A stretch of 64,000 nt of DNA from Pseudomonadota bacterium. Its GTDB lineage: Bacteria; Pseudomonadota; Gammaproteobacteria; Steroidobacterales; Steroidobacteraceae. The position numbers were made by a program, and so were the translations under genes. Location of the stretch: positions 1 through 64,000 of the forward strand of contig JANYAE010000056.1 of NCBI GenBank assembly GCA_025355105.1. Reading direction: 5' to 3'. Below, in pieces: positions 1 through 64,000 of the stretch. How positions within the stretch are numbered: position 1 is the first letter of the stretch; every line of letters starts with the position of its first letter. The notes under the pieces are model-generated. The model had not been told where the DNA came from. It searched no databases and saw only the letters and a list, made by a program, of their open reading frames with translations.

Positions 1-231
1 CAGCGCGGCGATGTCCGGGTGCGGCGCGGGCACCAGCCAGCGCGCCGGCGCGAAGTGCAGCAGCACCGGTCGCCCGTCGGCGTCGTGGCGCACGGCACCG
101 GGCGCCGCCGGCCAGCCGACCACGAAGGCGCCGCCGAGCGGGAAGCCGTAGGCCGCGAACTCCAGCATCGGCTCAGGCGCGCGTGCCTCGAGCCGGCAGT
201 CGCCCGCGCCGGATTCCGGACGCGCGTTCAT
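1..231 (-). CDS. soxG: Sarcosine oxidase gamma subunit, N-terminal part
   Basis: Only the first 77 codons are present; the gene runs off the left edge. The ATG at 231 overlaps the soxA stop as ATGA, so it is translationally coupled as the last gene of soxBDAG. The visible segment LLHFAPARWLVPAP resembles the GcvT-like strand of SoxG proteins (about 180-200 residues in the family). Gamma is a small structural subunit of the heterotetrameric flavoenzyme that oxidises sarcosine to glycine. The assignment rests mainly on position after soxA plus this weak motif, because most of the protein is missing. Confidence 0.75.
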   Translation of the reverse strand, partial: MNARPESGAGDCRLEARAPEPMLEFAAYGFPLGGAFVVGWPAAPGAVRHDADGRPVLLHFAPARWLVPAPHPDIAAL

Positions 232-3164
232 GACTTCATCCGCTCGCTGGCCGGGTCGAAATGCACGGTCGGGACCACGCGGACCACGCTGTCCCCGTCG
301 CGCAACGGATCGCGTGCGGTGAGTACGGTGCCGTCGGCAGAGTGCTCACGCGCCACCAGCGCAAGGCCGATCCATTCGCCGAGCGTCGGCGAGTACACAG
401 TCGACGTCGCATAGCCCACCGGCCGGTTCGGCGCGGCGGGGATGGTCAGCTGCGCGCCGGCCAGGAATCGGCCGCGGCCGTCCACGGCGCGCAGGCCGAC
501 GAGGCGCGGCCGCGACGCTTCGTGGAACGCGGGCCGGTCGAGCAGCTCGCGCCCGACGCAGAGGTTGCCTAGGCGCACGAGCGCGTCCATGCCGAGATCC
601 TCAGGCGTGGTCTGGCCGTTGATCTCGGAGCCGACGAGATAGCCCTTCTCGACCCGCAGGATGTCGAGCGCCTCCAGGCCGTACGGTTCGAGGCCCGCGG
701 CGACCAGCGCCTCCCACAGCGTGACGGCGCTCGCCGGGCGGCAGTGCAGCTCGAAGGCGAGCTCACCCGAGAAGCTCGCACGCAGCACCGTGAGCTCGGA
801 CCCGGCGTAGCGCCCGGTCGCGAACTCCATGTGCGTCAGCCGACCGAGCGCGTCGTGCCAGTCGGCACCGAGCACCGCGCGCAGCGTCTCGCGGCTCTTC
901 GGGCCCGCGGCCACGATCGCCGCCCAGGCCTCCGTGACGTCCGTGATGGTGACCGCGCTGCCACTCCACTGCGTGTCCCGGTAGTGCTCGAAGTGCGACA
1001 GCATGTGCAGGCCGTGCCCGGAGCCGGTGGTCGCGATGAAGCGCTCGGCCGCGAGCCTGAGCACGATGCCGTCGTCGAGCACCATGCCGTCCTCGCGCAG
1101 GTTGACCATGTACTTGCTGCGGCCGACCCTGATCGTGCTCGCCTTCGTCAGGTACATCGCGTCGAGGAACGCGGCGGCATCCGGTCCCGCGACCTCGATC
1201 TTGCCGAGTGTTGAGCCATCGGCGACGCCGCCAGTCGTGCGCACGCGCTTGGCCTCGGCGATCCCGGCCGTGAACGAGTCGGCGCCATTGGCACGGTAGT
1301 AGCGCGGCCGCAGCCACAGGCCCATCGGCTCGAGCACGGCGCCGTGCGCCGCGTGCCAGTCGTGCAGCGGCGTGCGTCGCGCGGGCCTGAGCGCCGCGCC
1401 GACGCGCAGTCCGGCGAGCGACCGCATCGTGACCGGATGAAACGGCGGCCGCAGCCGGCTCGTGCCGACGTCGGCGAGCGGCTCGCCGCGAAATTCCGCG
1501 AGCACTGCGGCGCCGATCAGACCGCCGAGTCGCCCTTGGTCGCTGCCGAAGCCGAGCGCCGTGTAGCGCTTGAGGTGCTCGATGTCTACGAAGCCTTCGG
1601 CAAGCGACTGTCTGACGTCCGCGACCGTCACGTCGTTCTGCAGATCGATGAACTGGCGCTTTTCGCCGGCAAGGCTCGCGGGCGAGCGCCAGAAGGGGAC
1701 GAGGCGCGGCACAGCGTCGCCGCTCGCGAGCGGCGCAGCGCCGACGCTGCCGGCGGCGCCGGCGTGGCTCGCCGCCCGAACGCCGGCGGCATGGCCGTCG
1801 GCGAGCGCCGCGCCGAGCTCGAGCCTGCCGTTGGCCGCGCCGGCGCTCGTCCGCCAGTCCGGCTGGCCGGCGGCGATGAAGCCGCCGAGCTCGGCGACGA
1901 AGCGGCGTGCGCCGCCCTCTTGAAGCCCGGCGTGCACGGCAGGCGACCAGCCGCCGCTGACCAGGATCGCGTCGCAGCGGATGAGCCGCGCGCGGTCAGG
2001 GGCGGCGAGCGACGCGATGCGCGCGCCATGCACCGTGGCGCCGCCCTCGGCGGCGAGCACGGCGTGGCCGAGCAGGCACTCGGTGCCGGCCCGGCCGAGC
2101 TGTGCCCGCAGCGGTTCGGCGCCGACCTCCGCCGCAGTGCGCGTATCGACAATGGCGCTGATGCGCATGCCGCCCGCCGCCAAGCGCCCGGCGGTCGCGT
2201 AGGCCCGGTCGTGGTTGGCGAACAGTACGAGCTCGGCGCCTACGCGCACGCCGTAACGTGCGAGGTATCGCTCGGCGGCGCCGAGCAGCATGACGCCCGG
2301 CCGGTCGTTATCGATGAACGCGATCGGCCGCTCGACGGCGCCCATCGCGATCACGAAGGCCCGCGTTCGGATCTTGAAGATCGCGTTGGTGCCCGGCAGC
2401 CCGCCGGGCTCGGTGTGCGCGATCATCTCGCCGCCCGAGCCGCCGACCAGCGTCGTACCCGGCAGCAGTCGCACGCCGAGCGTCGGGAGTTGCGCGACCG
2501 TCGCCGTGACCCAGTCGGCCGCCGGCCGCCCGTCGATCGTGCCGGCCTCGAACTCGAGCTCGCCGCCGCACACCGGCTCGCGCTCGCAGAGCACGACGCG
2601 CGCGCCGGCGCGGGCGGCGGCGCGCGCAGCGGCGAGGCCCGCTGCACCCGCACCGGCGATGAGCACGTCGCAGGACAGGTGCTCGACGGCGACCGGGCCG
2701 AGCGCGCAGCTGCCCGGTGCTTCGCCGAGGCCAGCGAGCGAGCGGATCAGCTTCTCGTACGTGCGCCACGACGGCCAGATGAAGGTCTTATAGTAGAAGC
2801 CCGCGCCGAAGAAGCCGCTGCCGGCCTGCAGCACCGAGGCCGCGTCGTATTTGAGCGACGGCCAGCGGTTCTGGCTGCGCAGCACGAGCCCGTCGGCGAT
2901 CGCGAGCTGCGACGCGACGACATTCGGAATCACGGCGGGTGCCGTACCGACGGTGAACAGCGCATTCGGTTCCTCGGCACCGGCGGTCACGACGCCGCGC
3001 AGGCGGCGATACTTGATGCTGCGGCCGATCGCCCGCACGCCGGCCGCAAGCAGCGCCGAGGCCGCGCTGTCGCCGACCTGGCCGAGGTACTCGCGACCGT
3101 CGAAAGTGAAGCGCACCGGCTGCTCACGGAGCCGCGTCCCACGTCGGATGACGATGGCACTCAT
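228..3164 (-). CDS. soxA: Sarcosine oxidase alpha subunit
   Basis: The product (978 residues, normal length) carries the NAD+ site and the folate-binding half of heterotetrameric sarcosine oxidase: sarcosine + O2 + tetrahydrofolate give glycine, H2O2 and 5,10-methylene-tetrahydrofolate. Residues 15-100 match the SoxA ferredoxin-like domain (RSIKYRRLRG, EEPNAL) and contain no cysteine, so no Fe-S cluster is expected there. A Rossmann motif GAGAAG lies at 171-176. The C-terminal 380 residues are a GcvT-type aminomethyltransferase domain. The start overlaps the soxD stop by 4 bases and the stop overlaps soxG by 4 bases, indicating one cotranslated operon. Confidence 0.95.
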   Translation of the reverse strand: MSAIVIRRGTRLREQPVRFTFDGREYLGQVGDSAASALLAAGVRAIGRSIKYRRLRGVVTAGAEEPNALFTVGTAPAVIPNVVASQLAIADGLVLRSQNRWPSLKYDAASVLQAGSGFFGAGFYYKTFIWPSWRTYEKLIRSLAGLGEAPGSCALGPVAVEHLSCDVLIAGAGAAGLAAARAAARAGARVVLCEREPVCGGELEFEAGTIDGRPAADWVTATVAQLPTLGVRLLPGTTLVGGSGGEMIAHTEPGGLPGTNAIFKIRTRAFVIAMGAVERPIAFIDNDRPGVMLLGAAERYLARYGVRVGAELVLFANHDRAYATAGRLAAGGMRISAIVDTRTAAEVGAEPLRAQLGRAGTECLLGHAVLAAEGGATVHGARIASLAAPDRARLIRCDAILVSGGWSPAVHAGLQEGGARRFVAELGGFIAAGQPDWRTSAGAANGRLELGAALADGHAAGVRAASHAGAAGSVGAAPLASGDAVPRLVPFWRSPASLAGEKRQFIDLQNDVTVADVRQSLAEGFVDIEHLKRYTALGFGSDQGRLGGLIGAAVLAEFRGEPLADVGTSRLRPPFHPVTMRSLAGLRVGAALRPARRTPLHDWHAAHGAVLEPMGLWLRPRYYRANGADSFTAGIAEAKRVRTTGGVADGSTLGKIEVAGPDAAAFLDAMYLTKASTIRVGRSKYMVNLREDGMVLDDGIVLRLAAERFIATTGSGHGLHMLSHFEHYRDTQWSGSAVTITDVTEAWAAIVAAGPKSRETLRAVLGADWHDALGRLTHMEFATGRYAGSELTVLRASFSGELAFELHCRPASAVTLWEALVAAGLEPYGLEALDILRVEKGYLVGSEINGQTTPEDLGMDALVRLGNLCVGRELLDRPAFHEASRPRLVGLRAVDGRGRFLAGAQLTIPAAPNRPVGYATSTVYSPTLGEWIGLALVAREHSADGTVLTARDPLRDGDSVVRVVPTVHFDPASERMKS

Positions 3165-3406
3165 GCCTCACCCCCGCCGCCGACGAGATGGATCTCGAGC
3201 ACGTCGCCGGTGGACGGGTTGCGCCGCACCTCGAGCCAGCCGCGGCAGCCGCCGACGTGCTGCCAGTGCTCGACGCTGAGCTCGGTGCTGGCGACGCGCT
3301 CGTAGACGCGGGCGAAGGCGCCGGCGTCCGCCGCGGCCACGGTCTTGTGGAACTCGAACTCGCGCAGGTGGCGCGGGCCGCAGAACGGACAGACGAGCCG
3401 CGTCAC
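3161..3406 (-). CDS. soxD: Sarcosine oxidase delta subunit
   Basis: An 81-residue zinc-binding subunit. The expected ligand pattern is present: C6 and C9 in CPFCG, then H50 and C54 in WQHVGGC, followed by the conserved RRNPSTG segment. It is slightly shorter than many SoxD proteins (about 90-100). It overlaps soxB upstream and soxA downstream by 4 bases each, so it is the second gene of the soxBDAG operon. Its role is structural, within the cytoplasmic alpha-beta-gamma-delta complex. Confidence 0.93.
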   Translation of the reverse strand: MTRLVCPFCGPRHLREFEFHKTVAAADAGAFARVYERVASTELSVEHWQHVGGCRGWLEVRRNPSTGDVLEIHLVGGGGEA

Positions 3407-4680
3407 AGGCGCACCGGGAACGGCCCACCGCCGCGTTCGTCGAGCAGGTGGCCGGTCGCGAAGCGCGACAGCCGAAAGCCCCTGATCAGGTCAGGGGTCG
3501 TGCCCGTCGCGACGAGGCTCGCGCAGGCCGCGCCGGAGGCCGGGATGGTCTTGAAGCCGCCGTAACACCAGCCGGCATTGACGAACACGTTGTCGTAGCG
3601 CAGCCGGTCGACGATCGGGCTGCCGTCCATGGTCATGTCGTTCGTGCCGGCCCACTGCCGCAGGATCTTCACGGCGCCGATCTGCGGCAGCAGCTCGACC
3701 GCGCCCTCGACCACTTCCTCGAGGCGGTCCCAGCGGCCCTCGCGCGTGTACGACGGAAAGCCGTCAAGGTGTCCGCCCATGACGAGGCCGCCGCGATCGG
3801 ACTGCGTGATGTAGGTCTCACCGTGGCCGGGGAAGACATAGACGAGCACGGTGTGCAGCAGTGGCTTGATCGGCTCGGAGACCATCGCCTGCAGCAGATG
3901 CGTCTCGATGGGCAGCGGTACGCCGAGCATCGTACCGATCATGCCCGTGTGGCCGGCGGTGGCGAACAGAATGCGGTCGGCCCTGACATAGCCGCGGTTG
4001 GTCTCGACGCCGCTCGCGGTACCGGCGGCGGTGCGCACGCCCGTGACCTCGCAATCCTCGATGATGTCGACGCCGAGCGCGCTCGCGGCGCGCGCGTAGC
4101 CCCACGCCACGGCGTCGTGGCGGACGGTACCGCCGCGCCGCTGCAGTAGCGCGCCGACGATCGGAAAGCGCCGCTCGCGCCGAGGCTCTAGCTCGGGGCA
4201 GAAGCGCTCGAGCGCGGCGAGGTCGAGGAGCTCGGCATCGATTCCGGCCAGACGCATTGCGTTGCCGCGCCGCGCCGCGCCCGACATGTCGTCGTCCGAG
4301 AGCGCGAGATCGACGACCCCGCGCGGGCTGTACATGACGTTGTAGTTGAGGTCCCGCGACAGCGTCTCCCAGCGACGCAGCGAGTCCTCGTAGAAGTAGT
4401 GGTTCTCGGGAAGCAGGTAGTTCGAGCGGACGATCGTTGTGTTGCGGCCGACGTTGCCGTAGCCGACGAGGCGCTTTTCGAGGACCGCGACGCGCTTGAT
4501 GCCGTGATCGCGCGCGAGGTGGAATGCGGTCGCGAGGCCGTGGCCGCCGGCGCCGACTACGACCACGTCGTAGGCGTCCCTGAGCTTGCGGCCGGTCCAC
4601 AGTGGACGCCAGTAGCCGTCGCCGGCAAGTCGCGCGCGTAGCAGCGACCAGGCGGAGTAGCGTGGCTCCGGCCCGCTCAC
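3403..4680 (-). CDS. soxB: Sarcosine oxidase beta subunit
   Basis: A 425-residue D-amino-acid-oxidase-fold flavoprotein that oxidises sarcosine. The FAD Rossmann motif VVVGAGGHG is at about 40-48. H188 in the segment RHDAVAWG aligns with the histidine that anchors covalent FMN in characterised SoxB proteins. The C-terminal segment AGWCYGGFK is typical of the family. It is the first gene of soxBDAG. The 178 bases upstream (4681-4858) separate it from the GNAT gene; I see no glycine-riboswitch core there. Confidence 0.95.
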   Translation of the reverse strand: MSGPEPRYSAWSLLRARLAGDGYWRPLWTGRKLRDAYDVVVVGAGGHGLATAFHLARDHGIKRVAVLEKRLVGYGNVGRNTTIVRSNYLLPENHYFYEDSLRRWETLSRDLNYNVMYSPRGVVDLALSDDDMSGAARRGNAMRLAGIDAELLDLAALERFCPELEPRRERRFPIVGALLQRRGGTVRHDAVAWGYARAASALGVDIIEDCEVTGVRTAAGTASGVETNRGYVRADRILFATAGHTGMIGTMLGVPLPIETHLLQAMVSEPIKPLLHTVLVYVFPGHGETYITQSDRGGLVMGGHLDGFPSYTREGRWDRLEEVVEGAVELLPQIGAVKILRQWAGTNDMTMDGSPIVDRLRYDNVFVNAGWCYGGFKTIPASGAACASLVATGTTPDLIRGFRLSRFATGHLLDERGGGPFPVRL

Positions 4681-4858
4681 GCCCGTTCCCCGGCCACGCT
4701 TGCGCCACCCGTCGACGGGTAAGCGGCGGCTGTTGCGAGATTCTGGCGGCGGCGCGTGGCTGTCATGGGGAGCGCGAGTTTACACCGCGGAACGGGACGC
4801 GCGGTATTGGTCGATCGCGCAACAGGCGCGGCGCCGCACGCCGGCGCGCGGAGGATCC

Positions 4859-5368
4859 TCAGCGCAACGCGCGGGTCGGCTGCGGGCCGGTTCCTGCGAG
4901 CGGCCGCGCGAGGTAGGCGACGAACTTAAGCTGATCGGCGCTGCCGCCGCGACCGACCTCGGCAAAGCCCTGTGCCGCGTGGAATGTCGACGACGCGGGG
5001 TTCGGCGGCTGCACGTTGACCTCGCAGGTCACAAGCGTGTGCCCGGCATTGGTGGCGAGCGTGAACAGCTCGTCGTACAGGCGTGTCGCGAGACTCTGGC
5101 CGCGCGCCGCGGCCGCGACGATGATGCGATCGACGTAGACGAATCGCGGGTAGCGCGCCTTGAACCAGAGGAAGTTCGGGCTCGCGTAGTCGGCATCCTG
5201 CTCGAAGGCAATCAGGAAGGCGGAACGACCCTGGTCGATGAGGCCGACGTGGAAGGCCGCGTCGCACAGCCGCCTCAGTCCGTCGGCATCGAGCGGCGAG
5301 GTCTCGACTTCGTTGGCCGCGTTGAGCGCGAGCACCGCGGGCGCATCGAGGTCAACCCGGCCGTTCAT
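4859..5368 (-). CDS. GNAT-family N-acetyltransferase
   Basis: A 169-residue acetyltransferase of the GCN5 fold. The core strand YVDRIIVAAAARGQSLA, followed by an amphipathic helix (TRLYDELFTLA), is the acetyl-CoA pyrophosphate-binding region; the usual second glycine of RGxGxA is replaced by Ser. A late segment with FHAAQGFAEVG is the typical GNAT strand-turn. It resembles stand-alone predicted acetyltransferases of the COG3818 type. It sits 30 bases after the metallo-hydrolase gene on the same strand and upstream of soxB. The substrate is unknown. Confidence 0.85.
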   Translation of the reverse strand: MNGRVDLDAPAVLALNAANEVETSPLDADGLRRLCDAAFHVGLIDQGRSAFLIAFEQDADYASPNFLWFKARYPRFVYVDRIIVAAAARGQSLATRLYDELFTLATNAGHTLVTCEVNVQPPNPASSTFHAAQGFAEVGRGGSADQLKFVAYLARPLAGTGPQPTRALR

Positions 5369-5398
5369 GGTCGCGCCGGCCTCATGCAGGACCGATCC

Positions 5399-6355
5399 TC
5401 AGCGCACATTCCAGGGAAATCCCGTGGCGAACTGCATCGCCGTGTTGATCGGGTAGAGCCGCGGGTAGAACCCGGTCGCCGACGCGGTGCCCAAATTGAT
5501 GGCGTGCAGCGCCGCGGCGAGCGCGCGTAGATCGCCGACCCCGAGGCGCGGCGCGGCGACCACCGTCGGGTCATCCGCCATGTGCGCGGTCAGCAGAGTC
5601 GTGTGCGGATCGACGCGCGCGAGCAGCCGCTCCGCGGTGTCTAGGTAGGCACCGCGGCTCGCGCCGGGCAGAAAGGCGTAGAGGTGCCCGGGGTACATGA
5701 AGTCGCCGCAGAACAGCTGGCGGTGGTCCGCGTCGTACAGCGACAACGAGGTCGGCGTATGCCCCGGCGTGTGCAGTACCGTGACGCTGCGCCCGCCGAG
5801 ATCGAGCGCCTGCCCCGCGCGCCACCACGTATCGACGCGAAAGCGCGGCGCCGGCAGGCCGTCCCATAGCCCCATGAACTCGTAGCGGCCGAGCTGCAGG
5901 CTGCCGTCCGCGGCGCGCGCCCTGAGATCGCCGACCTCGATGAGCGCGGTGTGGTCGAGGCGACCGAGCGCGCCGACGTGGTCGAAATGCAGGTGCGACG
6001 GCACAACCGTCACCGGCAACGCCGTCAGCGAGCGCACCAGCGGGACGATGTCGCGCTTGCCGGTACCGGCGTCGAACAGGATGGCGCGCTCGGCACCGAC
6101 GATCAGGTAGCTGTAGTTCCCCTGGTCGGCCCGCGGCTCGCCGATGGCGAAGGTCTGGGCGTCGATCGTCTCGATGACGAAATAGTCGTCGAACCAGCGG
6201 CCCTCGACCCGCTGCGGCGCCGGCGCGAGCGGCGCCTCGTGGCCGCGCGCGGACAGTTCCGCGTACAGGTACGGCGCGTCCCACGCGGCCGCGACCAGCG
6301 CCGCCAGGGCCAGCGCGGCGACGGCAATCCCGCCGCGGATCAGACGTCGCGACAT
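5399..6355 (-). CDS. Membrane-anchored metallo-beta-lactamase-fold hydrolase
   Basis: A 318-residue protein with an N-terminal hydrophobic anchor (about residues 8-25), so the catalytic domain is probably periplasmic. It has the full MBL metal set: H121, H123, D125 and H126 in HLHFDH, a later HTPGHTPTS histidine, the FCGDFMYPGH aspartate and a final LLTAHMAD histidine. This pattern fits glyoxalase II-like or other dinuclear zinc hydrolases; I cannot name a substrate. It is probably transcribed with the downstream GNAT gene and is divergent from the dimethylglycine dehydrogenase-like gene across about 210 bases. Confidence 0.88.
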   Translation of the reverse strand: MSRRLIRGGIAVAALALAALVAAAWDAPYLYAELSARGHEAPLAPAPQRVEGRWFDDYFVIETIDAQTFAIGEPRADQGNYSYLIVGAERAILFDAGTGKRDIVPLVRSLTALPVTVVPSHLHFDHVGALGRLDHTALIEVGDLRARAADGSLQLGRYEFMGLWDGLPAPRFRVDTWWRAGQALDLGGRSVTVLHTPGHTPTSLSLYDADHRQLFCGDFMYPGHLYAFLPGASRGAYLDTAERLLARVDPHTTLLTAHMADDPTVVAAPRLGVGDLRALAAALHAINLGTASATGFYPRLYPINTAMQFATGFPWNVR

Positions 6356-6567
6356 GCGTCCTCGGCTCGTGTGGCGGGGCGGTCCGGCATTGGTGGCGCT
6401 GCGCGCCGGGAAATCAAAGTGTGCCCTAGCGCGTCACTCAGCGTCGAGCGCGACACGACGGCGGCACACTTGCAGCCCGGCGACCGAAACTGGGCGACCG
6501 TACAATAACAGCGCGAGCGCGGGCCGAGCTATCGCATAATGGCGGGGTGCTGGCAGGGGGAAGCGGC

Positions 6568-8985
6568 GTGAAGAGTCACTATCGGGTCGTGGTCATCGGC
6601 GGCGGCATCGTCGGCGCCAGCGTTCTCTATCACCTCGCCCGCAAGGGCTGGGCGGACATCGCGCTGATCGAGCGCGCCGAGCTCACGGCGGGCTCGACGT
6701 GGCATGCCGCGGCCGGCTTCCACGCGATCAACGATGACCCCAATATCGCGGCACTGCAGACCTACACGATCAAGCTCTACAAGGAGATCGAAGCCGAGAG
6801 CGGCCAGAACGTCGGCATGCACATGCCAGGTGGCTACAGCCTGGCCACCACGCCGGCCCGGTGGGAATGGCTGCGCTCCGAGTTCGCCGTCTACCAGACG
6901 CTTGGCATCGAGGCCCGGCTTGCGACGCCGGAGGAGATCGTCGCCGACTGCCCGATCGTCGACCCGACCGGACTGCTCGGCGGCCTGTTCGACCCGCACG
7001 AAGGTGCGGTCGACCCGCACGGTACGACCCACGCCTTCGCGATCGCGGCCCGCAAGCGCGGCGCGGACGTGATCCTGCGCAACCGCGTGCTCGCGCTGAC
7101 GCCGCTGCCGGACGGGCAGTGGCGGCTCGACACCGAGCAGGGGTCGGTGATCGCCGAGCACGTGGTCAACGCCGGCGGCCTGTGGGCGCGCCGCGTCGGA
7201 CGCATGGCCGGCGTCAACCTGCCCCTGACGCCCATGCAGCATCACTACCTGATCACCGAGGACCTGCCGGAACTAGTCGCGCGCGCCGACGAGATGCCGT
7301 GCGTGACCGACCTCGAGGGCTTCACGTACCTGCAGCAGGAGCGCAAGGGCGTGCTGCTCGGCGTGTACGAGCGTGACCCCCGGCACTGGCAGGTGGAAGG
7401 CGCCGACTGGGACTACGGCATGGACCTGATCCCCGAGGACATCGATCGCATCAGCCCGGAGCTGGCCATCGGCTTCGCGCGTTTCCCGACGCTCGCCGAG
7501 GCGGGCATCCGGCGCTGGGTCAACGGCGCCTTCACGTTCACGCCGGACGGCAACCCGCTGGTCGGGCCGGTACCCGGCCTCAGGAACTTCTGGGCCGCCT
7601 GCGGCTGCATGGGCGGCTTTTCGCAGGGCGGCGCCATCGGGCTCGTGCTCGCCAACTGGATCACCGAAGACGACCCGGGCTCGGACATCTTCGGCATGGA
7701 CGTTGCGCGCTACGGCCCGTTCGCGAGCAACGACCGGTACCTGCGGGACACGACCGCGCAGTTCTACGCGCGCCGCTTCGTGATCGCCTACCCGAACGAG
7801 GAGCTCTGGGCCGGGCGTCCGCTCAAGACGACGCCGAGCTACGACGCGCAGCAGGCCGCCGGCGCGCGCTTCGGCGTCGTCTGGGGCATGGAGACGCCGC
7901 AGTACTTCGCGACCGGCGAGCCGGGCTTCGTCGAGGTGCCCACGCTCAGGCGCTCGAACGCCGACCGCTTCGTCGCGGCCGAGGTCGCAGCAACGCGCTC
8001 GGCGGCGGGCCTGCTCGACACCGGCGTCTACGGTCGCTACGAAGTCACCGGTCCCGGCGCCGAAGCTTGGCTCGACCGACTGCTGGCGAACCGACTGCCG
8101 CCGCTTGGCCGGATGCGCCTTGCGCCGATGCTGAGCCCCGCCGGCCGGCTGATGGGTGATCTCACGGTGACCCGCCTCGGCGCGGAGCGTTTCTGGTTGG
8201 TCGGCTCCTACTACCTGCAGGAATGGCACCAGCGCTGGTTCCACGACCACCTGCCGGCATCCGGCGTGCGCATCGAGAATCAGTCGGAGCGCTGGCTCGG
8301 CTTCTCACTGTCGGGGCCGAGGTCACGCGAGATCCTGGCGCGGGTCACCCGCGAGGACGTCTCCGACGCGGCGCTGCCATTCCTCGGCTGCCGTCCCCTG
8401 GACGTCAGCCTGACGCAGGCGGTCGTCGCCAGGCTGTCGCTCACCGGCGAGCTCGGCTACGAAATCAACGTGCCCGCCGCGCAGCAGCGCGCCCTGTGGC
8501 AGGCGCTGGTCGAAGCCGGCACCGAGCTCGGCATGCGTCCGATCGGCATGCGCGCGCAGGACAGCCTGCGGCTCGAGAAGGGCTATGGCGTCTGGTCGCT
8601 GGAGTTCAGCGCCTCGTACACGCCGGCGATGTCGGGCCTCGACCGATTCATCGCCTACGACAAGGGCGACTTCATCGGCCGGGACGCGGCGCTCCGCGAG
8701 CGCGATGCGGGCCCCGCGCAACGACTCGTCCTGCTCGAAGTGGAAAGCCGCGACGCGGACGTCACGGGCTACGAGCCGGTGCGCCACGACGGCCGGCGCG
8801 TCGGTTACGTGACTTCCGGCGCCTACGGCCACCACGTGCGGCAGAGCCTGGCGCTCGCCTACGTCGACCGGGCCGTCGCCGACGCGCCGGGCCCGCTCAG
8901 CGTCGACGTGGTCGGCGAGTCCTGCCCGGCGCGGATCCTGCCCGAGATGCCTTACGACCCGAAGGGCCTCAAGCTCCGCGGCTAG
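6568..8985 (+). CDS. Dimethylglycine/sarcosine dehydrogenase-like FAD/folate enzyme
   Basis: An 805-residue two-part protein: an N-terminal FAD-dependent DAO domain (VVVIGGGIVGAS at about 7-18) and a C-terminal GcvT/GcvT_C folate domain (about 430-800). H46 in GSTWHAAAGF matches the histidine that covalently holds FAD in dimethylglycine and sarcosine dehydrogenases. I chose GTG 6568 because a G-rich Shine-Dalgarno (caggggg, 6554-6560) precedes it; GTG 6547 adds seven unmatched residues. The enzyme should remove an N-methyl group and pass it to tetrahydrofolate. Close relatives act on dimethylglycine, sarcosine or N-methylproline, so the exact substrate is open. It lies opposite the soxBDAG side of the cluster. 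Confidence 0.92.
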   Translation: MKSHYRVVVIGGGIVGASVLYHLARKGWADIALIERAELTAGSTWHAAAGFHAINDDPNIAALQTYTIKLYKEIEAESGQNVGMHMPGGYSLATTPARWEWLRSEFAVYQTLGIEARLATPEEIVADCPIVDPTGLLGGLFDPHEGAVDPHGTTHAFAIAARKRGADVILRNRVLALTPLPDGQWRLDTEQGSVIAEHVVNAGGLWARRVGRMAGVNLPLTPMQHHYLITEDLPELVARADEMPCVTDLEGFTYLQQERKGVLLGVYERDPRHWQVEGADWDYGMDLIPEDIDRISPELAIGFARFPTLAEAGIRRWVNGAFTFTPDGNPLVGPVPGLRNFWAACGCMGGFSQGGAIGLVLANWITEDDPGSDIFGMDVARYGPFASNDRYLRDTTAQFYARRFVIAYPNEELWAGRPLKTTPSYDAQQAAGARFGVVWGMETPQYFATGEPGFVEVPTLRRSNADRFVAAEVAATRSAAGLLDTGVYGRYEVTGPGAEAWLDRLLANRLPPLGRMRLAPMLSPAGRLMGDLTVTRLGAERFWLVGSYYLQEWHQRWFHDHLPASGVRIENQSERWLGFSLSGPRSREILARVTREDVSDAALPFLGCRPLDVSLTQAVVARLSLTGELGYEINVPAAQQRALWQALVEAGTELGMRPIGMRAQDSLRLEKGYGVWSLEFSASYTPAMSGLDRFIAYDKGDFIGRDAALRERDAGPAQRLVLLEVESRDADVTGYEPVRHDGRRVGYVTSGAYGHHVRQSLALAYVDRAVADAPGPLSVDVVGESCPARILPEMPYDPKGLKLRG

Positions 8986-9062
8986 GCGGATGTGACCGTC
9001 ACCGCCGCCGGCCGGTGCCATAATCGGCCGCGACGCTGGCCCGCGGCGCGAGGGGAATTCTG

Positions 9063-10364
9063 ATGCCGTCGATGCTCGGGGTGCTCGGCCGCGTGCGGAT
9101 CCGCTGGTGGATCTTCGGCTACATGTTCGCCTTCGCGTTCATGTCCTACGTGCAGCGCTCGAGTCTGTCGGTCGCGGCCGAGCGCATCATGCCAGAGCTG
9201 CACCTCAGCAAGGTGCAGATTGGCGCGATGATGTGGACATTCACAGTGGCCTACACGCTGTTCCAGGTGCCGGGCGGGGCCTTCGGCCAGCGCTGCGGTG
9301 CGCGCACCGCGTACTTCGTCGTCGGCCTGGTCGCGTTCCTTGCCATCATCGCGACGCCGCTCGCGCCGCTGCTCCTCAGCGGGCTCGCGCTGTTTCTCGT
9401 GTTCCTGCTGGCGCAGGCGGTGCTCGGCGCGTCGCAGGGCCCGGTGTTCCCGGTGTTCGCCGGCGTCGTCGAGGCGTGGTTCCCTGCCAGCCGCTGGTCG
9501 CTCGCCAACGGACTGCAGACCGCCGGCATGAACATCGGCGCCGCCGTGACGCCGCCGCTGATCGTGCTGCTCGAGCGCGGCTTCGGCTGGCAGGGCGCGC
9601 TGCTCTGGATCGGCGTGCCGACGCTGCTGCTCGCGCTCGGCTGGGTGTGGTACGGCCGGAACCGGCCACGCGAGCACCACGCCGTCACGTCGGCGGAACT
9701 CGCCGAGCTCGGCGAGCTCGCCACCGAGGTCGCGCCACCGCTCACGCTGCGCCGCCTGCTCGACGTCGCCGCCGACCGGGACGTGTTGCTGCTCGCCGCG
9801 TCCTACATGTGCATGAACTACGTCTTCTACCTGCTGCAAAACTACTCGTTCCTGTATCTCGTCGAGGAGCGGCGCTTCACGACGCTCAACGCGGGCTTCC
9901 TCGCGATGCTGCCGCCGATCGGCGCCGCGGTCGGCTCGGCCCTCGGCGGCGTGCTCGGCGATCGCTTCACGCGCCGCTACGGCGCGCGGCGCGGCTATCG
10001 GCTCGCGCCGCTGTTCGCGCTACCTGCGGCAGGTGCGCTACTGCTGCTCACGGTGCGGCTCGACAGCCCTTACCTGGCGGTCGCGGCGCTCGCGCTTGCC
10101 TACGGCGCGGTCGAGGTCACCGAAGGGCCGTACTGGGCCGCGACCATGCGAACCGCGCGCGCCGACACGATGGCGGCGACCGGCGTGCTGAATACCGGCG
10201 GCAACCTCGGCGGCGTGGTCGGCATTCCGATCGTCACGTACTTCTGGGACCACGGCCAGTGGAACGCTGCCTTCGCGACCGGCACCGTGTTCGCGCTAGT
10301 CGCGGCCGGGCTGTGGCTGCTCGTCGACCCCGAGCGCCGCGCGGCGACGCACGCGCAGGCGTGA
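9063..10364 (+). CDS. Major facilitator superfamily transporter
   Basis: A 433-residue protein with about 12 hydrophobic segments and the MFS loop 2-3 signature region (QVPGGAFGQRCGARTAYF). It is most like the anion:cation symporter group. A good ribosome site (gaggggaattctg) precedes the ATG. It lies 77 bases after the demethylating flavoprotein and 16 bases before the ornithine cyclodeaminase family gene, so all three are probably cotranscribed. An uptake role for the N-methyl amino acid degraded by the cluster is inference from position. Confidence 0.9.
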   Translation: MPSMLGVLGRVRIRWWIFGYMFAFAFMSYVQRSSLSVAAERIMPELHLSKVQIGAMMWTFTVAYTLFQVPGGAFGQRCGARTAYFVVGLVAFLAIIATPLAPLLLSGLALFLVFLLAQAVLGASQGPVFPVFAGVVEAWFPASRWSLANGLQTAGMNIGAAVTPPLIVLLERGFGWQGALLWIGVPTLLLALGWVWYGRNRPREHHAVTSAELAELGELATEVAPPLTLRRLLDVAADRDVLLLAASYMCMNYVFYLLQNYSFLYLVEERRFTTLNAGFLAMLPPIGAAVGSALGGVLGDRFTRRYGARRGYRLAPLFALPAAGALLLLTVRLDSPYLAVAALALAYGAVEVTEGPYWAATMRTARADTMAATGVLNTGGNLGGVVGIPIVTYFWDHGQWNAAFATGTVFALVAAGLWLLVDPERRAATHAQA

Positions 10365-10380
10365 GCGCCGGCACGCGCCC

Positions 10381-11346
10381 GTGAGCGACCGCTTCGCGAT
10401 CGTCGGCATCGAAGAGCTGCGCCCGCTGCTGGACCGCCAGCAAGTGCTCGCTGCGGTCCGTCAGGCGCTGATCTGGCAGGCGGAGGGCAAGGTGCAATCG
10501 CCGCTCCCTGGCCAGCTGCTTTTCAAGGAGCCGCACGGCGACTGCCACATCAAGTACGGCCACGTCGCCGGCAGCGCGACCTTCGCAATCAAGGTCGCGA
10601 CCGGCTTCTACGGCAATCCGGCGCGGGGCCTACCCGCGAACCACGGCCTGGTGCTGATCTTCGATGCCGGAACTGGTGCGCCGAAGGCGCTCCTCAAGGA
10701 CGACGGCTGGCTCACCGCCTGGCGCACCGCGGCGGCGACTGCGATCGCCGCGGCCACGCTCGCGCCCGCCGAGGCCGGCGCGATCGGTGTCATCGGCACG
10801 GGACTGCAGGCCTCGCTCGCGCTCGAGTGGCTGCCGGACACGCTCGGCGACCGGCCGTGCCTCGTCTGGGGACGGGACCTCGCGAAGGCCACCCGGCTCG
10901 CCGCGCGCGCGGCGAACGCCGCACGACCGGTCACGCCCGTGGCGCGCATCGAGGAACTCCTCGAGCGTTGCAATATCATCGTCACCGCCACGCCCTCGGC
11001 GGTCGCGCTGTTCGCGGCGGACGGGGTCCGGCCGGGGACGCACCTCGTCGCCGTCGGCGCGGACAGCCCCGGCAAGCAGGAGCTGCCGACCGCGCTCTTC
11101 CGTTGTGCCGCGCACGTGCTCGTCGATGACCTCGCCCAGTGCCTCGATCACGGCGACTTCGGTACCGCGGTCCGAGCCGGCGCGATCGACGCCGGTGCCG
11201 GCCTGCTGCTCGGCGCAGTGCTGAACGGCACGGCTCTGCCGAAGCGAGCGCCCGCGGACATCACGATCGTCGACCTGACCGGGATCGCGGTCGAGGACAT
11301 CGCGATCGCCGGGCTCTTTTCCGAGCTGCTGGCTACCCGTCGCTGA
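10381..11346 (+). CDS. Ornithine cyclodeaminase / mu-crystallin family protein
   Basis: A 321-residue NAD(P)-binding protein of the OCD/mu-crystallin fold. The N-terminal substrate domain includes ATGFYGNPARGLPANHG, and the Rossmann motif GVIGTGLQA lies near 136-144. Characterised members include ornithine cyclodeaminase, alanine dehydrogenase and ketimine (1-pyrroline- or 1-piperideine-2-carboxylate) reductases, and sequence alone does not separate them. The start is GTG. Following the demethylase and MFS genes, a reductase for a cyclic imine such as one from N-methylproline breakdown is possible but unproven. Confidence 0.88.
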   Translation: MSDRFAIVGIEELRPLLDRQQVLAAVRQALIWQAEGKVQSPLPGQLLFKEPHGDCHIKYGHVAGSATFAIKVATGFYGNPARGLPANHGLVLIFDAGTGAPKALLKDDGWLTAWRTAAATAIAAATLAPAEAGAIGVIGTGLQASLALEWLPDTLGDRPCLVWGRDLAKATRLAARAANAARPVTPVARIEELLERCNIIVTATPSAVALFAADGVRPGTHLVAVGADSPGKQELPTALFRCAAHVLVDDLAQCLDHGDFGTAVRAGAIDAGAGLLLGAVLNGTALPKRAPADITIVDLTGIAVEDIAIAGLFSELLATRR

Positions 11347-11747
11347 ATCGTCGACGTCGGTGCACCAGGCGTAGAGTCGCCGAAGCCCGGCGGCCATTCC
11401 CGGGACGGCGTCGGTGATGAGTGAACGCGCGCTTGCGGTGCGTGCCGGGAACCGCGCGCCTGCTCCCATGATGAGCTCGCCGTCCCGGACGATCGCCAAG
11501 CCAGGCCCCGTCGCGCCGAGATGAATCCGGCTCGCTGGCGTCGATCGGCAGCGCGCCGCGGTCCGCGCCGAACTACGACCGCTGGTAGTAGCACGGAGCG
11601 CCCGCCTAGACTGCGCGATCCGGCCTGGCACGGCCGCCGGATACCGTTGGCTGAATCTAGCGCGCGGCGCCGCGTCACCCTGCCTGGTCGCGCGACGACA
11701 ACGGCCCGGCCTGATCGCACACCCTCACCCCAAGCGGGTTCAGCTGC
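11347..11747. other. 401-base intergenic region before the TonB receptor
   Basis: I see no supported gene here. Both strands have short open frames with arginine/alanine-rich translations typical of GC-rich non-coding DNA. One minus-strand frame (around 11350-11550) has a more balanced composition but matches nothing I recognise. There is no recognisable cobalamin or TPP riboswitch core, tRNA or terminator with a T-run. It presumably holds the promoter of the TonB-dependent receptor. Confidence 0.5.
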
Positions 11748-13853
11748 ATGAGCGATGCCTGCGCACCGAACATCCGATCCTTCGCGGCCATGCTGGGCTA
11801 CGCGGCGTGCGCGGTGGCAGGCGTTGCGCCGCTCGCACCGCGCGTCGCGGCACAGGGGCTCGAAGAGATCGTCGTCACGGCGACCCGGATTCCCGAGCCG
11901 GCGGACCGCGTTCCGGCCGCCATTTCGGTCGTGACCGGTCGCGAACTCTCGGCCCGCGGCGCGACCGACATGGCGACCGCGCTCAGCCTCGTGTCCGGCG
12001 TCGAGGCACCGGCCGGTGGTGACGCCGGACCGTCGAGCGCCGTGCCGTCGTTTTGGGGTCTGCATGAATTCGACGCGTTCTTGCTGGTGGTGGACGGCGT
12101 GCCATGGGGCGGCGCCTACAACCCGGCGATCACGACGCTGGACTTCACCGGAGTCGAGCGGGTCGAGGTGCTGAAGGGCGCGGCGCCGGTGATGTACGGC
12201 GCGACGGCGTTCGTCGGCGTCGTGCAGGCCATCCACTACCCGGCTGGCCAGGCCGCCGACGCGGCCGAAGTCGGTTTCGGAAGCTTTGGTTCGGTGCGCG
12301 GCTCGGCCTCAGTGGCATTGCCTGCGGCCGGCAGCTACCGCCAGTCGCTGGCGATTGACGGCCAGAAGCTCGGCTTCTCCGACGCGCGCGAGAATGTTTC
12401 CAACGAGCACATCCTCTATCGCGGTGCGGTGGATCTAGGCACCGGTACGCTGCGGATCGACGCCGATGTCACGCGCGTCCGCGATGTCCCACCAAGTCCC
12501 GTCCTGCGCGCCGGAGCCGGCCTGACGGCGGTCTCGCCGATCGATGCGAACTTCAATCCGTCCGACGCCCGGATCGACGAGGACAGATACCACGTCGCGA
12601 TCGGCTATACGCGGCCGACCGGCTGGGGGACGTGGGACACGCTCGTGTCCTACGCATTCTCGGATGTCACCGACGTCCGCGCGTTTCTGCATCCGGACCT
12701 GAGCGGCACGGCCGACACGCAGAGTCAAAGCCGCCACATCGATGACGGCTACTTCGACACCCACCTGGTCCACAAGCTCGGCGCGGATACGGCGCTGATC
12801 CTCGGTGCCGACTTGCTGTACGGCCGGGGCCGGCAGACGGGCCTGAACGGAAACGACGGCTACACGGTACCGCTGGACGGCTCAACCCTACCGCCGGCGG
12901 CCTCGACGATCCCGATCACGGAGATCGGCACCACCGATGACCACCGCGTGTTCGCCGGCGAGTACGTGCAGATCGACTGGAAGCCCGACGATCGCTGGGA
13001 TGTCGTCGCCGGGGTTCGCCTCAACGAGGCGTACGAGCGCAAAGCCTCGAGCGATCTCGTGCTGCTGCTGCCGCCGCTGGATTCGCGACGTGTCAGCAAG
13101 ACCATGATCCGCCCGACCGAAACCATCGGTGTCAGCTATCGCCTGGCGGCAAGTGGCAAGGACGAGACGGTGGTCTTCGCCGATCTTCGCAACGCCTTCA
13201 AGCCGGCCGCCATTGATTTCGGGCCTGACTTCAGGCCGGACCTGCTGAGCCCGGAAACGACGCAGAGCTACGAGATCGGCCTCAAGGGCGCGGCCGCCGC
13301 CGGCCGTCTGACCTACCAGGCCGAGTTATTTCTGCTGGATTTCAGCGATCTCGTGGTGGCGACCGAGTCCGGTTCGCTGGCCAACGCCGCGAGCGAGCGA
13401 CTCAAGGGGATCGAGGCGGAGGGACGCATTGCGGTGACGCCTGAGCTCGCTGTCATCGCGAGCGCCTCGTATCACGACGCGAGCTACACGCACTACGGCC
13501 TCTTCGACGGCTCGTCGATCGTCGATGTCGCGGGCCGGCAGCTGCCGCTGTCGCCGCAGCTGCTCGCCGCGGCCGGGCTCATCCTGCAACCGCCGCGCGG
13601 CCTGGGCGCGACCGTCGTCGGCCGGTACGTCGGTCAACGCTATCTCGATGAGGAGAACACGGCGCCAGTGGGCGGCTATTTCACGCTGGAGGCGAACCTC
13701 AGTTACGCGTGGGATCGCTACCGCGTCACGATCCAGGGCACGAATCTCACCAACCAGCGGCCGCCGGTGACGTCCAGCGAATTCGGCAGCCAGTCCTTCT
13801 ACCTGCTCCCGGCGAGAACGGCATGGCTGCGCGTCGGGTATTCCTGGCGCTGA
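11748..13853 (+). CDS. TonB-dependent outer-membrane receptor
   Basis: A 701-residue receptor. The signal peptide ends near residue 36 (PRVAAQ), followed directly by a TonB-box-like stretch (LEEIVVTATRIPE). The plug domain (about 50-165) has GVERVEVLKGAAPVMYGATAFVGVV, typical of the family. The rest is a beta-barrel with alternating aromatic residues. The protein ends WLRVGYSWR, without the terminal Phe/Trp that the BAM complex usually reads. Ligand unknown: no siderophore, vitamin B12 or sugar genes adjoin it. It is transcribed alone, convergent with the M56/BlaI pair 25 bases away. Confidence 0.92.
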   Translation: MSDACAPNIRSFAAMLGYAACAVAGVAPLAPRVAAQGLEEIVVTATRIPEPADRVPAAISVVTGRELSARGATDMATALSLVSGVEAPAGGDAGPSSAVPSFWGLHEFDAFLLVVDGVPWGGAYNPAITTLDFTGVERVEVLKGAAPVMYGATAFVGVVQAIHYPAGQAADAAEVGFGSFGSVRGSASVALPAAGSYRQSLAIDGQKLGFSDARENVSNEHILYRGAVDLGTGTLRIDADVTRVRDVPPSPVLRAGAGLTAVSPIDANFNPSDARIDEDRYHVAIGYTRPTGWGTWDTLVSYAFSDVTDVRAFLHPDLSGTADTQSQSRHIDDGYFDTHLVHKLGADTALILGADLLYGRGRQTGLNGNDGYTVPLDGSTLPPAASTIPITEIGTTDDHRVFAGEYVQIDWKPDDRWDVVAGVRLNEAYERKASSDLVLLLPPLDSRRVSKTMIRPTETIGVSYRLAASGKDETVVFADLRNAFKPAAIDFGPDFRPDLLSPETTQSYEIGLKGAAAAGRLTYQAELFLLDFSDLVVATESGSLANAASERLKGIEAEGRIAVTPELAVIASASYHDASYTHYGLFDGSSIVDVAGRQLPLSPQLLAAAGLILQPPRGLGATVVGRYVGQRYLDEENTAPVGGYFTLEANLSYAWDRYRVTIQGTNLTNQRPPVTSSEFGSQSFYLLPARTAWLRVGYSWR

Positions 13854-13877
13854 CGCCGGCCCCACCGCGTCAGCGAC

Positions 13878-14816
13878 TCAGCGGCCGAAGGCCACCAGGA
13901 ATTCGATCAGGTCCTGCACGAGCCCGTGTAGCGGCAGCGACGCGACCGGAACCAGCAGCGCCAGCGCCGCGAGACCCCTGATCCGTGCCGGTCTGCAGGC
14001 GGCCGGCAGTCGCTCGAGCAGCCGGCGCACGCGGCCTTCGACGTCGTCTGCGGCGATGGTCATGCTGAGCGTCGGCCGCGAACGGGCAATGCCGCTCGAC
14101 AGCCGTGCGACCTTAACCAGCGCCGCCGCCAGCGCGATACGCCGGCGCGGATCGTCGCCGGTTGCGGCAGCATCTGCCTCGAACTCCACCGCCGTGCGCC
14201 AGCGATCGATCAGCGTGGCGCCGAGCGGCAGCCAGGCGAGCGGGTCGGGGCTGGCGACCAGCAGCAGGCGCTTCAGGTTGTCCCGCGCTCGGACGTGAGC
14301 CGTTTCATGGGCGACGACCTCGGCGAACTCCTCCGGGGTACATTCATCCATCACCCGCCGAGCGGCGACGATCCACGGGCGCCAGCCCCCGACGACGGCC
14401 ACGATCGGGTCCGCGAGGTCGAGGATGTGCACGCGCCGGCCGGCGCTCGCGGACCACCGACCGACCGACCGCACCTCGCGCAGGAACCGTTCAGCCGCCG
14501 CCCACGCGCGGTAGCCACGGCACGCGCCGGCACCGATCAACAGCAGCGCGAACAGCGCGAGCGCCACCAGCAACGGACCCACCACCTCGACGTCACGAGC
14601 CGGCTCGTTCGTCAGGAACGCCGGCAGCACCACCGTCAGCGCGACGAGGCCGGCGCCGGCCGCGGGCAGCAGGCGAATGACGAGCAGGTCGCGCGACGCA
14701 AGCGGCGCGCGCCCGAGGCCGGCCCGGCAGGCGACGGCGATCAGCGCCGACAGCAGCAGGCTGGCCAGCGCATAGGCCGCCAGCAGCACCAGGCACAGCG
14801 TCAGCGCGAAGCTCAT
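13878..14816 (-). CDS. M56-family (BlaR1-like) membrane metalloprotease without sensor domain
   Basis: A 312-residue membrane protein with N-terminal hydrophobic segments (about 1-28, 45-68, 78-98). It has the gluzincin motif HETAH (H170, E171, H174), with a third ligand likely in the following VEFEADAAA segment. BlaR1/MecR1 proteins cleave the BlaI/MecI repressor on signal, but they are about 585 residues with an extracellular penicillin-binding domain. Here only a short C-terminal segment with one hydrophobic stretch follows the protease, so any signal cannot be beta-lactam binding of the classical kind. Its ATG overlaps the blaI-like stop by 4 bases. Confidence 0.88.
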   Translation of the reverse strand: MSFALTLCLVLLAAYALASLLLSALIAVACRAGLGRAPLASRDLLVIRLLPAAGAGLVALTVVLPAFLTNEPARDVEVVGPLLVALALFALLLIGAGACRGYRAWAAAERFLREVRSVGRWSASAGRRVHILDLADPIVAVVGGWRPWIVAARRVMDECTPEEFAEVVAHETAHVRARDNLKRLLLVASPDPLAWLPLGATLIDRWRTAVEFEADAAATGDDPRRRIALAAALVKVARLSSGIARSRPTLSMTIAADDVEGRVRRLLERLPAACRPARIRGLAALALLVPVASLPLHGLVQDLIEFLVAFGR

Positions 14817-15262
14817 CTGTCCTCCAGCTTCAGCCGTCGCCGTTCCGCCTGCACCAGGGCATCAAGCTCGTCGAGCAGCGCCGCATCAGCCCGACCGACC
14901 GCCTGCACCAGCGTCGACAGTATCGCGGTGCTGGCGCCGGACGTATCCAGCAGGTCTGTGACGTGGCCGGACACCAGCTCGCCCAGCAGCTCACCGCGCG
15001 AGCAACGCGGCTCATAGGCAAAGGCGCGGCCGCGCTGTCGACGCAGCAGCAATCCCTTGCGGAACAGCCGATCGAGCGTCGTCATCAACGTCGTGTAGGC
15101 GAGCTGCGGGAACGCAACCCGCACATGACGCACCGTGACGGCGCGCGTCTCGTCCCACAGGAACTCGAGCACCTTCGTCTCAAGGGGCCCAAGGCCCGCC
15201 CGTCCAGGCGACGGGGCCTCGGCAGCGGTGGTCGCGCGACGCGGCGGCGGCGGCCGGATCAT
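14813..15262 (-). CDS. BlaI/MecI-type winged-helix repressor
   Basis: A 149-residue Penicillinase_R family regulator. The winged-helix segment spans about 22-85 (LGPLETKVLEFLWDE, YTTLMTTLDRLFRKGLL), followed by a C-terminal dimerisation helix region. It is translationally coupled to the M56 protease gene, the standard pairing in which proteolysis of the repressor relieves repression. No beta-lactamase gene is adjacent, so the regulon is unknown. The nearby TonB receptor and the pair itself are candidate targets. Confidence 0.9.
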   Translation of the reverse strand: MIRPPPPRRATTAAEAPSPGRAGLGPLETKVLEFLWDETRAVTVRHVRVAFPQLAYTTLMTTLDRLFRKGLLLRRQRGRAFAYEPRCSRGELLGELVSGHVTDLLDTSGASTAILSTLVQAVGRADAALLDELDALVQAERRRLKLEDR

Positions 15263-15376
15263 CGCGGACAGTCAGCGGCGGCGGGCGTCTGTAACGGCAT
15301 GGCAGTGTTCGGCTGGGGCTCCGGCGGCTCTCTGATTCTGCGCAATCCCTGCCCGTGATGCCAGCGCCACGGCCGC

Positions 15377-16288
15377 TTAGGGCATGCGTTGGCCGCGCGA
15401 GGCTTCGAGCACCTGGTACCACTCCGCACGGCTCAGCGCCAGCTGGCACGCGCTGGCCGCCTCGCGGATGTGCGCCGGCGACTGCGCGCCGACGAGCGGC
15501 ACCGGCCGGGCCGGATGCGCCATGACCCACGCGTAGGCGACCGCCGCGCGCGCGGCGCCGCTGCGCGTTGCGATCGCATCGAGCGCGGCGATGACCCGGG
15601 CGCTGCGCTCGTCGTCGCCGTTCCCGCCGAGCCGCCCCTGCGCCAGCGGTGACCAGGCGAGCACCGCCACGCCGCGCTCGAGCGCGAGGTCGAGGATGCC
15701 ATCGGTTAGCGGCTCGAGCGCGAGCGCCGAGTACTCCGGCTGCACGCTCGCGAGCGGCATTGCGAGGTAGCCGAGCAGTGCCCGGGTCTGTGCGACGGTG
15801 TAGTTCGACACCCCGGCCGCACGGATCTTGCCCTGCCGGTACAGCGTGTCGAAGGCCTGCGCCACCTCCGCCGGGTGCGCGAGCAGATCCGGGCGATGGA
15901 TCTGCAGCAGGTCGACGTGGTCGACGCCGAGGCGAGCGAGCGAGGCCTCGCAGGCGTCGACGAGATACCCGGCGCTCGAGTTGTAGGGCGCACCCGGTTC
16001 GATGCCCGCTTTGGTGGCGAGCACCATGCGCGGACGCAGCGACGGCGCCGCGGCGAACACCTGCCCGAGCAGCGCCTCGGCGGCGCCGAAACCGCCCGCG
16101 GTGCCGAGGCCGTAGATGTCGGCGGTGTCGAACAGCGTGCAACCGGACTCGAGCGCGGCCTCGATACGCGCCTGCGCCGTCGCGACGTCGGTGCCGGCGA
16201 AGCGCCACATGCCCCAGCCGAGCGGCGCGACCTCAAGGCCGCTGCGGCCGAGCGGGATGCGCGCGGGAGCTAAGGGACCGTCCAGCAT
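15377..16288 (-). CDS. Aldo/keto reductase
   Basis: A 303-residue TIM-barrel oxidoreductase. The catalytic tetrad is visible: Asp and Tyr in FDTADIYG, Lys in VLATKAGI and His in LLQIHRPD. The C-terminal stretch with VPLVGAQSPAHI is the NADPH-binding part. It lies 40 bases after the hyfI stop on the same strand, so it may be read through from the Ehr operon, but no functional link is evident. Confidence 0.92.
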   Translation of the reverse strand: MLDGPLAPARIPLGRSGLEVAPLGWGMWRFAGTDVATAQARIEAALESGCTLFDTADIYGLGTAGGFGAAEALLGQVFAAAPSLRPRMVLATKAGIEPGAPYNSSAGYLVDACEASLARLGVDHVDLLQIHRPDLLAHPAEVAQAFDTLYRQGKIRAAGVSNYTVAQTRALLGYLAMPLASVQPEYSALALEPLTDGILDLALERGVAVLAWSPLAQGRLGGNGDDERSARVIAALDAIATRSGAARAAVAYAWVMAHPARPVPLVGAQSPAHIREAASACQLALSRAEWYQVLEASRGQRMP

Positions 16289-16328
16289 CCCGCGACTGTA
16301 ACGCAGTGCGTGCTGCTGCGCCCGGCGC

Positions 16329-16844
16329 TCAGCGCTCGCGGGGCGGACGGATCGCGGTCAGGATCGCCTGCAGCAATCGCTGCGGCGCGGGCGGGCAACC
16401 GGGCACGGCGACGTCGACCGGGATGATCGTCGCGACCGGGCCGGCGGTCGCGTAGCTGTCGCCGAAGATGCCGCCGCTGCAGCCGCAGTCGCCGACGGCC
16501 ACCACCAGCTTCGGATCGGGGGTGGCCTCGTAGGTGCGCCGCAGCGCGGCCGCCATGTGCCACGAGACCGGCCCGGTGACCAGCAGCAGGTCGGCGTGGC
16601 GCGGGCTGGCCACGAAGCGGATGCCGAGGCCCTCGATGTTGTAGATCGGGTTGTTGAGCGCGTGGATCTCGAGCTCGCAGCCGTTGCAGGAGCCGGCGTC
16701 GACCTGGCGGATGCAGAGCGCTCGGCCGAGCACCGCCTGGATGTCGGCCTGCAGTGCCGCGCGCACGCGCAGCGAGTCGTCGGACTCCGGCGGTGGCTCC
16801 GAGACGATGCCGATGCCGGCGATGGTACCGAGTGTCTTCAGCAT
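16329..16844 (-). CDS. hyfI: Ehr complex small (NuoB/HyfI-like) Fe-S subunit
   Basis: A 171-residue homologue of the hydrogenase small subunit/NuoB. Four cysteines for one [4Fe-4S] cluster are in hydrogenase spacing: C53 and C56 in CNGC, C120 in GDCGCSGG and C150 in GCPP. Complex I NuoB instead has a tandem CC, so this belongs to the group 4 hydrogenase side. The ATG at 16844 follows the hyfG stop by 5 bases; upstream in-frame extension would run into hyfG. It is the last gene of the six-gene operon and should dock on HyfG at the membrane's cytoplasmic face. Confidence 0.9.
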   Translation of the reverse strand: MLKTLGTIAGIGIVSEPPPESDDSLRVRAALQADIQAVLGRALCIRQVDAGSCNGCELEIHALNNPIYNIEGLGIRFVASPRHADLLLVTGPVSWHMAAALRRTYEATPDPKLVVAVGDCGCSGGIFGDSYATAGPVATIIPVDVAVPGCPPAPQRLLQAILTAIRPPRER

Positions 16845-16849
16845 GGCGT

Positions 16850-18394
16850 CTAGAGGTCGTGGCCGCTGTAGGATAGGTTGAAGGACTTGTTGATCAACGG
16901 GAAGTCCGGGACGATGTTGCCGATCACCGCGTGCTCGAGCACCGGCCAGTTCTGCCACGACGGATCGTGCGCGTGGCAGCGGTGGATGCGGCCGGGCTCG
17001 CGGCACTCGAGCGCCACCAGCACGGGTCCCCGCCAGCCCTCGATCAGCCCGACGCCGGGCCGCGGTCCGACCGGGACCTCGAGCGGCGCGCGCAGTTCGC
17101 CGACCGGCAGCTCGCTCAACAGCGCGCGCGCGATGCGGCACGACTCCTCCACCTCGTCGAAGCGCACCGCGACGCGCGCCGCGACGTCGCCATCGCGGCG
17201 CATGCAAAGCTTGGGCGTGATGATGTGGTACGGCGGCCACGGCGAATCGACGCGCAAGTCGATGCCGAGCCCGCTGGCGCGCCCGGCGAGCCCGGTCAGC
17301 CCGAGCCGTCGCGCGAGCTCGGGTGTCACGATGCCGGCGCCGGCGAAGCGGTCGCGGACGCCGGAGTGGTCGTCGTAGATCGTGCGCAGCTCGCGCACGA
17401 GGTGCGCCGTCCGCCCGATGCGCACCGTGAGCGCGTGGGTCGCCTCCTCGCTGAGATCGACCGCGATGCCGCCCGGGACGATGGCGTCCAGAAGGTAACG
17501 CTGGCCGAGCGTCGCGGCGACCGTGCGCGTCAGCTCCTCCTTGAGCCGGGAAAACTGCGCGAGGCCGAAGGCGAAGCCGGCATCGTTGCCGAGCGCGCCG
17601 AGGTCACCGAGGTGATTCTGCAGCCGCTCGATCTCGAGGCACAGCGCCCGCAGCCAGAGCGCCCGTGTCGGCACGCTGACCCCGGCCAGGCCCTCCAGGG
17701 CCTGGCAGTAAGCCCACGAGTACGCCACCGCCGAATCGCCGCAGACTCGCGCCGCGAGACGGTGCGCGTCGAGGATCGGCAGCTCCGTGAAGCGCCGCTC
17801 GATACCCTTGTGGACGTAGCCGAGCCGCTGTTCGAGGCGCAACACCTTCTCGCCGACGATCGAGAAGCGGAAATGGCCGGGCTCGATGATCCCGGCATGC
17901 ACCGGGCCGACCGGCACCTCGTGCACCCCCTCACCCTCGACGCGGACGAACGCGTAGTCGTCGACCGGCGGCGCCGCCGCCGCCGGCGGCGCCGGCGCCC
18001 GGGCCAGCGGAAACTCGGCCGGACCCCACGCCGCGTGGCGGATCCACGGCCGCTGGTCCGCGCCGTCGGCGCGCACGCCGGCGAGGTCGGCCGCCGCGCG
18101 CTGCATCCGCGCCGCCGCCGGAAAGAGGTCGTGCAGCCCGCGGTACGGGTGGCCCGGATCGCCGAGCGCTAGTTCGAGCACCAGCAGGCCGCCGTCGACC
18201 AGCAGCGCCGCGCGCATCACCGCGCCCGCCGCCGCACCCGGATAGAGCGTCGGCCACAGCGCCACCAGCTGCGCGCCGGCCGCCGCCGCGTCGGTCGCGG
18301 CCGCATGCCACTCGGCCGGGCCGACCGCCAGCAGCGCACCGGACGGCTTGCCGGCGAGCGGCTCGGCCTGCGACCACCAGCGCTTCAGCGACAC
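16850..18394 (-). CDS. hyfG: Ehr complex large subunit (NuoCD/HyfG-like) lacking [NiFe] ligands
   Basis: A 514-residue fusion of a NuoC-like domain (about 1-135; HDLFPAAARMQRAAADL, RPWIRHAAWG) and a NuoD/hydrogenase large-subunit domain (about 145-514; GYVHKGIERRFTELP). In [NiFe] hydrogenases the metal is held by RxCGxC and DPCxxC. Here the first is RVCGDS (C218 kept, second Cys is S221), and the second is DPSWQN (S479 and N482 replace both Cys). The protein therefore cannot form a normal NiFe site. This is the hallmark of energy-converting hydrogenase-related (Ehr) complexes. Its start lies 1 base after the hyfF stop. Confidence 0.92.
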   Translation of the reverse strand: MSLKRWWSQAEPLAGKPSGALLAVGPAEWHAAATDAAAAGAQLVALWPTLYPGAAAGAVMRAALLVDGGLLVLELALGDPGHPYRGLHDLFPAAARMQRAAADLAGVRADGADQRPWIRHAAWGPAEFPLARAPAPPAAAAPPVDDYAFVRVEGEGVHEVPVGPVHAGIIEPGHFRFSIVGEKVLRLEQRLGYVHKGIERRFTELPILDAHRLAARVCGDSAVAYSWAYCQALEGLAGVSVPTRALWLRALCLEIERLQNHLGDLGALGNDAGFAFGLAQFSRLKEELTRTVAATLGQRYLLDAIVPGGIAVDLSEEATHALTVRIGRTAHLVRELRTIYDDHSGVRDRFAGAGIVTPELARRLGLTGLAGRASGLGIDLRVDSPWPPYHIITPKLCMRRDGDVAARVAVRFDEVEESCRIARALLSELPVGELRAPLEVPVGPRPGVGLIEGWRGPVLVALECREPGRIHRCHAHDPSWQNWPVLEHAVIGNIVPDFPLINKSFNLSYSGHDL

Positions 18395-18395
18395 G

Positions 18396-19862
18396 TCACG
18401 GCCCCCCGATCAGGCGCGCCGCGTCGCGGTACCAGCCCGCGAGGTACGGCGGCACGTACAGCCCGAGCATCAGCACGAGCGCGAGGTGCACGAACACCGG
18501 CAGCAGCGCCGGCGGATGCGGTAGCCGGCGCATCGGCGTCTCGCCGAACACCATCGGCTGCACCTTGCCGAAAATCGCCGCGAACGCGACGCCGAGCGCG
18601 AGCAGCAGCAGCGGTGTCGCCCACGGCTGCTGCTTCATCGCCGTCGTCAGGATCAGGAATTCGCTGGCGAAGACGCCGAACGGCGGCATGCCGAGGATCG
18701 CGAGCGAGCCGAGCATCAGGCCCCAGCCGATCGTCGGGCTGATCGTGACCAGACCGCGGATATTCTCGATGAGTTGCGAACCGGCCTTCTGCGCGGCATG
18801 GCCGACCGCGAAGAAGATCGCCGACTTGGTCAGCGAGTGCACCGTCATGTGCAGCAGCGCCGCGAAATTCGCCACCGGCCCGCCCATGCCGAAGGCGAAG
18901 GTGATGATCCCCATGTGCTCGATCGAGGAATAGGCGAACAAGCGCTTGATGTCCCGCTGGCGCCACAGGAAGAACGCCGCCAGCACCACCGACAGCAGCC
19001 CGAAGCCCATCATCATCTGCGACGGCAGCGCCGAGCGCAGCGAGCCCTCGACCAGCACCTTGCAGCGCACCACCGCGTAGATCGCGACGTTGAGCAGCAG
19101 ACCGGACAACACCGCCGAGATCGGCGTCGGGCCCTCGGCGTGCGCATCCGGCAGCCAGTTGTGCAGCGGCGCGAGCCCGACCTTGGTGCCGTAGCCGACC
19201 AGCAGGAAGACGAAGGCGAGGCTGAGCACCGTCGGCTCCAGCTGGCCCTTGACCGCATCGAGGTGCGTCCAGAGCAGCGCGGTGACGCCCTCGGCGCCGA
19301 GTACGCGCTCCGCCGCGAAGTAGAGCAGCATCGTACCGAACAGCGCCTGCGCGATGCCAACGCCGCAGAGAATGAAGTACTTCCAGCCGGCCTCGAGGCT
19401 CGCCGGCGTGCGGTACAGCGTCACGAGCAGCACCGTCGACAGCGTCGCGGCCTCCATCGCCACCCACAGGAGGCCCAGGTTGTTCGTGGTCAGCGCGATC
19501 AGCATCGTCGCGGTGAACAGCTGGTACATGCTGTGGTAGAGCCGCAGCCGGCCCGGGCTGACGCGCCCGTGCTCCGCCTCGACCCGCATGTAGGGCCGCG
19601 AAAAGATCGAGGTCGTGAGGCCGACGAACGCCGTCAGCGTCACGAGGAATACGTTGAACGGGTCGACCAGGAACTGCTCGCGCGCCAGCACCATCGGCCC
19701 CGAGGCGATCACGCGCGCCGTCAGCGCACAGGCGGCCGCGAAGGTCGCGGCGCTGAACAGCACGTTGAGGCCCGGCGCCCAGCTTCGGGCGCCGAAAGCC
19801 CACAGCGTCAGCGCCCCGAGCAGCGGCGAGCCGAGCAGCAGCAGCACTTCCACGCTACTCAC
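18396..19862 (-). CDS. hyfF: Ehr complex antiporter-like membrane subunit (HyfF/NuoN-like)
   Basis: A 488-residue Mrp-antiporter-like subunit with about 14 membrane helices. Residues used for proton translocation in the family are kept: E137 in WVAMEAAT, K227 in GYGTKVGLAPLHNWLPDAH, plus H234 and H241. The GTG start at 19862 overlaps the end of hyfE by 8 bases and has a strong Shine-Dalgarno (gaaggaggg) inside hyfE. With HyfB it gives the complex two potential ion-pumping modules. Confidence 0.93.
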   Translation of the reverse strand: MSSVEVLLLLGSPLLGALTLWAFGARSWAPGLNVLFSAATFAAACALTARVIASGPMVLAREQFLVDPFNVFLVTLTAFVGLTTSIFSRPYMRVEAEHGRVSPGRLRLYHSMYQLFTATMLIALTTNNLGLLWVAMEAATLSTVLLVTLYRTPASLEAGWKYFILCGVGIAQALFGTMLLYFAAERVLGAEGVTALLWTHLDAVKGQLEPTVLSLAFVFLLVGYGTKVGLAPLHNWLPDAHAEGPTPISAVLSGLLLNVAIYAVVRCKVLVEGSLRSALPSQMMMGFGLLSVVLAAFFLWRQRDIKRLFAYSSIEHMGIITFAFGMGGPVANFAALLHMTVHSLTKSAIFFAVGHAAQKAGSQLIENIRGLVTISPTIGWGLMLGSLAILGMPPFGVFASEFLILTTAMKQQPWATPLLLLALGVAFAAIFGKVQPMVFGETPMRRLPHPPALLPVFVHLALVLMLGLYVPPYLAGWYRDAARLIGGP

Positions 19863-20523
19863 CCTCCTTCAGGGACTCGAGATGGTGAAGGTCGAGGCTG
19901 TCGAACTGCTCCCGGATCTGGAAGAAGAACACCCCGAGCACCAGCATCGCGACCAGCACGTCGAGCGCGACGCCGAGCTCGACGACCATCGGCATGCCAT
20001 AGGTGGCGCTCATCGCGCCGAAAAACAGGCCGTTTTCCATCGATAGGAAAGCGACCACCTGCGACATCGCCTTGCGGCGCGTGATCATCGTCAGGAAACT
20101 GAGCAGGATCACGGCGATCGCGATGCCGAGCGTCGAACGGGTCGCGGTGCTCGCCAGCGCCGAGATCGGTTGCGCCAGCCCGAACGAGAACACCACGACC
20201 AGCAAGCCGATCAGCATCGTGCCGGAGGTGTTGATGACCGGCTCTGCGTCCCAGTAGACGTTGAGACGGCGGATCAGACGGTGTAGCAACAGCGGCAGGC
20301 CGATCACCTTGAGCGCCAGCGTCAGCGCGGCGGACAGGTACAGGTGCCCCTGGCCGGTCCGCCACGCGACCAGCAGCGTCGCGGCGCACAGCAGCGCGCC
20401 CTGCAGCGCCAACAGGTTGACGAGGTTGACGATGCGCCGCTGCGAAAGCATCGAGAACGACAGCAGCAGCAACAGCGCCGCGCAGGCGTTCAGCAGTTGC
20501 AGGTCGAAGGACAGCGGCGACAT
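19855..20523 (-). CDS. hyfE: Ehr complex subunit HyfE-like (NuoK-related)
   Basis: A 222-residue membrane protein with about 6-7 helices. The C-terminal half corresponds to NuoK/MrpC, with Glu residues in FLSMENGLFF and VVELGVALDVLVAM. HyfE subunits of hydrogenase-4-type complexes have the same length and layout. The ATG at 20523 is 5 bases after the hyfC stop. It links the antiporter-like modules to the HyfC/HyfG base. Confidence 0.9.
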   Translation of the reverse strand: MSPLSFDLQLLNACAALLLLLSFSMLSQRRIVNLVNLLALQGALLCAATLLVAWRTGQGHLYLSAALTLALKVIGLPLLLHRLIRRLNVYWDAEPVINTSGTMLIGLLVVVFSFGLAQPISALASTATRSTLGIAIAVILLSFLTMITRRKAMSQVVAFLSMENGLFFGAMSATYGMPMVVELGVALDVLVAMLVLGVFFFQIREQFDSLDLHHLESLKEGE

Positions 20524-20528
20524 CCGGT

Positions 20529-21479
20529 TCAGTCTCCGAGCAGCAGGTGCACGAGCAGGCCGAGCACGGCGAGCAGGAACGCCGTGGCGAGGAACTCCGG
20601 CGCGCGAAACACGCGCAGTTTCGCCGACAGGGTTTCGATGAGGGCCAGCCCTCCACCGGCGACCGCGAGCTTGGCGAACAACACCGGCACCGCCAGCAGC
20701 AGGCCCTGCGGGCCAGAGGCCTCGGTGCTGGTACCCCACGGGATGAACAGCGCGAAGCCGATGCAGGCGTAGTTGAACAGCTTGAGCGCGGCGGCCCACT
20801 CCATCATTGCGAGGTGGCGGCCGGAATACTCGAGCAGCATCGCCTCGTGGATCATCGTCAGTTCGAGGTGCGTCGCCGGGTTGTCGACCGGGATGCGCGC
20901 GTTCTCCGCGAGCAGCACCATCGTGAACGCGACCGCGGTGAACGCGAGGCTCGGATACAGGCCGAGGGCGCGCGTCGTGAGCCCCTCCGCGATCAGCGGC
21001 AGCGAGGTGGTCTTGGAAATCATCGCCGCGACGAACAGCACCATCAGCAGCGCCGGCTCGGCGAGAAAGCCGACCATCATCTCGCGCCGCGCGCCGAGCG
21101 TGCCGAAGGCCGTGCCGACGTCCATCGCCGCGAGCGACAGGAACACGCGCGCGGTGGCGAGCAGGCCGACGAGCGCAATGCCGTCGGCGGCCATCGACAG
21201 CGGCAAGCCCGTACCCATCGAGGGGATGATCGCGGCGGCCGCGACCATGGTGCCGAACACGATGTAAGGCGCCAGCCGGAAAAGCGACGAGGCGTTCTCG
21301 GCCAGGACCACATCCTTGTGAAATAGCTTGCGCAGTCCGTAGTACGGCTGCAGCACGCTCGGCGCGCGCTTGTTCTGCAACCACGCGCGGCATTGGTTGA
21401 CCCAGCCGAGGAATGCGGGCGCGGCGAGTAGTGCGCAGACGATCTCGAGCAGCTGGGTAATCGCGCCGAGGGTGCTCAT
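20529..21479 (-). CDS. hyfC: Ehr complex membrane anchor (HyfC/NuoH-like)
   Basis: A 316-residue, about 8-helix subunit of the NuoH family. The acidic cytoplasmic loop is clear: ENARIPVDNPATHLELTMIHEAM. In complex I this region helps form the quinone cavity; in hydrogenases it couples the peripheral arm to ion pumping. The N-terminal segment LQPYYGLRKLFHKD is conserved in HyfC/HycD. The ATG overlaps the hyfB stop (ATGA). It anchors HyfG/HyfI to the membrane. Confidence 0.93.
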   Translation of the reverse strand: MSTLGAITQLLEIVCALLAAPAFLGWVNQCRAWLQNKRAPSVLQPYYGLRKLFHKDVVLAENASSLFRLAPYIVFGTMVAAAAIIPSMGTGLPLSMAADGIALVGLLATARVFLSLAAMDVGTAFGTLGARREMMVGFLAEPALLMVLFVAAMISKTTSLPLIAEGLTTRALGLYPSLAFTAVAFTMVLLAENARIPVDNPATHLELTMIHEAMLLEYSGRHLAMMEWAAALKLFNYACIGFALFIPWGTSTEASGPQGLLLAVPVLFAKLAVAGGGLALIETLSAKLRVFRAPEFLATAFLLAVLGLLVHLLLGD

Positions 21480-23479
21480 AGCACGAGCGCCAGCAGCGCG
21501 ATCAGCGTGACGAAGCTGTACAGCAGGTAGGTTGCGATCCGCCCCTGCTGCAGCCGGGCGACACGGTCCGCGGTCCAGCGCACCGTCGCGCCGAGCGGCA
21601 GGTAGAGCAAGGTCCAGAGTCGGTCGCCGACCGTCACCCGATAGCGCGGCGCGAAGTCGAAGGGCGTCGGCAATTCGCGCACCATCTGGAAGAACGGCTC
21701 GAACACGTGGCGAATCGGCTGGCCGAAGCCCTCCGCCGTGTCCTGCATCCGCGCGTCGAGGCGCACGAAGCCGCAGTCCCAGGCCGGGCCGCGGCGCACG
21801 CGCCGCCGGTAAACGGCGCGAACGCCGAGGCCGGCGAGCGCAACCACGATCAGCGTCACGCCGAACAGCGCCAGCGGGCCGTACGCGGCGTGACGCGCGG
21901 CGGCGGGCGCGAGCAGCCACCAGTCGCCGCCCCAGCGCCCCGCCGGGAGCTTCAGCAGATCGCGCGCCACGACGTCGAGGGTCTCGATCACCTGCACCGG
22001 AAACAGACCGAGGCCGACGCAGCCGAGCGCGAGCCACAGCAGGCCGAGCCGCTCGACCAGACCGGCGTCATGAGCCCCGGCGAGCGCCGCCTCGCGCGGC
22101 TGGCCGAGGAAGATCACGCCGAAGAACTTGACCATGACGTAGCCGGCGAGCGCCGTGCACAGCGCCACCACCGCGGCACCGACCGGCAGCAGCATGTTGA
22201 CGAAGGTCCGCGGCACATCGCCCGCGAACAGGAACGCTTGCAACAACAGCCACTCGGAGACGAAACCGTTGAGCGGCGGCAGCCCGGCGATCGCCAGCAC
22301 GCCGATCAGCGTCAGCCAGGCGACCCACGGCATGCGATGGATGAGCCCGCCGAGCCGGCCGAGGTTGCGCTCGCCGGTCGCGTGCAGCACCGAGCCCGTG
22401 CCGAGGAACAACACGCTTTTCATAAACGCGTGGTTGAGGCAGTGATAGAGCGTCGCGATCAGCGCCAGCGCCGCGAGCGCGCCCATGCCGGAGCCGTGGA
22501 ACACGATCGTCAGCCCGACGCCCGTGAAGATCACGCCGACGTTCTCGATCGATGACCAGGCGAGCAGGCGCTTCATGTCGGTCTGCACGGCCGCGAAGAT
22601 CACGCCGTAGAACGCCGAGAGCAGCCCGAGACCGAGCGCCACAAGGCCCCACCACCACTGCGGCGTGCCGAGCAGGTCGAAGCTGACGCGCAGCACACCG
22701 TAGACGGCGGTCTTCAGCATCACGCCGCTCATCAACGCCGATACCGGCGACGGCGCGGCCGGGTGCGCCTCGGGCAGCCAGACGTGCAGCGGCACCAGCC
22801 CCGCTTTGGCGCCGAAGCCAAACATCGCGAGGCCGAAAGCGACCGTCGCCCAGCCAGGGCTCAGGTGCGCGGCGCGCATCGCGTCGAAGGTGAACTGCCA
22901 GCTGCCGCCCTGCATGACACCGAAGCTGAGCAGGATGCTGATCGCGCCGACGTGCGCGATCAGCAGGTACAGGAACCCTGCCGAGCGGATCTCGGGAATG
23001 CGGTGCTGCGTGGTCACGAGGAAGTAGGACGACAGCGCCATCGTCTCCCACGCCACCATGAAGGCGTAGGCGTCGTCCGCCAGCAGAACGAGGCCCATGC
23101 TGGCCAGGAACACGTGGTACTCGAGGCATAGCAGGCCCGGCAGTGCGCCCTCGCCCTTGCGGAAATAGCCGGTCGAGAAGATCGAGATGCCGGCGGACGC
23201 GGCACCGAGCAGCGCGAGGAACACGCTCGCAAGCGGGTCGCGACGCACGTGGAACGGCAGGTCCGGCAAGCCGAGCGGCAGCACGGCGCGCTCGGCGGGC
23301 GTGGCGATGCTGAGCACCGCCAGCACCGCGAGCGCGATGCCGCAGAGGGCGCCGAGGGGGAACAGGGTCCGCGCCGCAATACCGAGGCTGCGCGGCCGGA
23401 TCATGCCGGCGAGGCCGATCGCTCCCCACGCCAGCAATACGGCCAGACAGGCGTTCAGATAGGAGAACGACACATCCAA
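21476..23479 (-). CDS. hyfB: Ehr complex antiporter-like subunit (HyfB/NuoL-like)
   Basis: A 667-residue, multi-helix protein of the NuoL/M/N superfamily. Pumping residues are retained: E145 in MVAWETMALS, K225 in FGAKAGLVPLHVWLPEAH, and H232 and H239. The C-terminal extension WDCGFVRLDARMQDTAEGF is specific for HyfB-type subunits. The likely start is TTG 23479, preceded by ggcgga about 7 bases upstream; GTG 23473 is the alternative. It is the first gene of the operon and sits behind the promoter at 23550-23578. Confidence 0.92.
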   Translation of the reverse strand: MDVSFSYLNACLAVLLAWGAIGLAGMIRPRSLGIAARTLFPLGALCGIALAVLAVLSIATPAERAVLPLGLPDLPFHVRRDPLASVFLALLGAASAGISIFSTGYFRKGEGALPGLLCLEYHVFLASMGLVLLADDAYAFMVAWETMALSSYFLVTTQHRIPEIRSAGFLYLLIAHVGAISILLSFGVMQGGSWQFTFDAMRAAHLSPGWATVAFGLAMFGFGAKAGLVPLHVWLPEAHPAAPSPVSALMSGVMLKTAVYGVLRVSFDLLGTPQWWWGLVALGLGLLSAFYGVIFAAVQTDMKRLLAWSSIENVGVIFTGVGLTIVFHGSGMGALAALALIATLYHCLNHAFMKSVLFLGTGSVLHATGERNLGRLGGLIHRMPWVAWLTLIGVLAIAGLPPLNGFVSEWLLLQAFLFAGDVPRTFVNMLLPVGAAVVALCTALAGYVMVKFFGVIFLGQPREAALAGAHDAGLVERLGLLWLALGCVGLGLFPVQVIETLDVVARDLLKLPAGRWGGDWWLLAPAAARHAAYGPLALFGVTLIVVALAGLGVRAVYRRRVRRGPAWDCGFVRLDARMQDTAEGFGQPIRHVFEPFFQMVRELPTPFDFAPRYRVTVGDRLWTLLYLPLGATVRWTADRVARLQQGRIATYLLYSFVTLIALLALVL

Positions 23480-23547
23480 TTCGGATCCGCCGTGGCGATG
23501 GACGATCGGTCACGCGCAGCGCGCGGCCTGCGAGCCTGATGACGTTT

Positions 23548-23559
23548 GGATTATCATCC
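23548..23559. promoter_or_regulatory. Candidate operator overlapping the -10 of the Ehr promoter
   Basis: The 12-base inverted repeat GGATTATCATCC (half sites GGAT/ATCC, 4-base spacer) covers the -10 hexamer. A second GGATCC-containing palindrome (CGGATCCG) lies near 23483-23490. Short GGAT-type half sites and placement between regulator and operon fit ribbon-helix-helix autoregulation, but this is inference. Confidence 0.35.
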
Positions 23560-23578
23560 GAAGCGTCTTCGATGTAAA
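23550..23578 (-). promoter_or_regulatory. Sigma70-like promoter of the Ehr operon
   Basis: On the minus strand, TTTACA (23573-23578) and GATAAT (23550-23555) are separated by exactly 17 bases; each hexamer has one mismatch to the consensus. The expected start point is near 23543, giving a leader of about 64 bases to the hyfB start. The -35 box ends 5 bases before the ATG of the divergent ribbon-helix-helix gene. Confidence 0.65.
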
Positions 23579-23582
23579 CTCG

Positions 23583-23816
23583 ATGCAACTCACTCGGGAG
23601 CGCTTCGTGGCGCCCAACAAAGAGCGGACCGCGCGGCTGACGGTATTGATCGATCCGCGCAAGAAAGCCGCGTTCGAGAAGCTGTGCGCGGCCGAGGACG
23701 TCACGCCGTCGCAGGTCGTCCGGCGGCTCATCCGCACGTACGTCGAGGCGCGTATCGGCGATTCGTGGCTCGCGCCCGCCAAGCCGCGCCCCGGCCGGTC
23801 GCCCAGCCGCCGCTAA
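23583..23816 (+). CDS. Ribbon-helix-helix (CopG/Arc-type) DNA-binding protein
   Basis: A 77-residue protein. The beta-strand RLTVLIDP (about 18-25) followed by two helices ([13 protein letters not shown] and [14 protein letters not shown], with the turn TPSQ) is the RHH fold; a basic Pro/Arg-rich tail follows. It is divergent from hyfB with 103 bases between starts, and its promoter region overlaps the Ehr promoter, so it is the best local candidate for regulating that operon. Its stop codon shares bases with the convergent acyl-CoA dehydrogenase stop (CTAA, 23813-23816). Confidence 0.8.
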
Positions 23817-25468
23817 CGACCTGCGCCCGCCAGCAGGTCCACGCCGCCGCGGTAGAGGCGCCGCGCGAGGTCCTCGACGCTGGCGCGCTCCGCGCCCGGC
23901 GCGAGGGTCGCGGCATGCTCGACCAGCAGCGCGAGCTCGAGCGAGCGGCCGAGCGTCAGGGCGAAGCGCCGTGCTTCGGACTGCCGGACCGCGGCATCCG
24001 ATGTCGCCCGCAGCCAGCCGATCGCCGCTTGCACGGCGCCGCTCGCCCCCGCCGCGGCCGCGACGAGCGGTGGCGTCGCGCCTGATACGGCCACGGCGAC
24101 GCGACGCGCAAGCGCGTCGACGCCGCGCGCGACGTCGGCGCGCAGCAGCAGATCCAGCGACAGCACGTTGGTCGTGCCCTCCCAGATCGGCAACACCTGC
24201 GTGTCGCGCAGCAGCGTCGGCAGGCCGGTGTCTTCGACGTAGCCCGCGCCACCGAAGGCCTCGATCGCCTCGCTGACCGCGGCGACGGCCTGCTTGCCGG
24301 TCGTGAGCTTAACCAGCGGCGTCAGCACGCACAGCAGCGCCGCGCCTTCCTCGTCGAGCACTCGCGCTTCCTCGCGGCCGAGCAGCTCGACCTGCAGGAA
24401 CGCGAGCAGCGTCGCGCCGGCGCACTCCGCCTCGAGGTCGGCAAGCGTGGCGCGGTGCAGCGGCTGGCTGGCGAGCGGCGCGCCGAAGGCGACGCGCCGC
24501 GTCGCGTAGTCGGCGGCGAGCCGGTGCCCATGGCGCATGAACGACGCCGCCGCGATGCTGTTCCAGGTGCGCGTGATCTTGAGCATCGGCTCGATCGCGC
24601 GCGTGCCGCCGCTCGCGCCCGCGACCAGCAGCGCCGGCGTGCCATCGAGCGTCAGTTCGGCCGTCGGCACCTTGCGCGTGCCGAGCTTGTCCTTCAGGCG
24701 TTCGACGCGGATGCCGTCGAGCCGCCCGCTGGCGTCGCGGCACTCGATGTAGAACATCGCGAGCCCCTGCCCGCCCGGGCCGTTGCCGGACGGGCGCGCC
24801 AGCGTCAGTGCCATCTGCGAGGTCGCCGCCGAGGTGAACCACTTGCGGCCGTAGAGGCGCCAGCGGCCGTCGGCGCCGCACTCCGCGATGGTCTCGGAGC
24901 GGCCAACATCGGAGCCGCCGCTCGACTCGGTCATCCATTGGCCGCTGGTCCAGAACTGCGCCGGATCGCGGTGCGTCAGGCGCGCGAGCGCGCGGTCGAT
25001 GAGCGCGCGGTTGCCGGCGTCGATGAGCGTGCGCGCCGCGCCGTCGGTCATCGCCAACGGACAGGTATAGACATCGGTCACCGGATGGAACAGGTAGACG
25101 AGCGCGAATTGCCGGAGGCGCGACCACTGCGCCTCGCGCCGCTCGTATGGGATCGCGGTCAGCCCAAAGCGCACCGCGGTGCGTTCCGCCTCGCGCCACA
25201 GCGGCGATAGCTCGATCTGGTCGACGCGGTTGCCCCACGCGTCCCATTGCGTCAGCACTGGCTCGTGGCGGCGGTCGGCGCGTTGCTGCTCGGCGAGCGG
25301 GCCGGCAGCGAGGGCGCCGAGCTCGACGAGCTCGTCCTGCAGTCGCGCATACAGGTCCGGCGGCAGCTTGCGACGCAACAGGCCGATCAGCAGCCGGTCG
25401 GACAAGTATAGGTTGTCGAGCTGCGGGGCATCCTGGACGAAGGCTGCGGCGCGCGTCAGGGCATTCAT
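23813..25468 (-). CDS. AidB-type acyl-CoA dehydrogenase
   Basis: A 551-residue FAD acyl-CoA dehydrogenase of the AidB/isovaleryl-CoA-dehydrogenase-like branch. It is longer than ordinary ACADs (about 380) and has the branch motifs [34 protein letters not shown] and [14 protein letters not shown]. In E. coli AidB belongs to the alkylation response and binds DNA; paralogues elsewhere act on fatty acyl-CoAs. The ATG at 25468 was chosen for its strong ribosome site (gggaggttccg). A longer upstream frame exists but is shadow. No ada/alk genes are adjacent. Confidence 0.88.
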
Positions 25469-25691
25469 CGGAACCTCCCGGCGCCACCGACGATCCCGTC
25501 CGGCAGCGTCACGACGTGCCAGAGCCTGCAGGCGGCAGGCGCGGAACGCGCCGGCCGAGGTCATCCGCCGGTAGCCACACGTGCAACCGTCGGCGCGTGG
25601 TTCCACGGGCGGCGACCCGGCTGGCCGAAGGGGCTGTCGGCCTGAGTCTTGTGGCGATGATAGGGGCCGGTGACCGGACCGCGCATCGTGG

Positions 25692-26246
25692 TCAGCGCGC
25701 AGCTCGCCCTGCGGAATGGCCCTCCAGCCGACGCTCGAGCCGGCGTCGCGACAGGATGCCGCGAATGACCATCCTGCCGCTGGGCCCGTCGTCGGCCACC
25801 AGCAGGTGCGAGTCCGGCCTGGAACGGAACAGTGCCGCAACGTCGGCGACCGAAGCGCTCGCCACCGCGGCGAGCCGCAGCGGCCGGAGCTCGGCGACCG
25901 GCGTCATGATGTCCTCGACCGTCACGTCCGCGTGGCGGAGCGGCTTGCCGCTCGCAAAGGGATCCTGCAGGAACTGGATCGGCCGCTCGCCGATGATGTC
26001 GGACGCGGTGATCACGCCGAGCAAGTCGTGGTCGTCCATGACGAGCAAGAGCCGCACGCCGAGCGCGACCATGTCGCGCAGCGCCTCGTCGATCTGCCGA
26101 CCGGGCGTGACGACGTGCGCCGCCGCGGTGGCGAGATCGGTCATCGCCTCGAGCGCCGGAGCACCCGGTGACAGCGGCGGAGCCGTTTCCGGGATCGGCA
26201 GGCATGCCCGCGCCGCCGGCGCTGCGTAGAAGCTCAGCTCGTTCAT
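25692..26246 (-). CDS. CBS-pair domain protein
   Basis: A 184-residue soluble protein with two CBS motifs. The first (about 42-100) includes [19 protein letters not shown]; the second (about 112-172) has VEDIMTP and [23 protein letters not shown] pairs bind adenosine nucleotides and act as energy or ligand sensors. The N-terminal 35 residues are unstructured. The ATG at 26246 has an ideal Shine-Dalgarno (ggaggg, 6 bases upstream). Target unknown; it lies 223 bases before the AidB-type gene on the same strand. Confidence 0.85.
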
Positions 26247-26517
26247 CAGGCCCTCCAAGGCGTCGGCCGCCGCAATGAAACCTGCACTGTCACCGTTCGA
26301 CCATGCGCCGCGCTCGCGGTTCGATCGCTCGCTGGCCAGCGATGTATTCGTCGCGGCGCAGCATCGACTCCAAACGCCGACAGATTCCGGGCGGCGAGTT
26401 TTGCGGCGCATCATCTTCGCGCTCGTGCAGTCGAATCCTCTCCGCCAGCGCCCTGACCCCGTGGTACGTTCAGCTGGTCCGCATGCTCGTCCGCCGTCCA
26501 TCGCCTGAGGTGCTCCC

Positions 26518-27720
26518 ATGCCAGCCGGCCCCGCCACGATCCGTGCCGATCTTCGCATCGACTCATCCGCATCGCCGCCGGACGCGCTGCCACGCCTGTC
26601 GCGCCGTACCGCGCTCTTCGGGGCGGCGGCGCTGCTCGCGCCGTTCGTGCCACGCTTCGCGACCGCAGCGCCTGTCACCGCCGTACCTGCCGTCGCGCCG
26701 CAGCCTAGCGCCGGCCCGATCCGACTCGACAGCAATGAGAACCCGTACGGGCCCTCGCCCGCGGCGCGACGCGCGATTCTGGCGAGCGCCATCGAGGCGC
26801 CCCGCTACGCCGACGATGCGTTCCAGGAACTGATCGCGATGCTCGCGGACGCCCAGCACATGGACCGCTCGCAGATCGTCGTCGGCTCCGGCTCCGCCGA
26901 ACTCCTCAACATGGCGGCAATGCTCGCCGCCCAGGGCGGCCCTGGAGGCGAACTGATCGCGGCGCAGCCCACTTTCGAGCAGCTGTCAGCGTTCGCCGCC
27001 AACGTCGGCGTCGAGACCCGGTGGGTGCCGCTCGATGCCGCCCACCTGCATGACCTCGCGGCAATGCGCGCCGCGGTCACGCCGCGCACGCGGCTGGTCT
27101 ACGTCTGCAATCCGAACAACCCGACCGCGACGGCGCTGCGCCGCGATGCGCTCGAGGCGTTCATCCGCTCGGTCCCGGCGCCGACGCTGGTGCTCGTCGA
27201 CGAGGCCTACATCGACCTCGCCGACGCCGAAGGCGTCGCGTCGGTTGCCGCTCTGACGCACGACTGCCCGAACCTGATCGTGCTCAGGACGTTCTCCAAG
27301 ATCCACGGCCTCGCGGGACTTCGCATCGGCTATGGGATGGCCCAGACGGCGCTCGCCGAGCGCCTGCGCAACATCCAGCTGGCGTTCCCGAACGTCACGG
27401 GTCTGCGCGCTGCCATGGCTAGCCTCGGCGACCATGGCTTCATCACCGAGACGCGCCGCGCACTGATCACCGACCGGACGCGCATCGAGGCGACGCTGGA
27501 CCGGCTCGGTTGCGCACACACGCGCTCGCAGGGCAACTTTGTGTTCTTCGACGTCTCGATGCCGATCGTCACGTTCCGCAAGGCGATGCTCGACCGCGGC
27601 GTCAGGGTTGGGCGGCCGTTTCAGCGCTACGAGCAGTGGGCGCGCGTGACCGTCGGCACGCACGTCGAGGTGGACCGTTTCCTCGAGGTGCTGCCCGCCG
27701 CACTCGGGCGGACGGCCTAG
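26518..27720 (+). CDS. Tat-exported HisC-like PLP aminotransferase
   Basis: A 400-residue fold-type I aminotransferase of the histidinol-phosphate aminotransferase group: NPNNPT (199-203), DEAYIDL, the PLP lysine K261 in TFSKIHGLAGLRIGYG, and WARVTVGTHVEVDRF at the end. Unlike normal cytoplasmic HisC it starts with a twin-arginine leader: RR at 29-30 in LSRRTALFG, a hydrophobic core and an alanine-rich cleavage region near 50. A periplasmic or membrane-tethered enzyme is therefore predicted. The start has a clear ribosome site (tgaggtg). No his genes adjoin; its role is unknown. Confidence 0.88.
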   Translation: MPAGPATIRADLRIDSSASPPDALPRLSRRTALFGAAALLAPFVPRFATAAPVTAVPAVAPQPSAGPIRLDSNENPYGPSPAARRAILASAIEAPRYADDAFQELIAMLADAQHMDRSQIVVGSGSAELLNMAAMLAAQGGPGGELIAAQPTFEQLSAFAANVGVETRWVPLDAAHLHDLAAMRAAVTPRTRLVYVCNPNNPTATALRRDALEAFIRSVPAPTLVLVDEAYIDLADAEGVASVAALTHDCPNLIVLRTFSKIHGLAGLRIGYGMAQTALAERLRNIQLAFPNVTGLRAAMASLGDHGFITETRRALITDRTRIEATLDRLGCAHTRSQGNFVFFDVSMPIVTFRKAMLDRGVRVGRPFQRYEQWARVTVGTHVEVDRFLEVLPAALGRTA

Positions 27721-27762
27721 CGCCGCGGCAACCGCCCGCTGCGCGGGCTGCAGCCGCCGGGG

Positions 27763-27897
27763 CTAGCGGCCCTCGTCGCGCATCTTGCGGCGGATGATGA
27801 TCGCGATCGCCAGGCCGACGACCAGCACGCCGCCGATCGTGACGAGGCTCATCAGGCCGACGGGATCCGAGAACAACTCGTGCAGCAACGGGTCCAT
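27763..27897 (-). CDS. DUF3149-family small membrane protein
   Basis: A 44-residue single-pass protein. The N-terminus MDPLLHELFSDPVGLMSL matches the DUF3149 consensus (LxDLFSxxVGLMSL), then comes one transmembrane helix (about 16-36) and a basic tail RRKMRDE. A ribosome site (ggag) lies 7 bases upstream of the ATG. Such proteins are common and short in beta- and gammaproteobacteria; function unknown. It follows the exported amidohydrolase gene on the same strand by 117 bases. Confidence 0.8.
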   Translation of the reverse strand: MDPLLHELFSDPVGLMSLVTIGGVLVVGLAIAIIIRRKMRDEGR

Positions 27898-27932
27898 GAG
27901 ACGCTCCGGTAACGCGGCCCGCGAGGGGCCGA

Positions 27933-27947
27933 GGCCAATTCTTGGCC
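27933..27947. terminator. Possible hairpin between DUF3149 and amidohydrolase genes
   Basis: GGCCAATTCTTGGCC forms a perfect 6-base-pair stem with a 3-base loop in the 117-base gap after the amidohydrolase stop (28015). There is no run of T on either side, so intrinsic termination is doubtful. Confidence 0.25.
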
Positions 27948-28014
27948 GCTCCCCGGCGGTCGTCTCTAGGGGTTTTCCGCCGCGGAGGCCCGGATCCGGC
28001 CTAGGCGCGCCGGC

Positions 28015-29715
28015 TCAGCGGGTCGGCGCGCTGTAGACCTCGGCGCCGCCGAGCCACGTCTTCAGCACCCGCACGCGCCGCAGCTGCGCTGGCGGAAGTC
28101 TCAAGATGTCCTCGCTGAGCAGCACCATGTCGGCCAGTTTGCTGGGCGAAATCGAACCCTTGTCGCGCTCCTGGAATTCGGCGTACGCCGAGCCGAGCGT
28201 GTACGACTCGATCGCTTCCTCGATCGTGAGCTTCTGCTCCGGGAACCAGCCTTCGGGGTTGCGGTCGTCAAGTGTCGCGCGCGTGGTCGCCGCGTACAGC
28301 GTCAGCATCGGATCGAGCGGCGCGACCGGCCAGTCGGTGCCGAATGCCAGCCGCACGCCGTGTTCGCGGAAGGTGCGGAACGCGTAGGTCCGTGACGCCC
28401 GGTCGTGACCGATCCGCGCTTCGGCCCAGCGGCCATCGTCGATCGCGTGGTATGGCTGCACCGAGGCGATGACGCGGAGCGCCGCGAAGCGATCGAAGTC
28501 GCGCGCCGCCATGTGCTGGGCGTGCTCGATGCGCCAGCGCCGGTCACGCGGGCCGCCGGCCGTCTCGACCTCGGCATAGAGGTCGAGCACGGTCGAGATC
28601 GCGGCGTCGCCGATTGCGTGGATGCAGACCTGCAGTCCGGTGGCCTCCGCACGCGCGAGGTACTCACGCGTCCGCGACAGCGGCTGCATGGTGTCCGATA
28701 GCAGCCCGCGATTGCCGGGCTGGTCGGCGAACGGCTCGAAGAAATACGCCGTGCGCGAGCCGAGCGAGCCGTCCGCATAGCCCTTGACGGCGCCGATCCG
28801 CAGCGACGGGCCGCCGAACGCGCGGCGGATGCCGAGCCTGGCCTGATCCTCGACACCCGTGATCAGCGGCGCCACATAGATCCGCGTCGTCAAACGGCCC
28901 TCCGCCAGCAGCTCGGCGAGGACGCCGAGGTCGCTGTAGTCAACCGGGGGGTTCGCCATGTCCTGCACGCTGGTCACGCCGTGCGAGGCCGCCTCGCGCA
29001 GCGCACGCTCGACATTGGCGCGGCGCTCGGCCGGCGCCGGTGGCGGGATGACCCGGTCGACGAGATCGATCGCCGCGTCCTTGAGCGCGCCGGTCGGCTC
29101 GCCGAGCGCGTCGTGGACGATCACGCCGCCGGTCGGATCGGGCGTGCGCGCGGTGATGCCGGCGAGTGCGAGTGCCTTCGAATTGAGCAGCACCATGTGG
29201 CCGTCGTAGCGGTCGATCGACACCGGATTGTCGGCGGTGACGGCATCGATGAGCGCACGCGTCGGGAGCTCCGCCGGGCTCCACTTGGTCTCGTCCCAAT
29301 TGCCGGCGCGCAGCCACTGGCCGGGCTTCAGCGTCTTCGCATACGCGGCGATGCGGCGCGTGAACTCGGCGGCACTGCGCGCGTCGTTGAGCTGCACCGC
29401 CGACAGCGCGGCGCCGCCGTCGGAGAAGTGGACGTGCGCGTCGTTGAAGCCGGGCAGCAGCCGGTGGCCGCCGGCGTCGACAACCCGAGTCCGGGGTCCC
29501 CGCCAGGCGTGCACGTCGGCGTCGGAGCCGACCGCGACGATGCGGTCGCCGAGCACGGCGAGCGCCTCCGCCTCCGGCCGCGCCGCGTCGACCGTCCAGA
29601 TGCGGGCGTGCTCGACGATCAGGTCGGCGGCAGGATGGCCGGCCGCGACGCCGACCGCCGCGACGTGGCCGAGCAGCAGGAGCGTGAACCGGCCGAGGAA
29701 CGATTGGAGCGTCAC
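28015..29715 (-). CDS. Exported YtcJ-type amidohydrolase
   Basis: A 566-residue amidohydrolase_3 family enzyme with an N-terminal signal peptide (about 1-26). Metal-site motifs are present: GFNDAHVHF (HxH), [18 protein letters not shown] and [12 protein letters not shown] (Asp). Family members hydrolyse amide, N-formyl or cyclic imide bonds; a signal peptide places this one in the periplasm. It lies 112 bases after a second exported amidohydrolase gene, both on the minus strand, suggesting a shared peptide- or amide-scavenging role, which remains inference. Confidence 0.9.
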
Positions 29716-29827
29716 GGCATTCTCGCGGGGAAGGTCGCGCGACAGGCGCGGCGGCTCGCCGAGCCTACCCTGCCTCGCAGCCGGACCTCAACCGTGCCGA
29801 CGGGCCGCGCCGGCGCTGCGCCGCCGC

Positions 29828-31864
29828 TCAGTTCGACGGACCGATGCCGACCGCGGCGTACAGCTGCGTCGGATCGTAAAGCACGCCGCCCTTGAGGACG
29901 AGCCGGCCGCGGCGCACGTCGCCGATGTTCGTCAGCGGATTGCCGTCCACCAGCAACAGGTCGGCACGCTTGCCGACCCGGATCGAGCCGAGCTCCGCGT
30001 CCTGCTTGAGCACGCGCGCCGCGACCATCGTCGCGTTCTGCAGCGCACGCGCCGGCGGAATGCCGGCCTGGACCTCGAGCTCGAGCTCGCGATGCAGCAT
30101 GACACCGGCCATGGCATCGGTTCCGACCAGGATCGGAACACCGGCGTCGTAAAGCTTCTTCGTCATCTTGAGCAGCACCGGGAAGGCGTCCCGGTAGCGC
30201 CGTTCGTTCGCCGCCGTCACCGGCAGTCCGCCGGCAAAGGCCTGGCGGCGAACCTGCGCCGGCAGCCGTTCGAGCAGCGGCACGAAGTCCGGCGACGCAT
30301 GCCCTGCCCGCCCGGTGAACATGCCTTCGAACGCCACCAGCGTGACGTCGACGGTCGTGTGCCGTTCGAGCAGCAGGGCGATGAAGTCCTTGACGGCCGG
30401 CCCATCGAGGTCGATGTCCGTGGCGTAGTCGCCGATGGCGGTGAAACGCTCCGGCGTGCGCGTGTCCTTGACCTTCGGCGCGAGGAAGTTGAGGAGCACG
30501 AAGTTGATGTGCTGCAGCTCGTCGGCGCCCTGGCGCACGAACTCCGCGGCGATCATGCCGTTCGGGACGTGACCGCTCACGCGCAGGCCTCGACGGTGGG
30601 CAGCCTCGACGATCGGCGGAACGAGTTCGGGTTTGAGCGAACTGTAGAGTTTGATCTGCGCGTAGCCGAGGTCAGCGTAGTGGTTGACCGCGGCCACCGC
30701 CTCGCCGGGGGTATCGGCATACGAGCCGGCCGGCGCCTGGAACGTGCCGTGGCCGTCGATCATTCCGGCCTTCCAGAGCTGCGGGCCGATGGCGTTGCCG
30801 CTATCCCACTGGGTCGTCAGGCGCTTCACGCTCGGCTCGTCGTTGCCGAGGTCGCGCGCGCCGGTGACGCCACTCGCGATGCACAGCAGGCCGTCTGCCG
30901 CATTGACGTGCATATGCATGTCAAATAGTCCCGGCAGCAGCGTCTTGCCACGACCGTCGATCCGCTCGGCGTCCGCGGGCACTGCAGCGCTCGCCGCGGG
31001 CCCGACCACCATGATCCGCGCGCCACGCACGACGACGGTCTGGTCCTCGACCGACGTCGCCCGCTCGGCGTCGAACAGCCGCACGTGCTCGATCGCGACC
31101 GGGCCGGTCGGGCGTCGCGCGAGCGTCCGACCGAGCCGCGCGTAGCGCGCATCCTCCGCCTTGTCCTGCAGCGCCGTCAGCGTGTCGTTGACGTCCTCCC
31201 AGCCCGCGCGCAGCGTCGGGAACCAGCTGCCGGGCTGGGCGAAGAAATCGCCGTTGTCGTCGAGCCACACTGTCACCGGTACGAGGCCGAGGCCGGTGAT
31301 GGCGAATTCGCGCACGTGCAGCTTCTCGCCGTGGCTCGCAACGTCGGTGTCGGCAACCGACTCGAGCCGCGCCTCGCCGCCCGGCAGCAGCGGCAGTGGA
31401 TCGCCCGGATGCCGGGCGAGCGCGCGTACCAGTGCCGCGAGCTCCGGCCCGACGGCGCCTTCGCTCGAGACGTAGAAGCCGCGGGCGCGTGCCTCACCGT
31501 GTTCGGTATTGCTGCGCCAGCTCCAGCGGCCCGCGTCGCTCGCCAGATGCTCGTCGACCGCGGCCTTGAGATAGTTGACGCCGCTGATGTCGACGCGCGA
31601 CGGCAGGCCGTCAGCGCCGAACTGGTAGCGCGCCCGGATCTTCGGCCCGCGGCCGCGGTCGTTGAACTCGAAGTCGCTCGTCAGCGCGCCACCGGCGTCG
31701 TAGCTGTCGGTCTCGGTGCCGGCGACCCGGCCACCGGAGACGATCGAATAGCGCAGCGTCCTCGCGCCGTCCGCCATCGCCGGGCTGAACGCCAACGCCG
31801 CGGTGAGTGCCACGATCAGCCAACTCGGGCGCAGGCCCGCGCCGCCTGTTGCCGTGTGGATCAT
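29828..31864 (-). CDS. Exported amidohydrolase with N-terminal beta-rich domain
   Basis: A 678-residue protein. A signal peptide (about 1-31) is followed by a 250-residue domain rich in beta-strand patterns (YSIVSGGRVAGTETDSYD), then an imidazolonepropionase/prolidase-type amidohydrolase domain from about 270. Metal motifs are LFDMHMHVNAAD (HxH), a candidate carbamylated lysine in AQIKLYSS, GHVPNGM, and VGTDAMAG (Asp). The ATG at 31864 has a G-rich ribosome site (ggggggcagcg); longer upstream frames would overlap the thioesterase gene. The extra N-terminal domain is unusual and may bind substrate. Confidence 0.88.
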   Translation of the reverse strand: MIHTATGGAGLRPSWLIVALTAALAFSPAMADGARTLRYSIVSGGRVAGTETDSYDAGGALTSDFEFNDRGRGPKIRARYQFGADGLPSRVDISGVNYLKAAVDEHLASDAGRWSWRSNTEHGEARARGFYVSSEGAVGPELAALVRALARHPGDPLPLLPGGEARLESVADTDVASHGEKLHVREFAITGLGLVPVTVWLDDNGDFFAQPGSWFPTLRAGWEDVNDTLTALQDKAEDARYARLGRTLARRPTGPVAIEHVRLFDAERATSVEDQTVVVRGARIMVVGPAASAAVPADAERIDGRGKTLLPGLFDMHMHVNAADGLLCIASGVTGARDLGNDEPSVKRLTTQWDSGNAIGPQLWKAGMIDGHGTFQAPAGSYADTPGEAVAAVNHYADLGYAQIKLYSSLKPELVPPIVEAAHRRGLRVSGHVPNGMIAAEFVRQGADELQHINFVLLNFLAPKVKDTRTPERFTAIGDYATDIDLDGPAVKDFIALLLERHTTVDVTLVAFEGMFTGRAGHASPDFVPLLERLPAQVRRQAFAGGLPVTAANERRYRDAFPVLLKMTKKLYDAGVPILVGTDAMAGVMLHRELELEVQAGIPPARALQNATMVAARVLKQDAELGSIRVGKRADLLLVDGNPLTNIGDVRRGRLVLKGGVLYDPTQLYAAVGIGPSN

Positions 31865-31950
31865 CGCTGCCCCCCAGGACTTGTCGCGCGCGTGGCGTCC
31901 GCAAGATGGCGCGTGCGGGTATGACTTGCAAGCGCGGCAGGCGCCGGCCG

Positions 31951-32484
31951 TCATGGTGCCACCCGCTCCGCGCCGCCGATGGCGACGTACAGGCCGCGGA
32001 AGCGCGCCGCGACCTGGCCCTCGCAGAGCACCTCCGCCGTGAGCTCGAGCCGGCCCCGGCCGCGCTCGTCGAGCGCCCGCACGAAGCGCCGCCAAGCGGC
32101 CTCGGACGGCGCCGGACAGCGCGCCTCGAACGTGGCGCCGATCGGCGCGAGATACTCGACCGTCTGCTCCTGGATCACGAGCCTCGGCAGCGGGCTGCGG
32201 TCGGCGAGCCGAGCGAGCAGCCAGCTCCAGCCGGCGAGGATCGCGAGCGAGGCGACCGAGCCACCGAACGCGGTGCGACGGTGGTTGAGGTTCGGCGCCA
32301 GCGGTGCCGCGAGCCGCACCAGCTCCGGCGTCAGCTGCTCGACGCACACCGCGAGCGCCCGCGACAGCGGGATGTGCTCGTGCAGGTAGCGTTCGAGGTC
32401 CGCGGCGCGCATCGCGACGCCGCCAGCGGCCGGCAGAGTGGGTGCCACCGAAGCGGGGGCGGCCGTGGGCCTTTGATTACGCAT
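31951..32484 (-). CDS. YiiD-type hotdog thioesterase domain protein
   Basis: A 177-residue protein matching the C-terminal thioesterase domain of YiiD-like proteins. The key segment APNLNHRRTAFGGS holds the Asn and the glycine-rich helix start of the hotdog fold, followed by VIQEQTVEYLAPI. Family members hydrolyse acyl-CoA or acyl-ACP thioesters. Start uncertain: ATG 32484 gives 177 residues, while ATG 32412 removes a low-complexity 24-residue leader and begins MRAADLERYLHEH. It is divergent from the LOG-family gene. Confidence 0.82.
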   Translation of the reverse strand: MRNQRPTAAPASVAPTLPAAGGVAMRAADLERYLHEHIPLSRALAVCVEQLTPELVRLAAPLAPNLNHRRTAFGGSVASLAILAGWSWLLARLADRSPLPRLVIQEQTVEYLAPIGATFEARCPAPSEAAWRRFVRALDERGRGRLELTAEVLCEGQVAARFRGLYVAIGGAERVAP

Positions 32485-32538
32485 GGCCGCATCTTAGCCC
32501 GCTAGAATGCGCCACACCCACTGTTCGCAGGTGCGCCC

Positions 32539-33522
32539 ATGAATCCGACCGAACGCGACGGCGAGCGCGCGTCGATGCGACCGACGCTGGCCGCCACGCA
32601 GCCGCGCGCCGAGCCGCTGCCCGGCTCGGCGCCGAAGCCGGCGCACGACGATCCGGCCGCCCCGCAGCGGGTCGCAGCGATCCTCGCGAGCCCGAGCTAT
32701 CGGCCGGCCGACCGCGATCCGGAATTTCTCGAGTGGGACGCGGTCCGCGGGGTGCGCCTCGCCATCGACTACCAGAAGGCCGAGCTGCTGCTCGCGCGCA
32801 ACCGGATCGAGCACACGATTGTCGTGTTCGGCAGCACCCGGATCGGCGAGCCGGCGGCGGCCGCGCGTCACCGGAGCGCGTGCGAGGCGGAGGCTGCGGC
32901 CGAGCCGTCGGACGCGCGACGCTTGCAGCGCCTCGCCGCGGCCCGCCGTCTCGAGGCCAAGAGCCACTACTACCAGGAGGCGCGCGAGTTCGGCCGGCTG
33001 GTCGGGCAGGCACAGATCGGCCCGACGGGCGGCCGAGTCGTGGTCATGACGGGCGGCGGGCCCGGCATCATGGAGGCGGCCAACCGTGGCGCAAACGATG
33101 CCGGCGCCAAGAGCGTGGGCCTCAACATCACCCTGCCGCACGAGCAGTTCCCGAACCCGTACGTCACGCCGGAGCTGTGCTTCTCGTTCCACTACTTCGC
33201 GATCCGCAAGCTCCACTTCCTGAACCGCGCCCGCGCGCTGGTGGCCTTCCCCGGCGGCTTCGGCACGATCGACGAGCTGTTCGAGACGCTGACGCTGATC
33301 CAGACCCGCAAGATGCCGGCGGTGCCGATCGTGCTGGTCGGGCGTGCCTACTGGGAACGGGTGTTCGACGTCGAGTACCTGATCAGCGAGGGCACGATCG
33401 ATCCCGAGGACCGCGAGCTCTTCGGCTATGCCGAGACGGCGGACCAGGCGTGGCGGATGATCTGTCGCTGGCACGCCGCCGCCGGCACGCAGGGCTTCCC
33501 GTCGCACGCCGCCGGCGATTGA
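32539..33522 (+). CDS. LOG-family nucleotide phosphoribohydrolase-like protein
   Basis: A 327-residue TIGR00730/LOG (lysine-decarboxylase-like Rossmann) protein. It keeps both nucleotide-binding motifs: GGGPGIMEAAN near 172 and PGGFGTIDELFE near 238. LOG enzymes release free base from nucleoside 5'-monophosphates (cytokinin-activating in plants). This is a long bacterial form with an N-terminal extension of about 90 residues, partly disordered. Transcribed alone; local role unknown. Confidence 0.9.
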   Translation: MNPTERDGERASMRPTLAATQPRAEPLPGSAPKPAHDDPAAPQRVAAILASPSYRPADRDPEFLEWDAVRGVRLAIDYQKAELLLARNRIEHTIVVFGSTRIGEPAAAARHRSACEAEAAAEPSDARRLQRLAAARRLEAKSHYYQEAREFGRLVGQAQIGPTGGRVVVMTGGGPGIMEAANRGANDAGAKSVGLNITLPHEQFPNPYVTPELCFSFHYFAIRKLHFLNRARALVAFPGGFGTIDELFETLTLIQTRKMPAVPIVLVGRAYWERVFDVEYLISEGTIDPEDRELFGYAETADQAWRMICRWHAAAGTQGFPSHAAGD

Positions 33523-33553
33523 GTTCGGGCTGGCAGCGGCGCGGGTGCCGCCG

Positions 33554-34024
33554 TCAGTGACGCGCGGAAAGCCACATGCGAATGGTGGCGCGGAACACGC
33601 TCTCGCCGGACTCGTCGTACGCCGTCACGTACACCGGAAGCTCAGCCTTCTCGCCGAGCGCCGGGATGAGCTCGAGCTCGGCCACGGCGCGAAGGTCGGT
33701 GCCGGCCTTGCGCAGGTAGTCCACCGTCATGCCCTTCGGGATCCAGCGGTGAGTGGCCGGCACGGTCGCGTCGCTCGCGAGCCCGGCGGCGAGCTCGGCC
33801 ATGTTGCAGATCGCGATCGCGTGCACGGTGCCGAGATGGTTCTCGACTGCGCGGCGCTTGCGGATCCGCACTTCGCAGCGGCCGTGCCGCAGCTCGACGA
33901 TCCGCGGCCGGATCGTCGCGAAATACGGCGCGCGTCGGCACACCAGGCGGGCGAACAGCCAGCGCCCGGCCGGCAGAGGCGACAGGCGCTGCCACAGCAT
34001 GAGGCTGCGGTTCGGGCTGCTCAT
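33554..34024 (-). CDS. DUF4442 hotdog-fold (thioesterase-like) protein
   Basis: A 156-residue protein of the DUF4442 family. It opens with helical MSSPNRSLMLWQRLSPLP and has the family segment NHLGTVHAIAICNMAELAAGL, which forms the central hotdog helix. Catalysis is unproven for the family. I chose ATG 34024, matching usual length; ATG 34111 would add 29 residues with no family match. It is convergent with the LOG gene and divergent from the histidine kinase. Confidence 0.82.
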   Translation of the reverse strand: MSSPNRSLMLWQRLSPLPAGRWLFARLVCRRAPYFATIRPRIVELRHGRCEVRIRKRRAVENHLGTVHAIAICNMAELAAGLASDATVPATHRWIPKGMTVDYLRKAGTDLRAVAELELIPALGEKAELPVYVTAYDESGESVFRATIRMWLSARH

Positions 34025-34170
34025 AACGTAATACGGCTTCTCTGTGACCCACCTCTCAGCATAGTCCCGGCAACTCGGGGTGGCGCGGACATGATTAGGG
34101 GTGCGACGCATGGACCGGCCACGCCCGCCCGACTACCGTCACTGGCTGGTTCCAGACACCCCGGCGCCCC

Positions 34171-36612
34171 ATGACCCTGTCCGCCCGACCGTGCCGTCGT
34201 GCCGCGCGACGCCTATTCGGGGCGATCGCGCTGCTCGCGCTGGCGCCGGGCGCCTGGGCGATCTGCGTGCCCTTACCGTCGGTGGACATGCAGGCGATCG
34301 ACCGGATCGCCGAGGGGGACCCCGAGCGCGGCATCGCCGAGGCGCAGGCCCGCCTGAAGGCCCTGACTCCGGGCAGCGACCTGCTCGCCGAGGCCCAGCT
34401 CCATGCGATCGTCGCCGAGGCTCGCGGCGAGGAAGGCCGCGCCGACGAGGCCCATGCCGCCGTCATCGCAGCGCTCGAGCGCCTGGCCCGCCTGCCTTCG
34501 TCGCCGGTCATCGAGCGGCTGCGCCTACGCCTCGTGCTGAGCGACGTCATGAACGCCGAGACCAAGGCCGACCTGCAAGCGGCGGCGCGCGCGATGGACA
34601 GGATGCTCGCGCGCTACCGGGACGACTCGATCGAACGCAGCTGCGCGCTGAGCACGCGGGCCGAGACGCACGCCGAGCTGCTCGAGCTCGACCTCGCGGC
34701 CGCGGACGGCATCGCCGCCTATCGCATGGCGGAGGCGCACGGCTGGACCGCGCCGCGGATCCGCGCCGCCGCCGGGCTCGCAACCGTCTACCGGCGCAGC
34801 GGCCTGTACGCCGACGCGCAAAGGCTGGTCGACGAGGTCGTGGCCTACCAACGCTCCGCGAACCAGACCTCGCAGCTCGCCACGGCGATGTACATGCGCG
34901 GGCAGTTGCTGCGGGAGGAGCACAAGTACGGCGAAGCACGCGACGCGCTGGAATGGGCCCGCGCGGCCTCGGAGCGGCTCGGCGATCGGATCGGCGCCGC
35001 CTTCAGCGACGTCGCGCTCTGTCCATTGCTCATCGACCAGCCGGACCTGGACGCGGCCGAGCGCGTCTGCAGCGCCAGCGACAGCGAGCTGGTGGCCGCG
35101 AAACGCAACGACCTCGTAACCCTGATGCTGGGCTACCGGGCCAAGATCGACCTGGCGCGCAACCGCCCGGGCGCCGCGCTCGCCAAGCTCGACGAAGTGC
35201 TCGGACCGCGCGCCGCCGACATCCTGCCGGTGCTCGAGGCGTCGCTGTTTCGTGACCGTGCCCGGGCGCTCGGCGCCCTCGGCCGCCACCGCGAGGCCTA
35301 TCGCGACCTGACGCACGCGCTGGCTCTGCAGCAAGCGGCCGACGTCGAGCAGCGCGCCCGCGCGGCGGCGGTGCTCAAGGCCGCGGCCGACGCCGAGAAG
35401 CTCGTGGCCACCAACCGCGAGCTCGAGGGCCGCATGGCGACGCAGCGCCAGGAGCTCGCCGAGCGCGAGCTCGCGCAGCGCCTGTCAATTGCGCTCGCCG
35501 TGGTCGCGCTGCTGGCGAGCATCCTGTTCGGCTACCTGCTGTGGTTGACCCGGCGGCACGCGCGCACGGTGCGCCGCCAGGAGACGGTGGTGCGTACCGC
35601 GTCGCGCAACGCGCCGGACGCGCTGGTGCTGCTCGACGGCCAGCGGCGCGTGCGCTTCGCCAACCGCAGCCTGTTCGCCGGCGGCCAGACGCCGCTCGCC
35701 GGCACTGCGCTGAGCGCGAGCGTGCCGGCCGAGGCGTGGCCCGCACTCGACGCGGCGCTCGACCAGGCCGTCGCCGGCCGGGCATCGGTGTCGTTCACGG
35801 CCAGCCTCGCGGATGCGGCCGGCGCCACGCACCACTTCGAGATGCGTGCCGCGCCGGTCATCGAGGGCGGCCACCTGCTCGGCCTGACGCTGCGATCGTT
35901 CGACGTCACGGAGCTGCGGCGCCTCGAGCGCGAGGTCATCGATGTCGCCAGCCGCGAACGGCAGCGCCTCAGCGGCGACCTGCACGAGGGCCTCGGCCAG
36001 GAGCTGACGGGCATCGCGCTGCTCGCGCGCAGCCTCGAGCGCGCGGTCGAGCGCGGCCAGCCGAACGCCCGCGCGCTCGCTGGCGACGTCGTCACGCACA
36101 TCAACCGCACGATCGACATGACCCGCGAGATCGCGCGCGGTCTGTCGCCAGTGCAGATCGAGCGCGGTTCGCTGAGCGCGGCGCTCGAACGGCTGTCGAT
36201 CGAGGCCGCCCGCCGGCTGCGGATCGAGATCGTCACCGACTCCCATCCGGCGGACATCCAGGTCTCGGACGTCGCCGCGGATCATCTCTACCGGATCGTC
36301 TACGAGGCGATCACCAACGCCGCGCGCCACAGCGGCTGTAAGCGGATCGCCATCGAGCTGCAGGAGGGCGACGGCGCGCTGGCGGTATCGGTCGGCGATG
36401 ACGGTTCCGGATTTCGCGCCGAGGCGGCGTCGGGCGACGGCTTCGGGCTCAAGATGATGGCCTACCGGGCGCGCCTGATCGGCGCGTCGTTTCGGATCGA
36501 GCCGGGCGTGCCCGCGGGCACGCGCGTGCTCGTCGTGATGCCGCTCGCGCCGTCCGCGTCGCCGGTCGGCGCTGACGCGGCCTCAACGCGGCCCGAGCTC
36601 GACGAGCAGTAG
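34171..36612 (+). CDS. TPR/PAS sensor histidine kinase (NarX/LiaS type)
   Basis: An 813-residue membrane kinase. A signal peptide (about 1-31) leads to a periplasmic TPR-like helical array (about 40-390), a coiled coil, a transmembrane helix (about 438-460), a PAS-like domain (about 470-585), and a HisKA_3 segment RERQRLSGDLHEGLGQEL with phospho-acceptor H605. A GHKL ATPase domain follows, with N-box YEAITNAARHSG and G1 box VGDDGSGF. HisKA_3 kinases normally pair with NarL/LuxR-type regulators, but none is adjacent, so it is an orphan here. Its end overlaps the convergent hutD-like gene by 30 bases. Confidence 0.92.
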   Translation: MTLSARPCRRAARRLFGAIALLALAPGAWAICVPLPSVDMQAIDRIAEGDPERGIAEAQARLKALTPGSDLLAEAQLHAIVAEARGEEGRADEAHAAVIAALERLARLPSSPVIERLRLRLVLSDVMNAETKADLQAAARAMDRMLARYRDDSIERSCALSTRAETHAELLELDLAAADGIAAYRMAEAHGWTAPRIRAAAGLATVYRRSGLYADAQRLVDEVVAYQRSANQTSQLATAMYMRGQLLREEHKYGEARDALEWARAASERLGDRIGAAFSDVALCPLLIDQPDLDAAERVCSASDSELVAAKRNDLVTLMLGYRAKIDLARNRPGAALAKLDEVLGPRAADILPVLEASLFRDRARALGALGRHREAYRDLTHALALQQAADVEQRARAAAVLKAAADAEKLVATNRELEGRMATQRQELAERELAQRLSIALAVVALLASILFGYLLWLTRRHARTVRRQETVVRTASRNAPDALVLLDGQRRVRFANRSLFAGGQTPLAGTALSASVPAEAWPALDAALDQAVAGRASVSFTASLADAAGATHHFEMRAAPVIEGGHLLGLTLRSFDVTELRRLEREVIDVASRERQRLSGDLHEGLGQELTGIALLARSLERAVERGQPNARALAGDVVTHINRTIDMTREIARGLSPVQIERGSLSAALERLSIEAARRLRIEIVTDSHPADIQVSDVAADHLYRIVYEAITNAARHSGCKRIAIELQEGDGALAVSVGDDGSGFRAEAASGDGFGLKMMAYRARLIGASFRIEPGVPAGTRVLVVMPLAPSASPVGADAASTRPELDEQ

Positions 36613-37155
36613 GCGCCCGCTCGCGGCGACGTCGATTTCGATCAGCGCCGGTGGCTCGGCCAGCAGCAGCGTGTCGAGGGCTCCGAGGTCGGCCGTCCGG
36701 GCGGCGGCCGTCAGGCGCGCCGCACCGCCGGCGCAGACGACCAGTGCCGTCGCGGCGTCGATCGGCGCGCGCTCGCCGGGCACGAGCTCCCGGACGCGGT
36801 GCCACCAGTCGTCGCGCCGGGTCATCACGTTGAGATCGGTGACCGCCTCGCCGAGCAGCGTGGCGGCAGCCGGGCGGTCGCCCGGAAACGCAAAGGGTGC
36901 CGACGCCGGCGTCAGAGCGACCGCCGCGAGGCCGTCGACTGCCAGCTGGAAACCCGCGCCGCTGAGCACCGTCAGCGTGCGATCGACGCCGGGAAAGGCC
37001 GAGAACGATCCGGCCGCCTCGACCCGCGCCATGCTGACGCGCCATGCGAAGCGCTCGAGCGTCGCGCCGGGCGGCGCGATCGCGATCTCCGCCGTCTCGC
37101 CGAGACCGTTCTTCCAGCGCATGCGCCGGTAGTCGCCGGCCCGGACTATTTCCAC
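36583..37155 (-). CDS. HutD/Ves-family cupin protein
   Basis: A 190-residue HutD-family beta-barrel protein: the N-terminus RWKNGLGETAEIAI and the strand FAWRVSMARVEAAGSFSAFPG are diagnostic. HutD accompanies histidine utilisation operons in pseudomonads and may moderate their expression; no other hut gene is seen here. It overlaps the retropepsin-like gene upstream by 10 bases (its ATG lies inside that gene's end) and the histidine kinase gene convergently by 30 bases. Confidence 0.88.
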   Translation of the reverse strand: MEIVRAGDYRRMRWKNGLGETAEIAIAPPGATLERFAWRVSMARVEAAGSFSAFPGVDRTLTVLSGAGFQLAVDGLAAVALTPASAPFAFPGDRPAAATLLGEAVTDLNVMTRRDDWWHRVRELVPGERAPIDAATALVVCAGGAARLTAAARTADLGALDTLLLAEPPALIEIDVAASGRLLLVELGPR

Positions 37156-38057
37156 GCGCCGGACTCCGGGCCCTGCGCGGGCAGCGCCTGCAGCCAGAGC
37201 GCGTGACCGGCGAAGTCGGTGGTGATCAGGAAGCCGCGCAGCAGCGGCAGACCGACGTTGAGCGCCGAGGCGGTCGGCTGCGGGTCGACTGCGGCCGGGA
37301 CCGCCGTGAAGCGGCGACCGGCGATCTCCAGCGCCTTCAGCGTGAACGTCTGCCGGGCCGTCTCGCCACCGAGTCCGCCGCCACGCTCGACCCCGAGCGG
37401 ACGACCGTCGGTGAGCAAGCCGGCGCGATCCGCGTACGCCCGGCCGACCAGCACGGCCGAGCCGTTACCGAGATCGAAGGTCGCCCGTACCACCTCGTCG
37501 TCTTCGACGCGCACCGGGATGGTCTCGACGCCGTTCTCGGTGACGAGATCAAGTCGCGTGCCAGCGGGCGTCGCATCCGCCGGCAACACGGCGATCCGCC
37601 GGTGCGCGAGGTCGATGCGCAGTCGCGCGGCGTCGAAGATCTCGCGGCCGAGGATGACGTCGATGCGGCAGCCGAGCAGCCGCCGGCCGACGTCACGCAG
37701 ATCGGCGATCGCAACCGTCTGGTTCGGCAGTGTGAGACCGACGGCCTCGAGCGTGACGCCCTCGACGAGGTTGGCGGTGAACGACGCCTGGCCTGATCCC
37801 TGGCCGGTCACCGCCTGCCCGGCACCGAGTCCGATGCGCCGCGCATAGGCGCGGTCGACGAGGGTCGCCTCGGCAGCTGAATCCAGCAGTGCCGTCACCT
37901 CATGGCCGTTGACGCGCGCGGCCAGCAGAATCCGCGTGCCGTGCAGCAGAGTGAGCGGATAGCCTGCCGGCAGCGAGGCCGGCGGTGGCGCGGCACCGAT
38001 CGCCGCGGTCGAGAGGCCGATTGCCACCGCGGCCAGCAGCGTCACCAGCCGTATCAC
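37146..38057 (-). CDS. Exported tandem retropepsin-like aspartic protease homologue
   Basis: A 303-residue protein starting at GTG 38057 (ggggg about 8 bases upstream) with a signal peptide (about 1-21). Two retropepsin-like half domains follow: the first has ALLDSAAEATLVD, the second ATFDLGNGSAVLV. Active retropepsins need D-T/S-G in each active lobe; here they read DSA and DLG, so at best one site is close to functional. Related proteobacterial proteins with FDLGNG in the second repeat exist. It may be a binding or weakly proteolytic periplasmic protein. Confidence 0.78.
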   Translation of the reverse strand: MIRLVTLLAAVAIGLSTAAIGAAPPPASLPAGYPLTLLHGTRILLAARVNGHEVTALLDSAAEATLVDRAYARRIGLGAGQAVTGQGSGQASFTANLVEGVTLEAVGLTLPNQTVAIADLRDVGRRLLGCRIDVILGREIFDAARLRIDLAHRRIAVLPADATPAGTRLDLVTENGVETIPVRVEDDEVVRATFDLGNGSAVLVGRAYADRAGLLTDGRPLGVERGGGLGGETARQTFTLKALEIAGRRFTAVPAAVDPQPTASALNVGLPLLRGFLITTDFAGHALWLQALPAQGPESGAWK

Positions 38058-38088
38058 GGGCGACCCCCGCCCGCCGTGCGGCGCGCCA

Positions 38089-38718
38089 TCATGCCGGCGG
38101 CCACGCGCGCGGCGCGGCGACCGGGACGTCGGCGGCGCGGCGCATGGCGTCGCTGTCCAGCAGCCGCGGATCGCGGCAGTAGTCGAGCAGCATGTCGGTT
38201 GCATCGTAGCCCCAGATGAGCTGATCGCCGACGACTGCCGTCGGCACTCCAAAGACGCCGCGGCTGATCGCCTCGTCGGTGACGGCACGGAGCTGCTGCT
38301 TGGCGTCGGCGCCGCCCTCCGAGCCCGACGCGCCGAGCTCGGCGAGCAGCGCACCCCAGGGTTGCGGCTGCTGCGGCAGGTGGCCGTCCACCCAGACATA
38401 GCGCCACAGACGATCGACGATCGGCCGCGTCGGTCCGAGCGCCCAAGCAAGACGCAACAGCGGCAGCGGGTTGAAGGGATGGCCAGCCGGCATCGTGAAA
38501 GGCCGCCCGGCGCGCGCCGCGAGCCAGGTCACGTGCTGGTAGGTGAAACGGCGTTTCGGGGCGATCTCGGCGGGCCCGAGCTGGCCCCAGTGCTTCAGGA
38601 CGGCGGCCAGCAGCACCGGCTTCGGCCGCAGTTCGACCGCCGGCGGCAGCTCGACCAGCCGTGCCCACTGCAGGTAGGCGAACGGCGAGATGAAATCGAA
38701 GTACCAGTCGATGATCAC
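38089..38718 (-). CDS. DsbA-fold 2-hydroxychromene-2-carboxylate isomerase family protein
   Basis: A 209-residue kappa-class GST/DsbA-like protein. The start DWYFDFISPFAYLQW carries the SPF motif that positions glutathione in HCCA isomerases, and GVFGVPTAVV holds the conserved cis-proline. HCCA isomerase works in naphthalene breakdown, but family members are widespread, and no aromatic-degradation genes adjoin it. GTG 38718 was chosen because the next ATG upstream (38793) lies inside the EamA gene and adds residues unlike the family. Confidence 0.85.
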   Translation of the reverse strand: MIIDWYFDFISPFAYLQWARLVELPPAVELRPKPVLLAAVLKHWGQLGPAEIAPKRRFTYQHVTWLAARAGRPFTMPAGHPFNPLPLLRLAWALGPTRPIVDRLWRYVWVDGHLPQQPQPWGALLAELGASGSEGGADAKQQLRAVTDEAISRGVFGVPTAVVGDQLIWGYDATDMLLDYCRDPRLLDSDAMRRAADVPVAAPRAWPPA

Positions 38719-38761
38719 GACGCCCTGCCCGCAGTCGCCGGCCAGCGGCCAGTCTACCGCG

Positions 38762-39676
38762 TCAACGCCGGCTGAAGACCACCAGGACCACACCCGCCAG
38801 CACCACGCCCGCCGACAGCCACTCCCAGCCGGTGACGTGCTCGCCGCCGAGCGCCACGCCGAGCATCATTGCGATCATCGGGTTCACGTACGTGTAGCTG
38901 GTCGCGAGGCCGGTCGAGGCGCGCCCGAGCAGGTACATGTAGGCGTTGAATGCGATCAGCGAGCCGAACACGACGAGAAAGGCCCATGCCAGCCCGGCGC
39001 CGATCGGCACCGTGGCGGGGAACGCCTCGCCGGCGAACGCTGCGGCGAGGAACAGCATCACGCCGCCGCAGAGCATCTCGCTCGCGAAGCCCATCGCGCC
39101 TGGCGCGAGCCGGTAGACGCGCTGGCTGAGAACGCTGCCGAGCGTCCATCCGCTCGTGGCGAACAGCATCGCCGTGAGGCCGCCCGGCGAGGCCCGAAAG
39201 CCCGCGCCCTGCACCAGCATCAGCACGCCGACGAGACCGATGAGGATGCCGATCACCTCGCTGGCGGCCGGGCGGATGCCGAACGGCAGGCTCGCGAGCA
39301 CCATCAAGAGAGGCGTCACCGCGATGAACGCCACGACGATGCCGGAGCCGATGGACTGCTCCGCGTACGCCGTGCCGCCCATGCCGCCGCCGAGCATCAG
39401 CGTGCCGACGATGACGGCGTTGCGCCACTGCACCGCACTCGGCCACGGCGCCCCGCGGATCCGCATGTAGGCCAGCAGCAGGCCGCCCGCGACCACGAAG
39501 CGCGACGCCATCATCAGGAACGGCGGCAGTCCGGCGAGCGCGAACTTGATCGCCAGGTAGGTCGATCCCCAGACGAACCAGGTCGCGGCGACGCAGGCGA
39601 GCACCAGCGCCGAGGGCAGTCGCGCGGCGAGCCGGGGGGGCGTGCGGGTGTCATCCATGGGCAGAAACATAAGCAA
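38762..39676 (-). CDS. EamA/DMT-superfamily exporter (RhaT/YedA-like)
   Basis: A 304-residue protein with ten hydrophobic helices in two EamA repeats; WFVWGSTYLAIKFAL in the first helix is typical of YedA-like drug/metabolite transporters. ATG 39676 or ATG 39658 (MDDTRTPP) could be the start. Substrates may be amino acids or small metabolites. It is divergent from the Lrp-type regulator across about 90 bases, a common arrangement in which Lrp proteins control amino-acid export. Confidence 0.88.
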   Translation of the reverse strand: MLMFLPMDDTRTPPRLAARLPSALVLACVAATWFVWGSTYLAIKFALAGLPPFLMMASRFVVAGGLLLAYMRIRGAPWPSAVQWRNAVIVGTLMLGGGMGGTAYAEQSIGSGIVVAFIAVTPLLMVLASLPFGIRPAASEVIGILIGLVGVLMLVQGAGFRASPGGLTAMLFATSGWTLGSVLSQRVYRLAPGAMGFASEMLCGGVMLFLAAAFAGEAFPATVPIGAGLAWAFLVVFGSLIAFNAYMYLLGRASTGLATSYTYVNPMIAMMLGVALGGEHVTGWEWLSAGVVLAGVVLVVFSRR

Positions 39677-39715
39677 TCGGCCGGCCTGATACCATTCCTG
39701 AAAGCTTGCTTCTAT

Positions 39716-39726
39716 GGCATGATGCC
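39716..39726. promoter_or_regulatory. Short inverted repeat in the EamA/Lrp divergent region
   Basis: GGCATGATGCC is a perfect 5-base inverted repeat with a 1-base centre, in an unusually AT-rich stretch (39690-39765) between the divergent exporter and regulator genes. It could be a binding site for the Lrp-type protein; single short repeats are weak evidence. Confidence 0.25.
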
Positions 39727-39763
39727 TACGAATCGAAGGGCGAAGATTACTTGGACTTTATTA

Positions 39764-40210
39764 ATGGCAACCCGTCCGCGGATCGACAGTTTCGACGGCC
39801 GGATCCTCGCCGAGCTGCAGGCGAACGCGCGGCTCTCGATCGCCGAGCTCAGCCGCCGCGTGCACCTGTCCCAGCCTGCGGTGCGCGAGCGGGTCCACAA
39901 GCTCGAGCTCGCCGGCATCATCCGCGGCTACCACGCGGCGGTGGATCTTCAGGCCCTCGGCTACGGCATCCGGGCGATCGTGCGTCTCGGCCGCTCAGAC
40001 TTTCCGCGGGTCTCGCGGCTGATTGCCAAGACACCGGAGGTCATCAGCGCCTTCAACGTCACCGGCGAAGACAGCTGGGTGCTCGAGATCGCGGTGACCG
40101 ACGTCGCCCATCTCGACACCGTCGTGTCCCGCTTCGCGGCAGTGGCCGAAAGTTCGACGGCCATCATCCTCAAGGTGCCGCGCGAGCGGCTGCCGGTCGC
40201 GCCGGCTTGA
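39764..40210 (+). CDS. Lrp/AsnC-family transcriptional regulator
   Basis: A 148-residue regulator. The N-terminal helix-turn-helix spans about 8-55 (DSFDGRILAELQANARLSIAEL with LSQPAVRERVHKLE), and the RAM ligand-binding domain is about 65-145 (GEDSWVLEIAVTDV). ATG 39764 gives the standard length; ATG 39719/39722 would add 14-15 residues. It is divergent from an EamA exporter and followed without gap by an MFS gene (TTGA overlap), so it probably senses an amino acid and controls both carriers. Confidence 0.9.
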   Translation: MATRPRIDSFDGRILAELQANARLSIAELSRRVHLSQPAVRERVHKLELAGIIRGYHAAVDLQALGYGIRAIVRLGRSDFPRVSRLIAKTPEVISAFNVTGEDSWVLEIAVTDVAHLDTVVSRFAAVAESSTAIILKVPRERLPVAPA

Positions 40211-41430
40211 GCCCGAGGAATTCGGCGGCGGCGATTCCGTGGCCCATCCTGCTGGCCGGCGCGACGCTGATTGCCGTGACGACCGGGACGCGCCAGTCAC
40301 TCGGCCTGTTCGTGCGACCGCTGGCCGCCACCGGACTCGGCATTGCGAGCGTCAGTCTCGCGCTCGCGGTGGCGCAATTCTTCTGGGGCGTGGCGCAGCC
40401 GGCGTTCGGCATCCTCGCCGATCGCATCGGCACGACCCGCGTGATCGTCCTCGGCGGCCTACTGCTCGCCGGCGGACTCGCGCTGGCGCCGTTGTTCACG
40501 AGTGCGGCCGGACTCTTCGTGACGCTTGGCTTCCTGTCGGCGATCGGTGCCGGTGCGGCGAGCTTCGCGATTCTGATCGGGGCGGTCGCGCGCCGCGTGC
40601 CCGCGCAGCACCAATCGCTCGCGTCGGCGTTCATTAACTCCGGCGCGTCGCTCGGCCAGTTCATTCTCGCGCCACTCACCCAGTGGGTGATCGCCTGGGC
40701 CGGCTGGCAGGCGGCGCTCTGGACCCTGGCGGCGCTGGCCGCCCTCTCGACGCTGCTCGCGAGGCCCGCCGCGGGCGAGCCCGCCGGCGGAGAGCTGCGT
40801 GGCGCACCGCAGCCGGGGGCGCCCGTGTTCGACATGCTGCGAACGGCTTTCCGCGACCGCAGCTACTGGTGTCTGCACGCGAGCTTCTTCGCGTGCGGCT
40901 TCCACATCGCCTTCCTGGTGACCCACCTGCCGAATGAGGTCGCGCTTTGCGGCCTAGCGCCCTCCGCAGCGGCGACCGCGCTCGCCGTGATTGGCCTTCT
41001 GAACGTCGCGGGCAGCATCAGCTTCGGCTGGCTCGGCAGCCGCTTCCGCTTCAAGTCGCTGCTCGCTGTGCTCTACGCGACACGCGTGATCGCAATCGCA
41101 CTGTACCTCGCGGCGCCCAAGACGCTGCTCACGCTCTACAGCTTCGCCGCCGTCCTCGGCTTCACGTGGCTCGCGACCGTGCCCTCAACGGCCGGCCTGG
41201 TCGGCAAGCTGTTCGGCCCGCGCTACTTGTCGACACTCTTCGGCATGACGCTGGTGACGCACCAGACGGGCGCGTTCTTTGGAGCCTGGCTCGGCGGCGT
41301 CGCGATGGCGCGGACCGGCAGCTACCAGTGGGTTTGGGTCGCGGACATGCTGCTCGCGCTCGTCGCCGCCGCCGCGAACTGGCCGATCCGGGAGCCCGCG
41401 GTCGCGGCTCGTGGCGCCGTGGCGGCCTAG
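40207..41430 (+). CDS. MFS transporter coupled to the Lrp gene
   Basis: A 407-residue, 12-helix MFS protein of the oxalate/formate or monocarboxylate-like group (RQSLGLFVRPL, QFFWGVAQPAFGILADRIGTTR). No ATG or GTG lies near the expected N-terminus; TTG 40207 overlaps the lrp stop as TTGA and gives a normal first helix soon after. Translational coupling to the regulator is likely. Substrate unknown. Confidence 0.88.
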   Translation: MSPRNSAAAIPWPILLAGATLIAVTTGTRQSLGLFVRPLAATGLGIASVSLALAVAQFFWGVAQPAFGILADRIGTTRVIVLGGLLLAGGLALAPLFTSAAGLFVTLGFLSAIGAGAASFAILIGAVARRVPAQHQSLASAFINSGASLGQFILAPLTQWVIAWAGWQAALWTLAALAALSTLLARPAAGEPAGGELRGAPQPGAPVFDMLRTAFRDRSYWCLHASFFACGFHIAFLVTHLPNEVALCGLAPSAAATALAVIGLLNVAGSISFGWLGSRFRFKSLLAVLYATRVIAIALYLAAPKTLLTLYSFAAVLGFTWLATVPSTAGLVGKLFGPRYLSTLFGMTLVTHQTGAFFGAWLGGVAMARTGSYQWVWVADMLLALVAAAANWPIREPAVAARGAVAA

Positions 41431-41525
41431 CTCGCCGAGACCTTGAGTGCCTTGGTCGCGCGCAGGTGTCTTCCCGCGGCGCCATGGTCGCCGGCACCGG
41501 TTGCCGATCGGAGGCCTCGATCCGC

Positions 41526-41774
41526 TCAGACCCGCGACGCGCAGCCCGCCGCCTTGACGACTCGCTCGGTGGACGCCGGATACTTCGCAAGCATCGCTTC
41601 GGAGCGGCGCGGTCGCGAAACCAGGTCACCGCCGCAGTTGGGGCACCGCCCACCGAGCACGCCAGCGGCGCAGCCCTCGCAGAACGTGCATTCAAAGCTG
41701 CAAATGAATGCCGCGTCGGATTCCGGGGCAAGGTCACGATTGCAGCACTCGCAGTTAGGCCTCATCGCAAGCAT
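41526..41774 (-). CDS. DUF1272 zinc-ribbon-like protein
   Basis: An 82-residue cysteine-rich protein matching DUF1272: MRPNCECCNRDLAP, FICSFECTFCEGCA and RCPNCGGDLVSRP supply four CxxC-type pairs for about two zinc ions. The tail AKYPASTERVVK is also family-typical. Function unknown. It stands alone between the MFS gene and the end of the virB operon, on the same strand as virB. Confidence 0.88.
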   Translation of the reverse strand: MLAMRPNCECCNRDLAPESDAAFICSFECTFCEGCAAGVLGGRCPNCGGDLVSRPRRSEAMLAKYPASTERVVKAAGCASRV

Positions 41775-41847
41775 CGACCGGCCTCCTCAAGAGAGGCCCG
41801 CGTCGAATGCGCCGTGCCTTCGTCGCCATCATTGCACATCGGGTCGG

Positions 41848-42870
41848 TCACGACGACGGCGCGTCGCGCCACCAAATCTCGCCGACCCGGCGAACCCCCG
41901 ATTCGCGGGTGCAGTGCACGACGACCTCGACGACCGCCCGCAGAAGGCGATGGATGTCCGCCAGCGCCATCTCGCGACCGGCGGGAGATTCCTTGACCAG
42001 CAGGGCCAGCTGCTCAAACGCCAGGGCCGCGCTGCCAGCGTGGATGCTGGTGATGGAGCCGGGATGGCCGGAGCTGACGTTGCGCAGAAAGTAATAGGCC
42101 TCTTCGCCACGAAGCTCAGCGAGCAGAATCCGGTCCGGCCGCAGCCGCAACGATGCCTCGAGCAGCTGCTTGGGCGTCACGCGTGCCAGCCCTTGGTCGT
42201 CCTTCGAGTAGAACAGCCTGACCGAATTGGGGTGCTTTTGAAATGCCAATTCCGCTGCGTCCTCGATGCTGACGAGCCGCTCGTGGGTGGGTATCTCGTC
42301 AATCAGCGCCTTTGTTAGCGTCGTCTTGCCGGAGCCGGTGGCGCCGGCGACCAGCACATTGAGGCGCGCCCGCACCGCCTCCGCCATGAACGCCCGCCAG
42401 TCCCCTGCGCTGTAAGCCTCCGCCAACAGCGCGCTGCGGACGCGCCCGCCGACAGCCACGCCACGGCAACTGCCGAAGACCCCTTGGGTCGCGAGTTGCC
42501 GCAGCGACCACACGTCCCCGCTGGGGCGTCGAATCGCGATCACTACGTGATCGCGGCATGTCGCGGGCGGCAGCACGACCTGTACACGCTCCCCGCTCGG
42601 CAGCGCCGCCGACAGGAGCGGGGACTCAGGATTGACCCGCTGCTCCGTCGCGGTAGCGACCAAGCGCGCGAAGTGGCGCGCCCATACCTGCGTGGCCCAC
42701 GGCGCTGCGACCCGAGACCAGCCGCTGCTACGCTCTAGGAAGACCTCCCCTGCCCCCTGCACGCACAGTTCAGTCACCGATGCATCGCTCAGCAGCGCGT
42801 GGAGTGGACGGGCGAAGTGATCGAGCGACGACGCCGGTTCCATCACCTCGCCGCAGTCACCGCTCGGCAT
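41848..42870 (-). CDS. virB11: Type IV secretion ATPase VirB11
   Basis: A 340-residue hexameric traffic ATPase. Walker A is GATGSGKT (176-183), followed by the Asp box SIEDAAELAF, Walker B-region RILLAELRG and His box SGHPGSITSIHAG. It powers pilus assembly and substrate transfer at the inner membrane. ATG 42870 overlaps the virB10 end by 14 bases; ATG 42843 (gaggtg just before it) is an alternative with 9 fewer residues. It is the last gene of the virB2-B11 operon. Confidence 0.93.
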   Translation of the reverse strand: MPSGDCGEVMEPASSLDHFARPLHALLSDASVTELCVQGAGEVFLERSSGWSRVAAPWATQVWARHFARLVATATEQRVNPESPLLSAALPSGERVQVVLPPATCRDHVVIAIRRPSGDVWSLRQLATQGVFGSCRGVAVGGRVRSALLAEAYSAGDWRAFMAEAVRARLNVLVAGATGSGKTTLTKALIDEIPTHERLVSIEDAAELAFQKHPNSVRLFYSKDDQGLARVTPKQLLEASLRLRPDRILLAELRGEEAYYFLRNVSSGHPGSITSIHAGSAALAFEQLALLVKESPAGREMALADIHRLLRAVVEVVVHCTRESGVRRVGEIWWRDAPSS

Positions 42871-44029
42871 GCGGAAGCAGTCTGTAGACCGTCCGGAAGT
42901 CGACATCGCGCACGACGGTGACGGACAGGCGAGCGCCTGGAGCGACACGGATGGTCGGTGGAATGCCGATCGTGTTTCGAAGTACCTCGGCGGCAACGTC
43001 GCGCGAGTCCTGCGCGTTATAGACGACCGCGCCGCCGCCCTGCCTGCGCGCCGTGAAGTCGGCGACGGCGGCGTCCAGAAGCGATAGGAGCACGGCGGCA
43101 CCGAAACGCTCACCCGTGTGGCGGTCAAGCGTCCCCGGCACACCGGCACGGCCCAGAGCGTCGGTGCCCGGTGACACCAGGCTGATGACGACACCTGTCG
43201 GCGTCCGTGCTTCGTCCCAGAGCACGGCGACGCGCGCCTGCCCGGCACGGACTTCACTGCGTGTCTCACCAACTAGCTTCGTCCCGCGCTCCATCAGCAC
43301 GACCCGGCCGTCGGCCCCGTACACGTCGGTCGCCAGCAGGCAGGTGGTGAGGCCCGCGTAGGTCGAGTCGATAGCCGTTTCGAGCGTGCAATCGAGAAAC
43401 GAGCCTTTGGGAAGCAGCCAGCGCCGGCTTGGAAGGACACCGGCGTCGGCGACCTTTGCGACGGTCGGCTGCAGCGCATCGACGAGCGTCGGCGGGCCTC
43501 CACCGCGCTCCGAATGTTGCGATGTCTGCGCGGCTGCGCCCACGTCACGCAGCGCGGCCGACCAGGCGTCGGCGCTCGACCGTGACGAGGTCGTCGAACG
43601 CGCGAGTACCGGAGCCGACTGCGTGAGCCGAGGGTCGGCGCGCGATTCGGCGAGCGTTGGGCGGCCGAGCCGCGCCGGCGGCTCGGCGTGCGGAGCAGCC
43701 CGTCCCTGGGCTGCAAGAGCGTCGCTGACGGTCCGTGTCTCTCCTTCCGCACTCGGTATCGGGGCGGCCGGCGGCTGCACCGGCGGAGGCCCCTCGAAGG
43801 CCGGCAGCTTCATCTCAGTCGCTATGGCGCTTCGCACGCCGCCCGTGCCGCTGGCCGCCTGCACCTTGACGTTGTCGTCCAAGTGAAAGTAGTACCAGAC
43901 GAGCACCGCCACGCCGACGAACAGCACCAGCGCTGCGGCCAGGTTCCGTTGCATGCGCACGGCGAAGGAGCGTGCGCCGATCACACGGGCGCCGGCCCGC
44001 TCACCTTCGACCACGGATTCCTTCGTCAT
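42857..44029 (-). CDS. virB10: Type IV secretion core protein VirB10
   Basis: A 390-residue TrbI/VirB10 protein. There is a cytoplasmic N-terminus, one membrane helix (about 29-48), a periplasmic Pro/Ala-rich linker (about 70-180) and the C-terminal beta-barrel domain (about 200-385; LLPKGSFLDCTLETAI, GERFGAAVLLSLLDA). It spans both membranes and links the ATPases to the outer-membrane core. Its start overlaps virB9 by 4 bases. Confidence 0.93.
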   Translation of the reverse strand: MTKESVVEGERAGARVIGARSFAVRMQRNLAAALVLFVGVAVLVWYYFHLDDNVKVQAASGTGGVRSAIATEMKLPAFEGPPPVQPPAAPIPSAEGETRTVSDALAAQGRAAPHAEPPARLGRPTLAESRADPRLTQSAPVLARSTTSSRSSADAWSAALRDVGAAAQTSQHSERGGGPPTLVDALQPTVAKVADAGVLPSRRWLLPKGSFLDCTLETAIDSTYAGLTTCLLATDVYGADGRVVLMERGTKLVGETRSEVRAGQARVAVLWDEARTPTGVVISLVSPGTDALGRAGVPGTLDRHTGERFGAAVLLSLLDAAVADFTARRQGGGAVVYNAQDSRDVAAEVLRNTIGIPPTIRVAPGARLSVTVVRDVDFRTVYRLLPHAER

Positions 44030-44826
44030 CGCGCCAGATCCCGCGTCGCCCGGTCAACGTCCGGATCAATCGTCCCCGTACCTGCCCGCCGCAGACTCGG
44101 GTGCGTGGCGCGGTCGACTACGCAGCCAACCTGACGGCCCCGGCGCAGCACAAAGCGCTCTGCAAGGCGGTGAACGACGACCTCGTCGTCCTCAACGTGC
44201 GTATTGACAAGGATCTCCTGGCCATCAGCCTCCGCCACGAATACGGCGGGCAGCGGCGCGTGCGCAGCGAACGTGAGCCGCAATTGCAATCCGTCATCCG
44301 CCGCGGCGGTCGGGCGCAACGAGGGGCTGCCGCAGTACCAGTAGTTCTGGTTCAGCCGTGGCCGGGGCGCGTCGAGACGATCGCCGGCAGCAACGGGCGG
44401 CACCTCCTCGGGGTAGCGGAACACGATGGAGTACACCGCCTCATCCGCACGCGGCGACCGCGCGAGCGCACGATAGTCGACGAAGTACGCCCGCCGGTTG
44501 GTCAGGATGGTCAGATTGGTACCGCCGTTCGCCTGCTTGGGCTTGAGCAGCAGATGATTGCCTTCGGCGCCGACGTCGAAACTCGACGTGTCGCCTGCCC
44601 CGAGGTTGACGAAGAATTCGTCCGCGGCAAACTCGAAATGGACGTGATAGCCAACGAAGACCGTCAGTGGCACAACGAGAGTGGGTCGATACTCGATCAC
44701 CCGCAGCCGCGGATCACCGCCTTCGTCCGCGAGCACCACCGGCCCGCTGAGAAGGGTAAGGGCCACCACCAGGGTGCCGAACGACCGGCAGCGGGCGATG
44801 CGGACGGTCGTTGCAATGTCCATCAT
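44026..44826 (-). CDS. virB9: Type IV secretion core protein VirB9
   Basis: A 266-residue CagX/VirB9 protein with a signal peptide (about 1-33). The N-terminal domain includes HVHFEFAADEFFVNLGAGDTSS and NLTILTNRRAYFVDYRA; the C-terminal domain (about 165-250) contains NQNYWYCGS, which in the family contacts VirB7. The tandem ATGATG at 44826 overlaps the virB8 stop. It forms the outer-membrane core with VirB7 and VirB10. Confidence 0.92.
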   Translation of the reverse strand: MMDIATTVRIARCRSFGTLVVALTLLSGPVVLADEGGDPRLRVIEYRPTLVVPLTVFVGYHVHFEFAADEFFVNLGAGDTSSFDVGAEGNHLLLKPKQANGGTNLTILTNRRAYFVDYRALARSPRADEAVYSIVFRYPEEVPPVAAGDRLDAPRPRLNQNYWYCGSPSLRPTAAADDGLQLRLTFAAHAPLPAVFVAEADGQEILVNTHVEDDEVVVHRLAERFVLRRGRQVGCVVDRATHPSLRRAGTGTIDPDVDRATRDLAR

Positions 44827-45560
44827 GGCGTTGCTCCGATCGTCACGGCCGCGGCCGCAGGACGCTCCGCCGCGGGACCCGCGACTTCCGGCTCGCGCCG
44901 GTATTCGAGGACCTTGAAGCCAAGAGGGTTCAGCGCGCGCAGCCGCACATCGGCCGACGGCGGCCCATACGCCGCCTGGAGCGTCGCAACGAAGTGCGCA
45001 AGATCCTCGCCGGCCCCGGCGCTTTTCTGGGTCGCGGTGAGGAATCGCACTTGCAACACCTCTGCCGTACCGCCGCGGCCCTGCTTCAGAAACGACACGG
45101 CCTGAACCTGCACGCGGACGTGGCTGCCGTCCGCATAGCGGCTCAGCGGCGAGTCGGGGTTGGCCCGGCTCCACGCCGCGGCCCACTGCTGGTTCATCGC
45201 GGCCGAATGATAGGCGCCGACCTGCTCGTAGTCAGACTCGGCAATCGCCGGAACGTATCGCTCTCTCTGCACGACATACTGCGTGACGAGGTGCCGGGTT
45301 ACCGACTCCGGCAGGTCGGCGGTCCCGGTGTATACCGGCACAACATCAACCACTCCCGTTGACGCCTCGACGCGGATCACGAACGGCTCGACGTGCTTGA
45401 GTGGCATCAGAGCCGCCAGCGCCGCGGTCGAGACCGCAGCGAGCACCGAAGCGCCGATCGCCACCCACCATGCGCGCCGCGCGCCTTGCCGGACGAGCGC
45501 CACATGATCGCGCTCCCAGCGCGATGCCGCCGCGAAATACTCCTGAACCTCGCTATCCAT
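44823..45560 (-). CDS. virB8: Type IV secretion inner-membrane protein VirB8
   Basis: A 245-residue VirB8-type protein: a short cytoplasmic N-terminus, one membrane helix (about 28-52) and a periplasmic NTF2-like domain (about 60-225; VTRHLVTQYVVQRERYVP). It nucleates the inner-membrane complex. A proline/alanine-rich tail follows the domain. It overlaps the upstream VirB7-like gene by 8 bases and virB9 downstream by 4 bases. Confidence 0.9.
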   Translation of the reverse strand: MDSEVQEYFAAASRWERDHVALVRQGARRAWWVAIGASVLAAVSTAALAALMPLKHVEPFVIRVEASTGVVDVVPVYTGTADLPESVTRHLVTQYVVQRERYVPAIAESDYEQVGAYHSAAMNQQWAAAWSRANPDSPLSRYADGSHVRVQVQAVSFLKQGRGGTAEVLQVRFLTATQKSAGAGEDLAHFVATLQAAYGPPSADVRLRALNPLGFKVLEYRREPEVAGPAAERPAAAAVTIGATP

Positions 45561-45690
45561 GGCGGCTGGCCTGCACGACGTTGATGGGCGTCCAAGGTCC
45601 GTGGCACTCCGGCTGCCGGTCGGTGCCGACGCATGCTGAGGTTGCCGCCAGCACCACCATCGCGACGAGCGCGCTGCGCATCCTTTTCAT
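45553..45690 (-). CDS. virB7: VirB7-like lipoprotein
   Basis: A 45-residue predicted lipoprotein: MKRMRSALVAMVVLAATSAC places the lipidated Cys at position 20 (the -3 residue is Thr, slightly atypical), followed by a short tail with a second Cys at 30 and the segment PWTPINVVQ. VirB7 proteins are tiny lipoproteins that bind VirB9. It overlaps virB6 upstream (ATGA) and virB8 downstream by 8 bases, exactly the expected position. It lacks the extra C-terminal N0 domain of bacteria-killing Xanthomonas-type systems. Confidence 0.75.
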   Translation of the reverse strand: MKRMRSALVAMVVLAATSACVGTDRQPECHGPWTPINVVQASRHG

Positions 45691-46640
45691 GTTCCATCTC
45701 CCGTTCGCATGCGACGCGCCGTCCGCCATTGCGGCGCTCTCACGGGCTCCGGCTCCGACACCGCGTCCGACGCCACCATCGCGACGACCTGCGCGACCCC
45801 GACCGTGCGCTGCGCGGCACGTTCCACTGAACCGAAGCCCGACAGCGCGAAGCCGCCCGCGATTCGCGCGGCGAGCGGCAATACCTGCCGCAATACCAGC
45901 AGCACCAGCCCCGCGGCGAGCGCAAGGTTGAGCGCATCCACCGTCATCAGCGCGGCTCCGCGTGCCGCCGTCTGCGCCGCGTACGCCTCGACGAGATCGA
46001 GCATGAGCGCGCAGACCATCACGGTGACGACGGCGACCAGCGCGTAGTTCGAGAGCTCGTGAAGCCAGGCCTCGAAGAACCGCCGGGTCGCGTCGAACAG
46101 CGCCATCAGGATGAACAGCGGCCCAAGCGCAAGGAGGACCGCGAGCGCGACGCGCGACAGCGCGATCAGGAACATCGTGTAGACGCAGACAAATCCGACG
46201 AGTGCGTAGATCGCAGCGGCGGCGATGTAGAAGCCGAGATCGCCCGTCAGGAGCCCGCCCTTGTCCCATAGCGACCCGGCGACAGCGCCGCCGCGGTCCC
46301 AAATCGCGTCGATCATGGCGACGGGATCGGTCGCGCCGACCAAACGCGCCGCGAGCTCGGCGGGCGCGACGAAGAAGGTGTCGACAATGAGGCTGTGGTA
46401 GAGCCAGAGCCGCAGCCCGACCCCGAAGACCGCCACTATCGAGAGCAGTCTCACCGCCGCGGTCACGATGGGCTCGTCCACTTTGCCGCGCAGGTGGAGG
46501 TAACCCCACACCATGACGTACACGACCGCCACCGTCACCGCGGCGGGCTCGATCGCCGCCGCAGTAGCCGCCGTGTGAACGGAGATGTACGCCGTCAGCC
46601 GCGCCGTCAGCCACGTCCAGAATGTCTGGAATACCATCAC
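45687..46640 (-). CDS. virB6: Type IV secretion inner-membrane channel VirB6
   Basis: A 317-residue polytopic TrbL/VirB6 protein with about seven hydrophobic helices. The central IALSRVALAVLLALGPLFI segment is the most conserved part of the family, and a periplasmic loop lies near 105-135. It forms the inner-membrane passage for substrate. The start overlaps the virB5 stop by 4 bases; the C-terminal 40 residues are polar and probably cytoplasmic. Confidence 0.9.
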   Translation of the reverse strand: MMVFQTFWTWLTARLTAYISVHTAATAAAIEPAAVTVAVVYVMVWGYLHLRGKVDEPIVTAAVRLLSIVAVFGVGLRLWLYHSLIVDTFFVAPAELAARLVGATDPVAMIDAIWDRGGAVAGSLWDKGGLLTGDLGFYIAAAAIYALVGFVCVYTMFLIALSRVALAVLLALGPLFILMALFDATRRFFEAWLHELSNYALVAVVTVMVCALMLDLVEAYAAQTAARGAALMTVDALNLALAAGLVLLVLRQVLPLAARIAGGFALSGFGSVERAAQRTVGVAQVVAMVASDAVSEPEPVRAPQWRTARRMRTGDGT

Positions 46641-47359
46641 GGCACCGGCGGGGCGGGCTGGAAGCGTGTGTTGAACGCGCCGTGACCCTGCAGTACGGCC
46701 TCACGCCGCGCGAGTTCGCGCGCCCCCCGCTCCGCATCCGTGGCCTGCGAGAGTGCGGCGAGCTTGATATTCTCGTTTGTCAGCATTGCCTGCTCCGCCC
46801 CAATCCTGCTCTGGAGCTCGGCGATGGCTTTGGCATCCGGCGCCGCCCGGATCTGATCGATGAGTACCGTCAGCGCCGCGAACCGTTCGCTGCTGCGCCC
46901 GTACGCGGCCCGCGCGACGGTCTGATTGGCGGCCACCGCGTCGCGCTCACCGCGGAGCAACGCCTGCAGGGCTGGCGGCAGGCGAGCGATGGCCTCTGGC
47001 GGAAGGACGGCGTTGGCTTCGCGCTGGGCGCGGGCGACGCGAGCAAGCGTCGGGTCTGCGCCGCCGCCGCCAGTGATGCTGGCGAGACCGAGCCAGTCGT
47101 TGGGCAGGTAGTTGCGCGCCGCCGGGCTGAGGCGCAACAGTTGCTCCATGCCGCGATTTCCAGTTAGCGCAGAGGACGTCTGGCGCAGCTGTCCGAGCTG
47201 CTCTCGCATGCCCTGGAGCTGCTCGTCCCACGCCATGATTTGCTGTAGCAGTTGCGTGATGGCGGCGACGTCGATGACTGGCATCGTCGCGCGGGCAACG
47301 CCGATTGACGCGAACAGCAACGGCACGCACATCGCGGACGCCTTGATGACCTTGTTCAT
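46637..47359 (-). CDS. virB5: Type IV secretion pilus-tip protein VirB5
   Basis: A 240-residue exported protein with a signal peptide (about 1-24, ending VARA) and a mostly helical body (QLLQQIMAWDEQLQGMREQL) typical of TrbJ/VirB5. Members sit at the pilus tip and contact recipient cells. VirB5 diverges quickly, so the call relies on fold pattern and on position between virB4 and virB6, with 4-base overlaps on both sides. Confidence 0.85.
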   Translation of the reverse strand: MNKVIKASAMCVPLLFASIGVARATMPVIDVAAITQLLQQIMAWDEQLQGMREQLGQLRQTSSALTGNRGMEQLLRLSPAARNYLPNDWLGLASITGGGGADPTLARVARAQREANAVLPPEAIARLPPALQALLRGERDAVAANQTVARAAYGRSSERFAALTVLIDQIRAAPDAKAIAELQSRIGAEQAMLTNENIKLAALSQATDAERGARELARREAVLQGHGAFNTRFQPAPPVP

Positions 47360-49818
47360 GGAACCTCCTGTGACTTAGGGGACAGGTCCTCTCCGAGGAA
47401 GCGCGGGAGCCACGCCTGTGGATCCGGACCAACATCGGCGATCAGGCGGTGCATCTCGGCAACCGTCGTGGAGCGTGCCGAGATGACCTTGAGTTCGGCT
47501 TCGAATCCCTTCAGATCGAGCTCGACGACCACGCTTTCGCGGCCCTGCTTGATCAGGAATCGGCGTGAGCCCGGCGTAAGTTCCGTGCGGACTAGTTCAA
47601 ATTCCCGCTCGGATAGGCCGAAGCCCTCGACGTAGTCGCGACGGTGGGCGTCCGCGTTCGGGAAGAACACCTTGGTTGGTGTCTGCTCAATCAGCGTGCG
47701 CGCGATGGGACTGCGCAGAACATCGTTCGGGCTCTGGGTCGCGAAGGCAATTACGCCGTTGCGCTTGCGCCAGGTCTTTGTGCCGTCGCTGGCCAGCGCC
47801 TCGAAGGCGCTGTCGGCGAGCAGCTTCGCGAACTCGTCGAGCCAGACGACGAGGCGGCGACCGTCGAGCAGCGACTCGAGCACATGAAACAGGTACTGCG
47901 TCAGCGGCCCGCGCACGACGTCGTCGTCCAGGACGGCCGTCATATCGAAGCCCAGGATCGGCGACGCACCGAGCAATGGCACGATGCGGTCACGTGGCGA
48001 GTCGAAGACATTGGCGTACTCACCACCGCTAACGGCGCACCAGATCGCGAGGCGCGCGTGGAGCCCGTCGGGGGGCGTCGGATCGAGGAATTCGAGCAAG
48101 CGGGACAGACGGCGTGATGCGGGTTCCAGAGTCAGAACACCGTTGACGGCCTGCTCGAGCTCAGCCTCTTCGCGGACGGACAACGGGCGCGACGCGCGGT
48201 GGACCAGCGCCTGGGTCCAGCTGCGCAGGAACGCGCGATTCGCCGGGGTCGCCTCGAGTTGCATCGGATTGCAGCCCGTGGTGATTCCGCGCCTGAACGT
48301 GAGGTACTGGCCACCCATCGCACGCACCAGGATCTCGAGGCCCCGGTCCTTGTCGAACACAACCTGCGTCGCACCGTGCTTGAGCAACAGGCACAGGCAG
48401 AAGCCGAGAAACACGGTTTTGCCGGAGCCGGTTGGCCCGCAGACGAACGTGTGCCCGGTGTCGCGGCGGCTGCCACCGTCCGGGTCGCGCGGGTCGGATG
48501 CGTGCAAGGAGAAATGGTACGGGGAGCCGGCGCTCGTCTTCAGCACCGTCAATGCTTCACCCCAATGATTGCCGCTCGCCCGCCCACTCGGAAAATTGTG
48601 CAGCGGCGCGAGGCCCGCGAAGTTCCGACTGGTGATCGGGGCACGTCGCGGTCGGGCGGCGAAGTTGCCGGGCAGCTGCCCCCAGAATGCGGCCTCCAAC
48701 GCAAGGTCTTCGCGAGCCGTCACGATGCCGGCGTCGCCGAGCACCGCCCTCGCGGTGGCGATCGATTGCTCGAGGAGCGCCAGCGCGTCCGCGGCACCAG
48801 AATCCGACGCGCCGCGGGGCTCGGTCATCAGCTGCAACGTCAAGTGATGGTCCCCCATCACGAACTCGTTGCTGCCGAGCTGGTCGAGTGCGACCTTCAG
48901 GGCCGTGGCCTGCGACACGGCGACATCGGCGGCGTTCCTCAGCCGGTGGTATTGCCGTGACAACAGGCCGAGGGCAGCCGACTTCGCGAGGAAGGCAAAG
49001 CTCTGCGTCAGGATGAAAGGGAATGGCGCGGTGAGCAGGCGGTTGAGGTGGCCGGGAGTCGTCGGCGAAGGGTATTCCTTGATGCCGAGGAAGGCACCGA
49101 AGCGGGTCTCGGTTGCCGTCCGGTACTCGATCGTCTCCCACCCGAACAGCAGTCGCGTGGTCGCGAGCGCCTCGTGAACCGGCGCAAACGGCAGCGGGAC
49201 GTCCCGCGACTCGCCGTTGATCAGGAGTGACAGGAACTGCAGCAACGACGAGCATTGGTGGCCGTGACGCTCGTAGCAACCGAGCCCGACCGGGTCGTAG
49301 GCCTCGAGCGCTGCTTCAAGCTGGCTCGCGAGCTTGGTGGCGATCGACAGGCTCGCGGCGCGGTCGGCTGCCACCGCGCCGGCGTCGCGGCGAGCCGCGA
49401 ACGCCAGGGCTGCCGACACCGCGCGCGCTCCGAGCGGGCGGTAAAGCATCGTCACGTACAGCTCGTTCGCCCACAAGGTCTCGTGCTGCAGCCGGCGCCG
49501 GTACCGCAGCAGCAGGCGCCGCGCGAAGCCCGGCGGTGCGTCGGTGGCGGGCAGCGAGCGCTCCCGCCGCCGCACGACGTGCGTCCAAAGCGCGACCTCC
49601 GGGCTCGCCATGTTGCGAAGCCACGAGTTGAGCCGCTCGTGGGCCGAATTGACCTCGATGTCGTCCGCACACTCGAAGCTCAGTCCGGTCAGGCGCCACG
49701 CCAGCACGTAGTCACCGGACGCCGTGACGAGGACGCGTGGCGCGACGTGCGCGCGATAGGGTATTTGCACCGCGGCCGGCGCATCCGCGGCCATCGGGTT
49801 GGCGATGCGGCGCGTCAT
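47356..49818 (-). CDS. virB4: Type IV secretion ATPase VirB4
   Basis: An 820-residue CagE/TrbE/VirB4 ATPase. The N-terminal half is the membrane-docking region; the C-terminal half is a RecA-like motor with Walker A CGPTGSGKT (460-468) and Walker B RRLVVWLDEFAKLL. The nearby FATQSPNDVL corresponds to the motor's sensor region. It energises pilus biogenesis with VirB11. Start and stop overlap virB3 and virB5 by 4 bases each. Confidence 0.95.
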   Translation of the reverse strand: MTRRIANPMAADAPAAVQIPYRAHVAPRVLVTASGDYVLAWRLTGLSFECADDIEVNSAHERLNSWLRNMASPEVALWTHVVRRRERSLPATDAPPGFARRLLLRYRRRLQHETLWANELYVTMLYRPLGARAVSAALAFAARRDAGAVAADRAASLSIATKLASQLEAALEAYDPVGLGCYERHGHQCSSLLQFLSLLINGESRDVPLPFAPVHEALATTRLLFGWETIEYRTATETRFGAFLGIKEYPSPTTPGHLNRLLTAPFPFILTQSFAFLAKSAALGLLSRQYHRLRNAADVAVSQATALKVALDQLGSNEFVMGDHHLTLQLMTEPRGASDSGAADALALLEQSIATARAVLGDAGIVTAREDLALEAAFWGQLPGNFAARPRRAPITSRNFAGLAPLHNFPSGRASGNHWGEALTVLKTSAGSPYHFSLHASDPRDPDGGSRRDTGHTFVCGPTGSGKTVFLGFCLCLLLKHGATQVVFDKDRGLEILVRAMGGQYLTFRRGITTGCNPMQLEATPANRAFLRSWTQALVHRASRPLSVREEAELEQAVNGVLTLEPASRRLSRLLEFLDPTPPDGLHARLAIWCAVSGGEYANVFDSPRDRIVPLLGASPILGFDMTAVLDDDVVRGPLTQYLFHVLESLLDGRRLVVWLDEFAKLLADSAFEALASDGTKTWRKRNGVIAFATQSPNDVLRSPIARTLIEQTPTKVFFPNADAHRRDYVEGFGLSEREFELVRTELTPGSRRFLIKQGRESVVVELDLKGFEAELKVISARSTTVAEMHRLIADVGPDPQAWLPRFLGEDLSPKSQEVP

Positions 49819-50165
49819 AGCTCACCCCGCCAACCGACGATCGGCCACGGAGGAGTCGAGCCGTGATCCGCTGTTCGCGGGCGGAAGGGGCCGTAGCTGA
49901 TGGCCCGCCAACGATGCCGCCCACGGAACCCGGCGCGCGCACGGACCTGCGCCCAGACCGCGAGCAATTCGAAGGCACGGGGCTCGGCGAGGCAAATGAG
50001 CCACGCCAGCCCGTGCAGCGGCAAGGCGACGAGCAGCCACAGCAGATTGCGCGTGACGAGGAACAATTCGAGGGTGATGAATGCATTCGCGAGCAGCGCC
50101 GCATACGGCACGCCAAGCGCCATCGCCGGCCGTGTGACGCCTACGAACAACGGGTCGGCGGTCAC
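49815..50165 (-). CDS. virB3: Type IV secretion protein VirB3
   Basis: A 116-residue protein of the VirB3 family. The opening DPLFVGVTRPAMALGVPY is the family signature, followed by two closely spaced membrane helices (about 18-55) and a cytoplasmic tail. GTG 50165 is the start because the signature begins at once. It lies 22 bases after virB2 and overlaps virB4 by 4 bases. It associates with VirB4 at the inner membrane. Confidence 0.9.
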   Translation of the reverse strand: MTADPLFVGVTRPAMALGVPYAALLANAFITLELFLVTRNLLWLLVALPLHGLAWLICLAEPRAFELLAVWAQVRARAGFRGRHRWRAISYGPFRPRTADHGSTPPWPIVGWRGEL

Positions 50166-50187
50166 GCCGCCGGCGGAGTGCGCCGCG

Positions 50188-50475
50188 CTAGACACCGGCG
50201 AGACCCCGCACCCAAGCCACGATCTGCGGCGCCCCGAAGACCAGCAGGATCCCAAGGGCGCCGCCGGCGGCCCAACTCCAGCTGATTCGGTTGAACCAGG
50301 CGCCGACGCCAAGCGCCATCACGGCGATCACCGCGATCGGCGTCAGGATCGTCAGAAAGTTTGTCTGGAATGCCGCTGCGCCGGTCGCAAACGGACTCGT
50401 CTGCGCGGCGGCGGACGAGACATGGACAGCGAGCAGCGGCCATAGGGCCGAACGGCGTGCGAAATGGCGGTTCAT
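50188..50475 (-). CDS. virB2: Type IV secretion pilin VirB2
   Basis: A 95-residue prepilin. It has a long signal peptide (cleavage likely after SSAAA near 24) and two hydrophobic helices (about 42-60 and 64-90) separated by a short polar loop (FNRISWSW), the VirB2/TrbC layout. A near-perfect ribosome site (aaggagg, 4 bases upstream) supports ATG 50475 and suggests high expression. It is the first gene of the operon, divergent from tetR. Confidence 0.88.
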   Translation of the reverse strand: MNRHFARRSALWPLLAVHVSSAAAQTSPFATGAAAFQTNFLTILTPIAVIAVMALGVGAWFNRISWSWAAGGALGILLVFGAPQIVAWVRGLAGV

Positions 50476-50563
50476 CGGGCCTCCTTCTTGGGTAGGTCCA
50501 GCATCGCCCCGCGCGCTCCGCAGCCGTGAGCCACGAAACCCGCGCGATCGTCGAATTACGGCA

Positions 50564-50592
50564 TTGCGTCGGTTTATACGGCCGTATAAACT
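50564..50592 (+). promoter_or_regulatory. Candidate tetR promoter
   Basis: TTGCGT (50564-50569) and TAAACT (50587-50592) are spaced by 17 bases. A transcript would start at or within a base or two of the tetR ATG (50599), implying a leaderless or nearly leaderless mRNA; consistently, no Shine-Dalgarno precedes the gene. The -10 lies inside the operator palindrome. Confidence 0.45.
50572..50591. promoter_or_regulatory. Perfect 20-bp palindromic operator for TetR
   Basis: GTTTATACGGCCGTATAAAC reads the same on both strands over all 20 bases, and is AT-rich at the arms in a GC-rich genome. It ends 7 bases before the tetR start, covers the likely tetR -10, and lies 97 bases upstream of virB2. 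This is the standard geometry of an autoregulatory TetR-family operator. Confidence 0.85.
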
Positions 50593-50598
50593 GCTCCG

Positions 50599-51243
50599 AT
50601 GGGTATCGCAGCCCTCGCCCGCAGCTCGACGCGTGACCAGCTGCTGACTGCCGGTCGCGAAATCGTGCTGAAGCGCGGCTTTCAGGAATTGACGGTGCGC
50701 GAGGTGGCGGCCGCCGCAGGCGCGAACCTTGGCAGCTTCGTCTATCACTTCGGCACCCGCGACGCGTTCATCCGGACGCTGATCGAGGAGTGGTACGCGC
50801 CGCTGTTGTCCCGCGTGGCTGTCGTGGCCGATAGCGCCGGAGCCCCCATCGACCGGCTGCGTCGCGCGATCCTCCAGCTCGTCGATTTCGGCGCCGAGCA
50901 AGACGCATTCATGGGCCGCCTGCTGATGGCCGCGGCTGGCGGCGAAAAGGCTGCCCGCGAGTTCGCGCGATCGCTTGCCGGCCGCCATCCGCGGTTGCTC
51001 GTTTCACTGATCGCGGAGGCTCAGGCGGATGGCGCGCTCGTCGAGGAGCACCCGCTGCAAGTGCTCTGCTTCCTGATGGCTTCCGTCGGCCTGCCGCGCC
51101 TGCTCGCGAACGCGTGGCAGGGCCCGTCGCTATTCAGCAAGACCGTCTCCGCCGCGCTCGGGCAGATCGCACGCGATCGCGAGCGGATCGTGCAGCGCCT
51201 CGACTGGGCGATTCGCGGGCTCACTCCGCAAGGATTCCGATGA
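50599..51243 (+). CDS. TetR/AcrR-family regulator of the efflux operon
   Basis: A 214-residue TetR-family repressor. The helix-turn-helix is at about 28-58 (TVREVAAAAGANLGSFVYHFG). The C-terminal domain is helical and would bind a small ligand. The gene heads the ybhG-F-S-R/outer-membrane-factor operon, overlapping ybhG by 4 bases, as cecR does in E. coli. It should repress itself and the pump through the palindrome directly upstream; control of the divergent virB operon is possible. Confidence 0.92.
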   Translation: MGIAALARSSTRDQLLTAGREIVLKRGFQELTVREVAAAAGANLGSFVYHFGTRDAFIRTLIEEWYAPLLSRVAVVADSAGAPIDRLRRAILQLVDFGAEQDAFMGRLLMAAAGGEKAAREFARSLAGRHPRLLVSLIAEAQADGALVEEHPLQVLCFLMASVGLPRLLANAWQGPSLFSKTVSAALGQIARDRERIVQRLDWAIRGLTPQGFR

Positions 51244-52259
51244 ACACACCAAATCCGAAGCGACGCATTGCGCTGATTGCGGCGACCGCGATCGTGGTCC
51301 TGGCACTCGCCTTCGTCTTCCTGGCGCGCGGTCGCGGCCCGGGCGAGTTGGTCCTGTACGGGAGCGTCGATATCCGCGAGGTCACGCTCGGTTTCCGGGT
51401 TGCGGGTCGGCTCGCGACGCTCAGCGTCGACGAGGGCGACACGGTCCGCGCCGGGCAGGAACTCGCGCGCCTTGACGTGACCCCCATCCAGCTGGAACTC
51501 AACGAGGCGCGGGCCAACGCCTCGGCGATCGGCGCGCGGCTCGCCTTGCTCAAGTCCGGCTATCGCGCCGAGGACGTCGAGCAGGCGCGTGCGGCGTTCA
51601 GCGAACGGAAGGCTGCGCTGACCAACGCCGAGCAGACGCTGGCGCGTCAGCAGCAGCTGCGGGGAACCGGCGCCGTCGCGGAGCGCGTCTACGACGAGGC
51701 CGTCGCCGCGACGGACCAGGCGCGCGCGCGAGTGCGCGCGGCGGAGCAGTCACTCGCGCAGTTTCAGTCCGGATACCGGCGCCAGGAGGTCGTGGAGGCC
51801 GAGGCCAATCACTCCCGCGCGATTGCGGCCGCCGCGCAGGGTGAACAGCGACTCGCCGACGCTCTGTTGCAGGCCCCGGCCGAGGGCACGGTCCTGACCC
51901 GCGCGCTGGAGCCCGGTGCCATCATCGCCGCCGGAGCGCCGGTGCTCACGATGTCGCTGCTCGCGCCGGTCTGGGCCCGCGTCTACATAAGCGAGCCGGA
52001 CCTCGGACGGGCCGCCCCGGGCCAGGCGGTGCTGCTCTACACCGACGCGCGTCCGGGCAAGCCATACCACGGCAAGGTCGGCTTCGTGTCGCCGACCGCG
52101 GAATTCACTCCCAAGAACGTCGAGACGCCGGACCTGCGCACCGCGCTCGTCTATCGCGCACGCGTCGTGGTCTCGGACCCGGACCCGGCACTGCGCCAGG
52201 GCATGCCGGTCACGGTACGCCTGGCAGCCGACGGCGGATCACCGTCGAGCGTCCGGTGA
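51240..52259 (+). CDS. ybhG: HlyD/YbhG-type membrane-fusion protein
   Basis: A 339-residue periplasmic adaptor. One N-terminal membrane helix (about 9-28) is followed by a biotinyl/lipoyl half motif, a coiled-coil hairpin (about 85-200, LNEARANASAIGARLALL, RVRAAEQSLAQF) and a beta-barrel domain. It bridges the ABC permeases to the outer-membrane factor. The start overlaps the tetR stop by 4 bases and its stop overlaps the ATPase gene, so the operon is tightly coupled. Confidence 0.93.
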   Translation: MNTPNPKRRIALIAATAIVVLALAFVFLARGRGPGELVLYGSVDIREVTLGFRVAGRLATLSVDEGDTVRAGQELARLDVTPIQLELNEARANASAIGARLALLKSGYRAEDVEQARAAFSERKAALTNAEQTLARQQQLRGTGAVAERVYDEAVAATDQARARVRAAEQSLAQFQSGYRRQEVVEAEANHSRAIAAAAQGEQRLADALLQAPAEGTVLTRALEPGAIIAAGAPVLTMSLLAPVWARVYISEPDLGRAAPGQAVLLYTDARPGKPYHGKVGFVSPTAEFTPKNVETPDLRTALVYRARVVVSDPDPALRQGMPVTVRLAADGGSPSSVR

Positions 52260-54001
52260 GCAACTCGATCGAGCTCGCCGGCGTCACGCACCGCTTTGCG
52301 GCAACGACCGCGGCCGCGCTCGAGAACGTCTCCGCGGCAATTCCGGCGGGATGCATCACCGGGCTCGTCGGCCCGGACGGTGCAGGCAAGACGACGCTGA
52401 TGCGACTGATGGCAGGACTGCTGCGGCCGAGCGCCGGGACCTTGACCGTCGGTGGCGTCAACCCGGTGGCCGCCGGTGACGAGTTGCGCGCGATGCTCGG
52501 CTACATGCCGCAGAAGTTCGGCCTGTACGAGGACCTGACCGTCCAGGAGAACCTCGATCTGTACGCGGATCTGCGCGGCGTGCTCGGCGCGCAGCGCACC
52601 GCCAGTTTCACCCGGCTGCTGTCGTTCACCGACCTCGCGGCGTTCACGGAACGCCCGGCCGGTAAGCTGTCCGGCGGCATGAAGCAGAAGCTCGGTCTCG
52701 CCTGCGTGCTGCTCGGCCGGCCAAAGATCCTGCTGCTCGACGAGCCGTCCGTCGGCGTTGACCCCATTTCGCGCCGCGAACTCTGGCGCATGGTCACGGC
52801 GCTGACGGCCGATGGCCTTTCCGTTGTCTGGAGCACCTCGTACCTCGACGAGGCCGAACGCTGCAGCCACATCCTGCTGATGAATGCCGGCCGACTGGCC
52901 TACGCCGGACCACCGGGTGCCCTCGCCGCGCGGATGGCGGGCCGCAGTCTGCAGGTGGCAGCGATCACCGGCAACCGCCGTGCGGTCCTCGTCCGTGCGC
53001 TGCACGCTCGCGAGGTCATGGACGGCGTCATCCAGGGTAGCCGCGTCCGGATTGTGCTGCGGGAAGCTGGAGTGGCACCGGCGCTCGCGCCACTCGAGGC
53101 CGGTCCCGACGCCCGTCTCGAAGTGGTAGCGCCTCGGCTCGAGGATGCCTTCATCGACATCCTCGGCGGCGGCCCGGGCGGAGACTCCGCCCTCGCCGAG
53201 GTGATGCCGCGCGTGACGGTTGACCCGGCGATCGCCCGCACCGTCATCCACGCCGACTCGCTGACCAAGCGCTTCGGCACCTTCACCGCGGCTGACCATG
53301 TCACCTTCGAAGTCCCGCAAGGCGAGATCTTCGGCCTGCTCGGCCCAAACGGCGCCGGCAAGTCGACGACCTTCAAGATGCTGTGCGGGCTGCTGGTCCC
53401 TACCGCCGGGGCCGCCAGCGTGATGGGCATCGACCTGCGCCGCCACGCGGCGCGGGCGCGCCAGCGGCTCGGCTACATGTCGCAGAAGTTCTCGCTCTAC
53501 GGCAACCTCACGGTGAGCCAGAATCTGAACTTCTTCGCCGGCATCTACGGCCTCGACGGCGCCACCCGCGCGGCAAAGATCCGCGAGATGGTGGACACCT
53601 TCGCGCTCGGCCCGTACGTCGAGGTCACTCCTGACGCCCTCTCGCTCGGGTTCAAGCAGCGCCTTGCACTCGCCTGCGCGCTGATGCACGACCCGGCGGT
53701 GCTGTTCCTCGACGAGCCGACCTCCGGCGTCGACCCGGTCACACGCCGCGAGTTCTGGGCGCACATCAACGGCGTCGTGCAAAAAGGCGTGACGGTGATG
53801 GTGACCACGCACTTCATGGACGAAGCGGAGTACTGCGACCGCATCGGGCTCGTGTACCGCGGCCAGTTGATCGCGGTCGGAGCGCCCGACGAGCTCAAGC
53901 GCGATGCGGCCTCCGCGGAGGTCCCCGACCCGAGCATGGAGGAGGCCTTCATCGCGCTCGTGGAGCGACACGACACCGAGGCGCCGGCGGTCGCCGCATG
54001 A
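52256..54001 (+). CDS. ybhF: Double ATP-binding ABC protein, YbhF type
   Basis: A 581-residue fusion of two ABC nucleotide-binding domains. Domain 1: Walker A GPDGAGKTT, signature LSGGMKQ, Walker B LLLDEPSVGVDP. Domain 2: Walker A GPNGAGKST, signature region LSLGFKQRLALA (the usual YbhF variant) and Walker B LFLDEPTSGVDP. E. coli YbhFSR exports cationic drugs and affects cefoperazone and chloramphenicol sensitivity. The start is GTG 52256, overlapping ybhG. Confidence 0.94.
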   Translation: MSNSIELAGVTHRFAATTAAALENVSAAIPAGCITGLVGPDGAGKTTLMRLMAGLLRPSAGTLTVGGVNPVAAGDELRAMLGYMPQKFGLYEDLTVQENLDLYADLRGVLGAQRTASFTRLLSFTDLAAFTERPAGKLSGGMKQKLGLACVLLGRPKILLLDEPSVGVDPISRRELWRMVTALTADGLSVVWSTSYLDEAERCSHILLMNAGRLAYAGPPGALAARMAGRSLQVAAITGNRRAVLVRALHAREVMDGVIQGSRVRIVLREAGVAPALAPLEAGPDARLEVVAPRLEDAFIDILGGGPGGDSALAEVMPRVTVDPAIARTVIHADSLTKRFGTFTAADHVTFEVPQGEIFGLLGPNGAGKSTTFKMLCGLLVPTAGAASVMGIDLRRHAARARQRLGYMSQKFSLYGNLTVSQNLNFFAGIYGLDGATRAAKIREMVDTFALGPYVEVTPDALSLGFKQRLALACALMHDPAVLFLDEPTSGVDPVTRREFWAHINGVVQKGVTVMVTTHFMDEAEYCDRIGLVYRGQLIAVGAPDELKRDAASAEVPDPSMEEAFIALVERHDTEAPAVAA

Positions 54002-55134
54002 GCCGCTCCCCCTCCGTTTCGTGGCGGCGACTGGCGGCCCTTTGTCGCAAGGAGAGCTACCAGATCGTCCGCGATCCCTCGAGCATCGTGATCGCGTTCG
54101 CGCTGCCGGTGATCCTGCTGATGATCTTCGGCTATGGCGTGAATCTCGACGCCGCACGGGTGCGCATCGGCGTGCTGAACGAGGACTCCGGACCCGACGC
54201 CGCGCTGTTCGCCGCCGCGCTCGGCGCCTCGCCGTACTTCGAGCCGCACCCCTCGACGTCGCGTGCCGAGCTCACCGACTGGCTGATTGCCGGCCGGATC
54301 CGCGGCATCGTCATCCTGCCGTCCGACTTCGGAGCGCGCCTCGCGCGTCCCGGCAGCACCGCGCCGCTCGAGCTCATCGCCGACGGCGCCGAGCCGAACA
54401 CGGCGAGCTTCGTTGCCGCGTACGTCGGCGGTGCCTGGCAGAGCTGGGCTCGCCAACGGGCGCTCGACAAGGGGGTCGCGGTCGCGCCGCCGATCGACCT
54501 GATCGCCCGCTACTGGTTCAACCCCGCTGCGCTGAGCAGGAACTTCATCGTTCCAGGGTCAATCGCGATCATCATGACCATCATCGGCGCGCTGCTGACC
54601 TCGCTCGTGATCGCCCGCGAGTGGGAACGCGGCACGATGGAGGCCCTGCTGTCGACGCCAGTGACCCGCACCGAGCTGCTGCTGTCCAAGATCCTGCCGT
54701 ACTACGTGCTCGGCATCCTGTCGATGCTGATCTGCCTCGCCATCGCGGTCTTCATATTCGGCGTGCCGTTCCGTGGCTCGCTCGCGCTCCTGATCCTTTT
54801 CACGAGCCTGTTCCTCGGCAGCGCACTGGGCCTCGGCCTGCTGCTGTCGACGGTCATGCGCAACCAGTTCAACGCCGCGCAGGCCGCGCTCAACGCCGCC
54901 TTCCTGCCGGCGATGATGCTCTCGGGCTTCGTCTACGAGATCGCGAGCATGCCGGCGCCTATCCGTGCCGTCACCTACATCATCCCGGCGCGCTATTTCA
55001 TCAGCGCGCTGCAGACCCTGTTCCAGGCAGGCTTCGTCGGCCGCATCCTGCTCGAGGACTTCCTGTTCCTGGTGGTCTCGGCGGCATTCTTCCTCGGGCT
55101 CACCGCGCTGCAGACGCGGCGCCGGCTCGACTGA
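53998..55134 (+). CDS. ybhS: ABC-2 permease, YbhS type
   Basis: A 378-residue permease. It has one N-terminal membrane helix (about 30-50), a large periplasmic domain (about 55-175) and five C-terminal helices. The motif EWERGTMEALLSTPVTRTEL is the conserved coupling region of ABC-2 exporters. It overlaps ybhF by 4 bases and lies 2 bases before ybhR; the two permeases probably form the heterodimeric channel. Confidence 0.93.
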   Translation: MSRSPSVSWRRLAALCRKESYQIVRDPSSIVIAFALPVILLMIFGYGVNLDAARVRIGVLNEDSGPDAALFAAALGASPYFEPHPSTSRAELTDWLIAGRIRGIVILPSDFGARLARPGSTAPLELIADGAEPNTASFVAAYVGGAWQSWARQRALDKGVAVAPPIDLIARYWFNPAALSRNFIVPGSIAIIMTIIGALLTSLVIAREWERGTMEALLSTPVTRTELLLSKILPYYVLGILSMLICLAIAVFIFGVPFRGSLALLILFTSLFLGSALGLGLLLSTVMRNQFNAAQAALNAAFLPAMMLSGFVYEIASMPAPIRAVTYIIPARYFISALQTLFQAGFVGRILLEDFLFLVVSAAFFLGLTALQTRRRLD

Positions 55135-55136
55135 CC

Positions 55137-56243
55137 ATGTTCAAGCGTCTGCTCACACTGATCACCAAGGAGCTGCAGCTCGCGTTCCGCGATCCGCAAA
55201 GCCGCAAGCTGCTGATCCTCCCGGTGATCCTGCAGCTCGTGCTGTTTCCGTTTGCGGCCACACTCGAGGTCAAGAACGCGACACTCGCGATCCTCGACCA
55301 GGACCACGGCGCGGAGTCGAACGAGCTCGTGCAGCGCTTGGCGGCGGCACGCGCGTTCCCTACGCCGATGCTGGTCACGAGCCAGGCGGAACTCGAGCAG
55401 GTCGTCGACGAGCAGCGGGCGCTGCTGGCGCTCGAGATCCCGTCCGACTTCTCGCGGGCGCTGGCCGCCGGCCGCGGCGCACAGCTGCTGGCGATCGTCG
55501 ACGGGCGACGCTCCAACAGCGCGCAGATCGCCCTTGGCTACGCGCAGGCCATCATCCAGGGCTACAGCGACGAGCGCTCGGCGGCGGCCGGTCGGCCGGC
55601 GCCGAGTCGCGTCGTCGTGCGCAACTGGTTCAATGCCAACCTCGACTACCGCTGGTTCATGCTGCCGGTGCTGGTCGCCATCATCACGACGCTCGGCAGC
55701 CTGATCGTCACGGCGCTGTCGATCGCGCGCGAGCGGGAACAGGGCACCTTCGACCAGCTGCTCGTCTCCCCTCTGACACCCGGCCTAATCATGCTTGGCA
55801 AGACCATCCCGGCGATTCTGATCGCCTTCGGCCAGGCGACGCTGATCGCGCTCGCGGCGGTATTCCTCTACCGGGTCCCGTTTCAGGGCTCGGTGGCGCT
55901 GCTCTACTTCAGCATGTTCTTCTACGCGCTCGCATTGGCGGGCTTCGGACTGTTCATTTCGTCGCTGTGCGAGACGCAGCAGCAGGCCTTCCTCGGCGTG
56001 TTCACATTCATGGTGCCGGCGATCACGCTCTCGGGCTTCATCTCGCCGGTCGAGAATATGCCGCTCTTCTTTCAGGGCCTGAGCTGGATCGACCCGCTCA
56101 GCCACTTCGTTCTGATTGTGAAGGGCATCTTCCTGAAAGGCTTCGGGATCAGCCAGGTGTGGCCGAATCTGTGGCCGCTGCTGTTGATCTCACTGCTGAC
56201 GATCTCCACCGCCTACTGGATGTTCCGGCGCCGGATCGCCTGA
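55137..56243 (+). CDS. ybhR: ABC-2 permease, YbhR type
   Basis: A 368-residue permease with the same layout as YbhS: one N-terminal helix, a periplasmic domain and five helices. The motif EREQGTFDQLLVSPLTPGL is the coupling region. ATG 55137 follows the ybhS stop directly. It completes the inner-membrane part of the tripartite efflux system. Confidence 0.93.
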   Translation: MFKRLLTLITKELQLAFRDPQSRKLLILPVILQLVLFPFAATLEVKNATLAILDQDHGAESNELVQRLAAARAFPTPMLVTSQAELEQVVDEQRALLALEIPSDFSRALAAGRGAQLLAIVDGRRSNSAQIALGYAQAIIQGYSDERSAAAGRPAPSRVVVRNWFNANLDYRWFMLPVLVAIITTLGSLIVTALSIAREREQGTFDQLLVSPLTPGLIMLGKTIPAILIAFGQATLIALAAVFLYRVPFQGSVALLYFSMFFYALALAGFGLFISSLCETQQQAFLGVFTFMVPAITLSGFISPVENMPLFFQGLSWIDPLSHFVLIVKGIFLKGFGISQVWPNLWPLLLISLLTISTAYWMFRRRIA

Positions 56244-56257
56244 ACGGAGCGCATGCC

Positions 56258-57715
56258 ATGTCATCCTCCTCCCGTGTCGCCGCCTGCGCCCGAAGTGGCG
56301 CCGCTCTGTTCGCCGTTCTCGCCGCTCTGCAGCTCGCCGGCTGCGCAGCCGGTCCGCGCTACGTCGCCCCCGAACCGGGCGCGCTGGCCCCTTCCGCCTA
56401 CCCGGTCACCGACCCGACGTTCTCCGGCGGCGCGCCCGTGGACCGCTGGTGGACCGCGCTCGGCGACCCGCAGCTCGACGAGCTCGTCGACCAGGCGCTC
56501 GCCGGCAACCCGGACCTGGCATCCGCCGAGGCACGCGTGCAGCAGGCCCGCGCGGGCGCCCGCATGGCGGGCGCCGCCTTCTACCCGACGGCCAACCTCG
56601 ACGGCCGGGTGAGCCGCGACAGGCTGAGCCTCAACGGCGAGAACCTCGCGCTGATCCCCATCAGGCCGAGCACCACGGAGTTCACCGACTATCGTGTCGG
56701 TTTCGACGCCGCGTGGGAGATCGACCTCGCGGGTCGTACGCGCCGCGAGGTTGAGGCGGCCGTCGCGCGTCTCGGCGGCACCGCCGAGAGCCGCAACGAC
56801 GCACGACTGGTTGTCGCTGCGGACGTGGCCGATGCCTACGTCGCCTACCGCGCGGCGGCCGAGCGCGTCGCGCTCGCGCGGCGCACGCTCTCGAGCCTGG
56901 ACGAGACCCGGCGGTTGGTCACACTCCAGGTTCGCGCCGGCGTCGTCGGCGAGGTCGACCTGCGCCGCGCCGAGGCCGACCGTGCCAGTGCCGCCGGCGC
57001 CATCCCACCGCTCGAGGCGATCGCACAGGGAGCCCTGTTCCGGCTCGCAGCCCTGACCGGCGAGCCTCTCGATGCGCTCACGCAGCGGCTCGAGGCATCG
57101 CGACCGATTCCGGCGGTGCCAGTGACGACGCCGGTGGGCCTGCCGTCGGAGCTGCTCCGGCGCCGGCCGGACGTCCGGCGCGCGGAGCGAGAACTCGCGG
57201 CGGCGACGGCCGATGTCGGCGCGGCGATCGCCGCGCAGTTTCCGCGCGTTTCTCTGGTCGGCGACTTCGGCTGGGACTCGGTCCGCTCCGGCGACCTGAT
57301 GAGTGCGGCGAGCCGTTACTGGAACGTCGCACCGCAGCTCACGCTGCCGCTGTTCGCTGGCGGGCAGCTACGTGCGCGCGCTGACGCCGCCCGGGCCGGT
57401 CGTGACGCCGCCCTCGCCTCGTACCGCGCGACGGTACGGCGGGCACTCGCGGACACCGAATCGTCGCTGATCCGGTTCGCGAACGAACGCCACCGCGAGG
57501 CGAGCCTGGCAGCCGCATCGACCAGTCTCGACTCGAGCCTGGCGCTCGAGCGGCGGCGCTTCGAGGCGGGTGATGCGTCGATGATCGACGTGCTCGCCGC
57601 CGAGCGCGCCGCGAATCTCGCCGCCGATCAGCGCGTGGCGAGCGTCAGTCAGCTGGCTCAGGACTACATCGCGCTCGGCAAGGCGCTCGGCGGCGGCTGG
57701 CAGACCGCACGCTGA
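56258..57715 (+). CDS. Outer-membrane factor lipoprotein (NodT/TolC-like)
   Basis: A 485-residue RND/NodT-type outer-membrane factor. The lipobox LAGC places the lipidated Cys at 29. Two OEP repeats follow (about 65-250 and 275-475), with long coiled-coil helices and the motif ELLRRRPDVRRAEREL. It gives the efflux system its outer-membrane exit duct. The E. coli ybhGFSR operon lacks a dedicated duct gene, so this locus is self-contained. It starts 14 bases after ybhR. Confidence 0.93.
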   Translation: MSSSSRVAACARSGAALFAVLAALQLAGCAAGPRYVAPEPGALAPSAYPVTDPTFSGGAPVDRWWTALGDPQLDELVDQALAGNPDLASAEARVQQARAGARMAGAAFYPTANLDGRVSRDRLSLNGENLALIPIRPSTTEFTDYRVGFDAAWEIDLAGRTRREVEAAVARLGGTAESRNDARLVVAADVADAYVAYRAAAERVALARRTLSSLDETRRLVTLQVRAGVVGEVDLRRAEADRASAAGAIPPLEAIAQGALFRLAALTGEPLDALTQRLEASRPIPAVPVTTPVGLPSELLRRRPDVRRAERELAAATADVGAAIAAQFPRVSLVGDFGWDSVRSGDLMSAASRYWNVAPQLTLPLFAGGQLRARADAARAGRDAALASYRATVRRALADTESSLIRFANERHREASLAAASTSLDSSLALERRRFEAGDASMIDVLAAERAANLAADQRVASVSQLAQDYIALGKALGGGWQTAR

Positions 57716-57783
57716 GTGCCGCCGCGGTCCTGCCGGCTCGACCTGTGGATGTCGTCCGGCGTTCATCTGTGCAACCATCAGCT

Positions 57784-58383
57784 ATGGCGTCACCAGCATC
57801 CCGACCGTCCGCGGACCACGCGTCGCTCGTGCAACGCGGCGCGTGCGCGCTGCTCGGGGCCTTCGGCTGGCGCTGCGTCCTCGTACCGCCGCCGGCTCCG
57901 AAGGGCATCATCGTCGTCTACCCGCACACGTCGAACTGGGACTTCATCATCGGCGTGCTGTTCAAGATCGGTGTCGGCCTGCCTGCCCGGTGGATGGGCA
58001 AAGACACGCTGTTTCGCTGGCCGGTGCGCGGACTGCTGCGCCGGCTCGGCGGCATCCCGATCAACCGCCGCGAACGCAGCGGATTCGTCGCCACGCTGCT
58101 CGCCGAGTACGAGCGCCACGACTGGATGTGGCTCGCGCTCGCGCCGGAGGGAACCCGGGCCCGCACCGATCACTGGAAGTCCGGCTTCTACCAGATCGCG
58201 GTGGCGGGGCAATTGCCGGTGGGGCTCGGCTTCATCGACTACGCGACCCGCACCGTTGGCGTCGATACCTACTTCGTGCTCAGCGGCGATCCGGCGCAGG
58301 ACTTCGCGCGGCTGCGCGCTTTCTACGCCGACAAGCATGGCCGGCGACCGCAGCATGCCGGCGACATCCGCCTGCGACCATAA
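57784..58383 (+). CDS. 1-acyl-glycerol-3-phosphate acyltransferase family protein
   Basis: A 199-residue PlsC-like acyltransferase. The catalytic HX4D appears as HTSNWD in VYPHTSNWDFI, and the acyl-acceptor motif as APEGTR. Single-domain forms like this transfer an acyl chain to lysophosphatidate or other lipids. ATG 57784 matches the usual N-terminus; ATG 57745 would add 13 residues. It lies 68 bases after the efflux operon and may be cotranscribed. Confidence 0.88.
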   Translation: MASPASRPSADHASLVQRGACALLGAFGWRCVLVPPPAPKGIIVVYPHTSNWDFIIGVLFKIGVGLPARWMGKDTLFRWPVRGLLRRLGGIPINRRERSGFVATLLAEYERHDWMWLALAPEGTRARTDHWKSGFYQIAVAGQLPVGLGFIDYATRTVGVDTYFVLSGDPAQDFARLRAFYADKHGRRPQHAGDIRLRP

Positions 58384-58449
58384 CGCTCGACCATCGATCC
58401 GCGACTTTGGCCGGCGTCACCGCACGACGGCCGCAACAGGAAGTTCTCA

Positions 58450-59427
58450 ATGAGCAGCACGGCTGAGCCCGTTCGCCCGATCCAGCTCGCCGAGATTGAG
58501 GCCGCCCGGCAGCGGATCGCGGGCATCATCGTCCGAACGCCGCTCGTGCGGCTCGAGCTCGGGCCCGGCTTTCCGGACATCCGCCTCAAGCTCGAAAACC
58601 TGCAACCGATCAATGCCTACAAGCTGCGCGGCGCGGCCAACGCGGTGGCGATGCTGCCGGATGCCGAGCGTCGTCGCGGCGTGTGGACGATCAGCGCCGG
58701 CAATGCCGGCCAGGGCGTCGCGTATGCCGCCCGCAGGGCCGGCGTGCCGTGCACGGTCGTGGTCATCGACACCGCGCCTACCGCGAAGATCGAACGGATG
58801 AAGGCGCTCGGCGCGAAGCTCGTCCCGGTACCGTTCGCGGTCGCGTGGCAGGCGATGGAGGCCCGCACCTACCCCGGCATCGAGGGCGTGTTCGTGCATC
58901 CGTTCGACGACCACGACTTCATCGCCGGCCACGGCACGATGGGACTCGAGATCCTCGAGGATGCGCCGGACACGGCGGCGGTGATCGCCGGCATCGGCGG
59001 CGGCGGTCTCGTGACCGGCCTCGGCAGCGCGATCAAGGCGCTGCGGCCGGACATCCGGGTCTGGGGGGCCGAGCCCGAGACCGCGGCGCCCGCCGCGCGC
59101 TCGTTCGCCGCCGGCTCGCCGCAGGCGTTTCCGGAGTGGCAGCCGACGTTCGTCGACGGTGCCGGCGGCAAGAGCGTCTTCCCGCGCATGTGGCAGCGGA
59201 TGCGACCGGTCGTCGACGGCAGCATCGTCGTCACGCTCGAGCAGACGAAGCGCGCGATGCGGCTGATGGCCGAGAAGGCTCGCGTCATATCCGAGGGTGC
59301 GGGCGCGCTGCCGCTGGCCGCGGCGCTCACCGGCGAGACCGGCCCCGGTCCGATCGTCGCGATCGTCTCGGGCGGCAATATCGACCTCGACAAGTACTGC
59401 GAGATCCTCGCCAGCGCGAGCAGCTGA
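58450..59427 (+). CDS. Threonine/serine dehydratase-like PLP enzyme
   Basis: A 325-residue fold-type II PLP enzyme of the IlvA/serine racemase group without an ACT domain. The PLP lysine is K58 in NAYKLRGAANA; the phosphate loop is GIGGGGLVTG; SGGNIDLDKY closes the protein. Relatives deaminate threonine or serine, or racemise serine. Most members read S-F-K at the lysine where this has A-Y-K, so specificity may differ. It is preceded by ggaag and transcribed in the same direction as the efflux operon. Confidence 0.87.
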   Translation: MSSTAEPVRPIQLAEIEAARQRIAGIIVRTPLVRLELGPGFPDIRLKLENLQPINAYKLRGAANAVAMLPDAERRRGVWTISAGNAGQGVAYAARRAGVPCTVVVIDTAPTAKIERMKALGAKLVPVPFAVAWQAMEARTYPGIEGVFVHPFDDHDFIAGHGTMGLEILEDAPDTAAVIAGIGGGGLVTGLGSAIKALRPDIRVWGAEPETAAPAARSFAAGSPQAFPEWQPTFVDGAGGKSVFPRMWQRMRPVVDGSIVVTLEQTKRAMRLMAEKARVISEGAGALPLAAALTGETGPGPIVAIVSGGNIDLDKYCEILASASS

Positions 59428-59488
59428 TCCTCGTTCGCCCGCGCGGCGTTGGCGACGCTCAGCGCAGCCCTCGCCACTCGCGCCGCGC

Positions 59489-61519
59489 TCAGGGCGTCAG
59501 ATTGAGCCGTTTCAGCACCGCGCGGTAGCGCGGATCTGCCGTGACGCTCTTGAGCAGCGGGTCGCCGCGGATCCACAGCGTCCCCGGATCGTTGCCGACG
59601 GCACGGTTCAGCCACTCGATCGCGTGGTCCGTATCGCCGAAGTACGCATACGTCTCTGCCACCTGGAACTCGGCTCCTGCGGAGCGGCGCAGCATCGCCG
59701 CGAGCGCGGCGTCGGCCTCGGCCATCCTGCCTTGCGCGTGGAAGGCCAGCGGGCGGCCGAGCTCCTTCCAGCCGGGGATGGCTTCGGCCTGGAACTCGAC
59801 GGCCGCCGCATTCACTTGACCGCGCGCGAGCAGGATCCGGCCGAGCTCGTAGTGCGCGGCAGGGAACGAAGGACTCAGCTCGAGCACCTGACGTACGGCG
59901 GCCTCCGCCTCTTCCAGCCGTCCGCCGTAGTAGAGAGCGCGCGCCATGTATCGGCGCGTCAGCAGGTTGAGCGGATCGCGCTCCAGGGCCTTCCGGAACT
60001 GCTTGAGGGCGTCGTCGTTGCTGCCGACGGCGCGCGTCAGGTGCCCCGAGTTGACCAGCGCGAGCACGCTGTTCGGATCGAGGCTCAGCGCCTTGTCGAC
60101 CATCGCCCTGGCCCCGGCCCAGTCGGAGTCGGCCGTCATCTTCAGTGTGCCCAGGACGATGTAGGTCTCCGGCAGCGCGGGGTCGAGCGTGATAGCCTTC
60201 TGCAGTTCCGCCCGCGTCATCTCGTATCCCGACTTGACGGGGATGTAGCCGTTCGCCACCTGGCGAAAATGGGCCAGCGCGAGGCCGGACCATGCCGGGG
60301 CGTAGCCAGGATCGTTCGCAATCGCGCGCTGGTAGAAGGCCACGCCTTTCTCGAGGCCGGCAGGTGTCTCGGTCTCGGCGTAGTAGCGGGCCTGCAAGTA
60401 GAGGTTGTGTAGCTCGACGTTGTCCGTGCGGGTCGGAGCTGCCGGGACCTGATCGAGCAGCGTCAGTTTCAGCTTCTCCACCACGGCGCGGGCAATGTCG
60501 TCCTGCACCTTGAACACGTCCTTCAGGTCGCGCTCGTAGGTCTCCGACCAGAGGTGATAGCCGTCGTCGGCGCGCACCAGCTGTGCGGTGATGCGCAGCG
60601 TGTGGCCTGACTTGCGGACGCTGCCCTCGAGCACGTGCGCAACCTTGAGTGCCTGGCCGATCTCGCCGACCGTGACCGCCCGGCCACGAAACGAAAACGA
60701 TGAGGTGCGGGCGGTGACCCTGAGGTCCGGGACCTTCGCGAGCAGATCGATCAGCTCCTCGGCCAAGCCATCCGAAAAATACTCCTGATCCTTCTTCTCG
60801 CTGAGGTCGATGAACGGCAGCACGGCCACCGATTTCTGCGAGATCGTCGGAGCAGCCGGCGCGACGGCAGCGATCGGCGCCGCCGGCGATTGCGGGCTGA
60901 CGCGCCGCGACGGCCAGAACTTGTCGGCCAGCAACCAGACCAGCGCGAAGCCGATGACGGCGAATGCACCGATCGCCACCCAGTTCGGCCGGGGGCTCGC
61001 GCCGCTGCGTCCGACGGGCACCGGCATCGGCAGATGCGCGGGTGGGTGGGCGTCGGCGCCCGCAGTCGCCGGCGCGGCAGCAGCGAGATAGTTGCCAACG
61101 GCGTTGGCGAGCTTGGCGGCGGCGGCGACGACGCCGCCTGCTCCGACGTCGATCCACTGCGACTCGCTCAGGAAGTATTCGAACGCCGGCGTGAGCGGCG
61201 CCTGGTCGGTGCGTAGCGCGATGATCTGGCGCCGCTTGGACGAGGCCCGCTCCACTTCCTTACCGACGTGGCCTGAGGCCACGGCATGCTCGGAGAGCAC
61301 GAGCACGAATACCCTGGCGCCGTTGATGGCGCGGACGATGCCGTCGGCGTAGAGAGATCCGGGGACTACGTCTCGCGGCGCGATCCAGCAGCGAAGTCCG
61401 TGCCGCTCGAGCCCGTCGACGATCGCAGTTGCGACCGTTGCGTCGGTCGACGCATAGCTGATGAACACGTCCGCGGCCGGGCCGGCGGCGTGGTCGGTGT
61501 CCCCCGCTCCGGTTGTCAC
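59489..61519 (-). CDS. TIR - TolB-like - TPR membrane protein
   Basis: A 676-residue multidomain protein. A TIR domain (about 17-145; DVFISYAS, CWIAPRDVVPGS) is followed by a transmembrane helix (about 185-205), a TolB-N-like domain (about 230-360; KSVAVLPFIDLSE, EYFSDGLAEELID, VLEGSVRKSG) and TPR repeats to the end. E88 in SGHVGKEVERA aligns with the catalytic glutamate of NAD-cleaving TIR domains. The GTG at 61519 has an aggggatcc ribosome site; ATG 61585 is the alternative. It follows virD4 on the same strand by 135 bases. Function could be signalling or antiphage defence. Confidence 0.88.
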   Translation of the reverse strand: MTTGAGDTDHAAGPAADVFISYASTDATVATAIVDGLERHGLRCWIAPRDVVPGSLYADGIVRAINGARVFVLVLSEHAVASGHVGKEVERASSKRRQIIALRTDQAPLTPAFEYFLSESQWIDVGAGGVVAAAAKLANAVGNYLAAAAPATAGADAHPPAHLPMPVPVGRSGASPRPNWVAIGAFAVIGFALVWLLADKFWPSRRVSPQSPAAPIAAVAPAAPTISQKSVAVLPFIDLSEKKDQEYFSDGLAEELIDLLAKVPDLRVTARTSSFSFRGRAVTVGEIGQALKVAHVLEGSVRKSGHTLRITAQLVRADDGYHLWSETYERDLKDVFKVQDDIARAVVEKLKLTLLDQVPAAPTRTDNVELHNLYLQARYYAETETPAGLEKGVAFYQRAIANDPGYAPAWSGLALAHFRQVANGYIPVKSGYEMTRAELQKAITLDPALPETYIVLGTLKMTADSDWAGARAMVDKALSLDPNSVLALVNSGHLTRAVGSNDDALKQFRKALERDPLNLLTRRYMARALYYGGRLEEAEAAVRQVLELSPSFPAAHYELGRILLARGQVNAAAVEFQAEAIPGWKELGRPLAFHAQGRMAEADAALAAMLRRSAGAEFQVAETYAYFGDTDHAIEWLNRAVGNDPGTLWIRGDPLLKSVTADPRYRAVLKRLNLTP

Positions 61520-61654
61520 TGGATCCCCTGGGTGGTCGGTCGTCGCCCGGGGAGGGAGGATGCTTGACCCCGGGACACGGCGCAACGTTGCCCGGTGCGA
61601 TTGCTGGCGTGGCGCACAGCGGCCTGGCCGCCCGGGACCGCGAGTCAGGCCGGT

Positions 61655-63205
61655 CTAGGACGGCGTCATTCGCACGCGCCGCCAGGCACCGTCGGACGCG
61701 AACTTGAGGTAGCCGCACAGGTCCGGCAGCTGCTCGATCTCCGACGGCAGCACGGCGCTTTCGGTCACGCGCTGCAGGCTGACGGTGCGTGAGCGTTGGG
61801 GTCTGTCGAAGATCCCGCCCTGCACCCGGCTCACCTGCTCGCGCAGCACCTCGCGCTCGCCGATCAACCGCGAGGCGAAGCGCGCCGTGCCGCCGTTCTC
61901 GGCCGCCGAGCAGCGCAGGATCAGCGTATTGCCGCAGTTCTCGACGATGGTCTGGGCATCCGCTGCGCCGTAGGTACCGGACACCTGGGCGATGCTCTGG
62001 AAACCGAGCACGCAGCGGCCACCGAACTTCCGCAGCCGGGCCAGGGCGTCTTTGAGCCCGTCGATCGGCCCGAGCGCGTCGAGCTCGTCGATGACGAACC
62101 ACAGTCGATGATCCTTCTCGGGGAGGTCCATCGCCTCGAATATCGCAAGCCGCATCCAGGTCGAGATGACGCTTCGCAGCGTTGCGATCTGGCTGGCGCG
62201 GTACGGCAGGAACACGACGCCACCGCCGGGCGACGCCGCCCCATCCCGGACCCAGTCGCGCAGCGACAGCGGCGGCGCAGCGTCGGGCCGTGCCAGGTGC
62301 TCAAGTGGCGCGAGCTGCGCGGTGGCGATCGCGCGCACCGAGGCGAAGAAGCGCGCATTGTCATCGCTGAGGTAGGGCCCGGCCGGCGTCGGCGCCAGCA
62401 GCAGCCGTAGCTCCGCGACCGGCGCCGAGCTCATCAACTGATGCAGCACCGCGATGTCACGGCAGCCGGCCCGTGCAAGCTGGCGCAACGCCGCGCTCAG
62501 GAAGGTGCGCGCGTAGGCGCGCCACGCGCGGTCGTCGCCACCCTGGTCCGGGACGAGCGCGCGGGCCAGCAGGTCGCTGTCGTGGCTCTCTCGCAGCTCG
62601 GCGAAGAGATCCCAGCGCGCGGAGCGCGGGTCGAACGGGTTCAGGATCAAGTCGCCTCGTGCCGGCCGGTAGAACGCGGCGACGTAGGCGCCATCCGGGT
62701 CCGCGACCACGGCACGATCGCCGCGCGCGAGCGCGCCGCCGAGCAACGCGCGAATCGCGGTGCTCTTGCCCGTCCCGGTGGTCCCCATGAGCTTGAAGTG
62801 CTTGGTCTCATCGAGCGCCGGCACCGCCTGGCCGGCCAATTCGACCTGTTCGCGCGCCGCGTCATGAGTACCCCACGGCGGATCGACGACCCGGGCGCCT
62901 CGCGCGACACGTGGGTCGGCTGCCTGTCGTCGCGCGACGATCCCGGCGAGCGCACCCAACGCGAATGTCAGGATGGCGCCTCCGACCAGCGTCCGCCGCG
63001 GGCCGAGCACCACAGCGAACTGCGGCGCAGCGCCGACGACGAGGCTCCAGAGGAAAGCCGACCCGAGGGCCAGCGGGGCGGCGAGGATCGGCACGGCCAG
63101 CCAACGCCGGACGGGCGCCCGCGCGACGATGAGTCCGGCGGCAGTTCCGATTACCGCCAGCCCATAGCCAACCAGCAGTCCCGTCGTGCCGTGGCTCGCG
63201 CTCAT
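61655..63205 (-). CDS. virD4: Type IV coupling ATPase (VirD4/TraD-like)
   Basis: A 516-residue inner-membrane DNA-translocase-type ATPase. N-terminal helices lie at about 9-28, 35-55 and 73-90. The motor domain has Walker A TTGTGKS (142-148), Walker B LWFVIDELDALG and a later GFQSIAQVSGTYG. T4CPs bring substrates to VirB10/VirB11. ATG 63205 was chosen; in-frame upstream codons read as low-complexity. It stands apart from virB2-B11 by about 11 kb of unrelated plus-strand genes, and no relaxase gene is seen. Confidence 0.9.
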   Translation of the reverse strand: MSASHGTTGLLVGYGLAVIGTAAGLIVARAPVRRWLAVPILAAPLALGSAFLWSLVVGAAPQFAVVLGPRRTLVGGAILTFALGALAGIVARRQAADPRVARGARVVDPPWGTHDAAREQVELAGQAVPALDETKHFKLMGTTGTGKSTAIRALLGGALARGDRAVVADPDGAYVAAFYRPARGDLILNPFDPRSARWDLFAELRESHDSDLLARALVPDQGGDDRAWRAYARTFLSAALRQLARAGCRDIAVLHQLMSSAPVAELRLLLAPTPAGPYLSDDNARFFASVRAIATAQLAPLEHLARPDAAPPLSLRDWVRDGAASPGGGVVFLPYRASQIATLRSVISTWMRLAIFEAMDLPEKDHRLWFVIDELDALGPIDGLKDALARLRKFGGRCVLGFQSIAQVSGTYGAADAQTIVENCGNTLILRCSAAENGGTARFASRLIGEREVLREQVSRVQGGIFDRPQRSRTVSLQRVTESAVLPSEIEQLPDLCGYLKFASDGAWRRVRMTPS

Positions 63206-63381
63206 GCCGGCACTATGGGTGCGCACCGCTCGCGCGTGATAGCGGGATTTGTGGCGCATTCGACCAGTTTCGCGCAGGCGTTCGCCGCCAATCGCGCCTT
63301 GCCGACCTGCCGGTCGCGCCGTAGGCTCGCCGGGGCGGCGGCCGACAGGGCCGACTCGTGACATCAGAGGACCGCTGCCCG

Positions 63382-64000
63382 ATGAACCCAGATCTGTGGT
63401 CGCGCGTCGACGGCTACATCGAGGCGTGCCTCGTGTCGCACGATTCGACGCTGGCCGCGGTGATCGCCGAAAGCGCCGCCGCGGGCTTGCCGCCGATCGC
63501 GGGGTCCGCGGCACAAGGCAAGCTGCTGCATCTGCTCGCGCGGTTAGCTCGCGCGACGCGGATTCTCGAGGTCGGCACGCTCGGCGGCTACAGCGCGATC
63601 TGGCTCGCACGCGCGCTGCCGCCGGGCGGGCGCCTGGTAACGCTCGAGGTGGACCCGCGGCATGCGGCAGTCGCGCGGCGAAATCTCGCGCGGGCTAGCC
63701 TCGAGACGCTGGTCCAGGTGCGTACCGGCGCGGCGCTCGAGACGCTCGCGGAACTCGGGCGCGAGCAGGGTGCGCCGTTCGACCTGGTGTTCATTGACGC
63801 CGACAAGTCGAACAGTCCGTCATATATAGAGTGGGCGGAGCGCCTCGGGCATCCCGGAACGTTGATCCTCCTCGATAACGTCGTGCGCGAGGGCTGGGGC
63901 CTCGACGCGGCGAGCGGCGATGCCGCCGTGCGCGGCACGCGTCGCGCGTACGAGCTCGTCGACGCACACCCCCAGCTCGCGGCGACCGCAATCCAAACGG
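63382..64000 (+). CDS. Class I SAM O-methyltransferase, partial
   Basis: The first 206 codons of an O-methyltransferase of the catechol/caffeoyl-CoA OMT family; the end lies outside the window. The SAM-binding motif ILEVGTLGGYSAIWLA is at about 61-76, VTLEVDPRHA follows, and the metal-binding FDLVFIDADKSN is near 135. The start ATG 63382 gives a normal N-terminus, with agagg about 12 bases upstream. The substrate is unknown. Confidence 0.9.
   Translation, partial: MNPDLWSRVDGYIEACLVSHDSTLAAVIAESAAAGLPPIAGSAAQGKLLHLLARLARATRILEVGTLGGYSAIWLARALPPGGRLVTLEVDPRHAAVARRNLARASLETLVQVRTGAALETLAELGREQGAPFDLVFIDADKSNSPSYIEWAERLGHPGTLILLDNVVREGWGLDAASGDAAVRGTRRAYELVDAHPQLAATAIQT

Follow-up and report, generated by a model that had tools for sequence, protein, structure and literature searches.

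The six-gene operon that we have analysed in a 64,000-nucleotide stretch of a Steroidobacteraceae contig (JANYAE010000056.1; the whole stretch is called the window here) is supported, as judged from its predicted proteins, as encoding an energy-converting hydrogenase-related (Ehr) complex and not a hydrogenase. This assignment, already proposed in a sequence-only reading of the window, is borne out by a subunit set like that of group 4 hydrogenases, with Mrp-type antiporter subunits, by a large subunit that lacks the Ni/Fe-binding residues (only C218 is kept), by the presence of the proximal [4Fe-4S] cysteines in the small subunit and by a position in the tree outside the true group 4 hydrogenases and complex I.

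Table 1. Features of the hyf operon and its upstream region (positions in the window).
Feature	Position	Strand	Description
hyfI	16329..16844	-	NuoB-like small subunit, 171 aa; Pfam PF01058
hyfG	16850..18394	-	NuoC/NuoD-type fused large subunit, 514 aa; Pfam PF00346
HyfG C-terminus N502-L514	16853..16891	-	NKSFNLSYSGHDL; occupies the place of L2 DPCxxC; no C-terminal extension
L1 remnant C218-G219-D220-S221 (in hyfG)	17732..17743	-	replaces CGIC
hyfF	18396..19862	-	NuoM/N-like antiporter-type subunit, 488 aa
hyfE	19855..20523	-	HyfE-like membrane subunit, 222 aa
hyfC	20529..21479	-	NuoH-like membrane anchor, 316 aa; Pfam PF00146
hyfB	21476..23479	-	NuoL/M-like antiporter-type subunit, 667 aa, TTG start
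Likely hyfB promoter	23550..23578	-	TTTACA - 17 - GATAAT; scan: 1 found versus 0.4 expected
Ribbon-helix-helix (RHH) protein gene	23583..23816	+	77 aa, divergent from hyfB; Pfam RHH_9 PF19839, E 5.7e-22, above cut-off

The six open reading frames run on the minus strand from 23479 to 16329 in the order hyfB-C-E-F-G-I, all intact as first described, and neighbouring genes overlap or are separated by a few bases only. HyfB and HyfF score over the cut-offs of the NCBIfam models PRK06521 'hydrogenase 4 subunit B' (863.5 bits versus 667) and PRK06458.1-5 'hydrogenase 4 subunit F' (868.2 bits versus 543); HyfE matched PRK11492 'hydrogenase 4 membrane subunit' (E 1.4e-24) with 87.2 bits, below the cut-off of 136. 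The top PDB match of HyfG was HycE (7z0s_E, 175.5 bits as a single sequence and 327.6 bits as a profile). The six hyf genes travel as a unit: the full set is present in 132 of 157 loci, with the order BCEFGI in 126 of them, while in the other six the 'HyfB' match is the HyfF frame. At least one gene is missing from the remaining 25 loci, mostly through contig-end cuts; loci without such a plain cut are L108 (lacking hyfC), L122, and L115 and L197, where HyfI went undetected next to its partner genes and a contig cut is not evident.

To locate the metal ligands, HyfG was aligned by phmmer against 7z0s_E and by MAFFT with HycE, HyfG and NuoCD of E. coli. It matches neither of the motifs of group 4 [NiFe] hydrogenases, L1 (RxCGxC) and L2 (DPCxxC). 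At L1, the CGIC of the hydrogenase is CGDS, as had been noticed from the sequence. The proposal that DPSWQN is the counterpart of DPCxxC did not hold, DPSWQN aligning with AATYAN of HycE and TPSFAH of NuoCD; the DPCYSC of HycE pairs instead with NLSYSG (residues 506-511), three residues before the C-terminus. The loss of three of the four NiFe cysteines nevertheless holds, because both L2 cysteines are absent (S508 and G511). Large subunits of group 4 [NiFe] hydrogenases carry a C-terminal extension that is cut off by a maturation protease; HyfG ends at the L2 equivalent and has no such extension. Conservation was counted in relatives covering more than 80% of the window protein, which for HyfG comprised 154 of 156 (L092 and L105 were left out, as was L161, whose stretch contains 35 N and yielded no HyfG frame). 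The ligand loss is not due to chance, since 144 of these relatives retain none of the NiFe cysteines and ten retain one. Another large subunit of the same genome (L158) has an intact DPCLAC, and this, together with the agreement among relatives, rules out a local sequencing error, one of the two outcomes that would have overturned the original reading.

The conservation of the residues around the vacated site indicates that the pocket is rebuilt and not decayed. Position 218 itself is Ser in 136 relatives, Cys in nine and Ala in nine, and the acidic, lysine, asparagine and tyrosine residues of the pocket are nearly invariant: D220 is kept in 154/154, K503 in 153 (the remaining one being a gap), D513 in 153, and N502, N506 and Y509 in 152 each. 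E171, the counterpart of MbhL E21 (the proton-gate Glu of hydrogenases), is kept in 153/154. By alignment, the His/Tyr pair of the complex I quinone site (H38 and Y87 of Thermus Nqo4) corresponds to I170 and G219, found in 153 and 151 of the 154 relatives, respectively, and we have rejected a canonical quinone site on the absence of this pair.

HyfI retains all four cluster cysteines (C53, C56, C120 and C150), as had been claimed, and they are found in 141, 141, 141 and 140 of 141 relatives (80% coverage, from 153 loci with a HyfI match). They are the predicted site for one [4Fe-4S] cluster. In HyfC, the loop NPATHLELTMIHEAMLLEYSG (HxExTMxHE type) contains H204 and H211, which are Glu and Gln in the E. 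coli protein, and T203, H204, E206, T208, M209, H211 and E212 were identical in all 130 relatives counted. Among the antiporter-like subunits, HyfB keeps E145, K225, K303, H350, K354 and E409 in 122-123 of 123 relatives and K256 in 114 of them, and HyfF keeps E137, K227, K306, K346 and E401 in 139-140 of 140. The view that the pump residues are intact in both subunits thus stands for these charged residues but not for the TM8 Lys of HyfF, which is replaced by Asn (N258) in the window, in 139/140 relatives and in E. coli HyfF.

In the rebuilt tree, 43 Ehr rows including the window lie on one side of a branch with 100/100 support, and E. coli HycE and HyfG, a Hyf relative of the same class, Pyrococcus MbhL and five NuoD rows lie across it, so that a placement of HyfG inside the true group 4 hydrogenases, the other outcome that would have undone the assignment, is not what was found. 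This tree left out L128, L130, L131 and L111; in the first tree L130, a very long row, had come to lie within the Ehr clade. The Ehr family is already known and common. At least 582 stretches encoded HyfG relatives in one scan, and of the 349 genomes sampled from the phylum, 61 were assigned to the clade. Complexes without NiFe motifs have been published, their function or benefit being termed unknown by the authors, and a coupling of a redox reaction to ion translocation is suspected in PMC6349859. By their published descriptions, hyf-like six-gene sets occur in Nitrospira (PMC5596200) and in A. ferrooxidans, with a non-hydrogenase large subunit (PMC7735108) and a suggested role with formate for hyfBCEFGI; large subunits without NiFe motifs also occur in Sulfobacillus and hot-spring comammox Nitrospira, and the M. 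tuberculosis complex Rv0081-Rv0087 is termed Ehr-like. A relative on a Rhodococcus plasmid shares the HyfG end NKSFNLSYAGNDL with the window and has a similar HyfC loop (SHLELTMLHE, with Ser for T203), but its gene order, by product names, is I-B-C-E-F-G.

Compared with E. coli Hyf/Hyc, the operon has homologues of HyfB, C, E, F, G and I, with the same NuoC/NuoD fusion in HyfG, but lacks hyfA, D, H and J, has lost the NiFe cysteines and has no C-terminal extension in HyfI or HyfG. With the core of complex I it shares subunits homologous to NuoB, CD, H and L/M/N and most of the pump residues; it differs in having no NADH module or NuoI, in a CxxC in HyfI where NuoB has CC, and in I170 and G219 at the positions of the quinone pair.

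Upstream of hyfB, the RHH gene is a recurrent neighbour: homologues lie within about 180 bp in 27 of 117 eligible loci (matches beyond 200 bp were left uncounted), 21 of them divergent and six co-directional, and the protein is a likely regulator of the operon, a role suggested by this position. A -10-like hexamer precedes hyfB in 18 of 22 loci with a divergent RHH gene (including the window) versus 1.3 in mononucleotide shuffles, with the hexamers picked after viewing the sequences. The promoter alignment of four sequences was poor and an Rfam search gave no match. In the literature searched we found no mention of the divergent RHH gene with a conserved hyfB promoter, nor of the SulP and RuBisCO associations described below, which are weaker.

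Among the matches listed for the neighbour families of the relatives' loci, none was a dedicated redox partner gene next to the operon, and formate dehydrogenase, CO dehydrogenase and ferredoxin families were absent from the neighbours identified (the matches listed cover 25 of 114, 107 and 92 Pfam families, from the part of the clusters that was scanned). Spermine_synth-domain genes made up 13 of 285 flanking ORFs (97, 100 and 88 scanned; 8 of 293 dropped) and lay within 6 kb at 17/156 loci, with no match in the window's genome. Other recurring neighbours were a cupin-XRE regulator (19/156 loci, 16 of them in family f54), a DUF1275 gene and MetRS (12/156), the last probably reflecting synteny. 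Oxidoreductases of FAD type also recur, though at low frequency, namely a Pyr_redox_2 protein (7/156 loci, four within 1.5 kb), a Succ_DH-like flavoprotein (6/156) and a DAO protein (6/156), so that a flavoprotein partner is conceivable. HypD is part of the NiFe assembly machinery. Of the 61 Ehr-bearing genomes with a completeness of at least 80%, 38 lack it, while it is present in nine of eleven genomes with non-Ehr matches, the two exceptions being G185, with another Ehr-like type, and G279, with a NuoD-like match; G239, under the cut-off, was left out of this count.

The reading that we favour, and to which we give about even chances, is that the complex couples ion pumping to a redox reaction, with a single [4Fe-4S] cluster and a substrate that is not H2. 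It is favoured by the near-invariant HyfI cysteines, pump residues and pocket residues, by the joint occurrence of the six genes, by the many bearers that lack HypD and by the abundance of Geobacter Ehr subunits on formate (see below); the two loci where HyfI went undetected count against it. Because the operon has no gene for electron input, the case for a redox role depends on the cysteines, and since it also lacks a HyfA- or HyfH-like ferredoxin subunit, the HyfI cluster would be reduced directly, either by a soluble carrier of low potential or by an oxidoreductase whose gene lies elsewhere; the best candidates are ferredoxin and a formate dehydrogenase. In the rebuilt HyfG pocket the electrons would then reach a substrate different from H+, and a proton-coupled step there would act on the loop of HyfC and on the charged axis to pump ions through HyfE/F and HyfB, possibly in a reversible reaction. 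More tentatively, and with clear reservations, we propose that the emptied NiFe pocket is a new catalytic site, formed by E171, D220, N502, K503, N506, Y509 and D513 of HyfG with the two HyfC loop histidines, acting on a substrate that is not H2, quinone or polysulfide and under a dedicated RHH regulator in many bearers; the complex I superfamily would then have four types of active site.

The complex could also run in reverse in autotrophs living on high-potential donors, the proton motive force pushing electrons uphill onto ferredoxin from quinol or some other donor. RuBisCO (PF00016) is indeed commoner in Ehr-bearing genomes (39/61 versus 69/288 others; 16/32 versus 37/256 without the largest family, f54, whose exclusion is the sole correction for phylogeny), and several of the 80 named loci are labelled Gallionella, Thiobacillus, Thiomonas or Nitrospirae. 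We find this unlikely all the same, with the quinone His/Tyr pair absent and no RuBisCO match in the window's genome or in 22 of the 61 bearers. Rather improbable is a complex that conducts protons or other ions in the service of pH homeostasis or anion uptake and whose redox arm is vestigial or a mere gate. At 5 of the 117 eligible loci a co-directional SulP transporter gene lies directly upstream, less than 100 bp away, where a density of one gene per kb would give about 0.03, and PMC6688271 lists ehrABCDLS of Methylacidiphilum among genes that may keep pH homeostasis. However, two of the five loci (L101 and L103) are close kin and the SulP gene of L101 is a contig-end fragment, the window's genome has no SulP match at 1e-30, and a vestigial arm is disfavoured because it would not need the near-invariant cysteines of HyfI and pocket residues of HyfG.

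The solved case of NiFe loss in the superfamily is MBS of Pyrococcus furiosus (PMC7684303), which resembles our complex in keeping the membrane arm and lacking H38/Y87, so that a sulfane-sulfur (polysulfide) reductase with an under-coordinated proximal cluster has a precedent. It is a very unlikely reading and was rejected on three grounds. The proximal cysteine motif of MBS is three residues shorter than that of MBH, whereas the CxxC motif of HyfI has the hydrogenase length (gapless against E. coli HycG, a stand-in for MBH); MBS has no counterpart of E21, which the window keeps as E171; and the MBS pocket is described as hydrophobic, while that of HyfG looks polar by sequence. MBS also differs in retaining two NiFe cysteines and in having the MbsN clusters. 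A functional hydrogenase whose metal site is unusual was likewise rejected and has next to no probability, even though HyfG is close to HycE overall and the window's genome encodes HypD. Ehr subunits of Geobacter, possibly of another type, are abundant on formate, which the authors take as support for H2 from formate (PMC7894505). The ligands (at most one of four in any of the 154 relatives), the HypD pattern and the missing maturation extension are all contrary to it.

Ehr complexes are widespread. Specific residues, strains and promoters for tests are offered by the nearly invariant pocket and the HyfC loop, together with the regulator and the arrangement of the six genes, and the Ehr reaction, once found, would bear on the origin of complex I from hydrogenases.

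The window operon is a well-preserved member of the known Ehr family. Ehr or hyf-like complexes have been described in Sulfobacillus (PMC4378227), A. ferrooxidans (PMC7735108), comammox and other Nitrospira (PMC5596200, PMC10284858), ammonia-oxidising archaea (PMC10432482), Margulisbacteria (PMC6349859), Methylacidiphilum (PMC6688271), Geobacter (PMC7894505) and the M. tuberculosis complex (PMC6728331). The six-gene hydrogenase-4-like operon of the sequence-only reading was recovered as six intact frames; neighbouring genes overlap or stand a few bases apart, and therefore hyfB-C-E-F-G-I very likely form a single operon. HyfB and HyfF scored above the NCBIfam cut-offs for hydrogenase-4 subunits B and F, HyfG fell below that of every NuoD model, and HyfG, HyfI and HyfC matched PF00346, PF01058 and PF00146 of Pfam. 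The source genome has 4.33 Mb in 142 contigs (the window is contig 35), and at 69.8% GC the operon differs little from the window as a whole (70.3%). Apart from the Ehr complex, this genome has two separate NuoD-type genes, on contigs 94 (locus L002, where NuoB-like and NuoD-like frames adjoin) and 116 (L001).

Features of the window and of loci carrying relatives
Feature	Location	Strand	Remarks
hyfB, C, E, F, G, I (in order)	23479-16329	minus	six intact genes
Promoter-like TTTACA-17-GATAAT	23578-23550		upstream of hyfB
Ribbon-helix-helix gene (Pfam RHH_9)	23583-23816		divergent from hyfB
AidB-like acyl-CoA dehydrogenase	23813-25840	operon's strand	upstream
CBS-domain protein	25692-26792	operon's strand	upstream; CBS domain also in 2/88 flanking ORFs of one batch
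M56/M48-type peptidase and BlaI-type repressor genes	13878-15262		adjacent, downstream of operon (Pfam)
[NiFe] hydrogenase cluster, by reading	L158 (own genome, contig 112), 63-14102		large subunit ending DPCLACATH, cytochrome b-like, maturation and hyp-type genes
Frame of 213 aa without Pfam match	L115 (Thiorhodococcus drewsii), 11486-12163		next after HyfG; HyfI not detected
ATP synthase genes and formaldehyde-activating enzyme gene	L216 (Methylovirgula plasmid), 1-2946 and 10918-11436		flank the operon
Distant HyfG-like protein	L215, 8560-10056		ends LGLSYAGVDR

The top PDB match of HyfG (phmmer) was E. coli HycE (7z0s_E, 175.5 bits), and the HyfG profile gave 327.6 bits with HycE vs 197.1 with MBH. 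CGDS does occupy the place of the first cysteine motif, opposite HycE CGIC. The second pair, DPCYSC, aligns with NLSYSG, three residues short of the HyfG end; DPSWQN, previously taken for the DPCxxC counterpart, falls on HycE AATYAN, although the claimed loss of three of the four NiFe cysteines stands. From these alignments S221, S508 and G511 represent the three missing cysteines. Among 154 aligned relatives, 144 keep none of the NiFe cysteines and 10 keep one; at position 218 Ser predominates (136), with Cys and Ala in 9 each, so that C218 of the window is a minority state. Elsewhere in the window's genome another large subunit ends in DPCLAC, and maturation-type genes lie close to it (L158, its genes named by reading, HypD excepted). 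HypD is missing in 38/61 Ehr-bearing genomes, some of them incomplete, and present in 9/11 genomes with other types of HyfG match (of these nine, sequence was examined for G256 alone).

Long rows distorted a first HyfG tree, which had 56 rows in all. In a second tree, leaving out four of the long ones (L128, L130, L131, L111), the 43 Ehr rows, window included, made up one side of a 100/100 branch; their neighbours were E. coli HycE and HyfG and a Hyf relative, while MbhL grouped with NuoD. Long branches persist, so the exact placement of the clade is unsure. The window HyfG nevertheless lies outside the sampled true hydrogenases. More distant HyfG-like proteins without L2 cysteines, in L128 (G114:C85, ending FGLTVAGCDR), L130 (G185:C1, FGILSTGVDL) and L215, are other Ehr-like types; genome G114 has two kinds of HyfG-like protein.

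Judged by conservation, the HyfG pocket is rebuilt, not decayed. D220 is kept in all 154 relatives, K503 and D513 in 153 (one gap), and N502, N506 and Y509 in 152; I170 and G219 stand where Nqo4 has H38 and Y87. In the HyfC loop, NPATHLELTMIHE, residues T203, H204, E206, T208, M209, H211 and E212 are invariant in the 130 relatives counted; a Rhodococcus plasmid copy outside this count has Ser for T203, and in E. coli HyfC the two histidines are replaced by E and Q and the sequence shows a gap of three residues. HyfI retains all four cluster cysteines, as originally noted, and so do 140-141 of 141 relatives; its motif is as long as that of E. coli HycG. The pump residues said to be intact in HyfB and HyfF are kept as far as the antiporter charges go (whose roles are known from work on complex I), except for HyfF Asn258 at the TM8 Lys position, where E. 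coli HyfF likewise has Asn.

Of 147 genomes from the order, 11 carried HyfG relatives (E <= 1e-40); the three other genomes sampled from the window's genus had none. Across the phylum, 72/349 genomes matched at 1e-30, divided by identity into 61 of the Ehr clade (at least 39%) and 11 with other types (at most 32%). At 1e-30, 62 plasmid records also matched, 19 of them typed conjugative, with identity of at least 45% in all 40 matches listed of the 62. This patchy presence, together with the plasmid copies, suggests that the operon has spread horizontally. All six genes were found in 132/157 loci, in the order BCEFGI in 126; in the remaining six the "HyfB" match was the HyfF frame. Two hyf-like sets stand in tandem on one contig in L055 and L088.

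Relatives of the ribbon-helix-helix gene lie within ~180 bp 5' of hyfB in 27/117 eligible loci. In keeping with the promoter-like TTTACA-17-GATAAT of the window, a -10-like hexamer is present in 18/22 such loci vs 1.3 in mononucleotide shuffles, a contrast inflated because hexamers were picked after inspecting sequences. Titles and abstract beginnings of 10 among 35 papers matched, mostly non-subscription ones, yielded no ribbon-helix-helix link to hyfB or Ehr. Other lineages have a cupin-XRE gene (19/156 loci) or a short XRE gene (5/156) upstream. Could the complex work without a partner? FAD-type oxidoreductases recur thinly near the operon (Pyr_redox_2 7/156, DAO 6/156, a Succ_DH-like flavoprotein 6/156, five of these within 1.5 kb and all on the opposite strand), and they count against a partner-free reading. 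MetRS, very likely unrelated to the operon, is nearby in 12/156 loci, so synteny can explain such counts.

RuBisCO was found in 39/61 Ehr-bearing vs 69/288 other genomes, and in 16/32 vs 37/256 without f54, the largest family. SulP stands immediately 5' of the operon, co-directionally, in 5/117 loci vs ~0.03 expected. Both are weak physiological leads; the window's own genome has neither RuBisCO nor SulP match. A SulP bicarbonate transporter is predicted in A. ferrooxidans, without a hyf link in the text consulted (PMC6458275), and the literature searched, mostly non-subscription, gave no SulP-hyf link.

On the best reading of these sequences, the window Ehr would be an ion pump coupled to redox chemistry; it would have a single cluster and handle a substrate other than H2 in the rebuilt pocket. 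Its interest lies in this reaction, which the residues identified here now make testable.
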